Below are positions 1 to 64,000 of a stretch of DNA of 64,000 bases, one piece after another. Numbering within the stretch: the first letter of the stretch is position 1; each line of letters starts with the position of its first letter. The notes under the pieces were generated by a model. That model saw only the letters and a list, made by a program, of their open reading frames with translations, was not told the DNA's origin and searched no databases. Location: assembly GCF_016595415.1 (NCBI RefSeq), contig NZ_JAENIO010000002.1:1-64000 (forward strand), given 5' to 3'. A program made the position numbers and the translations under genes. Source of the DNA: Roseibacillus ishigakijimensis. GTDB taxonomy: Bacteria > Verrucomicrobiota > Verrucomicrobiia > Verrucomicrobiales > Akkermansiaceae.

Positions 1-58
1 CCTGGGTTTTGAATTCCTTGGTATAACGCTTACGGCCTTTCATGGCTTCAGTCTTCAT
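1..58 (-). CDS. N-terminus of an IS3-type OrfA transposase subunit (partial)
   Basis: Translation from the ATG at 58, or the in-frame ATG at 43, reads MKTEAMKGRKRYTKEFKTQ before leaving the window. The GRKRYTKEFK stretch is the usual opening of IS3/IS911-type OrfA proteins, a short helix-turn-helix subunit that binds the element ends and is made into the transposase with OrfB by programmed frameshifting. Only about 19 residues are visible, so the family call rests on this motif. An IS66-type or orphan HTH protein is possible. The start sits about 40 bp inside the presumed element end, as expected for OrfA. Confidence 0.55.
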   Translation of the reverse strand, partial: MKTEAMKGRKRYTKEFKTQ

Positions 59-95
59 TTGGTTAAGGCGTGGTCCAAGAAATTACCGCACCTCA
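1..95 (-). mobile_element. End of an insertion sequence, probably IS3 family, cut by the window edge
   Basis: The minus strand carries the start of a transposase-like gene that runs off the left edge. Read inward from position 95, the minus strand begins TGAGGTGCGG and reaches TTGGACCA about 20 bases later. A terminal TG followed by a GGAC-type motif is common in IS3-family inverted repeats, so position 95 is my guess for the element end. The other end lies outside the window, so neither the inverted repeat nor a target duplication can be confirmed. Confidence 0.45.
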
Positions 96-383
96 TATGA
101 ATTGATTGTAGCTTGTGGCTCGAAGTCTCAAGAAGGTTTGCGCGTAGCGTCGAGTCATTCGGCAGGTCATGTGATCCTCGTTCATCCTAAAGGGAAGCCG
201 GTTGTTGTTGAGGGGGTGGAGAGCCGGGTGACCCTTTTTCTGCCATTTGTGGATACTGATGGAGCAGGAAAAACTTGGCGTCGCGAAGGGCGGAAGCAGG
301 GTTGGGAAGTGAAGGTGAATGCGGGTGTCGGGCAGGATGTTCGACTGATTTGGCCGCAGGTTCTTAAAAATTTGGTGCGATGA
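96..383 (+). pseudogene. Possible 3' remnant of a gene truncated by the insertion sequence
   Basis: An open frame runs to the stop at 383. Its only in-frame ATG upstream (42) lies inside the presumed insertion sequence. The part beyond 95 looks protein-like, ending in DVRLIWPQVLKNLVR, but I do not recognise the family. The simplest reading is that the element landed in a gene and left its C-terminal ~95 codons. It could also be chance open frame, since an opposite-strand frame of 141 codons also spans the region. Low confidence. Confidence 0.25.
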
Positions 384-724
384 ATGGCTTTCTTTTTCAG
401 GTGCCGATTGGCCGCGGGGTGCTGGACGGCGGGCAGCGGGGCTACCCGCCCTATAGCCCTGGCAAGTTGAACCAGCTTGACCGTCCCTCCCTTCCTTGAG
501 AGCCTTGCTGAGCATCAATAAAACTCCGAGTTTGCCGGCAACGGTAAGGGGACCACTGCAGACAATGACCCGACCCCAGAGTTTGGACAGCTCTTATGGG
601 CCTGGGTGATGGCCTTGCCTCTCATCGTTCCCGGTGGGGACTGCTTGAGGTGTTATTCTTTTTGACGCGGTGGGGCATCCACAAACTTGACGAAAGCGGG
701 TGGGCAGGGGATCCTTCCGCTCTT
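384..724. other. Intergenic stretch before ilvD; hairpin at 428-450
   Basis: No supportable gene is seen. One GC-rich hairpin stands out: GGCGGG (428-433) pairs with CCCGCC (445-450), and AGC (435-437) pairs with GCT (441-443) around a GGG loop. It resembles a single REP-type palindrome, but no second copy was found in the window. A TTGACG at 687-692 could be a -35 box for ilvD, but no convincing -10 box follows. Confidence 0.4.
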
Positions 725-2431
725 ATGAGCTGCAACTCGGACAAACGGAAATACTCGTCACAAGTTTTGGATGGAGCGGACCGCGCGCCCTCGCGGGCGA
801 TGCTTTATCCAGTGGGTTTCAAAAAAGAGGATTTTTCCAAGCCGGTAGTCGGGGTCGCTTCCACTTGGAGTCAGGTGACTCCCTGCAATTATCACATCGA
901 TCGCCTCGCCAAGGAGAGCGCCAAGGGTGCGGATGCCGCGGGAGGCAAGGCGGTTATTTTCAACACTATCACCATTTCCGACGGCATTTCCATGGGCACC
1001 GAGGGGATGAAGTATTCTCTCGTCAGCCGGGAGGTAATTGCCGATTCCATCGAGACCGTGGTGGGGTGTGAGGGCATGGACGGCTACGTCGCCATCGGTG
1101 GTTGTGACAAGAATATGCCGGCCTGCGTGATGGCGATGGCGCGCATGAACCGTCCCGCCGTTTTTGTCTACGGCGGCACCATTTTGCCCGGTTGCGCGAC
1201 GGTGAAGGGCGAGGAGAAGTCGCTCGACGTGGTTTCCGTTTTTGAGGCGGTGGGCAAGCACGCCAGCGGTGAGTATTCCGACGCGGAGCTGCAGGCGGTG
1301 GAGGAGAACGCCATCCCCGGGCCGGGTTCCTGCGGAGGCATGTATACTGCCAACACCATGGCCAGCGCCATTGAGGCCCTCGGCATGTCTTTGCCCAATA
1401 GCTCCGCGCAGGCGGCGGTGAGCGATGACAAGATGCGCGACTGTTTCGACTCGGGGGCGGCCGTGTTGCATCTTCTGGAAAAAGGGATCAAACCCCGCGA
1501 CATCATGACCCGCAAGGCCTTCGAGAACGCCATCACGGTGGTCATCGCCCTGGGTGGCTCCACCAATGCCGTCCTGCACCTCCTCGCCATTGCTCATGCG
1601 GCGGAGGTCGAGCTCTCCATCGATGACTTTACTGAGATTGGCAAGCGTGTGCCCGTGGTGGCCGATCTGAAGCCCAGCGGCAAGTATGTGATGGCTGAGC
1701 TGGTCAAAATTGGCGGCACGGTGCCCTTGATGAAGATGCTACTCCAGGGCGGCCTCCTGCACGGTGATTGTCTGACCGTCACGGGCAAGACCCTGGCGGA
1801 AAATCTTGCCAATTCGCCCCTGGAGTATCCCGCCGATCAGGACGTGATTTATCCGCTCGACAAGCCCATCAAGAAGGACAGCCACTTGCGCATTCTCTAC
1901 GGCAATCTCGCCCCCGGAGGCGCGGTGGCCAAGATTTCTGGCAAAGAGGGCGAAGCCTTCACCGGGCGGGCCCGGGTTTTTGACCGCGAGGAGGATGCCA
2001 TGGACGCGATTCTCGATGGCTCCATCGTGGCGGGCGACGTGATCGTAATCCGTATGGAAGGCCCCAAGGGGGGGCCCGGCATGCGCGAAATGCTCGGACC
2101 CACCGCTGCGGTCATGGGCCGGGGTTTGGGCGAGAGCGTGGCTCTCATCACCGACGGACGCTTCTCCGGGGGCAGTCATGGCTTTGTGGCCGGGCACATC
2201 ACTCCCGAGGCCTTTGAAGGCGGTCCCATCGGGCTCTTGCAGGATGGCGATGAGATCACGATCAACGCGCTGGATAACCGCATCGATGTTGCTCTGAGCG
2301 AAGAGGAATTGGCCGCCCGCAAGGCGAATTGGGTGCAGCCCGAGCCGCGCTACAAGCGGGGAGTTTTGGCGAAATTTGGCAAATTGGTGGCCTCCGCCAG
2401 TGAAGGAGCGGTCACCGATGGGGGCCTGTGA
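725..2431 (+). CDS. ilvD: Dihydroxy-acid dehydratase IlvD
   Basis: This is the third common enzyme of valine, leucine and isoleucine synthesis. It dehydrates 2,3-dihydroxy-3-methyl acids to 2-keto acids in the cytoplasm and needs an iron-sulfur cluster and Mg2+. The protein is 568 residues, normal for the family. Cys54, Cys127 (in GCDKNMPAC, with Lys129 as the carbamylated metal-ligand lysine) and Cys203 (in [11 protein letters not shown]) fit the cluster ligands. The C-terminal [12 protein letters not shown] signature is present. I chose ATG 725 because homologues begin at about this point; the frame stays open upstream to an ATG at 596, but those 43 extra codons do not look like IlvD. No other ilv gene is nearby. 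A hairpin terminator follows. Confidence 0.97.
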
Positions 2432-2453
2432 TCGCTCTCCAACGTCATTCTGA

Positions 2454-2488
2454 AAAAAGCCCGGCGTCCCTGGACGACCGGGCTTTTT
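2454..2488. terminator. Bidirectional hairpin terminator between ilvD and the C-S lyase gene
   Basis: AAAAAGCCCGG (2454-2464) and CCGGGCTTTTT (2478-2488) form a perfect 11-bp stem with a 13-base loop. A T-run falls on the 3' side of each strand, so it can stop both convergent genes. Confidence 0.9.
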
Positions 2489-2560
2489 GTAAAAGTCCAC
2501 TAGCGGAGACCCAAGGCCTCAGCCGATGGCTGAACGGCGCTTCGGCTGCATAGCTTTCCT

Positions 2561-3694
2561 CTAGTCCCGTAGAGCCCGCACCAATTTGGTGAGGCCCTCC
2601 TGCACCCGGTGGGTGGGGCAGCCGTAGTTGAAGCGGACGGCCTTGGGGAAACCGAAGAAGGCTCCGTCGGAGAGGAAGAGCTGCTCCTTCTCCTCGGCCA
2701 CCTGGGCCGGGTTTTGGTGGGAGAGGGCCTGGCAATCGATCCAGGCGAGATAGGTGGCCTCGATCTCGGGCACCACCACGGCGGGCAGTTCGTTGGCCAG
2801 AGTAGAGGTCAACAGGTTGCGGTTCTTGCGCAGCACGGAAAGCAGCTCCTGGCGCCAGGGTTCGCCGTGGTTGTAGGCGGCTTCTGCGGCGTGGTAGGAT
2901 AGGGCATTGATCTCCGAGAGAGTGTGGCCCTTGGCCGCTTGGAAGCGGCGTCGCACGCTGTCATCGGGAATGACCGCGTAGGCATAGCCGAGACCGGCGA
3001 TGTTGTAGGTCTTGGAGGGGGAAAGGAGGGTGATGGTGTTTTTGCGCAAGTCCTCCGGGAGATTGAGTGCGGAGAAGTGTGGGGTTTCCTCTTCGTCGAG
3101 AATGAGGTCGCAGTGGATTTCGTCCGAGACGAGGAGGATGCCTAGCTTTTGGCAGAAAGTGGCCAGCTTGACCATCTCGCGCTCGGTGAGTACCCGTCCG
3201 AGGGGGTTCTGCGGGTTGGAGAGGATGAAAACGCGGGTGTCTTGCTTGACGGCAGCCACCATTTTTTCCCAATCGAAGGTCCACACTCCCTCCACCTGCA
3301 CGTGCTCCACTGTGATCAGCTCGGTGCCGCCATCGCGATGCACCCCGAGGAAGGGGGGGTAGACCGGGGTGCAGGTCATGAGGCTTTCCCCCGGCTTGGC
3401 GAAGGCCCGGCCCGCCATGGAGAGAGCGGGAACGAGACCTCCCAGGTGGACGATTTCCTCTTCCTTCGCTTCATAGCCGATGCGCCGCGCGAGATAGCTC
3501 TGCACGGTTTCCACCAGCGAGGGGTGGGGCAAGGCGTAGCCGAAGACCCCGTGGTCGACTCGCTGACGCAGAGCTTCCATCACCTCGGGCGGGCTTTGGA
3601 AGTCCATGTCGGCGACCCAGAAGGGATCGAGGTCGGGGCGGCGGTCCCACTTGAGGGAACCCGTATCGCGGCGGTTGGCTACCGGAGTGAGCAT
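2561..3694 (-). CDS. PatB/MalY-type PLP aminotransferase, probable cystathionine beta-lyase
   Basis: A 377-residue fold-type I PLP enzyme. Members of this branch cleave the C-S bond of cystathionine or related cysteine conjugates to give homocysteine or a thiol, pyruvate and ammonia. Visible features are the N-terminal WVADMDF motif typical of MalY/PatB, SNPQNPLGR at 159-167, the PLP-phenol-binding stretch DEIHCDL at 191-197, and the Schiff-base lysine Lys228 in SPSKTYNIAG. Arg354 near the C-terminus (AVRFNYG) fits the carboxylate-binding arginine. It converges on ilvD across a shared terminator. The next gene upstream on the same strand ends 58 bp away. Subfamily substrate cannot be told from sequence. 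Confidence 0.9.
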   Translation of the reverse strand: MLTPVANRRDTGSLKWDRRPDLDPFWVADMDFQSPPEVMEALRQRVDHGVFGYALPHPSLVETVQSYLARRIGYEAKEEEIVHLGGLVPALSMAGRAFAKPGESLMTCTPVYPPFLGVHRDGGTELITVEHVQVEGVWTFDWEKMVAAVKQDTRVFILSNPQNPLGRVLTEREMVKLATFCQKLGILLVSDEIHCDLILDEEETPHFSALNLPEDLRKNTITLLSPSKTYNIAGLGYAYAVIPDDSVRRRFQAAKGHTLSEINALSYHAAEAAYNHGEPWRQELLSVLRKNRNLLTSTLANELPAVVVPEIEATYLAWIDCQALSHQNPAQVAEEKEQLFLSDGAFFGFPKAVRFNYGCPTHRVQEGLTKLVRALRD

Positions 3695-3752
3695 GTCCCA
3701 GTGATGGCCTCGCCGGGGGAAACGCGAAAGGAAAAATTGGCCCCGAGGGGTG

Positions 3753-6347
3753 TCATTTTCCCAAGACTTCCAGCTCGTGGATGGACCAGAAGTAGTGCGC
3801 GTCCTTCCCGATTTGCGAAATTCTCACAAAGCGGCCACGGGTGCCGAAGGGGAGGTGGATGCGGGTGAGGGCCGCGGTGCCGCGCCCCTCCACCAGCGGT
3901 GTCCCCCAGTCCTTGCCATCTGAAGAAACCTCCACGCGGTACTGGCGGGGGGCGTCTTTGGGCGAGGAGCGGCTGTCGAGCACCAGAGTGCTGAGGGAGA
4001 GCTCGCGCGGAAATTCGATCTGCAGCCACATGTCGGGTCGTTGCTGGGTGCCGGTGGTGTAGCGGGTCTTGGGATTGCCATCCACGGCGGCAGCGAGGTC
4101 TTTCGCGCCATGGCTGGCAGTGAGTTTCCAATTCTGGCGATCGGGCAGGGGCTGGGGCTGGAGGGCCTCCAATTCCGCTTGCGTCCAGGGCTCGCTGCGA
4201 TCGTGGTGGAACTGGCGCAGTTGGGCCACATGTTCGGCGGTGACAGCCGGGGCTTCGTTGCCAAAGCTATTGCGAATGTAGTTGCTGGCGTCCGCAATCC
4301 ATTGGTCGTCATTGTTGGCCATGGCGACCATGAGACCCTCGTAATGGCGTCCATCGAGCGGGCCGGTGAGTCCATGGAGAAGGGTGCGGATGGCGTTTTC
4401 TCCCCGGTCTTGCAAGATGCGGGCGGAGTCAACGAAAGAGGGGGCGAGCTTCTCTCCCTCCTGCCCCGGCATGGGTGTGCCGGTGCCGTCACTGGCGTGG
4501 CAGGAGAAGCAGAGTTGCTGGTAGATCACTTGTCCGCGTTCGAGGCTGGCGGCCAGATAGGCGTTTTTCGCTTTTTGCGCGGCGATCATAGCCAGTTCCT
4601 TGCGCCGTGTTTTTTGCAGCTCGACGAGTTCGGCCACCACTTCATGGTCGTGGTAGTTTTCCTCGATATGAGAGCTCAGCGCCAGCAAGCCCTCATGGGT
4701 GGTGCCACTGACGAGAATGGAGTTATAAGCTTGCAAGACCATCTCGAGATCGGCCTGTTCTTCGAGGTGGGGCGAGCCCAGGAGAGCGGAGATCACACTT
4801 TCTTCTCCGGTTGCGAAGAAGGGTTCGGCGGTGCGGATGGCCGAGGTGCGCACCAGCGAGGCGGGGTCTGCGAGCGCGGTCGCGACTTGTTCCGCAGCGA
4901 GGGCATCCATTCCCTCCAGGGTCCAGAGGGCGTGCAGGCGGCCCAGCTCGCTCTCGCCATTTTGCAGGAGGTTTTGCAAGGCGGGGATCACGGATTCGCG
5001 GTCCTCGCGCAGGAGGATGAGCTTTTGCGCGGTATCGCGCCACCAGCCATTGGGGTGGGAGAGATGGGCCACGAGCTCGGCTGTGCTTTCCTCCAGCATC
5101 CGGGGTTGTCGGTCGGGGGTGTAGCTGTCGTGCACGAGGCGGTAGAGGCGTCCTCGTCCGATGTTCTTGGCCATGCCCCACTTGTCGATCACTTCCCGGA
5201 GGTAACTGCCCGGGCGGGTCCAGTTTCCTTGCTGGATGATGCCCCGGTGCATGTCGAGGATCATCATGGCTCCATCGGGCGAGGTCGCGGTCCAGACCGG
5301 GCGGAAGTTGAGGTCGCGGGTGCGCAGGAACTCCGAGCCGGGATGGACATTGCGCAGCACGGTCTTGCCATTTTGGCGGTCGACTTCCACTTGCCGGATC
5401 AGGCGTCCCACGGGCTCGGGGATGAGGAGGTCGCCTTTCAGGTCGGCCGGCAAGCGATCGCCGCGATAGATTCCTTGTCCGGCAACTCCCGTGAAGGCAT
5501 TGAGTCCGCCATTTTCGCCCACTCGGCGCAGGCCTCCCTGCACATCGGGAACGGGGGCGATGGGATACACCGTGCGGAATCCTTCCTCTTCTTGTCCGGA
5601 GAGTTGCAAGCCTCCGTAGGCCATGGGTTGCTGGAAAAACATCGCTGGCTTTTCCCCGCCGGCCGTCGAGTAGTAGAGGCGTCCGGCATCATCCCGGGTG
5701 AGGCCCCATTGCCCCCCGCCACGCGGCAGATTTTCCACCTCCAGCTCGCCATCCGTGAAGCGGTAGCGCTTGGCTTCGTAGGTGAGGTAGATCCAGTTGT
5801 CGAGGTTCCAGAGCAGGCCGCTGGGCTGGTGCTCCATGTTGCCACCGCGCGGCCCTCCTTCATAAATTTTCACTTTCTCGTCGGCCACGCCGTCGCCATC
5901 GCCATCGCGGTAGGTCCAGAGGTCCAGCGTGTTGGTCACTCCGACCATAATCCGGTCATCGAGGGGCAAAATCATGCGCGGGAGGAGGAGATTGTCCACG
6001 AAGACGCTGTGTTTGTCATAAACGCCATCGCCATCGGTGTCCTCATGGCGGGAGATTCGGCTCAGGGGCTTCTGCTCTCCAGTGGCATCGGCGTCCTGCA
6101 TGTAGGTGCGCATCTCGGCCACGTAGAGCACGCCATTGCCATCCCAGGCCATGGTCACGGGCTCGTGGATATGCGGATCGCTCAGCACGAGTTCCAGCCG
6201 ATAGCCGTCTTGCAGTTCGATGGATTCCAGCGCTTCTTGCGGAGAAAGGAATCCTTTTTGGTAAATCGTCTCGCCGGGTTCGGCCGCGAGCGAGCTCGTC
6301 ACTACAAGGCTGGTGGTGAGGAGAGGCAGAGGGTTGAATCGAATCAC
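3753..6347 (-). CDS. Secreted PVC-type cytochrome c protein with beta-propeller and discoidin-like domain
   Basis: An 864-residue exported protein of the PVC-specific heme-binding family. A signal peptide spans about residues 1-22. A beta-propeller with DGDGDGV-type calcium motifs covers roughly 45-400. HEAT-like helical repeats lie at about 425-560. A class I cytochrome c domain has CFSCH at 613-617. The C-terminal ~120 residues (about 740-864) look like an F5/8 type C (discoidin) sugar-binding domain. Such proteins are abundant in planctomycetes and verrucomicrobia and are thought to pass electrons during periplasmic oxidation of sugars or polysaccharides; the substrate is unknown. It is divergent from gspE across 249 bp. 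A second family member lies at 16645-19662. Confidence 0.9.
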   Translation of the reverse strand: MIRFNPLPLLTTSLVVTSSLAAEPGETIYQKGFLSPQEALESIELQDGYRLELVLSDPHIHEPVTMAWDGNGVLYVAEMRTYMQDADATGEQKPLSRISRHEDTDGDGVYDKHSVFVDNLLLPRMILPLDDRIMVGVTNTLDLWTYRDGDGDGVADEKVKIYEGGPRGGNMEHQPSGLLWNLDNWIYLTYEAKRYRFTDGELEVENLPRGGGQWGLTRDDAGRLYYSTAGGEKPAMFFQQPMAYGGLQLSGQEEEGFRTVYPIAPVPDVQGGLRRVGENGGLNAFTGVAGQGIYRGDRLPADLKGDLLIPEPVGRLIRQVEVDRQNGKTVLRNVHPGSEFLRTRDLNFRPVWTATSPDGAMMILDMHRGIIQQGNWTRPGSYLREVIDKWGMAKNIGRGRLYRLVHDSYTPDRQPRMLEESTAELVAHLSHPNGWWRDTAQKLILLREDRESVIPALQNLLQNGESELGRLHALWTLEGMDALAAEQVATALADPASLVRTSAIRTAEPFFATGEESVISALLGSPHLEEQADLEMVLQAYNSILVSGTTHEGLLALSSHIEENYHDHEVVAELVELQKTRRKELAMIAAQKAKNAYLAASLERGQVIYQQLCFSCHASDGTGTPMPGQEGEKLAPSFVDSARILQDRGENAIRTLLHGLTGPLDGRHYEGLMVAMANNDDQWIADASNYIRNSFGNEAPAVTAEHVAQLRQFHHDRSEPWTQAELEALQPQPLPDRQNWKLTASHGAKDLAAAVDGNPKTRYTTGTQQRPDMWLQIEFPRELSLSTLVLDSRSSPKDAPRQYRVEVSSDGKDWGTPLVEGRGTAALTRIHLPFGTRGRFVRISQIGKDAHYFWSIHELEVLGK

Positions 6348-6596
6348 GGCCGCTTTATACCAGAAAATCGACGCTTTTTTTCAGGGCTCGGCGAGTAATC
6401 GCAGTTTCCTTGGTGACCTTGCGGGCGGGAAGAGGGGCGGAGAGAGGGTTTCCGGGCTCTTTGAACGCTCCGGCCAGGGGGCGGGCTACCCATTTGGCAG
6501 GCCGGGGAGGGGCGGCGGCGCTTTTTTCCGTCTTGCGGGAGGAAAATTGCTGACAGCCGGGACGGTTTGCGGCGTTCTGTTTCCTACAAAGGAGCG
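6348..6596. promoter_or_regulatory. Divergent intergenic region with G-quadruplex-like G-run cluster
   Basis: This stretch must hold the promoters of the leftward cytochrome gene and the rightward secretion genes. I see no clear -35/-10 pair. Four G-runs at 6423-6425, 6427-6429, 6434-6437 and 6446-6448, with loops of 1, 4 and 8 bases, could fold as a G-quadruplex on the plus strand. A good ribosome site, AAAGGAG at 6588-6594, precedes gspE. Confidence 0.35.
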
Positions 6597-8303
6597 ATGA
6601 TCAATTTGTTGTTGGAACCGGCCCGCGAGACCGGATGTGAGGACTTGACTGCGGTGGAGGAAGTTTTGGGCGCGGCGCGGCAACGGCAACGGTCTCCCAT
6701 CGATGATGTCCTCGATACCGGGGCGGTCGATGAGGAACCCTACATGCAGCAATTGGCTCACAATCTGGGGATGGAGTGGCTGGCCGAAATTCCGGCTCCC
6801 GAGAAGGCGGCCGACTTGCGGGAGGTCTGCGGTCCCCGGGTGGCGCTGGGCCATCAGGTCCTGCCTGTTGCGGTGGTGGGCGAAGAGGGCGACGAGAGCC
6901 TGGTGATGGCGACCTATGACCCCTTCAATCTGCTGGCCAAGCAAGCCGCCGTGCAGGCCATTGATTATCCTCTTATTTGGAAAATGGCCTCCCGCCGCCG
7001 GGTGCACGAAGGTCTCCGCCGCCTCTACGGGGTGGGGGCGGACACCTTTGAGCAAATTCTCGAAGGGCGCGATATGGACCTTGAGAATCTGGAGGTCCAG
7101 GATGAGGCCAATGTCATCGATGATGACGACACCGAGGCGAGCGTGGTGAAGTTCGTGAACCAGATTTTACGCGAAGCGCTGGACCAGGGGGCCACCGACG
7201 TGCACGTCGAGCCCCTTGCCAACAATCTCCGCATTCGTTACCGCGTCGACGGCCGCCTCATCGAGGTCGCGGTGCCGGACCAGATCAAGACTTTGCAGAG
7301 TTCGGTCATTGCCCGTCTCAAGATTATGTCGCGGCTCGATATCGCGGAGAAGCGGCTGCCGCAGGATGGCCGCATCAACCTCTCTCTCGAAGGCCAGTCC
7401 ATCGACGTGCGGGTGGCCACGGTCCCGACGGTGGAGGGGGAAAGCGTCAGTCTGCGTTTGCTCAACCAGCAGAAATTCAATGTCGAGAAGTTGGGCATGG
7501 AGCCCTTTGTGCTCGATCCCATCCGGCAGCTGCTCAGTCTTTCCAATGGCATTATTCTCATTACCGGACCGACCGGTTCGGGTAAGTCGACCAGCCTTTA
7601 CTCCTTTCTCAGCGAGCTGAACACGCCCGACACCCGCATCGTGACGGTGGAGGACCCGGTGGAGAACAAGCTCGATGGCGTGATGCAGATCGCGGTGAAG
7701 TCCGACATCGGCCTCACCTTCGCCAGCGGTCTGCGCTCCATTTTGCGGGCCGACCCCAATATCGTGATGCTGGGGGAGATCCGGGACCTTGAAACGGCCG
7801 AGATTGCCATTCGCGCCTCCCTGACCGGTCACCTCGTTTTCAGTACCCTGCACACCAACGATTCGCTCGGCGGCATCAGCCGTCTGGTGGACATGGGGGT
7901 GGAGCCCTTCCTGGTCAGTGCGGCGGTGCGAGCCTTTCTGGCCCAGCGCTTGGTGCGCAAACTCTGCCTACACTGCCGCGTGCCGGTGGAAATCACCGAC
8001 GACCAGCGCCGCCGACTGAAGATTCCCCATCTGGAAGGGCAGGCTTACGAACCCGGCGGCTGCGACAAGTGCCGCAACACTGGATTCGCCGGACGTCTCG
8101 CCATTTACGAAGTGGCTATCCTCACCGAGAAAATGCAGGACCTCATCATCAAGGGGGCCAATGGCAATGAACTTAAGGAACAGGCGGTCAAAGACGGTTA
8201 CGTACCCATGCGGGACTATGGCTGGTATAAGGTGATGACCGGGATGACCACGGTGGAGGAAGTGGTCTCCGCGACTGCGGTTGACCTCGGAGGCGATGTT
8301 TGA
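6597..8303 (+). CDS. GspE/PilB-type secretion or pilus assembly ATPase
   Basis: A 568-residue hexameric ATPase that powers assembly of a type II secretion pseudopilus or type IV pilus at the inner membrane. An N-terminal MshEN-like domain covers about 1-150. Walker A is GPTGSGKS at 324-331, the Asp box DPVE is near 353, Walker B is IVMLGEIRD at 389-397, and a His box follows (STLHTND). The zinc site has Cys457, Cys460, Cys489 and Cys492. ATG 6597 was chosen over an in-frame ATG 30 bp upstream because AAAGGAG lies just before it. It forms an operon with gspF (24-bp gap). No pseudopilin, GspD or GspC gene is next to it, so the rest of the machine is elsewhere. Confidence 0.93.
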   Translation: MINLLLEPARETGCEDLTAVEEVLGAARQRQRSPIDDVLDTGAVDEEPYMQQLAHNLGMEWLAEIPAPEKAADLREVCGPRVALGHQVLPVAVVGEEGDESLVMATYDPFNLLAKQAAVQAIDYPLIWKMASRRRVHEGLRRLYGVGADTFEQILEGRDMDLENLEVQDEANVIDDDDTEASVVKFVNQILREALDQGATDVHVEPLANNLRIRYRVDGRLIEVAVPDQIKTLQSSVIARLKIMSRLDIAEKRLPQDGRINLSLEGQSIDVRVATVPTVEGESVSLRLLNQQKFNVEKLGMEPFVLDPIRQLLSLSNGIILITGPTGSGKSTSLYSFLSELNTPDTRIVTVEDPVENKLDGVMQIAVKSDIGLTFASGLRSILRADPNIVMLGEIRDLETAEIAIRASLTGHLVFSTLHTNDSLGGISRLVDMGVEPFLVSAAVRAFLAQRLVRKLCLHCRVPVEITDDQRRRLKIPHLEGQAYEPGGCDKCRNTGFAGRLAIYEVAILTEKMQDLIIKGANGNELKEQAVKDGYVPMRDYGWYKVMTGMTTVEEVVSATAVDLGGDV

Positions 8304-8327
8304 TGAACGCAAGCGAAGGGTATCGAA

Positions 8328-9650
8328 ATGGCAGTTTTTAACTACAAGGCGCTGGGGGCTGGAGGAGCGGTGGTCACCGGAGAATTGACCGCTGGCGACC
8401 GTGGGGAAGCCCTGCGCCAGCTGGACAAAAAAGGGCTCCAGCCGGTCAAGGTGTCCGAGGCCAAAGTGGTGGCCAAGCCCAGCAAGGTGGACAAGACCAG
8501 TGCCCGGCGCAAACCCTCGGTGAAGGCCAGGCCCGAGGGCTTGGTGAAAGCTTCTCCCAAGGCGAAGGCCAAGGACAAGAACACCGAGGTGCCGGAAGGC
8601 CCCATCAAGATGAAGTCCAAGGAAGTCGTGTATTTCACGGAAGAACTCAGCGACATGTTGGCGGCCGGTCTCCAGCTCGAGCCCGCGCTCCGGGCGATGG
8701 AGGATAGGGAGGAGGACGGCACCATCAAGGTGGTCTCCGAGCGCATCCGCACCCTGGTGCGCGATGGCACGAGCTTTTCCCAAGCCCTCAAGCGCGTCAG
8801 CCCCAGCTTCGGCCCTCTCTATTGCTCCTTGGCCGCTGCCGGGGAGGCCAGTGGCGCCCTCGATACCATTTTGCGCCGACAGGCCCATTACCTGAAGACC
8901 ATTCAAGAACTCAAAGGCCGCATCACCCTGGCCCTTATTTACCCCAGTTTCCTCATTCTTTCTGGCATCGGAGTCTCGGTGATTTTTGTGACCAAACTGA
9001 TCCCGCAGCTCACTGGATTGCTCAAGGGCACTCCGGGCTCGGAGATGCCCATCGGGGTGCGGGTGATGATCGGGGCCAGTGACTTCGCCCGGCAATGGTG
9101 GCTGGTCGCCTTGCTCGTGCTAGTGGCGGCGGCCATCTTCTTCAAGGCGTGGAAGGATGCCGAGCGCAATCGCCCGGCCTGGGATCGCATCAAGCTCAAG
9201 CTGCCCCTCTACGGCAATGTCGTTCGAGGCCGCTTCTATGTGCAGTTTCTCGAAACCATGGCCAATCTGGTGGCCAATGGCCTGCCGTTGCTGCGTTCTC
9301 TGGAGCTGACCCGCGATGCCGCGCAGAATATCCATCTGCGCAGCAGCATGGACGAAATGATCGAGATGGTGGGGGATGGTCGTTCCCTCTCCTCTGCCAT
9401 GATTCGTTCTCAGATTTTTCCCCCATTGCTCATCGACATGGTGGCGGTGGGGGAGCAAACCGGAAAGATTGATCTCGCTCTCCGGCGGGCGGCGGAACGC
9501 TTTGACAAAGAACTGGATGCCGCTCTGCAGAAGGTAATGGCGATGGTCATGCCAGCCGTTTTGCTGCTGATGGCTTCGCTGGTGGGCACGATGGCCTACG
9601 CCATGATTTCAGCTATTTTCCAGACGATTAATAACTTGGGCGGCGTTTGA
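8328..9650 (+). CDS. GspF/PilC-type inner-membrane platform protein
   Basis: A 440-residue polytopic protein forming the inner-membrane platform to which the GspE-type ATPase docks. The N-terminal ~45 residues match the start of the family (FNYKALGAGG). Two T2SSF domains follow, at about 100-225 and 300-430, with three membrane segments near 207-230, 255-275 and 405-430. Between the N-terminus and the first domain is an unusual Lys/Pro-rich linker (about residues 45-100), which explains its excess over the usual ~400 residues. It is in an operon with the ATPase upstream and a small membrane-anchored protein 18 bp downstream. The linker could be a flexible tether to the ATPase; that is inference. 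Confidence 0.92.
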   Translation: MAVFNYKALGAGGAVVTGELTAGDRGEALRQLDKKGLQPVKVSEAKVVAKPSKVDKTSARRKPSVKARPEGLVKASPKAKAKDKNTEVPEGPIKMKSKEVVYFTEELSDMLAAGLQLEPALRAMEDREEDGTIKVVSERIRTLVRDGTSFSQALKRVSPSFGPLYCSLAAAGEASGALDTILRRQAHYLKTIQELKGRITLALIYPSFLILSGIGVSVIFVTKLIPQLTGLLKGTPGSEMPIGVRVMIGASDFARQWWLVALLVLVAAAIFFKAWKDAERNRPAWDRIKLKLPLYGNVVRGRFYVQFLETMANLVANGLPLLRSLELTRDAAQNIHLRSSMDEMIEMVGDGRSLSSAMIRSQIFPPLLIDMVAVGEQTGKIDLALRRAAERFDKELDAALQKVMAMVMPAVLLLMASLVGTMAYAMISAIFQTINNLGGV

Positions 9651-9668
9651 TTCTTAGCGTTCCAAGCC

Positions 9669-10358
9669 ATGAGAGTAAAAGTTCCGCTTCGTCCCGGTGT
9701 CCTCCTTCCCTTGGGAGGGTCTTTTGCTTTGGTCGTTCTCGTTGCCTTTTCCCTATTTTCGCGAGAATGGGGAAAGCGGAAAAATGACGACGAATCCGCT
9801 CAATTTCAGACTGTTGAATCTTTTCGGGAACGCGAAGGGGAGGGGTTGTCTCAGGCGACCAGTCAGTTGGTTCCGCGTGGGGTTTCCGCCTCCTCTCTTC
9901 TGCGCTTGGAGGAGGACGAACTGGGCTTTTTTCTGCTCTCCAAAGAGATGTTTGCGGGACATCGCGACTGGTTGGGCGGGACGGATATGGAGACGGCATT
10001 GTTCAATCAGCTTTCTCATCAGGAAGCAGCGGCCGTGTTTCAGAACACCCTCGATTTGAAGGCGCCCTTACGCGCTTGTTTCTCCAGGTGGGCAGAGGGG
10101 GAGGAGGGCGGTCCTGACGATTTGTCAGGAGAAGTTGCCGTTCGCTATTCAGTGGAGCCTTCCAAGGACCGCATTTATTACGACATCTCGCTCGATGTAA
10201 GAAATGTATGGGAGGAAGGAGCCCACGAGCATCTTTTTCGCTTGGAGAGTCTCTTCGTAGTGGCCGCGGGGCGGGTTCTGGCTCTTCCTTTGGGTGAGAG
10301 TGGGCAGGTGTTGTTAGTAGCGGTTCCGGAAGCCCCTCATCCGCTGGCGAGGCGGTAG
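9669..10358 (+). CDS. Unrecognised membrane-anchored protein in the gspE-gspF operon
   Basis: A 229-residue protein I do not recognise. One N-terminal membrane segment (about residues 9-30) is followed by a mostly polar periplasmic region of some 200 residues. This is the topology of minor pseudopilins or bitopic assembly proteins such as GspL/M/C, but no pilin cleavage motif or named domain is visible. It starts 18 bp after gspF, so co-transcription is likely, and it may be a lineage-specific secretion subunit. Function is inferred from position only. Confidence 0.65.
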   Translation: MRVKVPLRPGVLLPLGGSFALVVLVAFSLFSREWGKRKNDDESAQFQTVESFREREGEGLSQATSQLVPRGVSASSLLRLEEDELGFFLLSKEMFAGHRDWLGGTDMETALFNQLSHQEAAAVFQNTLDLKAPLRACFSRWAEGEEGGPDDLSGEVAVRYSVEPSKDRIYYDISLDVRNVWEEGAHEHLFRLESLFVVAAGRVLALPLGESGQVLLVAVPEAPHPLARR

Positions 10359-10469
10359 CCGGGAAGGGAGGTGGGAAAAGAACCGATGGCAGGCGGCTAT
10401 CCGGGCGATGTCGCGTTTTTTGCCAATTTTGTGGCCATTCTCGCGCTCGGAAGGACATTACCTCTGCGC

Positions 10470-12146
10470 ATGAAGACGCGACTAGTCACCTTTTCACTCT
10501 CACTTGCCGCCTCCTTTTTTCCTGCCGTCGCCGAGACGGAAGAGAAGCTTGAGCGGCCGAATATTCTCTTTGTGATGTCCGACGACCACACCACCCAGGC
10601 GGTGGGAGCGTATGCGACTTTGCTCAAGGAGCTGAATCCCACGCCCACTCTCGATCAATTGGCAGCCGAGGGTGTGGTCTTTGACAATGCTTTCTGCACC
10701 AATGCGATTTGCACCCCCAGCCGGGCCTGTATCATCACTGGACAATACCCTCACGTGAATGGCGTGACTGATCTGAACGGCAAGATCGATCCGGACAAGC
10801 AGATGCTGCCCATCCAAATGCGGGAGGCCGGATACCAAACGGCAATCGTGGGCAAGTGGCACCTCAAAGTGGAGCCCAACTTCGACTACTACAAGGTTTT
10901 GCCCGGGCAAGGGCATTATCACGACACCGTCTTTCGGGTGCAGGGTGAGAAGCCCTTTGGGGAGAATACCGTCCAGCACAAGGGCGAGCATTCCTCCGAT
11001 GCCATCACCGACTCCATGCTGGAATGGTTTGAGGAAAAGCGGGATCCGGACAAGCCCTTCTTCGTCTGCTACCAATTCAAGGCTCCCCACGACATGTTCG
11101 ACAACGCCGAACGGTATCAGGACTATCTGGCGGACGTCACCATCCCCGAGCCTCCCACTCTTTATGACGTTCCCGCCACGTTCGGTTCCCTCGCTACCCG
11201 GGGTCATGAGGATGAGCTTTTCCCGCATATCGGGACGTCCATCGGCACACGCAATCCCCGCCGTTCCTATGCCGTCGACTTGTTCCAGCTCTATCCTGAG
11301 GAATTTCCCAAGGACTACGATCCGGTGACTTTCAGCGAAGAGGAGACCACACGCTTTGCTTATCAGGTTTATCTGAAAAAATACCTGCGCTGTGTCAAGG
11401 GAGTGGACGACAACCTCAAACGCGTCCTCGACTATCTCGAGAAGGAAGGGCTCGCGGAAAACACCCTCGTTATTTACACTGGCGACCAGGGCTTCTGGCT
11501 GGGCGAGAATGATTACCAGGACAAGCGCTGGGCCTACGATCCCTCCATGCGGATGCCGCTAATCATCCGTTACCCCAAAGCCATGCCGGCGGGAGAGCGT
11601 CGCGAGGCCCTCATCGAGAATGTCGACTTCCCGGCTCTCATGCTGGACTACGCGGGAATTGAGATTCCGGAGTCGGTGCAAGGAAAGTCCTTCCGGCAAA
11701 TTTGTGAAAGCGGCGCAGAGCCCGCCGACTGGCGGCAGGCAGCCTACTATCGCTACTGGATGCATATGGCCCACCATGACAATCCTGGAGAAATGGCCAT
11801 CCGGACCAAGACCCACAAGCTGATCTTTCACTACGGGGTTGATTATGAAGGCGAATACCCCACCCCGCCGGCATGGGAACTCTACGACCTCACGAAGGAT
11901 CCGCAGGAGTTGAATAATCTTTATGACGACCCCGCTTACGCTGAGACCCGAGAGGCCTTGAAAAAGCAATTTGCCGAATTGCGGCAGCGAGTGGGCGATG
12001 ATGGCAGCCATTTCCCAAAGGCCGAGGCCGTGGTGCAGGAGTTCTGGGACTACAGCGAGGAGGATAGGCAAAAGGCCATTCAGATTTCTCACGATTACAA
12101 GGAGCGGCGGGAGAAAGAACTTTCCAATCGCCGACAGATTCCCTGA
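10470..12146 (+). CDS. Secreted type I sulfatase
   Basis: A 558-residue alkaline-phosphatase-superfamily sulfatase that hydrolyses sulfate esters, probably on algal or animal polysaccharides. A signal peptide covers about 1-21. NILFVMSDDH gives the metal-binding Asp38 and Asp39. The formylglycine site is Cys81 in CTPSR (81-85), followed by the usual ITGQ. VGKWHL follows near 130. The Cys-type site needs a maturase, either the formylglycine-generating enzyme or the radical-SAM anSME; neither is in this window. ATG 10470 was chosen because it gives a clean signal peptide; the frame extends upstream to 10371 but those residues look non-coding. The substrate cannot be named. Confidence 0.93.
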   Translation: MKTRLVTFSLSLAASFFPAVAETEEKLERPNILFVMSDDHTTQAVGAYATLLKELNPTPTLDQLAAEGVVFDNAFCTNAICTPSRACIITGQYPHVNGVTDLNGKIDPDKQMLPIQMREAGYQTAIVGKWHLKVEPNFDYYKVLPGQGHYHDTVFRVQGEKPFGENTVQHKGEHSSDAITDSMLEWFEEKRDPDKPFFVCYQFKAPHDMFDNAERYQDYLADVTIPEPPTLYDVPATFGSLATRGHEDELFPHIGTSIGTRNPRRSYAVDLFQLYPEEFPKDYDPVTFSEEETTRFAYQVYLKKYLRCVKGVDDNLKRVLDYLEKEGLAENTLVIYTGDQGFWLGENDYQDKRWAYDPSMRMPLIIRYPKAMPAGERREALIENVDFPALMLDYAGIEIPESVQGKSFRQICESGAEPADWRQAAYYRYWMHMAHHDNPGEMAIRTKTHKLIFHYGVDYEGEYPTPPAWELYDLTKDPQELNNLYDDPAYAETREALKKQFAELRQRVGDDGSHFPKAEAVVQEFWDYSEEDRQKAIQISHDYKERREKELSNRRQIP

Positions 12147-12336
12147 GCAAGGTCTGTCGTCCTGAGAGCAAGCTCGGGTTTCCTTTGCTCAATTGAGGTC
12201 GTCCTCTGATAAGTTGGAGACCTATTTCATCCGCCTGTTCCGTCCGGGAGCAGCGCGGATTTTTTTTTGCTTTTCGGGAGAGGGCGGTCGTCCATTGCCA
12301 TGGACAAAAGCGCGCGACATCCCGTAGGGTGCGGCC
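12147..12336. other. Intergenic gap between sulfatase and queD
   Basis: Nothing firm is seen. A weak GC hairpin followed by nine Ts near 12250-12270 may end sulfatase transcription. I looked for a preQ1 riboswitch before queD and did not find the expected motif. Confidence 0.3.
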
Positions 12337-12702
12337 ATGCGCGCCCAATTGACGAAAGAGTTCCGCTTCGAAGCGGCTCACACCCTGCCCAGTTTGCCGG
12401 AAGGCCACAAGTGTCGGCAGATGCACGGTCATTCCTTCAAGGTGGACATTTCCGTGGCTGGTGAAGTGGACGAAGAGATTGGTTGGGTTTACGACCACAA
12501 GCGCATCTCCGACGCCATGAACCCCTTGTTGGAAGTGCTCGACCACGGCTATCTCAACGACATCGAGGGATTGGAGAGCCCCACCATTGAGCGGTTGGCG
12601 GCCTGGTTTTGGCGCAAATTGGCGCCCGACCTTCCGGGATTGTGCGAGATTGTGATTTACGAAACGCCCACCGCACGCTGTGTCTTCCGGGGGGAGTTCT
12701 GA
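12337..12702 (+). CDS. queD: 6-carboxytetrahydropterin synthase QueD
   Basis: A 121-residue member of the 6-pyruvoyl-tetrahydropterin synthase/QueD family. QueD converts dihydroneopterin triphosphate to 6-carboxytetrahydropterin, the first committed step to preQ0 and queuosine. His15, His30 and His32 (MHGH) fit the zinc ligands and Cys26 fits the catalytic cysteine. Asp53-His54 and the C-terminal ETPT also match. Length is normal. The other window gene of this pathway, queG, lies 39 kb away; queC, queE and queF are not present. A eukaryote-type pterin synthase role is less likely given queG. Confidence 0.93.
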   Translation: MRAQLTKEFRFEAAHTLPSLPEGHKCRQMHGHSFKVDISVAGEVDEEIGWVYDHKRISDAMNPLLEVLDHGYLNDIEGLESPTIERLAAWFWRKLAPDLPGLCEIVIYETPTARCVFRGEF

Positions 12703-12749
12703 GCATTTGTCAGGCTTATCCCCACGCCAGGTTCTCCCTCTGATCGGGA

Positions 12750-14234
12750 TCAGCTCTCGGGATGCAGGGCCCGGAATTCCCCGTCGACGGGAGTGCGTTT
12801 GCTCACCACCACAATGGCCAGCCAAGCGAGGAGAAAGCCGGGAACGATCTCGTAGATCCCGGTGGTCTCATTCAACCCGGTGGCGATCCAGATGATGACG
12901 GTAGCGGCCCCGGTGACCATTCCGGCCAGAGCTCCGCTCCCGGACATTTTCTCCCAAGTCAGCGCCAGGATAATCATGGGGCCAAAGGCAGCTCCGAAGC
13001 CGGCCCAAGCGTTGGAGACTAGACTGAGAACCTGGGAATCCGGATCTCCCGAAATGAGGGCGGCGATGATGCCTACGGCCAGCACGCTGAGGCGGCCGGT
13101 GGTGACCAGTTGCTTGTCACTGGCCTTCTTGTTGACGAAAAGGCGGTAGAAATCCTCGGTGAGGGAAGAGGAGGAAACCAGCAATTGACTGGAGATGGTC
13201 GACATGATGGCGGCAAGAAGGGCGGCGTAGAGGAAGCCTGTGACCAGAGGGTGGAAAAGGAGGCCGGAGAGGACTACGAAAATGGTCTCGGGGTCTTCAA
13301 TCGCGATGCCATTGCGCTCGATGTAGGCGCGGCCAAAAATGCCCAATCCGATGGCTCCGAGGAGGGCAATGGCCATCCAGCTCATCCCGATGTTGCGGGC
13401 TTTGGCCACATCCGCGACGGAGCGCACGGCCATGAAGCGGACAATGATGTGGGGTTGTCCAAAATAGCCCAAACCCCAAGCCAAGGCCGAGACGAGCCCG
13501 ACGAAGGTGAGGCCGCTGAACAGGGAGAGGAAGTTGGGGTCGAGTTCGGTGAGGCGTCCAGCGGCTTGTCCGAAGCCATCGCCTTTTCCCGTGGTGAGGA
13601 TGACCAGAGGCATGATGACCAAGGCCAGCATCATGATGCAGCCTTGCACGAAATCAGTGAGGCTGACCGCCAGAAAGCCACCTATGACGGTGTAGGTCAG
13701 GACGATGGCGAGGGTGAACCAGACTCCGAACAGGTAGTCGCTTATGAATCCGAGGTTGATCAGTTCCCCGAAGGCACTGGCGAAGAGTTTGCCTCCCGCT
13801 ACCAGACCGGAGGCGGTGTAGACGACGAAAAAGATGACCACGATGATGGCCGAGACCATACGCAGGGGGAGGGCTCGGGAGGGAAAGCGATTGGCGAGAA
13901 ATTGGGGCACGGTGAGCGCATTGTCGTAGCGCTCGGTCTGCTCGCGTAGCCGCGGAGCGACGATGAGCCAATTGGCCAGGGCCCCGAGAAACAGACCGAT
14001 CCCAATCCAAGCCTCGATGAGGCCAGCCGCGTAGAGCGCACCGGGGAGGCCCATCAGGAGCCAACCGGACATGTCGGAGGCCCCTGCAGAAAGGGCGGCC
14101 ACCGCAGGGTGGAGATTGCGCCCGCCCAGCATGTATTCCTCGGAGTTGGCGGTGGATTTTTTCGCCGCATAAAAGCCGATGGCGATCATGAGGGCGAAGT
14201 AGAGAAAGAGGCTGATCCAGATTTCGAGGTCCAT
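12750..14234 (-). CDS. putP: Sodium/proline symporter PutP
   Basis: A 494-residue sodium:solute symporter, close to E. coli PutP (502 residues) in length and sequence style. It imports proline with Na+ as nutrient or osmoprotectant. About 13 membrane helices are visible. The family features are an early EEYMLGGR loop, SAGASDMSGWLLMGLPGA in helix 2 with the Na+/proline residues, and ISSQLLVSSSSLTED in helix 8. I chose ATG 14234, since the 19 codons upstream look unlike PutP. No putA lies nearby, which leaves osmotic uptake open as a role. Confidence 0.93.
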   Translation of the reverse strand: MDLEIWISLFLYFALMIAIGFYAAKKSTANSEEYMLGGRNLHPAVAALSAGASDMSGWLLMGLPGALYAAGLIEAWIGIGLFLGALANWLIVAPRLREQTERYDNALTVPQFLANRFPSRALPLRMVSAIIVVIFFVVYTASGLVAGGKLFASAFGELINLGFISDYLFGVWFTLAIVLTYTVIGGFLAVSLTDFVQGCIMMLALVIMPLVILTTGKGDGFGQAAGRLTELDPNFLSLFSGLTFVGLVSALAWGLGYFGQPHIIVRFMAVRSVADVAKARNIGMSWMAIALLGAIGLGIFGRAYIERNGIAIEDPETIFVVLSGLLFHPLVTGFLYAALLAAIMSTISSQLLVSSSSLTEDFYRLFVNKKASDKQLVTTGRLSVLAVGIIAALISGDPDSQVLSLVSNAWAGFGAAFGPMIILALTWEKMSGSGALAGMVTGAATVIIWIATGLNETTGIYEIVPGFLLAWLAIVVVSKRTPVDGEFRALHPES

Positions 14235-14379
14235 AGTCGATGAAGGTTGCGTGTGAGGTGGGTGAAGAGAGAGCTGGCCGCAGGGAGGCACCAGGGCACC
14301 CCCGCAGCAGGTTCGCGGCGACCCTCACACAGCGCTGACCTGCCGTCAAGGGAAGGGCAGGAATCAAGGGAGTGACCCT

Positions 14380-15147
14380 TTACTCGTTGGCAATCTCCAT
14401 ATCTTTGCGCAGGGCTTCGACCATCTTGATGAAACGCAAGTCCGCTTCCGGATTGGATTCGTTGTCGAAATTCAGCCCGTAGGGCCAGAAGTGCATGCGG
14501 TCGGCGCTCAGCACGGCCTCGGGGCCATCGAACTCGCGCAGCTGGGCATTGGCGTGTTCGCCTGTCCATTTGCCGTCTTTGACGAACTTGCGCCAGTTGT
14601 GGTGAGTGCCCACGCCGAGGGTGTGACTGATTTCATGCAGCGCCACCCGGCGGTTGATGGTGCCGCCCCAGTTGATCCACCCTTCGTAATTGGCGTCGGC
14701 GGTGGGGGTGCCGGGACTGTTGTTGGCCCAGACATGTTTCTTGAAGTTGGCGTTTTTGTTGAGAAAGGTGATGGCTGACTCCATGGCCTCCACGATGAGT
14801 TGGCGGCGGTCGTCCGGCCAATTTTCCGAACCTCCGGAAAGTTCGTAGGTGAGGGGACCGGCCAGTAGATCGGCGTGTTCTTTCTCTTTGCGCGCTTCTT
14901 CGTCCTGCAAACGGGCTTCCTCCGCCAGCTCCCGGGCGTAGGCCCAGTCCTCCTCATGCAAGAGCGCGCCCGGGATTTCCACCGAGCTGCCATTGCGCTT
15001 GCGAATGGTCACGCTGTCTTCGTCGGCGGAGAGAAAAACTCCGCTGATGCTGCGTCCGTCCTGAGAGCGCCAGGGACGCTGTTGCTGGGGGTTGCCAAAA
15101 ACGGTCGCGCTCAAAAGAACGAAGGCGAAAAGAGATTTCATGGACAT
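14380..15147 (-). CDS. Secreted SHD1-like protein with HExxH metallopeptidase-like motif
   Basis: A 255-residue exported protein. A signal peptide covers about 1-18. Residues 25-75 resemble the small SHD1-type beta-barrel common in planctomycetes and verrucomicrobia (WRSQDGR...VTIRK...V.IP). A charged helix at 72-93 leads to a second domain with HEISHTLG at 171-178, that is His171, Glu172, His175 and Gly178, followed by His182 and His183. This looks like a zinc site, but the third His falls one residue later than in the strict metzincin pattern HExxHxxGxxH. ATG 15147 has a purine-rich AGAGAAG just upstream; a GTG sits at 15153. It lies downstream of a same-strand sulfatase. Peptidase activity is inferred. 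Confidence 0.7.
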   Translation of the reverse strand: MSMKSLFAFVLLSATVFGNPQQQRPWRSQDGRSISGVFLSADEDSVTIRKRNGSSVEIPGALLHEEDWAYARELAEEARLQDEEARKEKEHADLLAGPLTYELSGGSENWPDDRRQLIVEAMESAITFLNKNANFKKHVWANNSPGTPTADANYEGWINWGGTINRRVALHEISHTLGVGTHHNWRKFVKDGKWTGEHANAQLREFDGPEAVLSADRMHFWPYGLNFDNESNPEADLRFIKMVEALRKDMEIANE

Positions 15148-15216
15148 GATCACTTCTCTTGCTAACGAAAAGGAGGATCATTTTCTTGGCAAAACGCGGC
15201 AAAAATGTGTGCTCGT

Positions 15217-16635
15217 CTACTCCCCCTGGAGGTCGTAATCGGCGCCATTCAGACTGTCGATCACGGAACTCATCCAGTGATGCAGTCCCTTTTTCATCTT
15301 CTCTAACTGGTCTTGGGAAGAGGGCTCCCCCGAGCGGTCTTGTCTTTCCCCGGGGTCCTGCCCGAGGTGATAGAGCTCGTAGCGGTCGCCATCGATGCGG
15401 TGCAGTTTCCAAGGCCAGTCCAACCAGGCGGCGTGACCCCGGGCCTCCTCGCGAGAAAAGAGGGGAAATTCGTCGACATCTTTGCGCAGCCGGGCCTGGT
15501 TGTGCGGACGGGGTGCTCCGGCCTCTTGTTTTTCCAGTAGGTCTTGTAAGATGGCATCGCTGTGAGTGGATTGCCCCTCTTGGAAGTGATGCCAAAAGCC
15601 GAGCGGAGGTCTTGGCCCCGGGCTGTCTTCTGCCAGCAGGGGAGTGATGTCGATTCCGTCGAGAGGGTGAGGAGGCGGGGTGCTGATTCCCGCCCAGGCG
15701 AGCAGGGTGGGATAGAGATCACTGGTGGAAACGGGGTGGGCACAGCGGCCGGAGAGGGAGCGGGAGGGCCACTCCACGATGGCGGGCACCCGGAGCCCTC
15801 CTTCGTAAACGCTCCCTTTTTTATTCCGCCCGCCACTGGTCGCGGAGACCAAGCCGCCATTGTCGCTGCAGAACCACAAAATGGTGTTCTCGGCGATCGG
15901 GGATTTCTGCAAAGTGGAGCGGAGACGGCCCACCTGTTGATCCAAGAGAGTGATTTCGCGGTAGTAGGCGGCGTGTTCGTGCTCCTGGTAAAGCTCTTCG
16001 TTCGCCGTGCTTTCGGCATGGGGCAGGTGGGGCGAGGGGAACCAGATCACCGCAAAGAGAGGTTTTTCGCCCTTCTGATGGCGGGCGAGAAAGTCCAGGG
16101 CGTGGTCCATGAGCAGAACCGAGCCCCGGCCTTGGTGTTGCTCGATGTGTCCTTGTCGACTCAGATAGGGGTCGTTGTCGAAAAAGTTGAGGCCGATGAC
16201 CCACTCCTCAAAGCCCATGCCTCCGGGGTTGCAGGGGGTGTCGGGTTGGGCGGCCCCGAGGTGGTATTTGCCAAAGAGGCCGGTGACATAGCCCGCGTCG
16301 CGGAGGGCTTCGGCGAGAGTGTATTCGTGGGGACGGAGGTAGCGGCCATGGTTGGGAACCTTTCCGCGCAGAGGGTGGCGCCCGGTCAAGACGCTGGCCC
16401 GGGTGGGAGAGCAGACCGGGGCGGCCGCGTAGAAGCGATCGAAAACCAGTCCTTTCCGGGCCATTTCATCGAGGGCCGGGGTTTGCACAAAGGGGTGGCC
16501 ATTGTAGCCGGTATCACCCCAACCCTGATCATCGGCCATGACCAGGATGATGCTGGGACGTTGCAGAGTCTCGTCATTCTCTTGGGCCAGCAAGGCGCCC
16601 CCGCAGCAGAGCAGAAAGAATAGTGTGCGCAGCAT
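15217..16635 (-). CDS. Secreted type I sulfatase, coupled to a PVC cytochrome gene
   Basis: A 472-residue sulfatase with a signal peptide at about 1-17. IILVMADDQGWGD supplies the first metal ligands (Asp35, Asp36). The formylglycine site is CSPTR at 75-79, followed by ASVLTGRHP. GKYHLG follows near 122. FCSDNGG near 251 gives the second metal pair. It belongs to a different subgroup from the sulfatase at 10470. Its start is 9 bp after the stop of the upstream cytochrome gene (16645-19662), so the two are almost certainly one transcript and probably act on the same external substrate. That substrate is unknown. Confidence 0.93.
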   Translation of the reverse strand: MLRTLFFLLCCGGALLAQENDETLQRPSIILVMADDQGWGDTGYNGHPFVQTPALDEMARKGLVFDRFYAAAPVCSPTRASVLTGRHPLRGKVPNHGRYLRPHEYTLAEALRDAGYVTGLFGKYHLGAAQPDTPCNPGGMGFEEWVIGLNFFDNDPYLSRQGHIEQHQGRGSVLLMDHALDFLARHQKGEKPLFAVIWFPSPHLPHAESTANEELYQEHEHAAYYREITLLDQQVGRLRSTLQKSPIAENTILWFCSDNGGLVSATSGGRNKKGSVYEGGLRVPAIVEWPSRSLSGRCAHPVSTSDLYPTLLAWAGISTPPPHPLDGIDITPLLAEDSPGPRPPLGFWHHFQEGQSTHSDAILQDLLEKQEAGAPRPHNQARLRKDVDEFPLFSREEARGHAAWLDWPWKLHRIDGDRYELYHLGQDPGERQDRSGEPSSQDQLEKMKKGLHHWMSSVIDSLNGADYDLQGE

Positions 16636-16644
16636 GGCCTCTCC

Positions 16645-19600
16645 CTAGCGCAAGGTTCGCAGATAGGCGAGGAGATGCTCCAAATCTTGCGGCGGGATGA
16701 CGCCCTCAAAGGACGGCATGCTGGGCTCGTAACCGGCGGCTATCTCGGCCGTGGGGTCGAGAATCGCTTGTCGCAACTGGTCTCCCCCAAGCCGTTGGGC
16801 TACGCCATTGAGCGGGGGTCCGGTGAGCTTCTGGCCTTCCAAGGAATGACAGCCAATACAGGCATACTGCGTGAAGAGGGTTTCTCCGGTCTTCGCGTCA
16901 CCGGGGTCGAGTTTTTCGTCCTTATCGGCCTCGGCAAGGCTGCGCAGGTCGCGGCTGGTGGCCTCCGGCAACTCGCTGGGGCGGGTGTAGAGGTGGAGGG
17001 GAAAGGTGCGATCACCAGCCGTTACGGCGAGCTGGAGGTCGAAGAGATCGGAGCGGCGCAGCAGCGGGAAGGTGAGCTGGAACCGGTTCTCCTGCTGAGC
17101 GAAGCTTGTCGCCGCGAGGACATGTTCGCCCGGTTGGTCGTCCCAGCGGTAGTGACCGGACCCGTATTTCGCGGTGCGGTGGATATTGAAGAGACGCAGC
17201 GCGGGATTGCCTGGAATGAGGGTTTCCTCCCCGTTGAAAGGGCGGTTGAAAGTCACTTGCACCGCTTCGTCACGAAGAGCCAGGCCGGTGGGGGCTGGGA
17301 AGCGGCGGCTTTGCTCAACGGAGGCTAGCCCAACCAGGCGGGGGGTGGTGGGCTGGTAACCGGAAATGCCCAAACCCGCCACGTAGAGTCGACCCGATTG
17401 GGGATGGGTGGCACCATGCAGCACGGGAAAGTCGAATTGCAGAGGAAGTTTCCAAGAAAAGGGCGAACCTTGTTGCGGCGTGGCGATAGCGAAAAGGCGA
17501 CCGTTCCACGAAAGATGAAGAAAGGCGTGGGGGAGGTCGGGGAACGCTTTTTCCGAGGTTTCGCAAAAACCGGCTCCCGAGCGATTGATTTGATAGGGAT
17601 ACCAGAGGAGGGGTTCGGTGACTTCTTTGCGGTTGCGGAAATTTGTTGGCTCGAATCCGTAGTATGGTTTTCCTCCATCAATGAGATAGAGCGGAGTGCT
17701 TGGGACATGGTGGCCCTGTTGGTCGGAGGCAAAGACGGAGCCGTCGGAACGGACTCCCACGTAGGGCAGGCGAAGGCCGTCGGCCAACACTTGAGAGCGT
17801 TTGCCGTCGGGAGAAATCTTCAAAATCACGCCCCGGTGAGCGGACATCTCCGCCGTTTGGCCTTTGCCCATGCTGATGATTCCGCCTTTGCCCAAGTAGA
17901 AATTGCCCTCCTGGTCGATAGCCAGCGAGGTGGCGTAGTCCCGGGTATGGAGGGTCTGTTGAAAGAGGTCGGAGGCATTGCGGAAGATGTCGATATGACC
18001 ATCGCCATTGGTATCGATGAGCTCCGTGATCTGGTCGCGACCGAGGACGAAGACTTTCCCTTCTTTGCTGGTCTCAATGGACATGGGCTCGAAAATTCCG
18101 GTGGCGACGCGCAACCAGGTGGGAGCTTCGCTTTCGATGTCGGTTATTTGCCAGACATCGCCATCCAGGGTGAGGAGCAGGCCGGTGCCATCGGGGCGGA
18201 AGGCGATGTCCACCGCGCGCACGGCCCGGTCGCTTTCGGGGAAGGCCTGGTTGCGGATGGTGAAGGGGCCGTCTTCTTTGGGAGCGGGATTGCTAGTTTG
18301 GAAGGCCTTGGGGAAAGCGGGCGAGGCCGGCTTGGGGTGGCTGATGCGGGGCCAGTTGGCCGGCTCTGATCCACGGGGAAAAATGACGAAGGTGCGGGTC
18401 TCGTTGGCTGGGGCCAGGGAGAGGACTCCTCCTTGCAGACGGGCGCCCACTCCGCGCACCTCTTCATTCTGGTCCCAGTGAAGGAGATTGAGGGTGCGGC
18501 GCGGGTGGGCCGCCACTTCCAGCACGCGCTGGAGCTTGCCCTGGTCATCGACGAGCAATCGTTCGGCAATGTCTGTTGCGGCAGCTTGATAATGAATCAC
18601 GACCTCGTCCCCACGCAGGGAAATGCCTTGAAAGTGCCCCTTGTCTGCCGGAAGTGGGCCGACGGGACCCTGGGGGGAGATGAGCCGGGCCTCCCGGGGA
18701 TCGTCCCGGGGAGGGCCGGCTGCGGAAACGCCTGCAAGGCCAGGATTCCAAGCCAGCACTTCTCCCCGCAACTGGGGGGCTCGGTGGGCTTTGGCCTTGG
18801 CTGCCGGGTAGGAGATGGCGGCCATGGAATCGTAGGTCAAGGGGGCTTGGCCCTGGGGAGCCCGCCACAAGACGGCCCAGCGCAAGAGGTCGGGATCGAA
18901 GCAGGCCCAGAGACCGGCACCAGCCGGCACGAGGATTCCCCGGCGCACGCTCGCCTGCTGGTCTCCCTGGCGGTATTCCAAGGCCGATCTCAGAAAGGGA
19001 GTCTCGTTCTCAAGGAATTCACCCCGGGGGAGAGGGGTGGGCAAGCGGGCCGAGGGGCTATCCTTGACCACTTCGAACCAGTTGAGCCGAATGCAGTCCT
19101 TGCTCCGGTTGGGCTTGCGGGGAGCGGCAAAGCCGATGGCCTCGATGGCATCAAGCTGCGGGCGCGCCCGCTTAGCGGAGAGAGTAACCCTCTTCTCGTC
19201 GAGCTCCACCCAATCGGAGCGGTGGAAGGAGAGAACCTGCTCATTCCAGTTCTCAGCCGGGGCCACGGAGTGCCGTTGGGCGAACCAGCGGCCTTGGCTG
19301 CGAACGGCCAGGTGTAGGGTCGAAGAACCGAAGTTCTTGGTATTGAGGCGGCATTGCCAGTCCGGATCACTGAGGTCGGTGGTTTGGCGTAGCGGGAAGG
19401 CGATGAGAACGGGACCGTTGCATTCTCCATTCCACAAATAATGCGGATCATTGGGAATGGGCGGATGATGGGAGAGCTTCAGCCGATCGGCCCCGGGGCC
19501 CAGTCGCTCCAGGGTCAGGTAGTCCGAAGTGAGGTCGGCGGAGCTGGCGGGAATGTGGGCTTCGACCTCGCGAAAATCTTCCCGGAACAAGCGAACGGCT

Positions 19601-19662
19601 TCCTCCCCGGAAACCAGGGCGGCGAGGGCAAACAAGGAGAGGATAAAGAGGCGGAGAATCAT
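16645..19662 (-). CDS. Large secreted PVC-type cytochrome c protein
   Basis: A 1005-residue exported protein. A signal peptide covers about 1-19. The first half (about 20-440) looks like the N-terminal DUF6797-type beta domains found in planctomycete/verrucomicrobial heme proteins. A propeller-like region with the calcium loop DTNGDGHID lies in about 470-760. The C-terminal cytochrome c domain has CIGCH at 935-939 and a likely distal Met982. It differs from the 864-residue cytochrome at 3753 by domain order and by lacking the C-terminal discoidin domain. It leads an operon with the sulfatase 9 bp downstream and is divergent from a PAS-AraC regulator (99-bp gap). A role in oxidising a sulfated sugar product is inference. 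Confidence 0.88.
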   Translation of the reverse strand: MILRLFILSLFALAALVSGEEAVRLFREDFREVEAHIPASSADLTSDYLTLERLGPGADRLKLSHHPPIPNDPHYLWNGECNGPVLIAFPLRQTTDLSDPDWQCRLNTKNFGSSTLHLAVRSQGRWFAQRHSVAPAENWNEQVLSFHRSDWVELDEKRVTLSAKRARPQLDAIEAIGFAAPRKPNRSKDCIRLNWFEVVKDSPSARLPTPLPRGEFLENETPFLRSALEYRQGDQQASVRRGILVPAGAGLWACFDPDLLRWAVLWRAPQGQAPLTYDSMAAISYPAAKAKAHRAPQLRGEVLAWNPGLAGVSAAGPPRDDPREARLISPQGPVGPLPADKGHFQGISLRGDEVVIHYQAAATDIAERLLVDDQGKLQRVLEVAAHPRRTLNLLHWDQNEEVRGVGARLQGGVLSLAPANETRTFVIFPRGSEPANWPRISHPKPASPAFPKAFQTSNPAPKEDGPFTIRNQAFPESDRAVRAVDIAFRPDGTGLLLTLDGDVWQITDIESEAPTWLRVATGIFEPMSIETSKEGKVFVLGRDQITELIDTNGDGHIDIFRNASDLFQQTLHTRDYATSLAIDQEGNFYLGKGGIISMGKGQTAEMSAHRGVILKISPDGKRSQVLADGLRLPYVGVRSDGSVFASDQQGHHVPSTPLYLIDGGKPYYGFEPTNFRNRKEVTEPLLWYPYQINRSGAGFCETSEKAFPDLPHAFLHLSWNGRLFAIATPQQGSPFSWKLPLQFDFPVLHGATHPQSGRLYVAGLGISGYQPTTPRLVGLASVEQSRRFPAPTGLALRDEAVQVTFNRPFNGEETLIPGNPALRLFNIHRTAKYGSGHYRWDDQPGEHVLAATSFAQQENRFQLTFPLLRRSDLFDLQLAVTAGDRTFPLHLYTRPSELPEATSRDLRSLAEADKDEKLDPGDAKTGETLFTQYACIGCHSLEGQKLTGPPLNGVAQRLGGDQLRQAILDPTAEIAAGYEPSMPSFEGVIPPQDLEHLLAYLRTLR

Positions 19663-19761
19663 GAAGGGGCTTCCGGGGTGGAGGATTGCGGGATAGTAAA
19701 CAGCAGAAACTGGTCTTGGGATTGTAAAATTACGACTTTAATCGCTTTCCTTGTCAAATAG

Positions 19762-20526
19762 ATGGTAGAATCGCGCCGAGCGATGAGTGGGATTGAAAAC
19801 GAATTGGGACCCTTGGGCGCGGTTCTGCATCAGGCGGAGGGCCTTCGGCTGGTGATTAAGGATCGGGAACACCGCTACCTGCATGTCAATGAGGGATGGA
19901 TGGAATCGGTGGGGCGGAGCGAGCCAGCGGAGGTCCTTGGCAAGACGGTCTTCGATCTGTTCCCCCTCTGGCGGGCCCGTCGTTATTATGAGGAGGAAGT
20001 CACTGTCATGGAAGAAGAAAGAACCATTGATACCTTCGAGGAGCTCAATCTGGTGGAAGGGGGGCGCAAACAGATGTGGCGGAGCCTGAAAGCGCCTCGT
20101 CGCGACTCCTCTGGTCAGGTCACCGGTATGATCATTGTGGGGATGCTCATCGACCCCGATTTGCTGCGGCAGCGCTTGACGGATCGGCGCCCGAGTCTCG
20201 TCGAGTGGATGGAGCGCCATGCCTGTGATACTCTGACGATGGAGGAGATGGCCGCAGAGCTGAAAATGTCGCGGCGAAAATTGGAACGGTATTTTCGCGA
20301 CAATACTGGGATGTCCCCGGGGCAATACCGCTTGCGTTGCCGTCTCATGCGGGCCAAAGAGCTGCTTCGTCATTCGGAGAAATCGCTCATCACCATCGCC
20401 AACGACTGTGGTTTTCACGACCAGAGCCATTTTACGAAAGTCTTCAAGGAGCAGGTTGGCGAACCTCCCGGGCAGTGGCGGGGCGCAAAAAAAAGCGGTC
20501 CGGAGACCGCTTTCGGGAAAAGCTGA
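19762..20526 (+). CDS. AraC-family regulator with N-terminal PAS domain
   Basis: A 254-residue cytoplasmic regulator. Residues 20-135 resemble a PAS sensor (LVIKDREHRYLHVNEGW, then a typical PAS beta-sheet end GQVTGMIIVGM). Residues 145-245 are a double helix-turn-helix AraC domain with ELKMSRRKLERYF and the second-helix signature IANDCGFHDQSHFTKVFK. It sits between the divergent cytochrome-sulfatase operon and the convergent sugar-catabolic genes, so it may control either. Start is uncertain: ATG 19762 or 19783, neither with a clear ribosome site. Its last codons overlap a transcription terminator. The PAS ligand is unknown. Confidence 0.88.
   Translation: MVESRRAMSGIENELGPLGAVLHQAEGLRLVIKDREHRYLHVNEGWMESVGRSEPAEVLGKTVFDLFPLWRARRYYEEEVTVMEEERTIDTFEELNLVEGGRKQMWRSLKAPRRDSSGQVTGMIIVGMLIDPDLLRQRLTDRRPSLVEWMERHACDTLTMEEMAAELKMSRRKLERYFRDNTGMSPGQYRLRCRLMRAKELLRHSEKSLITIANDCGFHDQSHFTKVFKEQVGEPPGQWRGAKKSGPETAFGKS
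20492..20513. terminator. Bidirectional terminator embedded in the 3' end of the AraC gene
   Basis: AAAGCGGTC (20492-20500) and GACCGCTTT (20505-20513) form a perfect 9-bp stem with a CGGA loop. An A-run precedes it on the plus strand, which is a T-run for leftward transcription. It lies wholly inside the coding sequence and encodes part of the protein tail. It most plausibly ends the convergent Gfo/Idh gene. Confidence 0.8.
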
Positions 20527-20543
20527 TGGTGATGGGGTAGGGC

Positions 20544-21677
20544 TCAGCCCACTTTCACCCAGCGTTCTTCGGCGTGACTCTGCAGGGAGAGCTCGGCCAG
20601 TTGCACGCCCTTGGCTCCCTCGCGCAGAGTCCAGCGGAAGGGCTCGTCGCAGACCACGTGCTTGAGGAAGAGCTCCCACTGGGCCTTGAAGGCATTGTCG
20701 CATTCGCCGGGCGAGATTTCCTCCCAGTTTTCGTAGAAATTGATGGGATTATCGATGTCGGGATTCCAAACCGGCACCGGGGTGTCGGCCATGGACTGGG
20801 CCCAGCACTTGCGCAAGCCCACGATGGCGGAGCCTTTGGTGCCGTCCACTTGCATTACGAGGAGATCGTCGCGGCGGACGCGCACATTCCAAGAGCTGTT
20901 GAACTGGCAGAAGACGCCGGTGTCGGTCTTGAACATCGCGTAGGCGCTGTCATCTGCGGTGCAGGGGTAGGGCTGGCCTTCCTCGTTGACCCGTTCGGGG
21001 ATGTGGGTCGCGGCGTGGGTCATCACGCTGGTGATTTCGCCAAAGAGGTTGGCAATGACGTATTGCCAGTGGCAGTGCATGTCGATGATCATGCCGCCGC
21101 CGTCTTCCTTGCGGTAGTTCCAGGAAGGACGCTGGGGCGGGCGGTTGTCGTCGTGACCAGTGAAGACCCAGTAGCCGAATTCACCCCGCACACTCAGGAT
21201 CTCGCCGAAGAAGCCTTCCTCTTTGAGCTTCTGGAATGCCACCAATCCGGGGAGCCAGAGCTTGTCCTGCACGGTGCCGTTCTTGACGCCCGCAGCCTCG
21301 GCGACCTCGGCGATGCGAAGGGCTTCCGCATATTCGGTGGCGGTGGGCTTTTCGCAATAGACATGCTTTCCGGCGGCAATGGCTTTTTCCAGAAAGGCCA
21401 CCCGGTAGGGCGTGCCCGAGGCGTCGAAGAAGATCTCGTTGTAGTCGTCCGCCAGCGCGGCATCGAGGTCGTCGGTGTAGCGTTCGACTCCGTATTTTTC
21501 GGCAAGGGCTTTGACCTTGGCCAAATTGCGACCCGTCAGGATGGGGTCGGGCATGATGGTTTCTTCACCACACCGCACCCCGCCCTGCTCGCGAATAGCG
21601 AGGATGGAGCGCACGAGGTGCTGATTGGTGCCCATGCGTCCGGTGACGCCGTTCATGATGATTCCGATGGTTTTCAT
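20544..21677 (-). CDS. Gfo/Idh/MocA-family oxidoreductase
   Basis: A 377-residue NAD(P)-dependent oxidoreductase acting on a sugar, inositol or sugar acid. The Rossmann N-terminus is visible, and the signature EKP is at 109-111 (HVYCEKPTA). The C-terminal alpha/beta domain includes GGGMIIDMHCHW, with His residues where the family has its catalytic Asp/His region. ATG 21677 was chosen because the N-terminus then matches the family; codons upstream to 21977 run through the neighbouring gene and look spurious. It is same-strand with the isomerase and DapA-type aldolase genes upstream but separated from them by an opposite-strand Uma2 gene. Substrate unknown. Confidence 0.92.
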   Translation of the reverse strand: MKTIGIIMNGVTGRMGTNQHLVRSILAIREQGGVRCGEETIMPDPILTGRNLAKVKALAEKYGVERYTDDLDAALADDYNEIFFDASGTPYRVAFLEKAIAAGKHVYCEKPTATEYAEALRIAEVAEAAGVKNGTVQDKLWLPGLVAFQKLKEEGFFGEILSVRGEFGYWVFTGHDDNRPPQRPSWNYRKEDGGGMIIDMHCHWQYVIANLFGEITSVMTHAATHIPERVNEEGQPYPCTADDSAYAMFKTDTGVFCQFNSSWNVRVRRDDLLVMQVDGTKGSAIVGLRKCWAQSMADTPVPVWNPDIDNPINFYENWEEISPGECDNAFKAQWELFLKHVVCDEPFRWTLREGAKGVQLAELSLQSHAEERWVKVG

Positions 21678-21774
21678 AAAGAGTTTCTTAGGGGTTCTTT
21701 CTTTCGAGTCTGCAAAGAAGGGAGAGGGAGGGATTGGCTTGGAAAATTTTCCTGCCGTGGTAGTTTTTACGCAA

Positions 21775-22395
21775 ATGAAGTCGGCTCTTGAGGAAATCCG
21801 CCAGTCGCCCCGCTTGCCTGAAATCGTGCGCACTCTGACGGCGGAGTTGCGCGAGGAGGAGGAGCGGCGCCGTCGCTTTTTGCAGGAATTGACTCCGGAG
21901 ATGAAGGCCGAGTTCATTAATGGGGAAGTGATTATGCATTCTCCGGCTCGAGAAAAACACTTGCGGGTGACGGGCAACTTGTTCTACGAACTGATGACCT
22001 ATTGCAAGCAGGCTGGGCGAGGTCGGGTTTTCGTTGAGAAATGCCTGATTTCCCTGTCCCGGAACGACTTTGAGCCCGATGTGGTTTGGTTTTCGGAGGA
22101 AAAGGCGCGGGAGTTTACCGGAGAGCAGATGCGCTTTCCCGCCCCCGATCTGGTGGTGGAAGTCCTGAGCCCGTCGACCGAGGAACGTGACCGGGGGGTG
22201 AAGTTTGTCGACTACGCGGAACATGGGGTGGGCGAGTATTGGCTCATCGATGCCGAGGCCGGGGTGGTGGAGCAATATCTTCTCAATCCGGCGCAGGGAG
22301 AGTTCACCCTCCACGAGAAACTGACCCATGGGACGGTTTGCTCGCGGATGGCGGCCGGGCTGGAAGTGAGCTTGCAGGAACTCTTTGCAGAATAA
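21775..22395 (+). CDS. Uma2-family PD-(D/E)XK nuclease
   Basis: A 206-residue protein of the Uma2 (DUF820) family, a restriction-endonuclease-like fold common in cyanobacteria and environmental bacteria. Glu51 (INGEVIMHSP), Asp102 (EPDVVWF), Glu129 (DLVVEVLSPST) and Lys143 fit the predicted active site, followed by GEYWLID. ATG 21775 gives the normal family length; in-frame codons upstream to 21625 overlap the divergent oxidoreductase gene. It is transcribed against the flanking catabolic genes, its stop is 11 bp from the isomerase stop, and it probably arrived as a single-gene insertion. The biological role of Uma2 proteins is mostly unknown. Confidence 0.88.
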   Translation: MKSALEEIRQSPRLPEIVRTLTAELREEEERRRRFLQELTPEMKAEFINGEVIMHSPAREKHLRVTGNLFYELMTYCKQAGRGRVFVEKCLISLSRNDFEPDVVWFSEEKAREFTGEQMRFPAPDLVVEVLSPSTEERDRGVKFVDYAEHGVGEYWLIDAEAGVVEQYLLNPAQGEFTLHEKLTHGTVCSRMAAGLEVSLQELFAE

Positions 22396-22405
22396 GGAAG
22401 GTTCG

Positions 22406-23233
22406 TCAGGCTGGATTGGAGTAAATCGCGTCGTAGGCTTTGAGAATCTCATCGAGAAACTCGTTCTGGTCGCGTTGCCACCACTTGGAGGAAAAAATCT
22501 CGATTTCGCGGAGGCCGGAGAAGCCGTTGTCTTGGGTCACCCAGCGGTCGATCTCGGCCAGATTGCAGGCTCCTTCTCCCATGATGCCGCGGTCGAGCAG
22601 CATGTCCGCGGGCTCCGATTTGTAGTCGCAGATGTGGTAGCTGCCCAGCCAGCCGTGGTCCGCGCAACGCTTCAGCTCGGGCTCCAGCTCGTGGTCCCAC
22701 CAGACGTGGTAGACATCGACCGCGACCTTGAGGTGGGGGAGAGCGAGCTCGGCGCAGAGGTCGTTGGCGGCCTTCAGGGTGGGGATGGCGCTACGGTTTC
22801 CACAGTAGACGGGATGGAGAGGCTCGATGAGGAGCTCGAGTCCCAGCTGGGCTGCTTCCTCCGCGAGGGCCGCGATGCCATCCCGGATTTGCGCACGGTT
22901 GGTGAGAGGCGATTGGCCCTCGGCCGCACCACAGACCAGCACCACACTGGGCATCCCCAGTTCGGCCGCATCGCGCAGCCATTGGCGATTGGTGGCAATC
23001 TGAGCCTCCCGTTCCGCCTGGTCGAGGGCGGGAAAAAAACCGCCGCGCACGTAGGAGACCGGGGTCAAGCCAGCGTCCTCGTATTGCTGGCGCACTTGTT
23101 TGAGATTGGCGTTTTCCACCGTCTCGCGCCAGATGGAGATGCCGCCAATGCCCCGCCGGGCATAGTTCTCGATACACTCGGAGATGCTCCAAGGCTTGGT
23201 GGTGAAGGTGTGCAGGGCAACGTTGGGATACAC
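22406..23233 (-). CDS. Sugar phosphate isomerase/epimerase (AP-endonuclease 2-like TIM barrel)
   Basis: A 275-residue TIM-barrel protein of the xylose isomerase-like superfamily. Members isomerise or epimerise sugars and inosose derivatives using a divalent metal. Candidate metal ligands are Glu141 (LLIEPLHP), Asp174/His177 in VAVDVYHVWWD, His205 in SYHICDYK, and Glu249 in EIEIFSSKWW. It begins with GTG at 23233, 24 bp after the stop of the DapA-type gene, so the two are co-transcribed. With the Gfo/Idh protein this makes a set resembling inositol or sugar-acid catabolism. The exact substrate cannot be inferred. Confidence 0.88.
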   Translation of the reverse strand: MYPNVALHTFTTKPWSISECIENYARRGIGGISIWRETVENANLKQVRQQYEDAGLTPVSYVRGGFFPALDQAEREAQIATNRQWLRDAAELGMPSVVLVCGAAEGQSPLTNRAQIRDGIAALAEEAAQLGLELLIEPLHPVYCGNRSAIPTLKAANDLCAELALPHLKVAVDVYHVWWDHELEPELKRCADHGWLGSYHICDYKSEPADMLLDRGIMGEGACNLAEIDRWVTQDNGFSGLREIEIFSSKWWQRDQNEFLDEILKAYDAIYSNPA

Positions 23234-23257
23234 GGTGTGCTCAAATTTACGGTTTTT

Positions 23258-24193
23258 TTAGTAGCCCAGGCGCTGGGCGCAATCCGCGATGATGCCGGCC
23301 TCCCACTCGGGGCGGGGAGGGCACTGCGGGTGGGCGTTGGGAGTGGGGATGCGACCGAGGTGGTGTTGGAAAACCGCGCAGGAGTGCTTGTAAGCGGGCA
23401 CGGGAGCCCGGAAGCCCACGTTGCCGAGGTATTGCAAGGCGTCGGCCAATTCGTAGTAGGCGGGGTCGTTGTTTTCCCAATAGCGGTCGCGCTCGGCGAA
23501 TTTCTCGGGGCAAAAGGCGGCGAGACCGAGGAGGTAGTCACTGCCGTATTCGATCATGTCGATGCCGAGATCGTTGCCGGTGTAGATTTTGAAGTCGGGG
23601 CGCACTTCGTCGCGAATGCGAAGGCGTTCGATTTCTTCCAGACGGGAGAGGGAGGAGTGCTTGATGCCTTTCAAGGCGGGAATGGTCATCAGGCCGCGGA
23701 TGGTTTCCTCGTTGTAAATCATTCCATTGGGAGCGAACATCTTGCCCAGCTCGAAGCCCACCACGGCCTCAAAGGGCTCGCAGATGGTGGCGTAGAGGTC
23801 AACGATTTGCTGGGGGCTCCAGTCGTGGAAGCGGGTGGTCTGGAAGAGAATGGGGGTGCCGCCATGTTCAGCAATCTGGTGCATCTGCTCGAGGTAGAGG
23901 TCGCTCAGTTCGCCCTCCAATCCTTCCACAAAGACCCCTGCGATGAAGCCATTGGGCAAGGTCTCCTGCGCCCAGCCCAGCATGGTGGCACGCTCTTCGG
24001 CGGTCAGGTAATTGGCATAGCCGGTATCCATATTGACCGCGCAACCGAGACCGGCTTCGTCCGTGCGGAGGAGGGCTTCCTTGTAAGCTTTTTCAGCGAT
24101 GGAGCCATCGGCCTCGAAGGGAAGGAGAATGGCGGCGTGGCCTTCGATCTTGCGGCCGGGTTTGCGGAGGGATTGCAGTTCTTGAATGGTCAT
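23258..24193 (-). CDS. Dihydrodipicolinate synthase/N-acetylneuraminate lyase family aldolase
   Basis: A 311-residue class I aldolase of the DapA/NanA superfamily. These enzymes use a Schiff-base lysine to join or cleave pyruvate. The lysine is expected in the LKGIKHSSL stretch near residue 180, where the family has GIKdSS. The product is longer and more divergent than biosynthetic DapA, and the gene sits with sugar oxidoreductase and isomerase genes, so a catabolic 2-keto-3-deoxy sugar acid aldolase or dehydratase fits better than lysine synthesis. It heads the operon with the isomerase 24 bp downstream. Its promoter must lie in 24194-24287. Confidence 0.87.
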   Translation of the reverse strand: MTIQELQSLRKPGRKIEGHAAILLPFEADGSIAEKAYKEALLRTDEAGLGCAVNMDTGYANYLTAEERATMLGWAQETLPNGFIAGVFVEGLEGELSDLYLEQMHQIAEHGGTPILFQTTRFHDWSPQQIVDLYATICEPFEAVVGFELGKMFAPNGMIYNEETIRGLMTIPALKGIKHSSLSRLEEIERLRIRDEVRPDFKIYTGNDLGIDMIEYGSDYLLGLAAFCPEKFAERDRYWENNDPAYYELADALQYLGNVGFRAPVPAYKHSCAVFQHHLGRIPTPNAHPQCPPRPEWEAGIIADCAQRLGY

Positions 24194-24248
24194 CTTTCAC
24201 CACAAGACTAAGTTGTTACCGGTTCTCAGGATTGTTCTTATGCGTCAA

Positions 24249-24289
24249 AATTCGCAAAAATGCGTCCTTTTTTGGTAGATTTGCGAATT
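24249..24289 (-). terminator. 10-bp inverted repeat at the end of the YhaN-like gene
   Basis: AATTCGCAAA (24249-24258) and TTTGCGAATT (24280-24289) are a perfect inverted repeat. On the minus strand the stem is followed by TTTT, so it can act as a terminator for the leftward RES-YhaO-YhaN operon. It also lies 56 bp upstream of the DapA-type gene and could be an operator. A smaller nested hairpin, CGCA/TGCG, is at 24253-24264. Confidence 0.55.
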
Positions 24290-27200
24290 AGGCGCTAGTG
24301 TTGGCCTCTGGCAGAGAGGCCAAGGAGGGAAGGTCATGACAATGGACCCCGGGCAGCGCCTGAGTAGCGACCGAGTGCAAATGGCGGTGGTGGGTGAAGA
24401 TGAGCACCTGCGTCTTGCGGGCAAGGGGGGCCAGGGCCCGCAAAAGGGCCGCCGTGCGGGAGTCGTCAAAGGTCATTAGGACGTCATCGAGGATGAGCGG
24501 CATGGCAGGATGATGTTCGAGGTGATGCTCGATGGCTGCGAGACGGAGGGCCAAAAACAGCTGATCGCGAGTGCCCTCGGAAAGTGCGCGGGTGGCCACT
24601 TCCTCCGGGGGGTGCTCTTCATTTCCATCAGTGCGGAGAGCGACCAGATGCAGGGTGCCATCTTCTTGCGGGCGGGCAGCCACTCCTTGGAAAGAGTGAT
24701 TGGTCAGGGTGGCGAAATAGCGGGAAGTCAATGCGACCAGCGGTCCCTGTGACTGCTCCCGAAAGGCTTCAATCTGGGCCCGGAGGAAATCAATGGCATG
24801 ATGAAGGCGCAGGAAGCGTTCACTATGGGTGATGATTTCTGCCAAGGCATTCTGAGCGTCCTGGCGGGCCTCGGCAGCCGCACTACTGGCAATTTCCAGC
24901 CCCGCCTTGCGTCGTTGCAAGTCTTGCAAGGCCGCCAGACTTTGGTCCCGGAGGTCTTGCCGCTCTTGCAAGCTCTGCTCAATGGCCGCCCGCTCCTGCT
25001 CCAATTGGGCGGGATTCTCCTCTACGCAGCGGGCGAGAAAATCCTCCAAACCGGCTCCTTGGGCCAGGCGAAGAAGCTGCTCTTCCAGGGCTTCCTTTTT
25101 CTCTCGCTGGCGTTCCCTTTCCTGATGTTGCTGCAGACAATCGTCCAGCTGGTCGGGATGCTCTACGGCAGCGCGCCGCGCGAGGTTGTGCTGTTCCTCC
25201 TCTGCTTGGGACAGGTGGGCCTCCAGCTCATGGAGCTTTCGCCGGGTGGTGGAGAGGGATTTTTCCAAGGAGGCGCGCTGGGTCTGGCGCTCGCGGGCCT
25301 CTTTGAGTCCTGTCCAGAGCAGACTCATCTGTCGGCTCGCGGGCAGGTCGCTCTCGCTGGCAAAGTGGCGGGCAAAGCAACTCGCGAGTTCGTTGCTAAA
25401 CGCTTGTTCCTGCTCGCGGAGTGATTGTAGGCGAGCTTCCCGAGTGGTGAGTTCTTCCACTTGGCGACGCAATTGGGAAAGGCTGCGCAAGCGGGTGAGG
25501 GTTTCCCGTGGATTCCCCTCCGCGGGCAGTTGCTGGTCCGCGAGCAAGCTTGCCCAATGTTCCTGGCAGTGGCTCAACCTTTCGCTAAGCTGCTCTTTTT
25601 GTTGCCAGAGGCTTTCCTTGAGCTGGGCAAGCTTTTCCAATTCTTTGGTTAGGGCCCGCAGGGCTCCCTCGCTGCGCTCGGCTCGACTTTTCCGTTCTTC
25701 CAGCAAGATGAGAAGGGTGTCCAGATCGCCTTCGAGGTGGGTGAGACTGGTGATCTTTTGTGTGAGCGCTTGTTCACTTTCGTCTCGCCGGGCCAGCTCC
25801 TCCCCGAGTTGCCTGAGGGTGAGCTCGTTTTCTTGCCAAGCCTGCAGGCGATCCAACCAAGTGAGAATGTCTTCGGGCTGGAAGGTATGGCTGCGCTGGA
25901 AGGAGAGGAGTGCCGACCACTTACGCTGCCAGGACGCCCGTTTTTCCTCCCATTCCTGCCTATTGTCGCTCAATTGTTTGCGCTGCATGAGCTTGCGTTC
26001 GCGATCCCGTTCCTTCTGCGCGGCGAGGGCCATTTCTTCCGCATTTTCGATGAGCCGATCCGCGATGCGATCCGCCTTGGTGACCAGATTTTGATAGCGC
26101 TCCTGTTGCATTGGGTCGCTTGCTTCCCTGGCAGATAGAGACCGGAGAGCTTGCCAGAACTCGTCCCTCTCGCTCCGGGCCTGGGCCAAGTTTTCCGCCG
26201 TTGCCAGTTCCCGCTCCTCGCCCAGCAAGTGGCTCAATTCCAGCTCCAGCAAGGCCAGCTCCTCGCGGGTTTCCCGCTCGGCCGTGGTCAGGCTCTCGTC
26301 CTCCCGCCGCCAATCGCGATGATCTTCGAGCAGTGCTGTGACCGCTTCCCGAGCAGGTGGAACCAGGTCGGCTGGGTTTTCCCCGGCTGTGAGGCCGAGC
26401 TGGTGATGCAGAGTCTCGCCCTTGAGGGTGAGGACGCGCCGTTGATTTTCCTTCTCTTCCCAGTCATGGCGGCGCGCGAGATGGCGCTGGCCCTCACTGA
26501 GCAAGGCCGCCCACGAGGCGGGAAAATCACTTCGGGAGAGATTGTCCAGTTCGCGCTGCCGCTGCTCCTCTTCCCGCTCGATCTCGCCCACTCGCTCGGC
26601 TGTTTTCTCCCACTGAGTTCTCGCCGTTTCCAAATGCTCGCGAGCTTCTTCAAGTAAAATCAGCTGGGCTTCGGTGGGGTCGGGTAGATCGGCGGGTTCT
26701 CCGGTGGGGTCCACCCCATGGCGGCGGGCTTCACTATGCAAAAGAGCCTGATCGTGTTGCCGGGCTTGCTCCAATTGGAGAATCTCCTGTTGCTGCTTCT
26801 GGTAGATGGTGAACTCCCGGTTGAGAGACTCGATGGTGGCCTGATCGGCGAGAATCTCCTGGTTCGCTGGCAGGGAGGCGAGTTCGTCCTCCTCGCTCTG
26901 CAAGCGCTGCCGGAGGGCCTGCAGGCTGGCGGAGGCATCGGAAGCCTGGTTCTGCCAGTGGCGAACCTGTTGGGGAAAATCGGCCGGGAGCGGAGGCAGA
27001 GTGATCCCGGTGAGGATGGCTTGCACCTCTTGCCGCTGTTGCATCAGCGGAAGAGCATTGAGCACCGCATCGAGAAAGCGGGCCCGGAGCCGGGTTGCGT
27101 GCAGGTCGCTGTCCTGCCGGGCAAATTCTTCTTGCGCCCCGCTGAGTTCTTTGGCCAGCGAACGCCATTCGCGAGCGGTGATGGTCTGTTCCTTCTCCGC

Positions 27201-27782
27201 TTTGAGTGCCTCCTTATAGCGCTTCACCGCCTCGGGAATCCGCACGTTTTTGAAAGCCCGGCCCTTGGCGAGTCCGTCTGCCTCCTGCTGCAACTTTTCG
27301 ATGGCCAGATCGATGCGGTTTCCCCCGAGACTCGCGGAAAAGAGGAGAGTGCCCAGGTCCCCCTCGCCAGCGAGCAATTGCGCGGCTCCGGAGCGGAGCT
27401 GGGCGGTGTCGAGGCCGAACATGTGCTGGAAAAACGACTCACTGACCTGACCAATCAATTGGGAAAGTCGACGGTCGGGAATGACTTGGGCCTGCTCGTC
27501 GACCAGGGTATTCTTGTTTCCTTTCCGGCGATAGATGCTGAGGGTTTCGCCACCTTGCCGGAGGACGCCGCCAATTTGCAGCTGCTTGTTGGGGTGGAGG
27601 AAATTGTCTTCGGTGCGGGCCGGGATGCCGTAGAGGAGATGATGGAGCGCGCGCAGGAGGCTGCTTTTTCCGGCTTCATTCGGACCATGGATAAGGTGAA
27701 TGTCGGGAGAACCGGCAGGGAGAGGCAGACGGAGATCGGTGAAGGGGCCAAAGGCGGGGATGTGGAGGGAGTCGAAGCGCAT
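24288..27782 (-). CDS. YhaN/SbcC-like SMC-type AAA ATPase
   Basis: A 1164-residue ABC/SMC-type ATPase. The N-terminal half-site has Walker A GPNEAGKS at 33-40. About 800 residues of Gln/Glu/Arg-rich coiled coil follow. The C-terminal half-site has the ABC signature LSEGTRDQLFLALRLA and Walker B PLILDDVLMTFDD. Such proteins pair with a SbcD/Mre11-type nuclease to open and trim DNA ends or hairpins; Bacillus YhaN/YhaO is the nearest named pair. It starts 25 bp after the nuclease gene. ATG 27782 was chosen because 130 codons upstream lie inside the nuclease gene and look spurious. It is the last gene of an apparent four-gene operon with a RES toxin-antitoxin pair. Confidence 0.9.
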   Translation of the reverse strand: MRFDSLHIPAFGPFTDLRLPLPAGSPDIHLIHGPNEAGKSSLLRALHHLLYGIPARTEDNFLHPNKQLQIGGVLRQGGETLSIYRRKGNKNTLVDEQAQVIPDRRLSQLIGQVSESFFQHMFGLDTAQLRSGAAQLLAGEGDLGTLLFSASLGGNRIDLAIEKLQQEADGLAKGRAFKNVRIPEAVKRYKEALKAEKEQTITAREWRSLAKELSGAQEEFARQDSDLHATRLRARFLDAVLNALPLMQQRQEVQAILTGITLPPLPADFPQQVRHWQNQASDASASLQALRQRLQSEEDELASLPANQEILADQATIESLNREFTIYQKQQQEILQLEQARQHDQALLHSEARRHGVDPTGEPADLPDPTEAQLILLEEAREHLETARTQWEKTAERVGEIEREEEQRQRELDNLSRSDFPASWAALLSEGQRHLARRHDWEEKENQRRVLTLKGETLHHQLGLTAGENPADLVPPAREAVTALLEDHRDWRREDESLTTAERETREELALLELELSHLLGEERELATAENLAQARSERDEFWQALRSLSAREASDPMQQERYQNLVTKADRIADRLIENAEEMALAAQKERDRERKLMQRKQLSDNRQEWEEKRASWQRKWSALLSFQRSHTFQPEDILTWLDRLQAWQENELTLRQLGEELARRDESEQALTQKITSLTHLEGDLDTLLILLEERKSRAERSEGALRALTKELEKLAQLKESLWQQKEQLSERLSHCQEHWASLLADQQLPAEGNPRETLTRLRSLSQLRRQVEELTTREARLQSLREQEQAFSNELASCFARHFASESDLPASRQMSLLWTGLKEARERQTQRASLEKSLSTTRRKLHELEAHLSQAEEEQHNLARRAAVEHPDQLDDCLQQHQERERQREKKEALEEQLLRLAQGAGLEDFLARCVEENPAQLEQERAAIEQSLQERQDLRDQSLAALQDLQRRKAGLEIASSAAAEARQDAQNALAEIITHSERFLRLHHAIDFLRAQIEAFREQSQGPLVALTSRYFATLTNHSFQGVAARPQEDGTLHLVALRTDGNEEHPPEEVATRALSEGTRDQLFLALRLAAIEHHLEHHPAMPLILDDVLMTFDDSRTAALLRALAPLARKTQVLIFTHHRHLHSVATQALPGVHCHDLPSLASLPEANTSA

Positions 27783-27807
27783 GAAAGCAAGGGGTGGCGG
27801 GAAAGGG

Positions 27808-29064
27808 CTAGTTGGAATCGGCGGTGGCCAGGGCCTGAAGGACCAGCGCGGCCACTTCGGAGCGAATTTCTTCCGCTTCCGATTGCTCCGCCTGCCATTG
27901 CGGGGCGAGGGCTTCCCGGGCCGCTGGGGGGAGTTTCTCTTTGAGTTCGAGCACTGCCGCCGGGAGCTCCCCGGGCTGGAAATCTTCCAGGGCCGCGAGG
28001 ACCATGGCGGTGAGGTCATCTTGCTGCGCCAATTGGGCGGGGTCGAGGAGGGACTGGGTGCGCAGTTTGACCTGTTCCAGCCAAAGGGATTCCCCGCTGA
28101 TATCCTCGGCCAGAGAGAGGCATTCCGCTTGCAGACGGCCCGGGTCGGCGTGCCATTTTTCCTGCAGGGCACATGGTCCGGTCAGAGTCACGCGCACGCA
28201 CAGCAAGCGGTCCTCATGAAGAGTGAGACTATCCTGGAACTCCTCGCGCAAGGCAGCCAGAAAGTCGCCCTCGTTGTGAAAGGGGCTGCAATCGATAGTC
28301 AGCTCCGCCCAACGCACGCGGTCCAAGGGCTCGAATTGACAAGATTCCACGGTGAGATGGTCGGAGACCGTGACCCGGTAGCAACCTTTGGCCCCAGTTT
28401 CGCGAATGTGGCGGCCCTGGGTGTTGCCGGGATAGACCACGTGGGGATGCTCGTGGTGGATCTGCCGTTGGTGGATGTGGCCCAAAGCCCAATAGTCATA
28501 CCCATGGGAGACCAGCTGGCCCAAGGTGCTGGGAGCATAGTTGCCGTGGCCCTCGGCATCGCCCAAATTGGTGTGCAAGAGGCCGATATTGAAGTGCCCG
28601 TCCACTGGGGGGGGATAGGCAGCGGCCAGGTTCTCGCGCACCGAGGGCGTGGCAAAGCTCTGCCCATGAATGGAAACGGGGAGAGCCGGATGCGGGCGGG
28701 AGGTAGCTTTGCGGCTGCCAAAGTGATGGACATTTTCCGGCAAAGTGAGGTTGCTGGTCAGCTGGGATTCGGCATCATGGTTGCCTGAGATGAGGTAGAC
28801 GGGAATGTCCGCCTCGCGAAGCCGGCGCATTTCCTTGATGAAAAAAAGTCCCGTGCTGAAGTCCCGCCAAGAGCCGTCATAGAGGTCGCCGGCCAAGAGT
28901 AAAAAAGCGACCTGCTGTTCAAGAGCGAGATCCACCAGATTCTTGAGAGCGTCGCGAGTGGCTTGTTTGAGAGCGTCCACCGGAGCCTCCGCGTGTTTGG
29001 ACAGTCCGACCAAAGGGCTGTCGAGATGCAAGTCAGCAGCGTGCAGAAAGGTGAACATCACCAC
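27808..29064 (-). CDS. YhaO/SbcD-like metallophosphoesterase, probable DNA nuclease
   Basis: A 418-residue calcineurin-like phosphoesterase of the Mre11/SbcD/YhaO group. Di-metal motifs are in order: Asp11 and His13 (AADLHLDSP), LAGDLYDG near 58-65, ISGNHD near 94-99, LHTN, and LGHIHQRQ. A C-terminal ~170-residue region probably binds the ATPase partner. The family cuts DNA ends with Mn2+. It begins with GTG 29064: GGGAG lies 8 bases upstream and overlaps the RES toxin stop codon, which suggests translational coupling; an ATG is in frame at 29058. Length matches Bacillus YhaO (about 408 residues). Gene order links it to the toxin-antitoxin pair upstream and the ATPase downstream. Confidence 0.91.
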   Translation of the reverse strand: MVMFTFLHAADLHLDSPLVGLSKHAEAPVDALKQATRDALKNLVDLALEQQVAFLLLAGDLYDGSWRDFSTGLFFIKEMRRLREADIPVYLISGNHDAESQLTSNLTLPENVHHFGSRKATSRPHPALPVSIHGQSFATPSVRENLAAAYPPPVDGHFNIGLLHTNLGDAEGHGNYAPSTLGQLVSHGYDYWALGHIHQRQIHHEHPHVVYPGNTQGRHIRETGAKGCYRVTVSDHLTVESCQFEPLDRVRWAELTIDCSPFHNEGDFLAALREEFQDSLTLHEDRLLCVRVTLTGPCALQEKWHADPGRLQAECLSLAEDISGESLWLEQVKLRTQSLLDPAQLAQQDDLTAMVLAALEDFQPGELPAAVLELKEKLPPAAREALAPQWQAEQSEAEEIRSEVAALVLQALATADSN

Positions 29065-29077
29065 GAGCTAAGCTCCC

Positions 29078-29548
29078 TTAGAGGCGTTCGTCGAAACGAA
29101 AATCCCGGAATGGGGCAATCTCGAGCTTCGCAAAATCGGGGTGCTGGGGATTGAGCAAGTAATTGCTTTCCTCGGGCACGATTGCGGAAGGCACTTCCAA
29201 GGCGAGAGAGGAGGCCGCGTCAAACCACTGGTCACCCATGCGCATGGTGCTGGCAACGGGCGGTTCCTGTTGCCAGTCAGCGGGCAGGGAGTCGGGGAGC
29301 GGGGCAATGGCTTCTTCCGGAAGGTCAATTGCGAACGAGGCGTATTGCTTGCGTCGACTGCCGGGAGTAGTCAGGTGGACGAGCATCTCGAGCGCGCAGA
29401 GAGAGCGCGCCGAGCTGAGATAGACCAGGGGACGGCCCGGAGAATTCCAGCGTCCGCCATAGAGCCGGGCCCCTTCGCCGGAAAAGGCGCTGCTCGCCCA
29501 TCGCCGAGCGACCAAGCGGTAGGCGGGACGCTCTTTAGTAGATGCCAT
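29078..29548 (-). CDS. RES-domain toxin
   Basis: A 156-residue RES-family protein. The family is named for conserved Arg, Glu and Ser; visible landmarks are YRLVARRW at 10-17, GGRWNSPGRPLVYLS at 31-45 and the helix ending ALEMLVHL at 52-59. Studied members in Mycobacterium (MbcT) and Pseudomonas degrade NAD+ and stop growth or kill the cell unless bound by a Xre/MbcA-type antitoxin. Such an antitoxin gene lies directly upstream and overlaps this start by 14 bp, the classic arrangement. ATG 29548 was chosen for that overlap and for the family N-terminus. The nuclease gene follows after 13 bp. Confidence 0.92.
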   Translation of the reverse strand: MASTKERPAYRLVARRWASSAFSGEGARLYGGRWNSPGRPLVYLSSARSLCALEMLVHLTTPGSRRKQYASFAIDLPEEAIAPLPDSLPADWQQEPPVASTMRMGDQWFDAASSLALEVPSAIVPEESNYLLNPQHPDFAKLEIAPFRDFRFDERL

Positions 29549-29987
29549 GGTCGAGCCGGCCGAGGAGGGTTTCCACTTCGCGAGCCCCAAACTCGGTATC
29601 CGCATAGGCGAGGGGGCGCTCTCCGGCTGTGCCGGGATTCTCCGTCTTCAGCCAGTCCCGGGCGGTCTCTTCCTCATTGTCGAAGACTTCCATGGCCAAG
29701 CCGAAGAGCCGTGCAAAGCGCACCACCCGCTCGCTTTCCGCCATCGTCAGGCGAGGGGCCTTCTTGCGACGGCCCAGGGTGGCGGCAGACATTCCCAGCA
29801 GTCGCCCCAGTTCTTCTTCGGGAATGGCGAGGAGCGCTTGCAGGGCCCGGAACTCTTGGAAAGGAAGCCCCTCCCGCAGGAGCTCCACCAAGGGGAGCGT
29901 GTGCCCCAGTGGCTGTTCGGCCACTATCCCACTGGGCTGGATTTCGGGCAGAAATCCTTTAACGACGTTTGTTTCAAAGTAGTTCAT
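29535..29987 (-). CDS. Xre/MbcA/ParS-type antitoxin of the RES pair
   Basis: A 150-residue antitoxin. A helix-turn-helix of the Xre-like ParS type lies at about 50-82 (EEELGRLLGMSAATLGRRKK). The C-terminal DUF2384 toxin-binding domain (about 90-150) includes ARLFGLAMEVF and ends near LLGRLDHGIY; in characterised pairs this end blocks the RES NAD pocket. It is expected to bind its own promoter. The promoter region holds an 8-bp inverted repeat flanking the likely start site. Its stop overlaps the toxin start, coupling their translation. Confidence 0.92.
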   Translation of the reverse strand: MNYFETNVVKGFLPEIQPSGIVAEQPLGHTLPLVELLREGLPFQEFRALQALLAIPEEELGRLLGMSAATLGRRKKAPRLTMAESERVVRFARLFGLAMEVFDNEEETARDWLKTENPGTAGERPLAYADTEFGAREVETLLGRLDHGIY

Positions 29988-30054
29988 ACTCTCACTCTAA
30001 GAATTTTTCCTTATCTGTCAATCATTTGGTTGATTTTATTCTTTCAAGTGAGAG
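29988..30054 (-). promoter_or_regulatory. Promoter and candidate operators of the toxin-antitoxin-nuclease operon
   Basis: AT-rich leader upstream of the antitoxin. CTCTCACT (29989-29996) and AGTGAGAG (30047-30054) are perfect inverted repeats 50 bp apart. Between them lies AATCA/TGATT (30020-30024, 30031-30035). On the minus strand a TTGACA -35-like box covers about 30014-30019. No strong -10 is seen. Paired outer repeats fit autoregulation by the HTH antitoxin, but this is inference. Confidence 0.5.
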
Positions 30055-30089
30055 GTGGTGGGAGGCGGTTTCCGGTCTGTTCAGAGGAA

Positions 30090-30872
30090 TCAGATGGTCA
30101 TCGCCTGGAAGCCGCCGTCCACGATGATCTCGGTGCCGGTGAGGAAGCTGGCCGCGTTGTTGGAGGCCAGCAGCAGGGTGGCTCCGATGAGCTCCTGGGG
30201 ATTGCCGAAGCGCGAGGCGGGGGTGTGACGCAGGATCTCCGCCACCCGCGACTCATCGAGAACCGCCTTGTTTTGCTCGGCAGGGAAGAAGCCGGGGACG
30301 AGGGTATTGACGCGGATGTCGCGGTCGGCCCACTCGCGGGCCAGATTGCGGGTCAGGTTGTGCACCGCCGCCTTGGAGGCCGAGTAGGTGAAGACGCGGG
30401 AGAGGGGATTGAGGCCGGAGATAGAGCCCATGTTGATGATGGAGCCCGGCACGTCGCGGGAAAGGAAGTAGTTGCCGAAGACCTGGCAAGCGCGCATCAC
30501 CCCGACCAGGTTGATGTCGAGGATGCGCATGAATTCCTCGTCGGTGATTTCGATGAAGGGAGTGGGGGAATTGACACCCGCTCCGTTGATGAGAATGTCG
30601 GCACGGCCCGACTGGGCAATCACGGAGTCCAGCAGGTCGTTGAGTGATTCCCGTTTGCCCACTTCGGCTTGGGCAAAATAGCCTTTGCCGCCCTTGGTAC
30701 GGATGTCCTTCAGCCGGGCCTCGGCCTTGGCTTCATCGCGGCCCACGAGGACCACTTCCGCTCCGGCTTCCGCCAGACCCGAGGCCATCGTTCCGCAAAG
30801 TTCGCCCGTGCCGCCAATGACCACGGCCACCTTGCCCTCCAAACCAAACAGATTGTTCACAAAATCACTCAT
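30090..30872 (-). CDS. Short-chain dehydrogenase/reductase, possibly fructuronate reductase-like
   Basis: A 260-residue classical SDR. The NAD(P) site is [13 protein letters not shown] (about 20-32). Asn-Gly-Ala-Gly is in ILINGAG near 95. The catalytic Ser is in MGSISG, and Tyr-x-x-x-Lys is in YSASKAA near 163-167. The cofactor loop with LCG instead of the common GIG resembles SDR-type D-mannonate/fructuronate oxidoreductases, so a sugar-acid role is possible. ATG 30872 is preferred to an upstream in-frame start at 30917. It is the last gene of a same-strand run with a PEP-CTERM and other secreted proteins (54-bp gap), though it may be functionally unrelated. Confidence 0.88.
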
Positions 30873-30926
30873 ATCGCGGCGGAAGTGTGGATCACTTTTC
30901 CCCTCCGGGCGAAGCAAAATCCCTCC

Positions 30927-31595
30927 TTAGCGGCGCCGCCGTGTCAGCAAAATCACGGGAGCAAGGCTTGCGAGAAGAGTGCTGGAAGGCTCCGGAACCG
31001 TGGTCAAGGTGAGGGACCAGGAGTCAATGGTGTGCAGCCCGCCGGTGGAGAAGTCCGCCGCATACAGGCTGAAGGTGCGGTCGGCGGAGAAGCCCACAAA
31101 ATCACTGAGAGTGCTCTCCCGCGGGTCGCTGGTGAGCACGCTGCCGGGATCGCTCAGGCGCCCGTCGGGGGTGAAAGTGCCCGTCAGGGTTCCCGGCAAA
31201 GGGGTGGCCGCGTCTCCGGTGACCGTTTCCCGATAGGTGTGGATATCACTTCCCAGCCCCACTTGGAAGGTGACGTCCAGCCCTTGCTCGTCGCCATAGC
31301 CGAAGGGACGGCTGCCATCCCGCCCCGGGCGATTGAGCAAGGTGACGAGGTGGGTGCCATCGGTGAGGTAGACATAAAGATCGCCAAGAAAGGTGCTTTC
31401 TCCATCCGGGGCCGAGAGAGCGAGGTCGACGGAAATTCCGGTGATAATTTGCTCCGGAGCCGTGAAAGTCAGGCTGCGCAAAACCCCGGTGGGAGTGCCA
31501 TCGGGGATGCTGACCCCCGCTGGATCGCTCAATACCAGGGTGCTGGCGGCAGGGAGACTGACGGTGGAGAGGAGAAGAAGAGCGTGGATTCTCAT
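30927..31595 (-). CDS. PEP-CTERM exported protein with proprotein-convertase-like P domain
   Basis: A 222-residue exported protein. A signal peptide covers about 1-18. The middle is an all-beta domain resembling a P-type jelly roll (DLYVYLTDGTHLVTLLNRPGR, TFSLYAAD, LHTIDSWSLTL). The C-terminus is a PEP-CTERM sorting signal: VPEPSS, a hydrophobic helix, then four arginines. PEP-CTERM proteins are processed by exosortase at the inner membrane and are often linked to exopolysaccharide. No exosortase gene is in the window. It sits 40 bp after the giant Calx-beta gene, so co-expression is likely. Confidence 0.85.
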   Translation of the reverse strand: MRIHALLLLSTVSLPAASTLVLSDPAGVSIPDGTPTGVLRSLTFTAPEQIITGISVDLALSAPDGESTFLGDLYVYLTDGTHLVTLLNRPGRDGSRPFGYGDEQGLDVTFQVGLGSDIHTYRETVTGDAATPLPGTLTGTFTPDGRLSDPGSVLTSDPRESTLSDFVGFSADRTFSLYAADFSTGGLHTIDSWSLTLTTVPEPSSTLLASLAPVILLTRRRR

Positions 31596-31635
31596 AGTGG
31601 TGAAAATGGGGCGAAAAGGCCAGCTAGCCGGTGGC

Positions 31636-34548
31636 TTAAGGAGCCTCCGGGGCCTCGATCAGGCGGTAAAAAACGAAGTCCTCCTGCGGGGGAGGGTCGG
31701 TAAAGGTCATGATCCCTCCTACGGGACAGGTCACGACTTCGCCGATATTTTCCCAGAATTGCAGGCTACTGCTTGCCTGCAAGCGATAGCGGCGACCCGG
31801 GATACCCGCTCCGCGCACAACGGTACCCGCCTCCGTCACCTCGGGCGGAAAGAGGTTGGAGGTCCGTCCCAACTCCAGATTGCCGGGGAAGAAGGAGACC
31901 GTGTTCGAGAATTCCTGATAACCGTCACTCACGGTGTAAGTGAAGGAATTGCCGTTATGTGGATTCCCGGGGGTGAAGATGAGCCAGCCCTCACTTTCTA
32001 TCAGGCTGCTCCCGTCGTCGCTCGTGGCCAGTTCGCTGTATCCCACTAGCGAAAATTCACGTCCTTCCTCGCCACCGCTGACACCGGCCAGCAAGTCGGC
32101 CAGGCGAATTTTGGCGCTGAGTCCATCCACGAAACCCAGGGAGCGGGGCGGCACGTTGAAGGCCGGGTCGTCGTCCAAGATGAGCAAAGTCCGCGCCAGG
32201 GTGCCGGCCAGCAGGGCTCTTTCCTTTGTATCAACAGCGGCGATGGTGAGGGGGATGCTTTCATTGCCTTCAGTGAGATGATCGCTGTAGATCGTCACCT
32301 GGAAGCTCGTGCTGGTGGTCCCGGCTGCCAAGAACAGGTTGCTTGCAGGCCAGGCGGCGTAATCTTCCCCGGCAGTGGCCGTTGCCCCGTCACCCAAGGA
32401 GCGCGAAATCTCCAAATCAACATCGAGGGGAGCGGTCACCGAGACCGTGAAGGTTGCCGTGGACGTGCCCGTGTCGCGCTCGATGACGGAGGAAGGAGCG
32501 ACCGTCAGTTCGAGGCTGGCACTGTCGTCATTGCGAATGGTGCCCGTGGCCTGGACATCGGTCAGCGTGCCCGCACTGGCATTGGCCAGGGTCAGGGTGA
32601 AGGTTTCATCCCGCTCAACCATAGAATCATCGAGAAGGGGAATGGCAACCGTAGTGGTCAGCTCGCCAGCCGCGAAAGTGGCTTCTCCCTCCGTCACTGC
32701 CGTGAAGTCATCACCCGCCAAGGCCGTCCCTGCCGCTGTGGAGTAGTCGACCGTGATTTCGCCTCCCGGCCCACTGCGGGTCAGGGTGAAAATCAGGGAG
32801 TCCTCATTCTCGTCCGCGCTCGCATCGGCAATGGAAATCTCCACCGGTTCCGCAGTCACCCGCAGGTGATCCACGAGGAGGCGCTCGTGGTTGGCGTTGC
32901 TCTGCAGGACGAGACGGAGGTGAAAGACTCCCGCCTCGGGCAGGGCGAACTGGAAGTTCTGAAAACTCGCGCCGAGCACGGTTCCATCCACATCGCCCGA
33001 GCCGTTCAGATCGAGATCCTCGGCCAGCACGGTCCCGCCGACCGGGTTCCCCTTCGCGGACCGGGCATGAAAGGCCCCCACCGTGGTCCAGTTCTCGCCA
33101 TCTTCGCTCACCCGGGCTTCGATGAAATCACCGCTGTCGTAGTTTGTGCCATCGGGGGCGGCGACCAGCAGATCGAGGGTCAGGTTGCTCTGTCCGCTGC
33201 CATCAAGAAGAAAGTCGATATGCTCCAGGGGTTCGGCCAGGCTGATATCTTCTCCCGCGAAAGCAAAGGAGCCATCAAGGCCGGGCAAATTGGGCTCGAC
33301 GCGTCCGAAAATGTCGTCGTCAGTGGGATCGCCTAGCAATCCCGCGGCCAAATAGCGCACGCCTTGCCCCTCGCTCTCGAAGCTTTCCTCAAAGGGCAGG
33401 GAATGGATTTGGTAGGGATTGACCAAGGTGAGAGGGCGGAACCGGGTCAGGGAGCGATTGCCCTGGTCATCGGTCACCTCCAGGGCCAGGCGCCGGTGAG
33501 GCAGGGCGGGATTGGTGCTCTCGCTGTTTTCGTAAGTGAGAGTGCGAAGAAGTGCCTGAAAGTCGGCCAAAGGAGCGGGGCCGGCGATGGTCAGCTCGCC
33601 GCTGTCGACGGAGAAAACGATGTCCTCTTCGCCCAGTGCTCCGGTGGAGGTGGCTGCCAGAATGTCTTCCGTCTCTTGGAATCCTGTCTCGAACCAGATG
33701 CGGGCCTGCTGCAAAGTGGGAGAGTCCGCATCGCTCAGACTCACCGCCGGGGCCAGCAGGACGGGACCGTCACCCTCGGTGTAAACGAGTTCGCTGTCAT
33801 CGAAACCGGCAATCCCGGGCCGGGCCATGACGGCGGGATCCCCTTGCACAGCGATGCTGTCGAGAGCGAAGAATTCGCCCGAACTATTGGAAAAAAAGGA
33901 GACCCGCACGGTGGCCGCCGGGCCTGGCGTTACCGGGAAGGAAAGGAGGGAAAAGTCGCTCCCTCCCAGGTCGGCGGAGAGTTGCACTCCGGGGAAGGTG
34001 TCGCTGCGGGTGAGCAACCCATTGTGAGACTCGCCGTGGAAGCGGACCACCTCGCTGAAGGTGACCCCGTCGGCGGAGTATTCCACGATCAGCCGGTCGG
34101 TAAACTGTTCGTTTCCGGCACCGCCAAAATCATATTCCGTGGGGTTATCAAAGGCGGTGAACGCTCCCGCCACGCCCGCCGAGTCCCCGGGAGCGGCCAA
34201 GCGAATCTCGACCCAGGTGTTGGTTGACGAGTTGAGGTCGAATCCACTGGTCTGCACCCAAGCCAGCGTTCCGGCCGGGGTCACGGTGGCGTCGAGGTCT
34301 TCGACTGCGAAAACGAAGTTGTCCTCGCTCTCTCCCAGCACGGCAAAGCGCGAGCCGTCATTGGGCAGGACGGTGAAAAAGTCGTAGAGCCCGTCGTCGA
34401 ACTCGGGCTCCGGGCCCACCGTGTAGCCCCAGTTGTCCCCCGGGGTGTCGTCGAAGGATTCGCGGGCGAGCTCGGCTCCGCGCGAAGGGGAGACCCCGAA
34501 AGCGAGAACGAGAAGGCCGAGGCCGAAAGAGAGAGAGTGCGGAATCAT
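31636..34548 (-). CDS. Giant secreted Calx-beta repeat surface protein
   Basis: A 970-residue exported protein. A signal peptide covers about 1-24. The N-terminal ~560 residues are beta-rich with two or three jelly-roll-like domains. Two Calx-beta domains follow at about 567-676 and 677-796, each with acidic calcium-binding turns (DDSMVERDE, DHLTEGNES). A cadherin-like TFTYTVSDG-type stretch follows near 865-880. The C-terminus (about 910-964) is a module of the form RLQASSSLQFW...FYRL that recurs in other secreted proteins of the window. It is likely a cell-surface adhesin or matrix protein. It lies 15 bp after the tail-collar gene in the same operon. Confidence 0.82.
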   Translation of the reverse strand: MIPHSLSFGLGLLVLAFGVSPSRGAELARESFDDTPGDNWGYTVGPEPEFDDGLYDFFTVLPNDGSRFAVLGESEDNFVFAVEDLDATVTPAGTLAWVQTSGFDLNSSTNTWVEIRLAAPGDSAGVAGAFTAFDNPTEYDFGGAGNEQFTDRLIVEYSADGVTFSEVVRFHGESHNGLLTRSDTFPGVQLSADLGGSDFSLLSFPVTPGPAATVRVSFFSNSSGEFFALDSIAVQGDPAVMARPGIAGFDDSELVYTEGDGPVLLAPAVSLSDADSPTLQQARIWFETGFQETEDILAATSTGALGEEDIVFSVDSGELTIAGPAPLADFQALLRTLTYENSESTNPALPHRRLALEVTDDQGNRSLTRFRPLTLVNPYQIHSLPFEESFESEGQGVRYLAAGLLGDPTDDDIFGRVEPNLPGLDGSFAFAGEDISLAEPLEHIDFLLDGSGQSNLTLDLLVAAPDGTNYDSGDFIEARVSEDGENWTTVGAFHARSAKGNPVGGTVLAEDLDLNGSGDVDGTVLGASFQNFQFALPEAGVFHLRLVLQSNANHERLLVDHLRVTAEPVEISIADASADENEDSLIFTLTRSGPGGEITVDYSTAAGTALAGDDFTAVTEGEATFAAGELTTTVAIPLLDDSMVERDETFTLTLANASAGTLTDVQATGTIRNDDSASLELTVAPSSVIERDTGTSTATFTVSVTAPLDVDLEISRSLGDGATATAGEDYAAWPASNLFLAAGTTSTSFQVTIYSDHLTEGNESIPLTIAAVDTKERALLAGTLARTLLILDDDPAFNVPPRSLGFVDGLSAKIRLADLLAGVSGGEEGREFSLVGYSELATSDDGSSLIESEGWLIFTPGNPHNGNSFTYTVSDGYQEFSNTVSFFPGNLELGRTSNLFPPEVTEAGTVVRGAGIPGRRYRLQASSSLQFWENIGEVVTCPVGGIMTFTDPPPQEDFVFYRLIEAPEAP

Positions 34549-34563
34549 GAGCCTGGAATTGCT

Positions 34564-35112
34564 TCAGCTGGGGCTTGGAAAGATGCCTTGCAAAGCAATG
34601 ATATAGTTCATGGCGAGGAAAGGTTGCATGTTGTCGACTGCTTGTCCGCCGCCCGTCACGCCGATGGTGCCGGAAACGGGCGCCGCATCGGCGGCCATGG
34701 TGCTGTCTGCCGCGGCCGCGAAATCTTCGTCCGTGCTATTGGCGGCAGGGTAGTTCCCCGTGGGGGTGTCCTCATCACCCAGGGTCGAGGACGCTTTCAA
34801 GGAGGCCGAGCCGGAGAAGGAATGGGAATGAGGGGGCAGATTGTTGGCGGTGAGAATGGTTGTTTCGCTTCCTCCTTTTTGCCCGATTCGCCGGGGAGTG
34901 AGACCCGGTCCCGAACCGACATGGATGGGGGCGCGACCCCGCAGATCGGGAAGACCGAAAGTGGTTTCGCCATCGCCTCCATAAGTGGTGCCCAGCAAGG
35001 AGAAGAGAGCTTGATGTTGTGAGATGAGAAGGAGTTGTCCGTCGCAAAGGGCCCAGCCGCGAGGGGGGAAATTGAAGCCGATCAACATGATTTGTCCGAT
35101 AAATGGTTCCAT
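34564..35112 (-). CDS. Phage tail collar domain protein (microcystin-dependent protein-like)
   Basis: A 182-residue protein with an N-terminal tail-collar domain: FIGQIMLIGFNFPPRGWALC at 4-23, GTTYGGDGETTFGLPDLRGR at 41-60, then NNLPPHSHS. This is the layout of MdpB-type microcystin-dependent proteins, chromosomal relatives of phage short tail fibres whose cellular role is unknown. No other phage structural gene is nearby, so it is not prophage evidence. It is in a same-strand run with a small Tat-exported protein upstream (63 bp) and the giant Calx-beta protein downstream (15 bp). A role in surface attachment is inference. Confidence 0.88.
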   Translation of the reverse strand: MEPFIGQIMLIGFNFPPRGWALCDGQLLLISQHQALFSLLGTTYGGDGETTFGLPDLRGRAPIHVGSGPGLTPRRIGQKGGSETTILTANNLPPHSHSFSGSASLKASSTLGDEDTPTGNYPAANSTDEDFAAAADSTMAADAAPVSGTIGVTGGGQAVDNMQPFLAMNYIIALQGIFPSPS

Positions 35113-35175
35113 AGCAGTGTTGTTAAAATTCAGATAGTGAGAGAAGGAAGCCCTCTGGAAAGGGGGGCTGGGGTG

Positions 35176-35481
35176 TCAGACGAGATGGAGCTCAATGTCG
35201 TGTCCGGAGTTTCTGAACCGGAGGACGCAGCCCTGTGCCTGGATGGCGCCCTCGGCGGTGATTTGTCCTCCGCTTTGGATAAATTGCCCAAATTCCCGGG
35301 TGTCTACGCGGGCGCTGAGTGACGACCCATCTTTTCCGGTGATGCGGAAGCTTGCCAGATGCTGGAGCCCGCATGAAACGGCTGGGAGAGGGCCCTTCGC
35401 GAGAAGAGGAAGAGGGGCAAAGAGCGCAGTCGTAGCTGTCGCTCCCAGGCTCATGGTGAGAAAAGCGCGCCGGGAATTCAT
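35176..35481 (-). CDS. Small Tat-exported protein, possibly DUF6916-like
   Basis: A 101-residue protein. The N-terminus has a twin-arginine signal, SRRAFLT, then a hydrophobic stretch ending near LLAKGP (about residue 30). The ~70-residue mature part is beta-rich with no named catalytic motif. It loosely resembles the small DUF6916 proteins that accompany tail-collar genes in related genomes; I cannot confirm this by eye. ATG 35481 was chosen because it starts the Tat signal. It is the first gene of the run leading to the tail-collar, Calx-beta and PEP-CTERM proteins. Folding before Tat export hints at a cofactor or fast-folding domain. Confidence 0.7.
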   Translation of the reverse strand: MNSRRAFLTMSLGATATTALFAPLPLLAKGPLPAVSCGLQHLASFRITGKDGSSLSARVDTREFGQFIQSGGQITAEGAIQAQGCVLRFRNSGHDIELHLV

Positions 35482-35642
35482 GAGGATGTGTGTAGTTGAG
35501 AAACGACTAGCTGAGTGGCTAGATATCAATCCTGAGTAAATGGTTGGTTACAGTCAATCAAATCATTTTTCCGAAGGGTAAAGCCTGCGGGATTGCATTT
35601 CGCCTCGTTCCCGTCTTGTTTGGCCGCGTGCGCGAATTTGTC

Positions 35643-36668
35643 ATGACCGCCCTGAAGGGCTTTGCGATGGGAGCAGCGAATGTCATTCCCGGTGTCTCGG
35701 GAGGAACGATTGCTTTCATCACCGGGATTTACGAGCGGCTCATTTCGGCCCTCAAGAACTTCGACGTCGCGACCGTGCGGCTGCTGTTGCAAGGAAAGCT
35801 GGCGGAGGCCGCGGCGAAAGTGGACCTGCTTTTTCTCCTCGCTCTGGGAGTGGGGGCGGTGGTGAGCATCGTGACCTTGGCCAAGGTGCTGGGTTGGGGC
35901 TTTGCCAATCATCCCGTCTTGGTCTGGGCCTTTTTCTTCGGTCTTATCGCGGCCTCCATTCCCCTGGTGGGCAAGATGGTGACGCGCTGGAGCCCGCTGG
36001 TGATCGTGCTCGGGGTGGTGGGCTGCGCGCTCGCGGTTTCCCTTGTTTTTTTAACTCCCGCGCAAGAGAGCACTCATCCCGTTTACCTCGGGCTCTGCGG
36101 AGTGGTAGCCATGTGCAGCATGATTATCCCCGGTCTCAGTGGCTCCTTTGTGCTCGTGCTGATGGGCAATTACAAACTCATCATGCTCGATTCGGTGAGC
36201 GCGCTTTCCGGTCTGCAACTGGGGGAAGCCTTGCCCATTCTCATCCCCGTGGGTATCGGGGCGGTGGTAGGGCTCATCGTCCTCTCGCGGGTGCTCAACT
36301 GGTTGTTTAAGAATTATCACAATGAAGCAGTGGGCTTGATCACGGGCTTCGTGCTGGGTTCGCTGGCCGTTATCTGGCCGTGGAAGGAGGAACTGCCCAA
36401 GCGTGACCTGGAGGGTTTGGTGGTGGTCAAAACCGCAGAGCGGACCTTGGAGAGTCGCCCCGGCACGCTTGCGCAGGTGAAGGAGAATCTCTCTGAAGAC
36501 GAGGAGATTATCGTGGCTGGTTATGGCAATTGGTCTCTTCCCCAGCTCGATCGGGCGGCGGATTGGGCTGCCTTTGCGGCCATGGTGGCCGGGGCTCTGC
36601 TTATCGTGGGGGTGGAATGGTCCGCGCGCCGGGGAGGACAATTGCCGCTGCCCGATCCTCCACAATGA
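35643..36668 (+). CDS. DUF368 membrane protein, probable undecaprenyl-phosphate translocase (PopT-like)
   Basis: A 341-residue polytopic protein of the DUF368 family. The hallmark N-terminus GFAMGAANVIPGVSGGTIAFITGIYE is followed by seven or more membrane helices and an internal repeat of the motif (MIIPGLSGSFVLVLMGNY). Members in other bacteria recycle undecaprenyl phosphate across the membrane for cell-envelope synthesis. ATG 35643 is preferred, since the 33 codons before it (to 35544) do not look like the family. A soluble insertion of about 70 residues lies before the last helix. It is divergent from the Tat-protein operon and upstream of a DUF502 membrane protein. Confidence 0.92.
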   Translation: MTALKGFAMGAANVIPGVSGGTIAFITGIYERLISALKNFDVATVRLLLQGKLAEAAAKVDLLFLLALGVGAVVSIVTLAKVLGWGFANHPVLVWAFFFGLIAASIPLVGKMVTRWSPLVIVLGVVGCALAVSLVFLTPAQESTHPVYLGLCGVVAMCSMIIPGLSGSFVLVLMGNYKLIMLDSVSALSGLQLGEALPILIPVGIGAVVGLIVLSRVLNWLFKNYHNEAVGLITGFVLGSLAVIWPWKEELPKRDLEGLVVVKTAERTLESRPGTLAQVKENLSEDEEIIVAGYGNWSLPQLDRAADWAAFAAMVAGALLIVGVEWSARRGGQLPLPDPPQ

Positions 36669-36717
36669 TTGCCTTGCATAAAGGGGCGCGGCAGTGTCCC
36701 TTTCCCCACCGAAACGA

Positions 36718-37476
36718 ATGTCAGCCGAACACGACGACCATCCCAAGACCAGTTTTGCCAAACGAGTTTTCAGCCTATTGCTAGCCGGGCTTGCTACCGT
36801 GATTCCTATTGTGGGCACGGTGTTTCTTCTCTCTTGGATCTATCAGGCCCTGCTAGCGGTCGGCCGCACTCTCATTCTGGGCATTGCCCGGGCCCTCGAC
36901 TGGTTCCGGGGCATCGAGTATGAAGGAGATTCACTCGGGAGTCTTGAGCAAATCAGTGGCTTGGCAGATGATGGCTGGCTCTCCAGCCTTCAGGAATTGC
37001 CCCAGTTCATCTGGTTTTTTGTGCCCTTGATTCTTCTGGGTGCCGTCGGATTGGCGGTGACCAATCGCCCGGGACAGGCCGTCGTCAATTGGATGGATGG
37101 TGCCCTCACCCGCGTTCCCTTCATGGGCTTTTTCTACTCCACCATCAAACAGGGGGTCGATGCCTTCCGCGACATGGGGGGAGCCCGCAAGTTCAAGGGG
37201 GTGGCTTGGGTGGAGTATCCCAGTCCGGGCTGCCGCCTGCTGGGCTTTGTCACCGGCACCTTCCAAAATGCCAAAACCGGCCGCGAGGTGACCTCCATCT
37301 TCATTCCCACCAGCCCGAACCCTCTAACTGGATTCGTCATCGTGGTGGAAGAAGACAAATTGGAAGAGAGTGAACTGACCGTGGAGGAAGCCACCAAGCT
37401 CCTTCTCTCCGCAGGATTGGTCGCCCCCGACCGCTTGGCCAAGGATATGCCGGTCAGCGAGCCGAATAACCAATAG
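36718..37476 (+). CDS. DUF502 family membrane protein
   Basis: A 252-residue DUF502 protein. Two membrane segments, at about 15-45 and 95-115, are followed by a cytoplasmic or periplasmic domain of ~130 residues with the family motifs GALTRVPFMGFFYSTIKQG, FVTGTF and IFIPTSPNPLTGF. The family is widespread in PVC bacteria and in plants (LCV/COV proteins) and lacks an assigned bacterial biochemical role. It begins about 50 bp after the DUF368 gene. ATG 36718 was chosen over one at 36694 because the latter adds residues unlike the family. Confidence 0.9.
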   Translation: MSAEHDDHPKTSFAKRVFSLLLAGLATVIPIVGTVFLLSWIYQALLAVGRTLILGIARALDWFRGIEYEGDSLGSLEQISGLADDGWLSSLQELPQFIWFFVPLILLGAVGLAVTNRPGQAVVNWMDGALTRVPFMGFFYSTIKQGVDAFRDMGGARKFKGVAWVEYPSPGCRLLGFVTGTFQNAKTGREVTSIFIPTSPNPLTGFVIVVEEDKLEESELTVEEATKLLLSAGLVAPDRLAKDMPVSEPNNQ

Positions 37477-37516
37477 GGGTTGACTTTCTCCCTTTTTTCA
37501 GGAAATTCTGAAAAAG

Positions 37517-38038
37517 ATGAGTGGCAGCGCGGAGAAGTTCAAGCAAACGAGGGAAAATTTCGTTTCTCAGTGGGGGGTGATGGGCTCGCAGTGGGGAATC
37601 AACCGCACCATGGCTCAGATTCATGCCCTGCTGATGACGGCGGTGGAGCCCCTGAGCACCGACGAAGTCATGGCTGAGCTCGACATCAGCCGGGGCAATG
37701 CCCACACCAATCTCAAGGAACTGGTTAATTGGGGTCTACTTCGTATCGTGACGAAAAAAGGCGAGCGGCGGGAGTTTTTCGAAGCGGAAAAGGACGTCTG
37801 GGAGATGTTTCGTCTTATTCTCCGCGAGCGCAAACGGCGGGAACTCGATCCCGCGCTCGCGGTGCTCACCCGTTGCAAGGAAGAGAGCGAAGGCCTCGAG
37901 TGCGAGGAAGCGAAGGCCTTTCACCAGCAGATGGCGGACTTGGAAGAGTTTCTCTCCTTTGCCTCCAAGATGAGCGATCGGGCTTCTAGTTTGCCCCAAA
38001 ACAAGGCGATGCAAACCGCGTTGAAAATTCTGGGGTGA
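37517..38038 (+). CDS. GbsR/MarR-like winged-helix regulator
   Basis: A 173-residue winged-helix regulator. The N-terminal segment with WGVMGSQWGINRTMAQIHALL is the GbsR-type opening. The winged helix (about 35-95) includes LSTDEVMAELDISRGNAHTNL and the wing KKGERREFF. The C-terminal helices probably dimerise. GbsR proteins repress osmoprotectant genes in Bacillus, but most family members have unknown targets. It follows the DUF502 gene by 40 bp and may be in the same transcript. No compatible-solute genes adjoin; putP is 23 kb away. Confidence 0.87.
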   Translation: MSGSAEKFKQTRENFVSQWGVMGSQWGINRTMAQIHALLMTAVEPLSTDEVMAELDISRGNAHTNLKELVNWGLLRIVTKKGERREFFEAEKDVWEMFRLILRERKRRELDPALAVLTRCKEESEGLECEEAKAFHQQMADLEEFLSFASKMSDRASSLPQNKAMQTALKILG

Positions 38039-38107
38039 GGATGCGGGCCGGCACCGGGGAAGAGCACGGAGCCAGCGTTTTTCCGCACCCGCAGGGCTGG
38101 GGTCGGG

Positions 38108-38656
38108 TTAGATCATGCCCAGCTTCATTTTGCCTTCCTCGGAGATCATGTCTTGGTTCCAGGCGGGCTCCCAGACCACTTCCACTTCGGCATTTTCCAC
38201 TTCTTCGAGGGTCATGATGCGGGCCTGGGCGTCGGCGGCAATGACGGGGCCCATGCCACAACCGGGGGCGGTGAGGGTCATTTTGACGTGCACCTTGACC
38301 GCAGTGGGATCGCTGTCATCGATGGCGCAATCGTAGACAAGGCCGAGGTTGACAATGTCGACGGGGATCTCGGGGTCGTAGACTTGTTTCATCTGGTGCC
38401 AGATGCGGTCTTCCAAGGGGGCATCGGCCAGGGCGGCGTCTTCTTCCGCCTTTTTTTCCTTATCGGCGAGGTCGATTCCGAGAGCATCGGTGTCATCGGA
38501 GGAGATGCGGGCGAGCCCGGCGGAAGTCGCGACAGTGTAAGTTCCGCCCAGGGTCTGGGTGATCACCACCGGGGTGCCGGCGGGCAGGGTGATGGTGTCG
38601 CCAGAAGGGATTTGGATGGCGTTGACTTCGCGAGTGAGGGCGATTTCTTCGTTCAT
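38108..38656 (-). CDS. sufT: SufT-type iron-sulfur cluster assembly protein
   Basis: A 182-residue SufT-type protein. The N-terminal ~60 residues are the characteristic TREVNAIQIPSGDTITLPAG beta domain. The C-terminal MIP18/DUF59 domain (about 82-175) has DPEIPVDIVNLGLVYD at 94-109 and Cys133 in TAPGCGMG, the residue expected to bind iron or cluster. SufT helps mature Fe-S proteins. ATG 38656 was chosen because the family begins there; an in-frame start at 38692 adds an unlikely leader. It stands apart from any suf operon. Fe-S enzymes in the window such as IlvD and QueG would be clients in principle. Confidence 0.92.
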   Translation of the reverse strand: MNEEIALTREVNAIQIPSGDTITLPAGTPVVITQTLGGTYTVATSAGLARISSDDTDALGIDLADKEKKAEEDAALADAPLEDRIWHQMKQVYDPEIPVDIVNLGLVYDCAIDDSDPTAVKVHVKMTLTAPGCGMGPVIAADAQARIMTLEEVENAEVEVVWEPAWNQDMISEEGKMKLGMI

Positions 38657-38727
38657 GGCGATTAGCGTGGAGCGGCTCGGGCCGAAGGGCAACTGTTTAG
38701 ATTGCCCTTCTCCCAGGCAAAGTCTTC

Positions 38728-41700
38728 TTATCCTTGTGCGAGAGGGGAGAGAAGATGGGAGAGGGTCTCGCTATCGATTTGCAAGCGGGTGGTTTCCTTG
38801 GAGAGGAGGGATTTCACCAGTTTGGCTTTTTGCTTTTGCAGGTCGACAATGCGCTCTTCGATGGAGCCTTGGCAGATGAGCTTGTGGACGAAGACCGCTT
38901 TGTGCTGTCCGATGCGGTGAGCGCGGTCGGTGGCTTGATTTTCGGCTGCCGGGTTCCACCAGGGATCGTAGTGGATGACGGTGTCGGCGGCGGTGAGGTT
39001 GAGTCCGGTGCCACCGGCTTTGAGAGAAATCAAGAAAATGGGGATGTTTTCATTTTGAAAAGTGGCAACCAGTTCCGCCCGCTTTTTGCTCTGTCCGGTT
39101 AGCTTGAGAAAGGGGATTTTTTCTTTCTGCAGCTCTTTCTCGAGAAGGGTGAGGATGGAGGTGAACTGGGAAAAAAGGAGGATGCGTCGGCCTTCGGCAA
39201 AAAGTTCGGGGAGGAGGTCTTGGGTGAGGTAGGTCATCTTGCTCCCGGTGGCAATTTTCTGCGCCCCGGGAGTCTTGAGCAACCTGGGATGACAACAAAT
39301 CTGACGCAATTTGAGAAGTGCATCGAGAATGATGATGTGGGATTTGGCCAGTCCTTTGGCGGCGAGTGCCTCGCGGACCCTTTTGTCCATGGAGGCGCGC
39401 ACGGATTCGTAGAGATCGCGCTCCTTTTTCGAGAGTTCGATGTGATGAAGGATTTCGGTTTTTTCGGGAAGGTCGAGGGCGACCTCGTCTTTGGTGCGGC
39501 GAAGAATGAGGGGGGCGACCCGGCGATTGAGAGTCGCCTGCACCATGCTGTCGGATTCCTGCTCGATGGGTTTGCGAATGGTGCTTTGGAAGGTCTTACT
39601 ATTGCCCAGATAGCCGGGCATGGCAAAGTTCATAAGCGACCAAAGTTCCCCGAGGTGGTTCTCCATCGGAGTGCCTGAGAGGCAGAAGCGGTGCTTGCTC
39701 TGCAGTTGACAAGCGACTTGGGCGGCGTGGGTTTTCGCATTTTTGATGGCCTGCGCTTCGTCGAGAATGACGGCATTCCATTGCTGCCCCAAAAAGATGG
39801 TCCGGTCGCGATGGAGGAGAGGATAAGAGGTGAGGACGAGATGAGCCTTGGGAATATCAGGAAATTTCTCTTTCCGCTCCTGACCTTGGAGCAGGAGGGT
39901 TTGCAAGCCTGGGGTAAAGCGTTTTGCTTCGGCCAGCCAATTGGTGATCACACTGGTCGGGGCGACGATGAGGGAGGGAGGAGTATCTGGGCCGGTGGGC
40001 AGACTGGCCAGGAAGGCGAGAGTCTGCACCGTTTTCCCCAAACCCATGTCGTCGGCGAGGATGCCATTGAGCTTGTTTTCGGCGAGAAAGCGGAGCCAAC
40101 GGTAGCCTTCGAGCTGATAGGGACGGAGTTCCGCCTGGAGCATTTTTGGCGGTGCCTTTTTGGGCAGGGAAGTGATTCCGGCCAGTTTTTGACCAAAGGC
40201 AGCCAGATCTTTCATGATCTGATCGGCATTGAGGTTCAGCTCATGGGCCAGTGAGGCAGCGGCAATGCGGTCGATTGTGAGCGGCTGGTTGCCATCGACT
40301 TCACGGCCTATAAAGAGATGTGCGACCGATTGGCAGATATCGAGGAAGCGATCCCGGGGAAAGGCCAGATAGCCTTCTTCCTCCTCGGGGTGGGGGAGGG
40401 GCAAGGGATCGGGGAGAGCTTCCCGTCCCTCCTCCTCAAAGAGGTCGGTCTCGATGGCGTAAGCGATGTAGGGAATGAGCGAAAGGGGCTCTCCTTCCAC
40501 GTCTGCGCTGAAGTCGAACTGAAACCAGTCGATCCCGTGGGCGGGATCCTCCTGCAAGGCTGGCGTGAAGTCTGAAATGGCCCGAACCTTCAAACCACAT
40601 TCGGGAGCCACTTCTATCGTCCATCCCGCTTGCTCCAGTTCGGGGCGTTGGCGGGAGAGAAATTGCAGCCAATCCATCTTGGGGCTTAAGGAATCATCAG
40701 GCTCGTAGAAATAAGCCGAGCGATAAGTGGGGTCGAGATCGCTTTCTCTAATGGCGTTGGTGATGGCCTCCAGTCCGTAGGATGCGAGTTCTTTGAGACG
40801 CTTTTTTTCTTCTTTGCGATTTCGCGGGGTGGAGAAGTTCGTGTCGTCGGCGATCCAATCGAGGCTCAGGGATTGCCGAGAGGTCAAGGGCGTTTGGAGT
40901 GGACTGTGGTGGTAACGGAAGGTCGGGCTTGCGAGGATATTTTCGCTGCGGAACCAGCGATGGGGCTCGCCAAGGTGAATGTGCAGATGTGGTCGGGGGG
41001 AGGTGGCGGGAAGTTTTTCCTTTTTCAACTCGCGGGGAGTGGGAATTTCTTTCGCGTCCTGTCGGTTGGCCAATTGCCGGGAAAGGGCTTGGGCTTCGGT
41101 TGGCTGGAAGGCTGGTCCTGATTGCCAGGTTTCGAGAAAGGAGACCGAAAAGGGGGACTCGACCGGGTGAAGACTGAAGTCGGTGAAATTGAGTGCAAGG
41201 GGTGGTTGGCAGAAGAACAGGTGGTGATTCTCTGGAATTTCCAGAATGGGTTGGGAGAGCCCTTCCGCTGTCATGTGCCAGTTCGGTTTGACAGAGATTG
41301 GGGCACCGCTTGTGACCACTTCCCAATGTTTTTCGAGAGCATCTGGACGAATCAGAAGACGGTTGCGCTCCAAGGCCTGCAGGATGATCTCGGCCCACCC
41401 CTCCCCCTGGATGGCGGGCTTGGCATAAAGGCCACTTTCATTGATCAAAGCCAAGTATTGCAGAGAGGGAACCTTGTCTTCCTTGTCGAAATACTTGGGG
41501 ATACGAGTGGGCGTGTAATGCGATTCGTTGTTTTTTGGCTTTATCTGACCCGTTTTGGTGAGAGTCGCGGGACGGAGCAGAAGGGACCAATAAGGCGAGT
41601 GAGCGTAGGGCTCGCACTCCAAACAATAGCTCAATATTGAGGTTTTCGGCCTGTTCTTGTTTCCGCCAGATGAGTCGTTCGGCCCGTCTGCGGACAAGCT

Positions 41701-42105
41701 TTCCAACCAAAGCAGGGACGCGGGCGAGAGCTCGTCCCCCGTTCCTTGCTGGCCTCTTTTCAGATGGTGGTCCAGTTCTTTCATTAAATATTGGAGTAAG
41801 GCCGCCGAATGCTTGCATGCGAGTCCTACGGGGCAGTTGCAGTCGGGATCGATTTTCAAGCGACTGTTCGAATATTTCAGATAAATCGAAGTGAAGTAGG
41901 TCTTTGTGCCCCTGACTTCAGCGACTAACAGATAGTTTGTCGGGGCCTTGAAGATCGGTAGTTCCAGGTTGGAGATGCGGCTCAGGTAGTCTTTTGAGCG
42001 GGTCAGGGTGATCGACGAGTATAGCCGCTCCCATCTGCTTTGAAGAATTGCAGAGGTGAGTTGTTCGTTCTTCGCTAGTTCAACAATGGGTGATGCTTCC
42101 TGCAA
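38728..42105 (-). CDS. SWIM zinc finger SNF2-family helicase
   Basis: About 1125 residues. An N-terminal SWIM-type zinc finger (Cys-x-Cys ... Cys-x-His, in CNCPVGLACKH, some 95 residues from the start) is followed by a long bacterial SNF2-associated region and a C-terminal SNF2 motor: DDMGLGKT Walker A, DEAQAIKN box, LSGTPMENHLGELWSL, and the helicase C half with AGGTGLNL and DRAHRIGQ. Such proteins are chromosomal translocases related to RapA/HepA; some sit in defence islands, but nothing else here says so. Start is unclear: no ATG or GTG lies between the larE stop and the zinc finger, and TTG 42105 is the most plausible start. It follows larE by about 20 bp. Confidence 0.88.
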   Translation of the reverse strand: MQEASPIVELAKNEQLTSAILQSRWERLYSSITLTRSKDYLSRISNLELPIFKAPTNYLLVAEVRGTKTYFTSIYLKYSNSRLKIDPDCNCPVGLACKHSAALLQYLMKELDHHLKRGQQGTGDELSPASLLWLESLSADGPNDSSGGNKNRPKTSILSYCLECEPYAHSPYWSLLLRPATLTKTGQIKPKNNESHYTPTRIPKYFDKEDKVPSLQYLALINESGLYAKPAIQGEGWAEIILQALERNRLLIRPDALEKHWEVVTSGAPISVKPNWHMTAEGLSQPILEIPENHHLFFCQPPLALNFTDFSLHPVESPFSVSFLETWQSGPAFQPTEAQALSRQLANRQDAKEIPTPRELKKEKLPATSPRPHLHIHLGEPHRWFRSENILASPTFRYHHSPLQTPLTSRQSLSLDWIADDTNFSTPRNRKEEKKRLKELASYGLEAITNAIRESDLDPTYRSAYFYEPDDSLSPKMDWLQFLSRQRPELEQAGWTIEVAPECGLKVRAISDFTPALQEDPAHGIDWFQFDFSADVEGEPLSLIPYIAYAIETDLFEEEGREALPDPLPLPHPEEEEGYLAFPRDRFLDICQSVAHLFIGREVDGNQPLTIDRIAAASLAHELNLNADQIMKDLAAFGQKLAGITSLPKKAPPKMLQAELRPYQLEGYRWLRFLAENKLNGILADDMGLGKTVQTLAFLASLPTGPDTPPSLIVAPTSVITNWLAEAKRFTPGLQTLLLQGQERKEKFPDIPKAHLVLTSYPLLHRDRTIFLGQQWNAVILDEAQAIKNAKTHAAQVACQLQSKHRFCLSGTPMENHLGELWSLMNFAMPGYLGNSKTFQSTIRKPIEQESDSMVQATLNRRVAPLILRRTKDEVALDLPEKTEILHHIELSKKERDLYESVRASMDKRVREALAAKGLAKSHIIILDALLKLRQICCHPRLLKTPGAQKIATGSKMTYLTQDLLPELFAEGRRILLFSQFTSILTLLEKELQKEKIPFLKLTGQSKKRAELVATFQNENIPIFLISLKAGGTGLNLTAADTVIHYDPWWNPAAENQATDRAHRIGQHKAVFVHKLICQGSIEERIVDLQKQKAKLVKSLLSKETTRLQIDSETLSHLLSPLAQG

Positions 42106-42124
42106 GGCTGGGGAGGTGGAGGAT

Positions 42125-43018
42125 TCAAGAAGGAGAAGGCAATGATTGATTGAGGGAACCGGAGACGTAGCCGCCGAGGTCGAGGGTAATGTAGAGGAAG
42201 CCCAGGGGCTTGAGGGCCTCCACCAGCTCGGCGTGCTGGGCAATGGCCTTATTGAATTGATCAGCGGAGAGCTCCAGGCGGGCGATGGTGTCGTGGTGCC
42301 GCACGCGATGCCCGACAAAGCCGAGGGTCTTGAGGATGAGTTCCGCTTTTTCGACCTGGGAGAGTTTTTCGGGAGTCACGGTGGAGCCGTAGGGGATGCG
42401 GGAGGAAAGGCAGGCGTTGGCCGGTTTGTCCCAATTGCTCAGTCCCAGCTCCCTGGCGTAGGTGCGGATGGCCTCTTTGCCCAAGCCGCATTCCTGCAGG
42501 GGGGAGCGCACCCCATGCTCGCGGGCGGCGCGCAGGCCAGGGCGGTGGTCGCCGAGGTCATCGCAGTTGGTGCCATCGAGAATCCAGCGATAGCCTTCTT
42601 CGCCGGCATGGTCGATGAGGGTGTCGTAGACGTTGGTTTTGCAAAAATAGCAGCGGTCGGGGTTGTTGACCTGATAGCGCGGATCTTCAGTTTCGGTAGA
42701 GGAGAGCTCGATCAGCTGGCAGCCGATCTCTTGCGCCACCCGTCGCGCGTCAGCGAGGTCGTGTCCCGCCAAGGAGGGGGAGACGGCAATGGCGGCGGCG
42801 GCGTTTTCACCTAGATAATCGTGTGCCAGCTTGAGGACGAGGGTGGAATCAATCCCGCCCGAATAGGCGACGAGGACGCGATCGAGTCCTTTGATGAGCG
42901 ACTTCAGGCGGGCACGTTGTTCGGGAGTGGGCACGGGCGAAGAATGGTCCCGAAGACGGGCTGGCTCCAAGTGGGAAATGAGTCCTTTTAGTGGAAAGTG
43001 CGGGCCAAAAGCGGGCAT
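42125..43018 (-). CDS. larE: LarE-type sacrificial sulfur transferase
   Basis: A 297-residue PP-loop protein. SGGIDSTLVLKL near 53-64 is the ATP-binding PP-loop. DRCYFCKTNVYDTL near 122-135 and ANACLSSRIPYG near 201-212 are typical of LarE, with Cys203 the expected sacrificial cysteine. LarE adds sulfur to the pyridinium biscarboxylate that becomes the nickel-pincer nucleotide of lactate racemase-type enzymes. LarB and LarC are not in the window. Start is uncertain: ATG 43018 or 43036. The gene is divergent from a secreted protease gene (about 24 bp between starts) and lies upstream of the SNF2 gene. Confidence 0.9.
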   Translation of the reverse strand: MPAFGPHFPLKGLISHLEPARLRDHSSPVPTPEQRARLKSLIKGLDRVLVAYSGGIDSTLVLKLAHDYLGENAAAAIAVSPSLAGHDLADARRVAQEIGCQLIELSSTETEDPRYQVNNPDRCYFCKTNVYDTLIDHAGEEGYRWILDGTNCDDLGDHRPGLRAAREHGVRSPLQECGLGKEAIRTYARELGLSNWDKPANACLSSRIPYGSTVTPEKLSQVEKAELILKTLGFVGHRVRHHDTIARLELSADQFNKAIAQHAELVEALKPLGFLYITLDLGGYVSGSLNQSLPSPS

Positions 43019-43042
43019 GCCGTTACCTTGGGGCAAGTGCGG

Positions 43043-44581
43043 ATGATGAAAGATGGCTTTTGGCTGGCCCTCCTTTTCTGCGAAGGGGCCCTATTTGGGG
43101 AGGAGATCCGGGAGTATGAACCGGCGCGGCACGACCGCTTCGTCGACTTTCCCGCGGATCTAGCTGCCAACGAGGAATTCTTTTTGGCGGCAGAGGACTG
43201 GTCGGGCTTTGGTTGGAGTGTGGAAGATCCTCGTAAGCACTTCACCTTGATTTCGCCCCGGCACTTCGTGGGAGCGCAGCATTTCCGACCGTCCCCGGGG
43301 CAAGAAGTCCGCTTTGTCGGCCGTGATGGAGTCCCCCGAACCTTCACCATCGGGACCTTGGCGGCCATTCCGCATGATTCCGGGACGAGCCCTAGCGATC
43401 TGTTTGTAGGCGAACTCACCGAGGCTGTCGCTCCTCTGGACTCGATCTCGGTGGTGCCCATTCTCAATCTAGCCGGGGAAAGGGACTACGAGGGCCGCGA
43501 GCTGATTGTCAGCGGCAAGGATTCGCGGGCTGGAAAAGGGATCCTTGCCGAGATTGGGGACTTCAGTGATTTCTTTGGTGAGGGGGCGCTGGAGACGCGG
43601 GGATTTACTTTCCTCTATCGCGACAGCAACGGGGCTAGAGACGATGTCCGGTTGGTTTCAGGAGATTCGGGGGGACCGAGCGTGGTCGCGACCGAGGTTG
43701 GATTCGCCTTGGTGGGCACTCATTCGGCGATCGAAACCGTCACCGTGGGCAGTCATTCTCGTCAAACGAATTTCGACACCTTCGTGCCCCATTACCTGGA
43801 GGCGATAGACGCGGTGCTCGCCGGGCAGGGTTATGCGGCCAAGCGCGTTTATCCGGGGGCCCCGGCCCTCACCTGGCAGCTCACTCTGGAAGCGGAAATG
43901 GTTTTCACCGAACGCGAACTCCGGGTCAGCTGCGAGGTCCGCAACGATTCTGCCGTGGAGGCTCGCAATGTGCGGCTGGTTCTCACTCCGGGAAGGGGGG
44001 AAGGGGCGCACCTGGTTCAGGGGGAAGGCTGGTTTCTCGGTGAGGGTGGTGCGCGCCGGGCTCGCTTGCAGGCCGGGGAGAGCAGTGTGGTGACGGTGGC
44101 CTTCCTGACTGGAGGGCCGGATTCTTATCTCTTCGAGTTGGCCGCCAGTCTCCAGGCGGACGGTAGCGCGCCGAAGGACTCTCTTCACTCCGCCGAGGTG
44201 GTGCAGAGCTACGAGACTTGGAGGGCCGCGAATTTTCCCTTTGGCTTGCCGGGTCGGGGGGAGGATTCAGACGGTGACGGCTTGGTGAACGAGCTGGAAT
44301 ATCTGCTGGGCCGGCGGGGCAATGAGGCGGAAACGGACCCGGTGATTCGTCTCCGCCTCGGAGAAGAGCGGGTGGAGATGGCTTACTCGCGGCCGGTTTT
44401 TGCGGAATTTTTGGGTCAGCAAGTCGTGCTGCAGAAGTCGGTGGATTTGCAGACTTGGCAAGACCTGGACGTGGCTACTGGCGCAGTTGGGCAAAGGGAC
44501 AAGGGCTTGGAGGAGATCGTGCTGAGTGAGGAGCTGGCCAGCCCGCAATTTTTCCGCCTCCAAGTCCGGGAGTGGGAGTGA
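43043..44581 (+). CDS. Secreted trypsin-like serine protease with calcium repeat and C-terminal module
   Basis: A 512-residue exported protein I assign to the chymotrypsin fold from its active-site pattern. GDSGGP at 207-212 gives Ser209. His80 in SPRHFVGAQHF matches the TAAHC position. Asp119 in SDLFVGEL is the likely triad Asp. A signal peptide covers about 1-19. After ~180 residues of beta-rich sequence, a calcium loop DSDGDGLVNELEYLLG (about 408-423) leads to a C-terminal module with LQKSVDLQTW (463-472) and FFRL (503-506). ATG 43043 has a GGGGCAAG site upstream. Catalysis is not shown, and the substrate is unknown. Confidence 0.75.
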   Translation: MMKDGFWLALLFCEGALFGEEIREYEPARHDRFVDFPADLAANEEFFLAAEDWSGFGWSVEDPRKHFTLISPRHFVGAQHFRPSPGQEVRFVGRDGVPRTFTIGTLAAIPHDSGTSPSDLFVGELTEAVAPLDSISVVPILNLAGERDYEGRELIVSGKDSRAGKGILAEIGDFSDFFGEGALETRGFTFLYRDSNGARDDVRLVSGDSGGPSVVATEVGFALVGTHSAIETVTVGSHSRQTNFDTFVPHYLEAIDAVLAGQGYAAKRVYPGAPALTWQLTLEAEMVFTERELRVSCEVRNDSAVEARNVRLVLTPGRGEGAHLVQGEGWFLGEGGARRARLQAGESSVVTVAFLTGGPDSYLFELAASLQADGSAPKDSLHSAEVVQSYETWRAANFPFGLPGRGEDSDGDGLVNELEYLLGRRGNEAETDPVIRLRLGEERVEMAYSRPVFAEFLGQQVVLQKSVDLQTWQDLDVATGAVGQRDKGLEEIVLSEELASPQFFRLQVREWE

Positions 44582-44664
44582 GCGGTAAAAAAACTTCGTC
44601 ACCACTCGAAAAGAGGGGCGATTCAGAGTTGGCGAGGGCGGGGGGCTGCGGTATGAGGAGCGCG

Positions 44665-44889
44665 ATGAGAATACTTTCCCTGTCTGCTGCCGCTGCCGCC
44701 TTGTTTCTGAGCGCTTGTGATCGCCACGAGTGGGAATCGACCGATGGCAATATGGGCACCAAGGAGCTTTACGTTCACCACGGTGATGACCATGGTGGTC
44801 ATGGCGAGCATGGAGACCACGGCAAAGGCCACGATGACCATGGCAAAGGCCACGACGATCACGGGCAGAAGGAAGAGGAATCCCACTAA
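44665..44889 (+). CDS. Small His-rich lipoprotein
   Basis: A 74-residue lipoprotein. The signal peptide ends in a lipobox, LSAC, with Cys near residue 17. After about 20 residues the tail alternates His, Asp, Gly and Lys (repeats of the type GKGHDDH), with over a dozen histidines in 40 residues. It should bind divalent metals such as Zn, Ni or Cu at the outer surface or periplasm. GAGGAG is well spaced before ATG 44665; an in-frame ATG lies at 44653. The uvrD-type gene starts 9 bp later with no ribosome site of its own. The nickel-related larE gene is 1.6 kb away, which is suggestive only. Confidence 0.72.
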   Translation: MRILSLSAAAAALFLSACDRHEWESTDGNMGTKELYVHHGDDHGGHGEHGDHGKGHDDHGKGHDDHGQKEEESH

Positions 44890-44898
44890 TTCCAACGC

Positions 44899-47001
44899 GT
44901 GGCCGCGGGATTTGATATTCGGCAGCTCAATACTGCCCAGCGAAGAGCTGTCGAGACGCTGGATGGACCCGTTTTGATCCTGGCGGGCGCTGGCACGGGC
45001 AAGACCCGCACGGTGACTTGCCGGATGGCCAATCTCCTCGATCAGGGGGTGCGGCCGGAGCAGATTTTGGCTGTCACCTTCACCAATAAAGCGGCCCGTG
45101 AGATGCAGGAGCGGGTGGCTGGAATGGTGAGTGCAAAAGCGGCGAACAAACTGACCGTTTGCACCTTTCACTCGCTCTGCGTGCGCTTGTTGCGTAGTGG
45201 AATCGAAAAGCTGGGATACAAGAAGAATTTTTCCATCTGCACCCCGGGGGATCAGCAGGCCCTCATCAAGCAATTCATCGTCAAACGGGGCGGACTCAAG
45301 GAAAAGATCAAGCCGGCGGAAGTGCTCTCCGCAGTCTCCAAGGCCAAAAATAGTCCGGTGGGATTTGATTCCATCGAGGATGAACTCATCAAAGCCATTG
45401 CCATTGACTATCAAAACGAATTGCGGGCCCGCAATTGCGTGGATTTCGATGATTTGCTTTTGCTGGGCGAACAACTTCTCCGGGAACATGGTGACGAGCG
45501 GGCCAAGTGGCAGGAGCATTACCGCTACGTCACGGTTGATGAATTTCAGGACACCAATGCCCTGCAGATGAATCTCCTGCGCAATCTGGTGGGGACTCCT
45601 TACAACGTCTGCGTTGTTGGCGACGATGACCAGAGCATCTACGGTTGGCGGGGGGCCGAGGTGGCTAACATTCTGCAATTCGAACGCTTTTTCCCCGATC
45701 CGGAGATCATTCTGCTGGAAGAAAACTACCGCAGCACCCAGGCCGTTCTCTCGGTGGCCAACAAGCTCATCAAGGGCAATGCCGGTCGCCGTGAGAAGGA
45801 GCTGAAGGCCACCATCCCGGGGGGTGACCTCATCCAGCTGGTCTCCTTTGCAGGCGAGGAAGAAGAGGCCGAGTGGGTGGCCGATGAAATGAAGCGGCTG
45901 CGCCGTCTCGGTAAAAAGGGCAAGGGAGGCAAGAAGGCCGAACCCAAAATGGATGCTGCCGTGCAGCGCATGTTGGGAGGGGGCTCGGGCTCCCTCATGG
46001 AGGCCACTGCCGAGGATCCCAACTGGCGGCCGTGGGAAGATTTTGCCGTTCTCTTTCGCACCAATACCCAGATTCGCAAAATGGAGCAGATCCTGCGCGA
46101 GAAGGATATTCCCTATCGCTTGGTGGGTGCGCAGAGCTTTTACGACCGGCGCGAGGTGCGCGATGTCCTCGCCTTTCTCCAAGTCATTGCCGATCCCCAT
46201 GCCGATGTGCCCCTCTTGCGCATTCTCAATACCCCGCCCCGAGGCATTAGCAATTCGACCGCTCTGGTGGCCAATGACTGGAGCCGGGAACGGGGCACGA
46301 GCATCTGGACGGCGCTGCACGACGAGGATTTCCTCGCTCAGCTCGGCACTCGGGCTCGCAATGCCATCGCGGAGTTCGAGTCCCTCGTCGAGCTGGCCCA
46401 CGTGCGCCTGATGGACGGTGAGACTCCACGCGAGGTGCTGGAGTCGGTGCTGGAAAGTTGCGATTATGTCGATTGGCTGATGCGCAACAGCAAGACTGAC
46501 AAGGAGAAGGACCAGCGGCGGATGGGATTGGACAGCTTTTTTGAAAGCATGGACCGCGCTGCCGCCAAGGGCAAATCGGTGCAGACCTTTCTGGAAGAGA
46601 CCCTGCTCGACCCGCAGAAGGACGACGAGCTTTCCGACAAAAAAGGGGTCACCCTCATCACCCTTCACGCCGCCAAAGGGTTGGAATATCCCGTGGTTTT
46701 CCTCGTGGGCTTGGAGGAAGGCATCTTGCCTCACAAGCGGTCACTGGAAGAACGCACTGTCGATGAGGAGCGCCGTTTGCTCTACGTCGGCATCACCCGT
46801 GCGCAAGAGCGTCTGGCGCTGACCTATTGTTCGTCCCGCGTGAAATGGGGAGAGGAGGTGCTCTGCGAGCCCAGCAGCTTCATCAGCGAACTGGATTTCG
46901 ATTGGATTGAAGAGATCGATCACGCCGCCCTCATGCAGGAGGAGGCCAGCGAAGATGATGTCGCGGACTTCCTCGGCGGATTGCGTGCCAAGTTGCAGTG
47001 A
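44899..47001 (+). CDS. UvrD/PcrA-family DNA helicase
   Basis: A 700-residue superfamily 1A 3'-5' helicase. Walker A is AGAGTGKT at 29-36. Motif Ia FTNKAA, motif II VDEFQDTN, motif III GDDDQSIYGWRGA, motif IV FRTNTQIR, motif V TLHAAKGLEYPVVFLVG and motif VI YVGITRAQERL are all present in order. An insert of about 35 Lys/Gly-rich residues lies around residue 330-370. Such helicases serve in nucleotide excision and mismatch repair or remove RecA. The start is GTG 44899, and no ribosome site is seen. It lies 9 bp after the lipoprotein gene. Whether it is UvrD, PcrA or Rep cannot be settled by eye. Confidence 0.93.
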   Translation: MAAGFDIRQLNTAQRRAVETLDGPVLILAGAGTGKTRTVTCRMANLLDQGVRPEQILAVTFTNKAAREMQERVAGMVSAKAANKLTVCTFHSLCVRLLRSGIEKLGYKKNFSICTPGDQQALIKQFIVKRGGLKEKIKPAEVLSAVSKAKNSPVGFDSIEDELIKAIAIDYQNELRARNCVDFDDLLLLGEQLLREHGDERAKWQEHYRYVTVDEFQDTNALQMNLLRNLVGTPYNVCVVGDDDQSIYGWRGAEVANILQFERFFPDPEIILLEENYRSTQAVLSVANKLIKGNAGRREKELKATIPGGDLIQLVSFAGEEEEAEWVADEMKRLRRLGKKGKGGKKAEPKMDAAVQRMLGGGSGSLMEATAEDPNWRPWEDFAVLFRTNTQIRKMEQILREKDIPYRLVGAQSFYDRREVRDVLAFLQVIADPHADVPLLRILNTPPRGISNSTALVANDWSRERGTSIWTALHDEDFLAQLGTRARNAIAEFESLVELAHVRLMDGETPREVLESVLESCDYVDWLMRNSKTDKEKDQRRMGLDSFFESMDRAAAKGKSVQTFLEETLLDPQKDDELSDKKGVTLITLHAAKGLEYPVVFLVGLEEGILPHKRSLEERTVDEERRLLYVGITRAQERLALTYCSSRVKWGEEVLCEPSSFISELDFDWIEEIDHAALMQEEASEDDVADFLGGLRAKLQ

Positions 47002-47005
47002 GGCC

Positions 47006-47434
47006 TCAGCTCTCGATTTTTTCGATGCGCTGCTGATGACGGCCGCCCTCGAACACGCTGTCGAGCCAAAGATCCACGATTTCGCGGGCATCTTGCTCAC
47101 TGACGACGCGCCCGCCCAGGGCGATGGCATTGGCGTTGTTGTGCTCCTTGGTCATGCGCGCGCTCCAGGCATTCCAGCAAAGGCCACAGCGGATGCCGGG
47201 AACTTTGTTGGCCACAATGGCTTCTCCATTCCCGCTGCCGCCGAAGACGATGGCCAGGTCTGCTTTTCCAGCCGGAACAGCCTCTGCCGCCGGTCGCACG
47301 AAATCCGGGTAATCAACCGACTGGTCAGAGTCGGTGCCAAAATCCAGCACCTCTATGCGGCGGGTTTGAAGGTGGGCCTTGACCACTTCTTTGAGGGCAA
47401 AGCCAGCATGATCGGAACCGAGGGCAATTGTCAT
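47006..47434 (-). CDS. rpiB: Ribose-5-phosphate isomerase B (Glu-type)
   Basis: A 142-residue RpiB, interconverting ribose-5-phosphate and ribulose-5-phosphate. SDHAGF at 7-12 is the phosphate-site motif. The catalytic region reads GGSGNGEAIVANKVPG (65-80), with Glu71 where many RpiBs have a Cys (GTGIGMSI form). This is the actinobacterial style in which Glu is the base. It forms a pair with the alpha/beta hydrolase (10-bp gap) and converges on the helicase gene (4 bp). Confidence 0.92.
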   Translation of the reverse strand: MTIALGSDHAGFALKEVVKAHLQTRRIEVLDFGTDSDQSVDYPDFVRPAAEAVPAGKADLAIVFGGSGNGEAIVANKVPGIRCGLCWNAWSARMTKEHNNANAIALGGRVVSEQDAREIVDLWLDSVFEGGRHQQRIEKIES

Positions 47435-47444
47435 TGGCGCCAGC

Positions 47445-48389
47445 TTAGCGGGCCCCGGCGCCAGCTGCCAGAAAGAAGGCCGTCAGGTCGGCATAGATTT
47501 CCTGGCCTTTGGCGAGGACGTCGCTATGTCCGGCTCCCGGGATGAGGCGGAGCGTCTTTTCCTTGCTGGCGAGATTGGCAAAGATCCGTTCGCTGTCCTG
47601 GGGAGGAATGAAGTGGTCGTCTGCCCCGTGGGCCAGGAAGCAGGGTTGCGTGATGGTGGTGGCACTCGACTGGGGCGAAATGGCGCTCAGGGTAAAGCGA
47701 TGGCGCCGTTTCATCTGCCAGGAAACGAGAGGGAGCAATCCACCCAGCAGGGGGGACTGGCGGCGGGCCGCGCGCTGCAGCGTCTCGGGCAGATAGGCGA
47801 AGGTGGAAACTGCCGCGACTGCCTGAATGTGCTCAGTTTCGGCCGCAGCCAGCTGCAGGGCGATGGCGCCACCTTGGGAAAGGCCGAATACACTCACTGG
47901 TTGCGGCAGGTTTTCCTCGCGCAAAAGCTGTTGCAGCAAGGGAACCTCCCGCACCCCGAAGGTGGCCACCGGGCCGGGGTGGTCCCCATGGGCCGGCAGA
48001 TCGGGGATGAGGCAGGTGAACCCTGCGGCACAGAAGCGTTCCGCAATGGCGAGATGGTTTTCTTTGCGGCCCCCGTGCCCGTGCAAGAGCAGAAGCGTGC
48101 CACTGTCCGCCGGGTAGCGGATCCCTCGAGTTTGCAGCTGTTCCTGTAGAATCCGGCCCTTTTCACCGCTGCCCGGCAGGCCCCGGCAGAGCAAATAGGG
48201 AGTACCATCCCGGGCCACCCGCGCAGTGAGGGAGAGGCCGTGGCGCGCCGGATCCCGCAGCATTTCCTGATGCCGGTCCTCTAGCTGAGCACGGGCGGGA
48301 GAAGTGAGTCGCAGGCCGGCCACTTGTATCATGACCCCGAGAGTAAGAAGGCCGACCAGGAAGAAAAATGCCAAAATACGCCGTTTCAT
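47445..48389 (-). CDS. Membrane-anchored alpha/beta hydrolase
   Basis: A 314-residue serine hydrolase. An N-terminal signal anchor covers about 5-24. The oxyanion HGHGG is at 103-107. The nucleophile Ser171 is in GLSQGG, the acid is Asp257 or Asp258 in HGADDHF, and His288 is in GAGHSD. It resembles the esterase/lysophospholipase group found with periplasmic or membrane-attached roles. No substrate is suggested by the neighbours; rpiB follows 10 bp later. The 167 bp beyond its start, toward the VOC gene, hold one near-palindrome and no gene. Confidence 0.88.
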   Translation of the reverse strand: MKRRILAFFFLVGLLTLGVMIQVAGLRLTSPARAQLEDRHQEMLRDPARHGLSLTARVARDGTPYLLCRGLPGSGEKGRILQEQLQTRGIRYPADSGTLLLLHGHGGRKENHLAIAERFCAAGFTCLIPDLPAHGDHPGPVATFGVREVPLLQQLLREENLPQPVSVFGLSQGGAIALQLAAAETEHIQAVAAVSTFAYLPETLQRAARRQSPLLGGLLPLVSWQMKRRHRFTLSAISPQSSATTITQPCFLAHGADDHFIPPQDSERIFANLASKEKTLRLIPGAGHSDVLAKGQEIYADLTAFFLAAGAGAR

Positions 48390-48525
48390 TCCTCCAGATT
48401 GCTTCCCGAAAATGAAAAGACGGTGAAGGGGGAATGAAAAAGGGATGACCCGGTCAATTTGGACCCAGAGAGGAGTCGGGTGCGGAAACTTTCCGCGCGC
48501 GAGACTTTCTCTTGCTTCTTCCCGA

Positions 48526-48548
48526 AGCTCGCTATCTTAGCGGGAGCT
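48526..48548. repeat. Near-palindrome before the VOC gene
   Basis: AGCTCGCTA (48526-48534) and TAGCG/AGCT (48538-48548, with two extra Gs inside the right arm) face each other around TCT. It lies 9 bp before the VOC start and could be an operator or 5' hairpin. Weak evidence. Confidence 0.3.
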
Positions 48549-48556
48549 AACAACTA

Positions 48557-49057
48557 TTGATGATGAAGACTTTTCCACGCACATTTTCCCACATCGGCTT
48601 GTCGGTGCCCAATCTTGATGAAGCGGTGGCCTTTTATGAGAACGTCATGGGGTGGTATACCATCATGAAGCCGACTGAGGTGGTGGAGGAGGGGGAAAGC
48701 GCCATTGGTCAGATGTGTCTCGATGTTTTTGGCCGGGGTTGGGAATCCTTCCGCATCGCGCATCTCTCGACAGGAGATAAAATCGGCATCGAATTGTTTG
48801 AGTTTCGCAACAATGAAAAGCCCGACCGCTTCGATTACTGGCGCACGGGCACCTTTCACTTTTGCGTGCAAGACCCCGAAATTGAGAAACTGGTGGAAAA
48901 AATTGTCGCCCATGGAGGCAAGCAGCGCATGCCCATTCGAGAATACTATCCCGGAGAAAAGCCCTACCGGATGGTCTACGTCGAGGATCCCTTCGGCATC
49001 GTTTTTGAAATCTACACCCACAGCTACGAGCTGACCTACTCGCAAGGAGCCTACTGA
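48557..49057 (+). CDS. VOC-family (glyoxalase-like) protein
   Basis: A 166-residue vicinal-oxygen-chelate protein with two beta-alpha-beta-beta-beta units. HIGLSVPNLDEAVAFYENVMGW (from His12) and FHFCVQ carry likely metal ligands, and PFGIVFEIYTHS holds the usual C-terminal Glu. These proteins act as glyoxalases, dioxygenases or drug-binding proteins; this sequence is most like lactoylglutathione-lyase-like proteins of unknown substrate. Three ATGs occur in a row (48557, 48560) followed by Lys, so the start is accurate to a few codons. It is monocistronic between a divergent hydrolase and a convergent serS. Confidence 0.85.
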   Translation: MMMKTFPRTFSHIGLSVPNLDEAVAFYENVMGWYTIMKPTEVVEEGESAIGQMCLDVFGRGWESFRIAHLSTGDKIGIELFEFRNNEKPDRFDYWRTGTFHFCVQDPEIEKLVEKIVAHGGKQRMPIREYYPGEKPYRMVYVEDPFGIVFEIYTHSYELTYSQGAY

Positions 49058-49078
49058 ACTCCCGCCAGGCAAAGGCCC

Positions 49079-49100
49079 AGCCACCCTCGTCGGGGTGGCT
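49079..49100. terminator. Hairpin between the VOC gene and serS
   Basis: AGCCACCC (49079-49086) pairs with GGGTGGCT (49093-49100) around TCGTCG. It lies between two convergent stop codons. No T-run follows, so it may be a weak or Rho-assisted stop. Confidence 0.55.
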
Positions 49101-49117
49101 CGGGTGCGCTTCGCCCC

Positions 49118-50395
49118 TTAGCGGGCGATGACCTCTCCGCCAAAGTAAGGGCGCAGGGGTTCGGGCAAGGTGATGCTGCCGTCGGGATTCTGATACTGCT
49201 CCAGGAGGGCGACCATGAGGCGGGGTAGGGCGGTGCCGGAGCCGTTGAGGGTGTGGCAGAACTGGTTTTTTCCTTCTCCGTCCTTGTAGCGCAAGCGCAT
49301 GCGGCGGGCCTGGTAGTCACCAAAGTTCGAGCAGCTGGAGACTTCCAGATACTTGCCCTGACCGGGGGCCCAAACCTCAAGGTCGTAGGTCTTGGCCGCC
49401 GAGAAACCGACATCGCCCGTGCACAGCTCAATGACGCGGTAGTGGAGACCGAGGCTCTGCAGGACGCTTTCAGCATGCCCGGTCAGTTCTTCCAAAATGG
49501 CCATCGACTGCTCGGGGTGGGCGATTTGCACTAGCTCGATTTTGTCAAACTGGTGCATGCGGATGATGCCCTTGTTATCGCGGCCAGCGGAACCCGCTTC
49601 GCGGCGGAAGCAGGGGGTGTGCGCGGTCATCTTGATGGGAAGATCGCTCTCCGCAAGCAGGGTTTCGCGATAGAGATTGGTCACCGGCACCTCGGCGGTG
49701 GGGGCGAGAAAAGTCTGCCCGTCGTTGAGGCCATACATATCGTCCTCGAACTTGGGCAACTGACCGGTGCCAAACATGCACTCGCGATTGATGAGGTGAG
49801 GCACATTGACCTCCTCATAGCCATTGGTTCCGGTCTGGAGGTCGAGCAGATATTGGATGAGGGCGCGCTGCAGCCGGGCTCCCGCGCCCCGATAGACGGC
49901 GTAGCCACTGCCTGCGATGCGCACCGCGTCCTCAAAGGAGATGAGGCCGAGGGCTTCCGCGAGTTGGACATGGTCCTTGGCCTCGGGGAGCTCTTTCTTT
50001 TCGCCCCACTCGCGGACCACGGGGTTGGCGCTCTCGTCTTCGCCCACCGGACAAGCCTCGTGGGGAAGATTGGGGATGGAAAGAAGCAGGGCGGTCTGCT
50101 GTTCGTCGGCCTCGTTGGATTGGGCTTCCAGAGCGGAGATTTTTTCCCCAATCACGCGGACTTGTTCTTTGATGCCCTCCGCTTCGTCCGTTTTTCCCTG
50201 ACCCATGAGAGCTCCGATTTGCTTGGAAAGGGATTTGCGCTCGGATTGATAGGCCTGCTTCTCGGTTTCGGCCTTGCGACGGGTTTCGTCGAAAGCGAGG
50301 ACTTGATCCACAAGGGTGTAGGCATCGCCGCCGCGAAGGCGAACACGGTCTTTCACTAGGTCGGGATTCTCGCGAAGAAGCTTGATGTCGAGCAT
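49118..50395 (-). CDS. serS: Seryl-tRNA synthetase
   Basis: A 425-residue class II synthetase charging tRNA-Ser. The N-terminal coiled-coil arm (about 28-105) binds the long variable arm of tRNA-Ser. Motif 2 FRREAGSAGRDNKG and motif 3 NGSGTALPRLMVALLEQYQ are clear, as is VSSCSNFGDYQARRM. Length is normal. The start ATG 50395 lacks a Shine-Dalgarno site. The 268 bp upstream hold an odd 48-bp tandem repeat. Confidence 0.97.
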   Translation of the reverse strand: MLDIKLLRENPDLVKDRVRLRGGDAYTLVDQVLAFDETRRKAETEKQAYQSERKSLSKQIGALMGQGKTDEAEGIKEQVRVIGEKISALEAQSNEADEQQTALLLSIPNLPHEACPVGEDESANPVVREWGEKKELPEAKDHVQLAEALGLISFEDAVRIAGSGYAVYRGAGARLQRALIQYLLDLQTGTNGYEEVNVPHLINRECMFGTGQLPKFEDDMYGLNDGQTFLAPTAEVPVTNLYRETLLAESDLPIKMTAHTPCFRREAGSAGRDNKGIIRMHQFDKIELVQIAHPEQSMAILEELTGHAESVLQSLGLHYRVIELCTGDVGFSAAKTYDLEVWAPGQGKYLEVSSCSNFGDYQARRMRLRYKDGEGKNQFCHTLNGSGTALPRLMVALLEQYQNPDGSITLPEPLRPYFGGEVIAR

Positions 50396-50485
50396 GGCGG
50401 CGCGGTTTAAGCACGAAATGAAGCTGGGTTCACGAAATTGTTTCAGTGGGGACGGGGTTTTTGTGGTGATGTTTGGAAAGGAGGG

Positions 50486-50610
50486 GACAGGATTTTTTGG
50501 GGATGGGATTTTTGGCCAGAATGAACAGGATGGGACCGGATTTTTTTCGGGATGGGATTTTTGGACAGAATGAACCGAATGGAACAGAATTTCTTATTTT
50601 GAACTCTGGA
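50486..50610. repeat. 48-bp imperfect tandem repeat (two full copies and a partial third)
   Basis: Copy 1 is 50486-50533 and copy 2 is 50534-50582. Both follow the pattern GAC(A/C)GGATTTTTT ... GGGATGGGATTTTTGG(C/A)CAGAATGAAC(A/C)G(G/A)ATGG. A third, partial copy begins GGAACAGAATTT near 50581 and decays into AT-rich sequence. It does not look coding. Short ACAGGATT/GAACAGGAT-type intergenic repeats are seen in many environmental bacterial genomes, with unknown function. It lies between the divergent serS and DUF6498 genes. Confidence 0.75.
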
Positions 50611-51340
50611 CTCCGAATTTTACACTCCACAGGGGATCCAGCGGGCTGTTAGCCTGCGGACCGATGAACGCAAGGGGGCTCAGGTATTTTCTGGCAGTGA
50701 TGGCCGCAGTCGCTCCCCTGGCGGGCGTTCTTCTGTGGGGGTGGAGCGCGCGCGAAATCGTCCTGCTCTATTGGTGGGAGAATGTTCTCATCGGCTTCTG
50801 GCAATTGCTCAAGATGCTCACTGTGGGAGCTTGGCAAGCCCGCGAAGGCGGTTGTGCGGTTTGGCCCGCCACTCTTTTTGTGATGGCGTTTTTTGCGGTT
50901 CACTACGGAGGCTTTTGCGGAGGTCATGGCCTCTTTGTGCTAGAGCTGACCGGTCGGGGCGAGGGGGGGAGTGTGCTGTCGACCTTCCAACCCAATATGA
51001 TGCTGGGGCCGCTGGTCTTCGTGCAACTATTCGCACTCGTTCTGCAAAACGCTTGGCTGGCCCTCCCGGCGGCCAGCTTTTGGTCGGTGGCCTCTCTTTT
51101 TGCCATGCGTGGACTGGCCTTCGTGCAGGATTTCGTGCTGACGGGGGAATTCAAGAAGGTGGAGGTCCAGAAGCTCATGATGGAGCCCTACAAAAACGTT
51201 ATCGCCCTGCACGTCGCCATTATCTTCGGAGCAGGGCTCACCATGGCTTTCGAGGGAGCTTGGCCTCTGTTGGCCCTCATTGTTCTCGGCAAATTGGTGA
51301 TGGATGTGGGCCAAATTCGCAAAGAAGGGTTGGCGCAGGA

Positions 51341-52375
<1,035 letters not shown>

Positions 52376-52477
52376 AGCGGGGAGTCTACTTTCTTTGCTC
52401 CGCCTGTCGATGGCAGGTTGGAGAGGAATCCGATTTTCCGCCCCTGCTCCGAGTTCTTCAGAAGGGGCGCGGTGGGG

Positions 52478-53452
52478 TCAAGGCATCAACAGGTCGGGCT
52501 CGAAGAGGGCGCTCCATCCCACGGCGGCGAGACCCACGAAGAGAAAGAGGGCGAGGGCCAGCCAAAGGATAAAGCGGGGCTTCATGATGGTGGAGTAGAG
52601 AAAGAGCAGTTTGACATCCATCATGGGGCCGAAGACGAGGAAGCCCAGTCGCGCGGCGGTGCGGGGAGCGTCGGCCGCGAGGGTGGCCGCGATGAAGGCG
52701 TCGGAGGTGCTGCAGAGACTGAGAAGAAAGGCGAGGACCATGAAGGCGGCGGTTTGACCGAAGGGTGAGCCTTCCATGGATTCCAGCCACTCGGCTCCGG
52801 GGGCGATGCCGACGTTGAAGAGCGCGGTGATGATGACCCCGATGGTGAAGTAGACTCCCACGTCGGTAAAGTCCTTGAGCGCGGCTCGCATGGCGAGAAC
52901 CACGCGATTCTGCCCACCTTCATGGTGATGGTGGTCGTGTTCGTGGTGATGATGGTGCCCGGAAGAAGCTTCGTTTTGGGCCAGGACGCGGGATTTCAGG
53001 ATGCTTTGCAGGGGAAGGCGGAGGACTGCCAATCCCACCAAAATGGCTGCGAGGTAGCCGAGGAAAACCCGCGAGAAAGTGAAAAATTCGCTGCGCTGGG
53101 GCCAAAGTTCGAGGTCGGGGAAGGCGTTCCAGGTGGAGAGAATGGTGATGGGATTGACGATGGGCGCGGCCAGCATGTAGGCAAAGGCGCAGCTGACCGG
53201 CAGTCCTTTGGCGACCAGGCGGCGGATGACGGGCACAACAGCGCACTCGCAGACCGGAAGGAGAAGCCCCAGCAAACCGGAGACAAAAATGGCGGCGAAT
53301 TTGTTTTTGGGCAGCAATTTTTCCATCGCTCCGGCGGGGAGGTAGACCCCGAGAAAGCCGGAGAGGAGGGTTCCGAGCAGAATGAAAGGAGCCCCTTCAA
53401 AGAGGATGGATTTGAAGGCAATGGCAAAGTTGGCGAAATCGTCAGGCGACAC
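52478..53452 (-). CDS. DUF318-family permease with His-rich loop
   Basis: A 324-residue permease (DUF318/YraQ/ArsP-like), two homologous halves of four helices each. LLPVCECAVVPVIRRL near 64-79 and CSTSDAF in the second half are the family cysteine motifs. Between the halves (166-177) sits a His-rich loop, HHHHHEHDHHHH, which suggests binding of a soft or divalent metal. Family members export organic arsenic or other thiol- or metal-linked compounds. The start is GTG 53452. No metalloregulator is nearby. It ends ~100 bp before queG. Confidence 0.85.
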   Translation of the reverse strand: MSPDDFANFAIAFKSILFEGAPFILLGTLLSGFLGVYLPAGAMEKLLPKNKFAAIFVSGLLGLLLPVCECAVVPVIRRLVAKGLPVSCAFAYMLAAPIVNPITILSTWNAFPDLELWPQRSEFFTFSRVFLGYLAAILVGLAVLRLPLQSILKSRVLAQNEASSGHHHHHEHDHHHHEGGQNRVVLAMRAALKDFTDVGVYFTIGVIITALFNVGIAPGAEWLESMEGSPFGQTAAFMVLAFLLSLCSTSDAFIAATLAADAPRTAARLGFLVFGPMMDVKLLFLYSTIMKPRFILWLALALFLFVGLAAVGWSALFEPDLLMP

Positions 53453-53524
53453 GCGGAAAAGAAATCAGAAGGACAAGGGGGGAGGCCAGCCAAATCCCCA
53501 CCCCCCGCGATGGTGGCGGCCCGC

Positions 53525-54280
53525 CTAATTTTCAAAAGTGGCCGGTTCGTTGTATTCCTTCTGTCTTTCCAGGTCGTAGCCTTCGCGGGGTTGATGCAAG
53601 GCCAGGTTGCGAAAGCCGAGGGAGGAGCCGTTTTTGACGATTAACAAAAGCTTTTGGCTCCGGGGTTCGGGTTTGATGAGGTGGGACTTGGCGGGCTTCC
53701 AGCGCTCGCCTTCCTTGCGGGCAAGAATGAAGCGCAGAGCGTCGGCAGAGCGGTTGTTGGCTTTGTAAACCATGCGTTCGCCATTGCGGATGATGCGCCG
53801 TTGCCCTTCACAGCGGAAAGCCAGGTCTTCATTGGCGATATTGAGAAAACAATGGGCGTCCTCCGGGATTTCCTCGGCGGAAATGTTGTAGGCTCTCATC
53901 TGCAGCGATTGTTTGCCGGTGGGTGCGACGAAGAGCAATTGGTTGCTCGCGGCATCAGTGAGCTGAGCTGAGGCGAGAGGAAGGTAGGCGGGCTCTTCCC
54001 CCGTGCTCTTGGGATCGAGGCGGAAGAGATTCACCGCAGTGGCCTCCGCCGCGAGGGGGATCTGGTAGGAGATGGTGTTGGGATAGAGTTCGATCTTTTC
54101 CATCGCTTGCGCGCCCTGCACGTAGAACTCGATCTTGGCGCGACTGCTGGCCTTGGCATCCTGACTGAGCGCCTCGGGGGCGGTGTAGAAAAAGATCGCT
54201 GAGCGCTCGGACTGGGCCGGGAGCAGGCTGAGGAGGAGAAGTTGAAACAGGGTGGTGAAAGAGAGGTATGGGTTTTTCAT
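53525..54280 (-). CDS. Secreted partner of the Verru_Chthon protein A homologue
   Basis: A 251-residue exported protein. A signal peptide (KNPYLSFTTLFQLLLLSLLP) covers about 1-23. The rest is beta-rich with basic patches and no recognised domain. ATG 54280 follows the stop of the giant pilin-like gene by 1 bp, so translation is coupled. The frame is open upstream, but those codons lie inside the neighbour. It probably works with that protein, for example as an adaptor or cap. The name is inferred from position. Confidence 0.72.
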   Translation of the reverse strand: MKNPYLSFTTLFQLLLLSLLPAQSERSAIFFYTAPEALSQDAKASSRAKIEFYVQGAQAMEKIELYPNTISYQIPLAAEATAVNLFRLDPKSTGEEPAYLPLASAQLTDAASNQLLFVAPTGKQSLQMRAYNISAEEIPEDAHCFLNIANEDLAFRCEGQRRIIRNGERMVYKANNRSADALRFILARKEGERWKPAKSHLIKPEPRSQKLLLIVKNGSSLGFRNLALHQPREGYDLERQKEYNEPATFEN

Positions 54281-54281
54281 C

Positions 54282-57200
54282 TTAAATTTCGTTTTCATTG
54301 AGCCAGCGGAAACTGACGAGGGCAAAGCGGCGACCAAATTTTCGATTGGTAACAGACAAGGTATCCGGATCGTCGTGGGAGGGCAAATTACTCTCATCCA
54401 CATACTCGATTTCCCGCTGCACCACGGCTTCGCAGTAGGCTTTGGCGCGCACGGTGCCATCGGCCGCTCGGGAATCACCGTAGGCGCGGATTTTGAAGGT
54501 GTCGCCGCGGGCGGTGAGCACGGAGCCGATGCGCGCGAGGATGTCCGACTGCATGAGATAGCCGGGGATGCCGGTGCTGAGCTTGCGGTTGGCGATGGCT
54601 TCCATGGCCCCTTCCGAAACGAGGGTGTGGTTGTTGAGGATGAAGCCGGCGTTGGTGTCGTCGAAGGCGTCATTGATCGGGAATCCCGAGTTGTCGTCGT
54701 GATCGAGCGCTTGCTGTATCACGCCGTAGCTGCCGAACTCGTGATTGCCCTGTCCTTCGCCTTCCAGGGAACGGTTGATGAATTCCGCAAGGGAGAGAGC
54801 GGGGCGGCCACGGCTGGAGGACCGCTCGGCGCTGAAGCGAACGATCTGATTGGCCAGGGTCTCGATTTGCTCATCGGTCAACGCCCGGTAGCCTTCGTAA
54901 GCGGCTGGATCATCGGTGGTGGGGGACTCTGCCATGGGAGGGCCGAGAGGATCGTCAAACCGAATCATGGGGTCGGTGCCACTGTTTTTCTGTCCCGCCA
55001 CTTCCTGATCGCGGAAGGCGGCGAGAATGGCTTTCCAGGCATTGGGGGAAGCGGAATTGACATTGAAACCGCCCTCGATAGCCATGTGCGCGGCAATGGT
55101 TTGGGGTTCGATGGGGTCCCGGCCATTGTTTTCGAAGTGCAAGCGGTGGTTCTCGGGCTCTTCTCGCTGGGGCCCCTTGTCGTAGGTGGAGAAGAAGTAG
55201 CGGTCCCAGAGGTGCTTGTTCAGCACATAGGAGTAGTCGTAGGTATAGCCCGTGTCTTGCGGGCCTGCGGCATGATTGGGGCCGTGGTCATAGGCCTCCC
55301 GGTCCAAAGGCACGATGGTGGGTGAGTAGGAGTTGCCAATGGGGAAAGTGGGGTAAAAGGCGTTGGGAGTGATGTTCTGACCCCACTCGTTGAGAGTATT
55401 GGTGATGTGAAAGAGGTTGGCCTGGGCCAGTTCTCCGATGGAGCGGAAAACCTTTTCCTCCTTGGGATACTCAAAGAGAGAATATTTGGAAACTCCGAGC
55501 CCGAAGTCGATGGTGTTGCCGAGATTCACTCCCGTGGAGCCGGAGGGAATCCAGGATTGCAGGGGAAAGCCAAGACCGTTGTTGACCGCTCCCGCGATAT
55601 AAATCGGAGAAGAGGAGAAGGGGCGGGCCACATTCTGTCCATTGTCGCCATTGACCGCCATTCGGTTGAAGAAGGGGCTGCGCACATTGCCCGCACTGAG
55701 GATGTCCATTTGGAAGGACTTGCCCCCTTCGTTGCGCCAATTGACGAAGCTCTGCGGATTGGCCACCTGTTCGCTCTGGGGGAAGGGGATGAAATATTGG
55801 AAGCCCAGGAGTAACTCGTGCTTGGACTGATGGTAGTCGGGATTGGTGAGGTCGTTGACCGGAGGGTTGATTTCGCCATAGCTCAAGCGGGCATTGGGAT
55901 TGCCCAGACCCGGAAGATCGGAGCGGCCCATGAGAAAAAGGTCGATCTTGAAATTTTCGTTGATGAGGTTGGCCCAGGAGCCTCCGTGATTGACGGAGAC
56001 CAGTTTGGTTTCGACATCGAAATCGGGAGACTCGTTGAGAGAGCTGTGGGCGTTCCAGAAGTTGTCGGTGAAGCCGACGAGGGCGGTGGAGAGGCTGCGG
56101 ATGTCCCAGGAGGCATCGGGTTTTTCGTAGTAGAATCCTCCCACGGTCAAGAGGTCGGAGACCTCGGTGAGGCGGTTGTTCTGCGGATCATCGCTGTAGC
56201 GGCGGTAGCCCTCCGCGCCGAAGCGTTTGGTGCTTCCCGCCGGGATGATGCCGGGATTGAGGGAATACTTCACCACCGGCGCGCCCTCGTTCTGGGAGGG
56301 CTGTCGCCCGGCATTGGGAAAAATCTCGATGGATTTGCTGCCATTGGACAAGTAGGCGCGGATGCCGCGGAAGGTGTGTTGGTAGAATATCTCGCCGATG
56401 GCCATGTCAACATCGTAGGGATTCCAGAGGACCAGCGAGGGGCAAAAGTAGGCGTAGAAGGTGGCTCCGCCATTGTAGCTGCGGGCGTCGTCAATCGAAA
56501 TGGTCTCCACCGGAGTCCCGTTGGCGTGGGGAACGGCGAAAACCTTGAAGGTCCACTGCATGAGCGCAATGACGGGAGCTACGCCGGCATCGTCGTTGCT
56601 GGGGGGCTGGGCATTGACCACCGCGTTGCGGCTCGCGACCCGCTGGTTGAGGAAGTTGCGGAGCTGTTCCCAGCGGGGGCCACCGGGATCGCCCGACTGT
56701 TCCGAGGAAGGGAAAATGAGCTCGTTGTGGGGAGCGGCCGCGAGAAATTTTCCAAAATTGGTTTCTGAGCTTTCGAGGCCCAGGGTGAGGTCGGTCTTTA
56801 GCCCGCCCTCTGCCACGTCCACCAACAGGCTGCGGCTGAAGGCGGTGAGGTCGTTCTCGAGGTGGACCTCGGGGCGCCGGGCGGTCGTGCTGTTGGCACC
56901 GAGAGTGGCGAGAGAGGCGTAAGCCTTGGCCTTGTCGTCATCGAACCAGCTCAGGTCTCGCAGGGGTTGCCCTCCTTCCAGAGCGCTGAGCTGGGGATTG
57001 ACCGCGCTGGCGTAGAGCGCCCGCACCTGTTCCTCGGCCTCGGAGGGGAGGTTGATGGCGGCTTTCAGGTTTTCATCGGAGACCGCATAGCCGAAGGCGC
57101 CCGTGATCTCGTTTTCCGCCGATTGGATTCTCTCCAGTGCTACGGTGAGGGCCTGATGTTCAGACACGCCACCCGCACCACTTCCATTGGCCACCGATTG

Positions 57201-57728
57201 GGCGGTGGACCCGGGCCGGGCGGGGGAGAAGAGAGCGACTTCGCGGGGACCGTCCCCGCTGCCCACGGTTGAAAAGCTTGCCGGAGCCTGGTCGGGAGTG
57301 GGGCCCGCGCGGCCAGCGGTGCGGCCACTGACCAACCACACCGGCTGCCCATTGCCCAGTTCGGGAGCTCCTGCGAGGTGGTCGTCATTACTGGACCACA
57401 CCCCGGTCCAGCGCAGGGCGTTGGCATTCATTTGGGTCGCTCCGCCCGCGTTGAGTAGCTCGGCTTTGGCGGTCACCCGGGTGTCCGGCCCCGCGTATTT
57501 CTGCAGCTGCCCGATGGCAACTTGGAGTGCCAGCCGCGCGTTGGCCCGGGCTTCGAATTCCATTTGCTGGCTCCGCGTGGAGCGCAGTTGATTGGAAGAA
57601 AGCCCCAGTAGTCCCACGCTGAGCATGGACAACAGAATGAGCAGGGTGACCGTGACGATGAGGGAAAAGCCCGCCTTTTCAAAGCATCGGGGCTTTGAAG
57701 GAGCGTAAACAGGGTTTGAGGGTTTCAT
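54282..57728 (-). CDS. Verru_Chthon cassette protein A homologue, giant pilin-like surface protein
   Basis: A 1148-residue protein with a type IV pilin-like N-terminus: EKAG|FSLIVTVTLLILLS, with cleavage after Gly20, then a membrane helix to about residue 42. The rest is a long extracytoplasmic region with many Asn/Gly loops, typical of the Verru_Chthon cassette A family. In related genomes such proteins occur in multi-gene cassettes with small pilin-like B, C and D proteins; here only A is present. A 1-bp gap links it to the downstream secreted protein. It is divergent from a sigma factor across 187 bp. Processing by a prepilin peptidase and the GspE/GspF pair elsewhere is plausible. Confidence 0.87.
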   Translation of the reverse strand: MKPSNPVYAPSKPRCFEKAGFSLIVTVTLLILLSMLSVGLLGLSSNQLRSTRSQQMEFEARANARLALQVAIGQLQKYAGPDTRVTAKAELLNAGGATQMNANALRWTGVWSSNDDHLAGAPELGNGQPVWLVSGRTAGRAGPTPDQAPASFSTVGSGDGPREVALFSPARPGSTAQSVANGSGAGGVSEHQALTVALERIQSAENEITGAFGYAVSDENLKAAINLPSEAEEQVRALYASAVNPQLSALEGGQPLRDLSWFDDDKAKAYASLATLGANSTTARRPEVHLENDLTAFSRSLLVDVAEGGLKTDLTLGLESSETNFGKFLAAAPHNELIFPSSEQSGDPGGPRWEQLRNFLNQRVASRNAVVNAQPPSNDDAGVAPVIALMQWTFKVFAVPHANGTPVETISIDDARSYNGGATFYAYFCPSLVLWNPYDVDMAIGEIFYQHTFRGIRAYLSNGSKSIEIFPNAGRQPSQNEGAPVVKYSLNPGIIPAGSTKRFGAEGYRRYSDDPQNNRLTEVSDLLTVGGFYYEKPDASWDIRSLSTALVGFTDNFWNAHSSLNESPDFDVETKLVSVNHGGSWANLINENFKIDLFLMGRSDLPGLGNPNARLSYGEINPPVNDLTNPDYHQSKHELLLGFQYFIPFPQSEQVANPQSFVNWRNEGGKSFQMDILSAGNVRSPFFNRMAVNGDNGQNVARPFSSSPIYIAGAVNNGLGFPLQSWIPSGSTGVNLGNTIDFGLGVSKYSLFEYPKEEKVFRSIGELAQANLFHITNTLNEWGQNITPNAFYPTFPIGNSYSPTIVPLDREAYDHGPNHAAGPQDTGYTYDYSYVLNKHLWDRYFFSTYDKGPQREEPENHRLHFENNGRDPIEPQTIAAHMAIEGGFNVNSASPNAWKAILAAFRDQEVAGQKNSGTDPMIRFDDPLGPPMAESPTTDDPAAYEGYRALTDEQIETLANQIVRFSAERSSSRGRPALSLAEFINRSLEGEGQGNHEFGSYGVIQQALDHDDNSGFPINDAFDDTNAGFILNNHTLVSEGAMEAIANRKLSTGIPGYLMQSDILARIGSVLTARGDTFKIRAYGDSRAADGTVRAKAYCEAVVQREIEYVDESNLPSHDDPDTLSVTNRKFGRRFALVSFRWLNENEI

Positions 57729-57915
57729 AGAGATGGGTTTTGGGGATGATGCGCCCATCTTTCACTTTTGTGCAAAAAAGAGCCTCGAAACGAGAGGTTT
57801 GCGGAATCCGGAGAAGAAAGTTGTGGAAAGTGTTAAAAAGTGTCCAAATTCCTGCACAATTGGCCGTGAGATGACATTACCCGTGCAGCTCTTCCGCCTC
57901 CCGAGCGCGCGCACC
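57729..57915. promoter_or_regulatory. Divergent promoter region of the pilin-like and sigma factor genes
   Basis: It holds CTCGAAACGAG at 57784-57794, a perfect 4-bp inverted repeat with AAA centre inside a CCTCG...AGG frame. AAAGTGT is repeated in direct orientation at 57827-57833 and 57837-57843, 10 bp apart, one helical turn. These are candidate binding sites for the sigma factor or a regulator. No standard -35/-10 was found. Confidence 0.4.
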
Positions 57916-58485
57916 ATGTCCACACCCATGCCCAATCACGACGATTCCAGCCCAACCGACACCAGTCGGGGTGAACTCTTTTCGCAGCTGCTGGTCGGCA
58001 ATCGCCACCGCATCTACGGCTTCATCTACAGTCTCCTCCACGACCACCAGCAATCGGAAGATCTGATGCAGGAGGTGTCGACCATTCTCTGGCGCAAGTT
58101 CGACCAGTTCGAGGAAGGCACCGACTTCGCGGCTTGGGCCATGAGTGTGGCCCGCTTTTGTGCCCTCAACTGGCGGCGCAAACAGGCCCGTGTGCCCTTG
58201 GCCCTGGAGGAAGACGACCTGATGAGATTGGCGGATGACGCCGCGGCTTTGGGATGTTCTCTTGATGATCGGCGGGATGACCTCGAAGTCTGCTTGGGTC
58301 GCTTGCCCAACCGCTGTCGGCAAGCGGTGTGGTTTCGTTATCAGGAAGATTTACCGGTCAAGGATATTGCTAAAAAGCAACGAGTTAGCATTCGTTCCAT
58401 CTATCTTCTCCTCGAGAAGGCCCATGGAATGCTGCTCGATTGCATGAATCGTCGTCAGACGGAGTCGGCGCAAGCCAATCAATAA
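57916..58485 (+). CDS. Sigma-70 factor, Rhodopirellula/Verrucomicrobium type
   Basis: A 189-residue ECF-like sigma factor. Region 2 (about 25-95) includes the -10-binding helix QSEDLMQEVSTILWRKF and FAAWAMSVARFCALNWRRK. Region 4 (about 120-175) is CLGRLPNRCRQAVWFRYQEDLPVKDIAKKQRVSIRSI in outline, the -35-binding HTH. The type is common in planctomycetes and verrucomicrobia, usually next to a FecR protein, as here. ATG 57916 was chosen for family length; ATG 57871 is also in frame. It probably drives this locus in response to a surface signal. Confidence 0.93.
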   Translation: MSTPMPNHDDSSPTDTSRGELFSQLLVGNRHRIYGFIYSLLHDHQQSEDLMQEVSTILWRKFDQFEEGTDFAAWAMSVARFCALNWRRKQARVPLALEEDDLMRLADDAAALGCSLDDRRDDLEVCLGRLPNRCRQAVWFRYQEDLPVKDIAKKQRVSIRSIYLLLEKAHGMLLDCMNRRQTESAQANQ

Positions 58486-58499
58486 GGAGGAATTTTTCC

Positions 58500-60158
58500 A
58501 TGAAATACGAATCTGTCATTCCCAAAAAAGAAATCGACCACTTGGCCGAAGCTTTGCGGAATCAAACTCTGACTGACGAGGAGGCTGATCGTCTGCGCAC
58601 AATCATCCGCAAGCACCCCCGCGCCCGTCGGCGTCTCGTGGAGCATCTCTATCTGAGCGGGATTCTTCGCGATGAGCGCTACCGCTGGGAGCATGTCGGT
58701 CTGGAAGAAAAGATTGTTCCCATCCGTGAGGAGGTGGAAAAATTCCGTCCCCGCCAGTCCTGGGTGCCGGCCTTGGCGGCCTGTTTTGTGGGAGCACTCG
58801 GTCTTCTTTTCTACGTGATCTTTTCTAAGCAGGAGGTCGCCCCAACCATCGTGCGGCAAGGACCTCCGGCTGCCAGTCGCGACAATATCGCAGTCGTTTC
58901 CCGCCTCAGCCAGGTGCGTTGGGCGGAGGGAAGCGAGCAGCGGGCGCAAAAGCGGGGGCAGGCCCTCACTGCCGGGGTGGTGGAACTCGAGTCCGGCCTC
59001 CTCCAAATCGATTTTTACTCGGGAGCCACCGTCACTCTGGAAGGCCCCGCCCGCCTGGAGTTGGTCAATGCCGAGCTGGCTCGCCTGGAGCACGGCAATC
59101 TCTGGGCCAATGTGCCTCCGCCGGCCCAAGGATTCCGGGTCGAGAGTCGCTCCTTTGACGTTCTTGATTTGGGCACGGAATTCGGCATGTCCGTCACTCC
59201 CCAGGGAGATGGCGAGGTCCATGTTCTCGACGGCGAAGTGGAAGTTTATCAGCCCGGGCAAAAGGTGAAGGGCGAGGAAAAATTGCTCACCACCGGGCAG
59301 GCTCTGCGGGTGGGTGCGGATGGCCGGAGGGAGGCCATGGCTTCGGCGCCCAAGCGCTTCCAGGGCACCCGACGGCTGGATGAAGAAGCGGATCGGCGCC
59401 GCAAGATGTGGACCTCTTATCGCGACGGACTCAAGCAAGACCCTGATGTCGTGCTCTATTACGATTTCGAAGAAAACAGCCGCTGGGCCCGCCGACTACC
59501 CAACGTGGCCAAGAAGGCCGAAGCGAATACCGATGGGGCGATCGTGGGGAGCGAATGGGGGGAAGGTCGCTGGTTTGGCAAGCAAGCCTTGCAATACCGC
59601 AATCCCTCCGACCGCGTGCGCCTGCACTTGGATGGCCGCTTTTCCTCCCTGACCCTTGTGGCTTGGGTGCGGGTCGACTCACTGAAGAATTCCGAGATTT
59701 CCCTTCTCCATCCCGAGACTCGCCAGGATCGTTTCATCCACTGGACACTGGTCAACGTGAATGACCAAGGTGAGAAGATGCACGCTCACTTCGCCGAATC
59801 CATCAAGACCGGGGGAACCAACGAGGGGCGGAATCACTACCACTTTGCCACCGATCTGCTGCGACCAGCCGGGAGCTCGCTGGGAGAGTGGATGCAGCTC
59901 GCGCTGGTCTACAATCCGGCGGGCAATATCGTGAAACAATTCCAGAACGGGCAATTGGTGGGAGCTCTTCCTCTCAAGGAAAAGCGGGTGCTGGAAATTG
60001 GCACAGCCGATTTGGGCAACTGGCCCTACAAGGAATGGGCGAAGGACACGCCCTTTGAGGTGCGGAACCTCAATGGTGCCATTGATGAATTCATCGTCAT
60101 TCGGCGGGCCTGGACCGAGGAAGAAGTGCTCAGCCACTATCAAGTCGGCAAGCCCTGA
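58500..60158 (+). CDS. FecR-domain membrane protein with C-terminal LamG-like domain
   Basis: A 552-residue inner-membrane protein and probable anti-sigma or signal-transfer partner. The cytoplasmic N-terminus (1-88) is helical. A membrane segment spans 89-108. The FecR domain (about 125-260) has FDVLDLGTEFGMSV. A LamG/concanavalin-like domain (about 330-550) probably binds sugar. AAGGAGG at 58484-58490 overlaps the sigma factor stop, and ATG 58500 follows at good spacing, so the pair is coupled. FecR proteins pass an outer signal to their sigma factor; here the LamG domain would be the sensor. That is inference. Confidence 0.92.
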   Translation: MKYESVIPKKEIDHLAEALRNQTLTDEEADRLRTIIRKHPRARRRLVEHLYLSGILRDERYRWEHVGLEEKIVPIREEVEKFRPRQSWVPALAACFVGALGLLFYVIFSKQEVAPTIVRQGPPAASRDNIAVVSRLSQVRWAEGSEQRAQKRGQALTAGVVELESGLLQIDFYSGATVTLEGPARLELVNAELARLEHGNLWANVPPPAQGFRVESRSFDVLDLGTEFGMSVTPQGDGEVHVLDGEVEVYQPGQKVKGEEKLLTTGQALRVGADGRREAMASAPKRFQGTRRLDEEADRRRKMWTSYRDGLKQDPDVVLYYDFEENSRWARRLPNVAKKAEANTDGAIVGSEWGEGRWFGKQALQYRNPSDRVRLHLDGRFSSLTLVAWVRVDSLKNSEISLLHPETRQDRFIHWTLVNVNDQGEKMHAHFAESIKTGGTNEGRNHYHFATDLLRPAGSSLGEWMQLALVYNPAGNIVKQFQNGQLVGALPLKEKRVLEIGTADLGNWPYKEWAKDTPFEVRNLNGAIDEFIVIRRAWTEEEVLSHYQVGKP

Positions 60159-60185
60159 GCCCGGCTTGTCGCGATTCTTTTTTTC
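60149..60185 (+). terminator. Terminator after the FecR/LamG gene
   Basis: CAAGCC (60149-60154) pairs with GGCTTG (60163-60168) around CTGAGCCC. A T-rich run follows within 10 bases. The hairpin overlaps the stop codon. Confidence 0.6.
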
Positions 60186-60286
60186 ATTTTTTTGCAAGGA
60201 TTTCAAGGGAGGAACATCTCCACTCATGGCACTCTCGGCCTCAACGGGTCATCGCGGAAAGGGGTGCCGGAGCATTAAAGAAATCC

Positions 60287-62425
60287 ATGAAATTGACATC
60301 AAATTTGTGGCGACTCTCGTCGCTGGCGGCCTTTGCAGTGAGTTTTTCCAGTTGGGCTTCGGCCCAGATTGTGAGCGATGATTTTGAATCCTATGCCGAT
60401 GGCTCGACGATTCCCAATCAGACTTTTAATCCCGATTTTGAGGAAGACGGAGAGACTCCCCATCCGAAAGCCTATCTGAAGAACCTCATCACCGCGGCCA
60501 CCGGAGTCGGCTTGGACGCTTCGCAAGGCGCGAGCATCGATACCCAGACCGTGGAGGGAAATTACCGGGTCGCTTGGAACGAAGGGGTGGCGGGATCCTT
60601 TTACCAGTTCAAGGCCAGCTTCCAGATGACCATCAACCACTTGGTTCCGGAGGCTAACAATCACACCGTGGCCAGTGTCGGTTTCAGCAATAAACCCGAG
60701 TGGTGGAATGGCTCGAATATCACCGTCAACCTCGTGCGCCGGAATAGCGGCTTGAATTTCGCGCTTAGTGGCATCGGGAAAGACACCACGGAACAAGAGC
60801 CGTGGCAGGTGGTCGGCTGGGAGCCCCACACCAAATTAGGCCTTCCTGCTGAATTGCCCGCAGAGGGAGAGACGGCCACCAGTGACTGGTTCACCATGGT
60901 TTTGACTCTTCATGATACTGGCAATGAGGATGCCGGACGCACTTTGTGGAATGTCATTGCGGAGATATTGGATGAAACGGGTGCGGTCGTGCTCTCGCAC
61001 ACCGTCAACGATCGCCTGTTTACGGAGGTCAATAACGTGCCTCAGAACGGCGAGAATGATCTTTTTTCTCCTGGCGACCCGCTCTATCCGGTCGTGGTCG
61101 TGCCGTGGGTCGACCCGGACGGAGGAACCGGTCCCATCAGCGGCAATGGCTACCAAACTTTGGTGGGAGGGGGTCTCTCGGCATTGGTTTTCGACAACCT
61201 ACAGGCCGGGGGAGCGAGCGAGGACAGCGAAGATCCCGATGGCGATGGCTTTTCCAATGCCTTGGAGCTCGCCAATGGCAGCGACCCTTTTGATGCCGCC
61301 AGCGACCCGGCCTCCCTCTTTTCCATTGGTTTCACCGCAGACGAGGGCTACGTGGACTCCACGATCACGATAGTTGATAGTGGCGGCACGCCCGAAGATC
61401 CCAGCGATGACTTTCCCCAGGCAAGTGCCGATGGCTTGGGCACCCAACAGGCGTGGCTCGGACAAAATATCATCGTGCAGGATACTGCCGGGACCGGGCA
61501 GGCCTGTGCCGAGACTGGCTATCTGCGGGCGACTTGGGGCAATGGCGTGATGGGAGGAACGGGTGGCGTCGCCCAGACTGATGAGGTCATCGCCGTGGGG
61601 GACTCCTTCCAAATGGAGGTGCTGCATTCCTTCACCCTTGATGCCGCAGGGCCGAATGCGCCCCTCGGGATTTTCGGCTATCTCCCTGAGCGCACGGGTA
61701 ACGATGCCCCTGCGGAAGGATTCTCAGTGAAGTATTCGGCCTTCAACCAATCAGTGAATGGCGGGGGCGTGAAATTCATCGTCGACAAGAATCAGGAAGG
61801 GGCAGAGGAGAATGCCAGCGCCCTCATCATTCCCGGTCACGAACTGGGTCTCGATCCCGCTGATGTGTTGGGAAATGGGGCTGACTTCGAGTCCGATCCC
61901 GTGCGCATCACCTACACCATTCTCGCTGAGAATGGCGATGACCTGGGCTGGGATGGCAACTTCACGGTGCAGGAGTTTTCTATCGAGAATCTGGCAACCG
62001 GGATGACCTACGACTACGATTTGGAGACCTCACCAGTGAGCTTCGCCTGGACTGGGGGTGGCTTCGCCCTGCCCAATACCGATGCCTTCCTCACCATGCA
62101 ACTGGGGCGCACGAATGCGAGCAATCACACGACCGAGTGTGTCGATGCGGTCACAGTGAAGCGAGCCATCGAGCCGGATGTGGTGGTGGATCCGCCAAGC
62201 GGAGGACTGGCCATCACCGACAGCGGATTTGTCGATGAGAACACCTTTTTCATCGAGTTCAGCCCCGGTGGTCTCGGCTATAAGGTCACCACCGCCGCCG
62301 GACTGGATTTCGTCAACAGCGCCAGTGAGGTCACGACTTCTCTCGAGCCCACTGCGGAGGGAGAGAACCGATTCGAGTTCGCGGTCAGTGGGCCCACGGG
62401 CTTCTTCCGGGTCGAGGAAGAGTGA
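60287..62425 (+). CDS. Secreted two-domain surface protein with DxDGDG repeat
   Basis: A 712-residue exported protein. A signal peptide covers about 1-26. Two related beta domains lie at about 30-310 and 345-630: the stretch 91-118 (GNYRVAW...FQMTINH) resembles 411-447 (GYLRATWGNG...SFQMEVLH). Between them is a thrombospondin-type-3-like loop with DPDGDGFSNALELANGSDP (about 316-334). The C-terminus (663-712) ends in GFFRVEEE, like the terminal module of other secreted proteins here. It follows the sigma/FecR pair by 128 bp across a terminator-like hairpin, so it may be a target of the sigma factor. The ligand is unknown. Confidence 0.8.
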   Translation: MKLTSNLWRLSSLAAFAVSFSSWASAQIVSDDFESYADGSTIPNQTFNPDFEEDGETPHPKAYLKNLITAATGVGLDASQGASIDTQTVEGNYRVAWNEGVAGSFYQFKASFQMTINHLVPEANNHTVASVGFSNKPEWWNGSNITVNLVRRNSGLNFALSGIGKDTTEQEPWQVVGWEPHTKLGLPAELPAEGETATSDWFTMVLTLHDTGNEDAGRTLWNVIAEILDETGAVVLSHTVNDRLFTEVNNVPQNGENDLFSPGDPLYPVVVVPWVDPDGGTGPISGNGYQTLVGGGLSALVFDNLQAGGASEDSEDPDGDGFSNALELANGSDPFDAASDPASLFSIGFTADEGYVDSTITIVDSGGTPEDPSDDFPQASADGLGTQQAWLGQNIIVQDTAGTGQACAETGYLRATWGNGVMGGTGGVAQTDEVIAVGDSFQMEVLHSFTLDAAGPNAPLGIFGYLPERTGNDAPAEGFSVKYSAFNQSVNGGGVKFIVDKNQEGAEENASALIIPGHELGLDPADVLGNGADFESDPVRITYTILAENGDDLGWDGNFTVQEFSIENLATGMTYDYDLETSPVSFAWTGGGFALPNTDAFLTMQLGRTNASNHTTECVDAVTVKRAIEPDVVVDPPSGGLAITDSGFVDENTFFIEFSPGGLGYKVTTAAGLDFVNSASEVTTSLEPTAEGENRFEFAVSGPTGFFRVEEE

Positions 62426-62488
62426 TCGCAGCCGGAGCCTCTGCCTCTCATCGGGCTGGACTGCTTCCATTTGTTTATTTTGCTAAGA

Positions 62489-62524
62489 AAAAAACCGCCC
62501 GGGGGAAACTCTGGCCGGTTTTTT
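62489..62524 (+). terminator. Terminator after the secreted two-domain gene
   Basis: AAAAAACCG (62489-62497) pairs with CGGTTTTTT (62516-62524), a perfect 9-bp stem with an 18-base loop and a T-run. Confidence 0.75.
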
Positions 62525-62562
62525 GCGTTTAGCTCGCGTTCTCTTTCCGCTTGGGTAGGGCT

Positions 62563-63474
62563 ATGGAAATTCGTTCCGTTGCCATCGTGGGGGCTGGGGC
62601 CGTCGGGAGCTATTACGGCTGTCGCATTGCGCAAACTGGCCGGGAAGTCCGTTTTCTACTGCGATCGGACTATGAGACCGTGTGCCAGGAAGGATTTCGG
62701 ATCAGCAGCTGTGAGGGCGACTTTGATTTCCCTCAGCCGCAAGTTTTTCGTTCTCCGCAAGAATTGGGGCCCGTTGACCTCGTGATTGTGGCCTGGAAGG
62801 CTACGGCCAATGGCGCAGCCCGCGAGGTGATCTCCCCGCTTCTGCATGAGGAGACCCGTATTCTCACCTTGCAAAACGGGCTCGGAAACATCGAGTTCCT
62901 GGAAGATTGCTTCGGCGTCGGGCGGGTGCTGGGCGGAATCTGTTTCGTGTGCATCAATCGCCTGGCGGCGGGAGTCATCTCCCATACGGCCGGGGGGCAA
63001 ATCACCCTGGGAGAACGGGAGGCCTCGGGAGTCCTGGCTCAAGTAGCCACTCTATTCGGGCCTCACGTCAAGACCCAGGTGGTCGCGGACCTCCCCCTGG
63101 CCCAGTGGAAGAAGCTGGTGTGGAATATTCCCTTCAACGGCTTGTGCGTGCGGGAGGGCGGCATCGATACTGCCGAGCTGCTGGCGCGTCCGGGCAAGGA
63201 AGAGGAGGTGCGAGCCCTCATGGCCGAGGTGCAAGCAGCGGCGGCAGCCTTGGGGCATCACATTCGGGATGATTTTGCGGATGAACAAATCAGCAAGACC
63301 CGTGCGATGGGTGCCTACAAGCCCTCCAGCATGCTGGACTACGTAAATGGCTATCCCCTCGAGGTGGAGGCAATCTGGGGCGAGCCCCTCCGGCGGGCGC
63401 AGGCGGCGGGAGTGACCGTGCCCCGGCTGGCCAGGCTCTACCGCGACCTCTGCCAGCTTGATGGCGCATCCTGA
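62563..63474 (+). CDS. panE: 2-dehydropantoate 2-reductase
   Basis: A 303-residue ApbA/PanE family NADPH reductase making pantoate for coenzyme A. GAGAVGSYYG at 10-19 is the Rossmann loop. QWKKLVWNIPFNG contains the expected catalytic lysine. The C-terminal SMLDYVNGYPLEVEAIWGEP holds the substrate-binding Ser and acidic residue. Length is normal. ATG 62563 is preferred to the in-frame ATG 12 bp upstream. Ketopantoate reductase is the main role, but the family includes paralogues with other 2-keto acid substrates. Confidence 0.9.
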   Translation: MEIRSVAIVGAGAVGSYYGCRIAQTGREVRFLLRSDYETVCQEGFRISSCEGDFDFPQPQVFRSPQELGPVDLVIVAWKATANGAAREVISPLLHEETRILTLQNGLGNIEFLEDCFGVGRVLGGICFVCINRLAAGVISHTAGGQITLGEREASGVLAQVATLFGPHVKTQVVADLPLAQWKKLVWNIPFNGLCVREGGIDTAELLARPGKEEEVRALMAEVQAAAAALGHHIRDDFADEQISKTRAMGAYKPSSMLDYVNGYPLEVEAIWGEPLRRAQAAGVTVPRLARLYRDLCQLDGAS

Positions 63475-63536
63475 GTCCCTCTTCTTTTGCCACCGTTTAC
63501 CATTGCGACCGCGCGAAAGACTGAAAGAATCCCGCC

Positions 63537-64000
63537 GTGGAAATTCTCAGCAACAGTGTGTGGGTCGTTTTCGGCTTGGTTCTGCTCTATTACGGCGCGG
63601 AGTGGTTGGTTAAAGGAAGCAGTGAATTGGCCCTGCGGGTGGGAATCTCGCCCCTCGTGGTCGGATTGACGGTGGTGGCCTTTGGCACGAGCGCTCCGGA
63701 ATTGCTCGTCAGCGTCAGTGCCAATATGAAGACCCCTCCGGAAGGGGATATCGCCTTGGGCAACGTCGTTGGCTCCAATATTTGTAATCTTGCCCTTGTT
63801 CTCGGCATCGCCGCGCTTATCCGGCCGTTTTCGATTCACCGGCAAGTTCTCAAGCGCGAGATGCCGATTTTGCTAGTTGCGACCGGGCTCTTCGTGGTCA
63901 TGCTGATGGATGGCCGCATCAGTCGCCTCGAAGGGGGAGCCCTGGCCCTGGGGGTGGTGCTCTACACCGTGAGCAGCATCCGACGGGGAAAAAAAGGCGA
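63537..64000 (+). CDS. Calcium/sodium antiporter of the CaCA family (3' end outside window)
   Basis: The first 154 residues of a YrbG-like cation/Ca2+ exchanger are seen. The start is GTG 63537. At about 36-65 the alpha-1 repeat reads PLVVGLTVVAFGTSAPELLVSVSA in outline, with GNVVGSNICNL following, which are the ion-binding motifs. Four membrane segments are visible before the window ends. It exports Ca2+ or Na+ by exchange across the inner membrane. It is 62 bp after panE. Confidence 0.92.
   Translation, partial: MEILSNSVWVVFGLVLLYYGAEWLVKGSSELALRVGISPLVVGLTVVAFGTSAPELLVSVSANMKTPPEGDIALGNVVGSNICNLALVLGIAALIRPFSIHRQVLKREMPILLVATGLFVVMLMDGRISRLEGGALALGVVLYTVSSIRRGKKG

What the first reader, a model, noticed from the sequence alone, without database searches (positions are those of the whole stretch)
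57729..62425. Sigma factor, FecR/LamG sensor and surface proteins in one divergent locus
A Rhodopirellula/Verrucomicrobium-type sigma factor is coupled to a FecR protein whose outer domain is a LamG-like putative sugar binder. On one side is a duplicated secreted protein; on the other, divergently, a giant pilin-like protein and its 1-bp-coupled partner. The set looks like a contact- or glycan-sensing switch for surface display. A plain FecR/sigma pair is known; the LamG fusion with these outputs is the notable part.
Basis: inference. Interest (0 to 1): 0.55.

Follow-up and report, generated by a model that had tools for sequence, protein, structure and literature searches.

The report
Sugar-sensing switch for polysaccharide-digesting genes
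A bacterium carries a gene switch whose sensor has a sugar-binding-like domain, and a DNA signal in front of the switch recurs in front of genes for breaking down sulfated polysaccharides, so it probably tells the cell when such food is present.

Summary
The genes are real: ECF sigma (57916-58485 +), FecR protein with a LamG domain (58500-60158 +), secreted TSP3 protein (60287-62425 +) and, divergent, a giant pseudopilin (54282-57728 -) with a partner 1 bp behind. The FecR-LamG fusion is common: 38 of 78 related genomes, own included, have a match running into the LamG part. New is a promoter-like motif, TGCA-N17/18-ACATnnCC, upstream of sigma and of the secreted gene. I wrote it down before fetching more sigma orthologues; of the three closest new ones two carry it and one has its second half. 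In this genome it also precedes unlinked sulfatase, GH2, DUF5060, PEP-CTERM and PSCyt genes. In another species the sigma pair sits among sulfatases, GH16, GH43 and fucosidase. Best reading: an autoregulated glycan-responsive switch for sulfated-polysaccharide degradation, working like clostridial SigI/RsgI. The giant is a GspK-fold pseudopilin (Z 10-11), one of 13 paralogues; its link to the switch is weak (rank 91 of 352, or 7 of 348 genes scoring as high, depending on the matrix). Surface display is only partly supported. Nothing was tested at the bench.

The parts
57916..58485 (+). ECF sigma factor (start 57916 or 57928; TIGR02989-like, below that model's cut-off)
   Evidence: orthologues 54-71% identical in 5 genomes
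58500..60158 (+). FecR-type anti-sigma factor: N-terminal cytoplasmic part, one membrane segment, FecR domain, C-terminal LamG (concanavalin A-like) domain; the last two predicted periplasmic (inference from the single segment)
60287..62425 (+). secreted TSP3-repeat protein, adjacent predicted target
57853..57881 (+). promoter-like motif of the sigma gene, TGCA-N17-ACATTACC
60193..60221 (+). promoter-like motif of the secreted gene, TGCA-N17-ACATCTCC; same spacing upstream of the G047 homologue
57745..57774 (-). weak candidate motif just upstream of the giant's ATG (GCAT instead of ACAT)
   Evidence: 13.8 bits, 7 of 348 genes score as high or higher; foreign-only matrix, rank 91 of 352
54282..57728 (-). 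giant GspK-fold minor pseudopilin (1148 aa) with a large middle insertion; one of 13 paralogues in the genome
53525..54280 (-). secreted partner of the giant; two tandem beta-sandwich domains in the model

Best explanation
The sigma gene and the FecR-LamG gene form an autoregulated trans-envelope switch. The FecR-type protein holds the sigma factor at the inner membrane. Its LamG domain, in the periplasm, recognises an imported glycan or fragment, and the sigma factor is then released. It reads promoters of the form TTTGCA-N17/18-ACATnnCC. In this genome these lie upstream of the sigma gene itself, of the neighbouring secreted TSP3 protein, and of an unlinked set of sulfatase, GH2, DUF5060, PEP-CTERM, DUF1800 and PSCyt genes. 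Shown by computation: gene architecture; the motif at four sigma genes of one clade (window, G047, G204, G281; G278 has the second half, G001 lacks it); its near-restriction to that clade; and the classes of gene downstream. Inferred: that this sigma binds the motif, that LamG binds glycan, that binding releases sigma, and the identity of the glycan (sulfated galactan- or fucan-like, from the enzymes).
For: Motif noted, then seen at sigma genes of G204 and G281, second half only at G278. A matrix from three foreign sigma promoters ranks, among 352 own-genome genes, GH2 first, window sigma second, C126 sulfatase third, window secreted ninth (tied); the GH2 site does not match the pattern used to fetch that stretch. 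Of 49 ECF genes that could be scored (50 found), upstream scores of 13 or more occur only at five of this clade, window included (four of these sites trained that matrix), and at one other sigma in G001; the next is 6.4. Sites of 17 or more: 1 intergenic and 3 inside genes in 891 kb of loci from genomes with no orthologue found. Own-genome pattern matches: 9 intergenic among 22 placed of 23, all ahead of sigma or of genes with signal-peptide-like starts by eye. Homologous genes with the motif in two species each: sulfatase (64% identical) and PEP-CTERM protein (57%), pseudopilin (43%). In G047, 7 of 23 matches lie within 80 kb of sigma, P = 2e-6; 5 of 21 without the two training sites, P = 2e-4; the 80 kb was chosen after seeing the positions. 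In G204 the sigma pair sits among sulfatases, GH16, GH43, GH29.
Against: The G001 orthologue (70% identical sigma) has no motif upstream of sigma (score 4.9), and more distant sigma relatives lack it too. The pattern's total count does not separate genomes with and without the orthologue. The intergenic excess over the one control genome is only P = 0.066 (19 of 53 against 2 of 16). Several intergenic matches in G204 and G047 have no gene, or no sensible gene, behind them. The refined matrix uses sites chosen with the pattern. The own genome could be read only in fetched stretches. I have no binding or transcription data.
Confidence: 0.7

Rival explanations
1. One reading: the sigma/FecR-LamG pair is chiefly a switch for surface display, driving the giant pseudopilin with its partner and the secreted protein.
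For: Divergent layout here and in a second, sequence-divergent copy at C135; ECF-FecR pairs in tandem with giants in L098 and L120; only 7 of 348 genes score as high as the giant's upstream site with the refined matrix; pseudopilins are motif-bearing in G204 and G047.
Against: Only 3 ECF genes within 2 kb of 77 other giants, 1.23 expected; foreign-only matrix puts the giant at rank 91 of 352; arrangement not kept in G001 and no giant in 20 kb of G047; the strongest motif targets are hydrolases and secreted proteins.
Confidence: 0.2
2. The motif belongs to another regulator or a general promoter class, and the sigma gene is merely one of its targets.
For: All 42 genomes scanned have more pattern matches than reversed-pattern control; one other sigma in G001 has a site.
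Against: High-scoring intergenic sites are nearly absent in 891 kb from genomes with no orthologue found and upstream of other ECF genes.
Confidence: 0.2
3. Chance neighbourhood: sigma/FecR-LamG, secreted gene and giant module are unrelated genes that happen to lie together.
For: G001 and G047 arrangements differ; 11 of 13 own giants have no ECF hit within 2 kb.
Against: Shared motif upstream of sigma and secreted genes in both this genome and G047.
Confidence: 0.1

Closest known systems
SigI/RsgI systems of Clostridium thermocellum (PMC4711584, abstract and introduction read)
   Same: Alternative sigma beside a membrane anti-sigma whose outer domain binds polysaccharide; autoregulation; regulon of polysaccharide-degrading genes.
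   Different: SigI lacks sigma region 4 and RsgI carries CBM3, PA14 or GH10 domains on a Gram-positive surface; here a two-domain ECF sigma and a FecR-LamG protein that would face the periplasm.
FecI/FecR cell-surface signalling (PMC9249621, abstract start in search listing only)
   Same: ECF sigma next to a FecR-domain membrane protein.
   Different: No TonB-dependent receptor among the seven genes scanned with Pfam around it; an extra LamG domain; predicted targets are hydrolases and secreted proteins, not iron transporters.
Bacteroidota ECF/anti-sigma control of polysaccharide utilisation loci (PMC3878776, PMC11501099, search listings only)
   Same: ECF sigma and anti-sigma governing glycan degradation.
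   Different: SusC/D-type transducers are the usual partners (recalled); none seen here.
T2SS minor pseudopilin GspK/XcpX (PDB 6utu, 5vtm, 9a1f, 3ci0)
   Same: Predicted fold of the giant's N- and C-terminal parts, Z 10.3-11.1.
   Different: Three to four times longer by a middle insertion; no gsp genes among the neighbours scanned; 13 paralogues in this genome; beta-sandwich partner.
Verru_Chthon cassette protein A (TIGR02600)
   Same: The N-terminal 59 model positions match.
   Different: 23.7 bits against a cut-off of 332.3; none of 13 own-genome hits reaches the cut-off.

Membership tests
ECF sigma factors | sigma regions 2 and 4 only | tested here: met
   PF04542 and PF08281 over cut-off, no region 3 listed
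TIGR02989 Sig-70_gvs1 | score over curated cut-off 124.55 | tested here: not met
   118.3 and 119.6 bits
FecR-type anti-sigma factors | FecR domain over cut-off | tested here: met
   25.0 against 24 bits, a narrow pass
FecR-type anti-sigma factors | single membrane segment between N-terminal part and FecR domain | tested here: met
   hydropathy windows of 1.3 or more only between start positions 86 and 100; best elsewhere 0.89
FecR-type anti-sigma factors | binds and inhibits the neighbouring sigma | not testable with these tools
   needs experiment
FecI/FecR/FecA surface signalling | adjacent TonB-dependent transducer | tested here: not met
   none among the seven genes of 52478-63474 scanned
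SigI/RsgI polysaccharide sensing | anti-sigma with carbohydrate-binding outer domain | tested here: inconclusive
   LamG domain over cut-off; ligand binding untested
SigI/RsgI polysaccharide sensing | sigma lacks region 4 | tested here: not met
   region 4 present; works like, is not a member
GspK minor pseudopilins | GspK fold | tested here: met
   Z 11.1-10.3 to four XcpX/GspK entries, next row 5.0; but Foldseek alone E = 0.12, model pLDDT 64.9
GspK minor pseudopilins | NCBIfam NF037980 cut-off 130 | tested here: not met
   14.1 bits
Verru_Chthon cassette | protein A over cut-off 332.3 | tested here: not met
   23.7 bits

The most novel reading that the evidence does not exclude
Verrucomicrobia carry a large family of GspK-fold pseudopilus tip proteins with big inserted domains, most with a beta-sandwich partner. 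Some are switched on together with sulfated-polysaccharide hydrolases by glycan-sensing ECF/FecR-type pairs, so that a tip suited to the substrate captures it for uptake into the periplasm, where the LamG sensor reads it.
Probability: 0.15. Interest if true: 0.8.

Novelty: new variant of a known kind. Interest (0 to 1): 0.52.

Why it matters
These genomes carry many ECF sigma genes (16 TIGR02989-like matches here and up to 41 in a relative at E of 1e-10), and I found no paper in the library searched that maps signals or targets for the FecR-LamG kind. A concrete promoter motif with a named target set makes one such switch directly testable, and suggests how bacteria that degrade sulfated polysaccharides could sense what is in the periplasm. 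The giant GspK-fold family, 13 copies here and found in Verrucomicrobiota from several classes, is a second open question that becomes workable.

Tried and rejected
Giant-ECF linkage as a conserved unit: not established (3 observed against 1.23 expected). Total pattern counts as regulon evidence: rejected, because all 42 genomes exceed the reversed control, with or without the orthologue. The C135 cassette sharing the motif: not found (sigma, giant and secreted upstream scores 5.6-7.0). C135's middle protein has no Pfam match at E 0.1. The giant as a Verru_Chthon A member: rejected. Giant against PDB by sequence profile: no match up to E 1. Giant against single E. coli GspK and GspJ by profile: only the N-terminal helix, probability 30 and 1.

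Partner fold: PepT ectodomains (Z up to 12.8) and AlgF domains (Z 8.8, 8.2) are among the leading rows; a shared fold says nothing about function.

Literature: no paper holding Verru_Chthon. Searches around FecR, LamG, ECF sigma, sulfatase and these phyla returned, judging by titles and abstract starts of the listed papers, nothing on this system; several lists were capped and the library lacks most subscription journals. PMC4807772, PMC7406223 and PMC11131199 were searched for terms only.

Full report
What is there. Sigma has regions 2 and 4 and scores just under the TIGR02989 cut-off. The next gene, 14 nt on, has a FecR and a LamG domain, both over cut-off, FecR narrowly, and one membrane segment. 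Then comes a secreted TSP3 protein. Divergently lie the giant and its partner, with one base between stop and start.

How unusual. At E of 1e-20 or better, 44 of 78 genomes (own included) match the FecR-LamG protein; in 38 a match runs into the LamG part and in 6 it covers the FecR part only (my count from the rows). The giant matches in 49 of 78. The own genome has 20 TIGR02989-like sigma matches at E of 1e-3, 4 matches to the FecR-LamG protein, one of them to the FecR part only, and 13 giants (counted from 26 rows). So the parts are common; the combination is rare.

Is the combination conserved? In G001 sigma-FecR and giant-partner lie on one strand, sigma 3.8 kb from the giant with FecR and two other genes between. 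In G047, whose FecR protein is 48% identical, a homologue of the secreted protein lies near but no giant or partner is in the 20 kb fetched. Two other giants in relatives lie in tandem with ECF-FecR pairs (L098, L120), and a second divergent cassette with a different middle protein is in the own genome (C135). Over 77 other giants, 3 ECF genes lie within 2 kb, 1.23 expected, P = 0.13. Among the 79 loci from the search for related loci, two more giants had an ECF gene within about 1 kb (L175, L182), without a FecR-like hit. I treat the giant link as suggestive only.

The motif. Comparing upstream regions by eye showed a shared block between the secreted genes of this genome and G047, and a similar one before sigma; one search checked how rare its pieces are, and I wrote it down. 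A search for sigma orthologues (14 of 260 genomes, own included, at E of 1e-35) gave three new ones of 54-62% identity, G204, G281 and G278. G204 and G281 carry the full motif at sigma, G278 only its second half. G001 (70%) lacks it, and more distant relatives of 38-48% score under 2. The form is TGCA, 17-18 bases, then ACATnnCC.

Tests of the motif. (a) A matrix made from four sigma promoters, window included, puts the window secreted gene second of 331 own-genome genes, behind sigma. (b) A matrix from three foreign sigma promoters puts GH2 of C126 first, window sigma second, the C126 sulfatase third and the window secreted gene ninth (tied) of 352. That list includes stretches fetched because they held pattern matches, but the GH2 site does not match the pattern. 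Ranks six to eight are genes with no evident link. Twenty column-shuffled matrices gave 0-4 genes at the threshold that 6 reach with the real one. (c) Of 49 scored ECF genes only five of this clade (four of them training sites) and one other sigma reach 13 bits; the next is 6.4. (d) With the 17-site matrix, intergenic sites of 17 bits or more number 1 in 418 kb of own-genome loci fetched for other reasons; 2 in the window (both training sites); 1 in 171 kb of G001; 1 in 891 kb from genomes in which no orthologue was found (four of these genomes, G051, G055, G059 and G062, belong to other families and were not in the orthologue search); 5 in 26 kb of the two own-genome stretches fetched for the motif (three of them training sites); 3 in 129 kb of G047 (two training sites); and 5 in 48 kb around the sigma genes of G204, G281 and G278 (two training sites; one, L220:16332, is really inside a sulfatase gene). 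Inside genes there were 1, 0, 0, 3, 0, 1 and 0 such sites in the same order.

What the motif precedes. The pattern has 23 matches in the own genome. Thirteen are inside genes, nine are intergenic and one could not be placed. The nine precede sigma, the secreted gene, two sulfatases, a PSCyt1/2 protein, a DUF1800-TSP3 relative of the secreted protein, a PEP-CTERM protein and two further proteins with signal-peptide-like starts. C126:132-148 kb holds DUF5060, PEP-CTERM, three sulfatases, GH2, DUF1501 and PSCyt genes; sites precede DUF5060, PEP-CTERM, the first sulfatase, GH2 and PSCyt. In G003, same genus with no orthologue found, 2 of 16 matches are intergenic. In G204 it is 5 of 13 and in G047 7 of the 20 fetched. 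Excluding training sites, 19 of 53 against 2 of 16 gives P = 0.066, so this test alone is weak. Stronger is that homologous genes carry the motif in two species: sulfatase and PEP-CTERM protein and a pseudopilin. In G047, 7 of 23 matches lie within 80 kb of sigma (P = 2e-6; 5 of 21 without training sites, P = 2e-4; distance chosen after seeing the positions).

Counter-results. Total pattern counts exceed the reversed control in all 42 genomes, orthologue or not, so they say nothing. G204's intergenic matches include one with no gene called behind it apart from sigma's own, and two 200-211 nt from genes with no evident link; G047 has one without a gene. The giant's site is 13.8 bits with the refined matrix (7 of 348 genes score as high or higher) but rank 91 of 352 with the foreign-only matrix.

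The giant and its partner. The giant's model (pLDDT 64.9) matches XcpX/GspK, Z 11.1 over 225 residues, 11.0, 10.6 and 10.3, the next row 5.0, although Foldseek alone gave E = 0.12 and sequence profiles match only the N-terminus. It is thus best called a GspK-fold minor pseudopilin with a very large insertion. The partner (pLDDT 83.4) is two tandem beta-sandwiches, nearest to PepT ectodomains, with AlgF domains further down. A partner-like gene lies within 600 nt of 137 of 164 giants, a count that includes duplicate loci and the seeds of the profile.

Mechanism. The anatomy fits an ECF sigma held by a FecR-type protein whose LamG domain would face the periplasm, with sigma transcribing its own gene, a neighbour and a distant set of sulfatases and glycosidases. 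That is how SigI/RsgI works in Clostridium thermocellum (PMC4711584, abstract and introduction), with different proteins. Planctomycetes are reported to take dextran into the periplasm and to bind it on pili-like fibres (PMC5394234, passages); that is the ground for the bold reading, not evidence for it here. Ligand, release step and sigma-promoter contact are inferred.

Noticed in passing
L021:12160-14366 (contig C115:65159-67365): A second sigma/FecR-LamG pair 1.2 kb beyond the window's end, with a stronger LamG match (67.3 bits) and no motif upstream.
   Followed up: partly
L025:5619-14616 (contig C135): A second divergent cassette: partner and giant against ECF, membrane protein and secreted protein; the membrane protein has no Pfam match and the secreted protein is unrelated by BLAST at E 1e-3.
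   Followed up: partly
L055:11407-12108 (G001): A different sigma gene, next to genes that look PSCyt/DUF1501-like by eye, carries a good site (17.6 bits) in the genome whose own orthologue lacks it.
   Followed up: no
L220:11763-12572 and L285:733-1470: Homologous prepilin-like proteins (43% identical), each directly behind the motif, in two species.
   Followed up: partly
L038:7311-16641 (contig C117): A giant-partner module among genes that look, by eye, like a sugar-utilisation cluster with a LacI-type regulator.
   Followed up: no
L189:3-11990 (record titled Akkermansia glycaniphila Pyt): Three giants on one strand within 12 kb.
   Followed up: no
window 10371-12146 +: A sulfatase gene (186 bits) inside the window with no site of 13 bits or more upstream.
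   Followed up: no
window 31636-34548 -: A 970-aa protein with Calx-beta repeats.
   Followed up: no
window 3753-6347 - and 16645-19662 -: Large proteins with DUF7133 and DUF6797, each with a cytochrome c domain.
   Followed up: no
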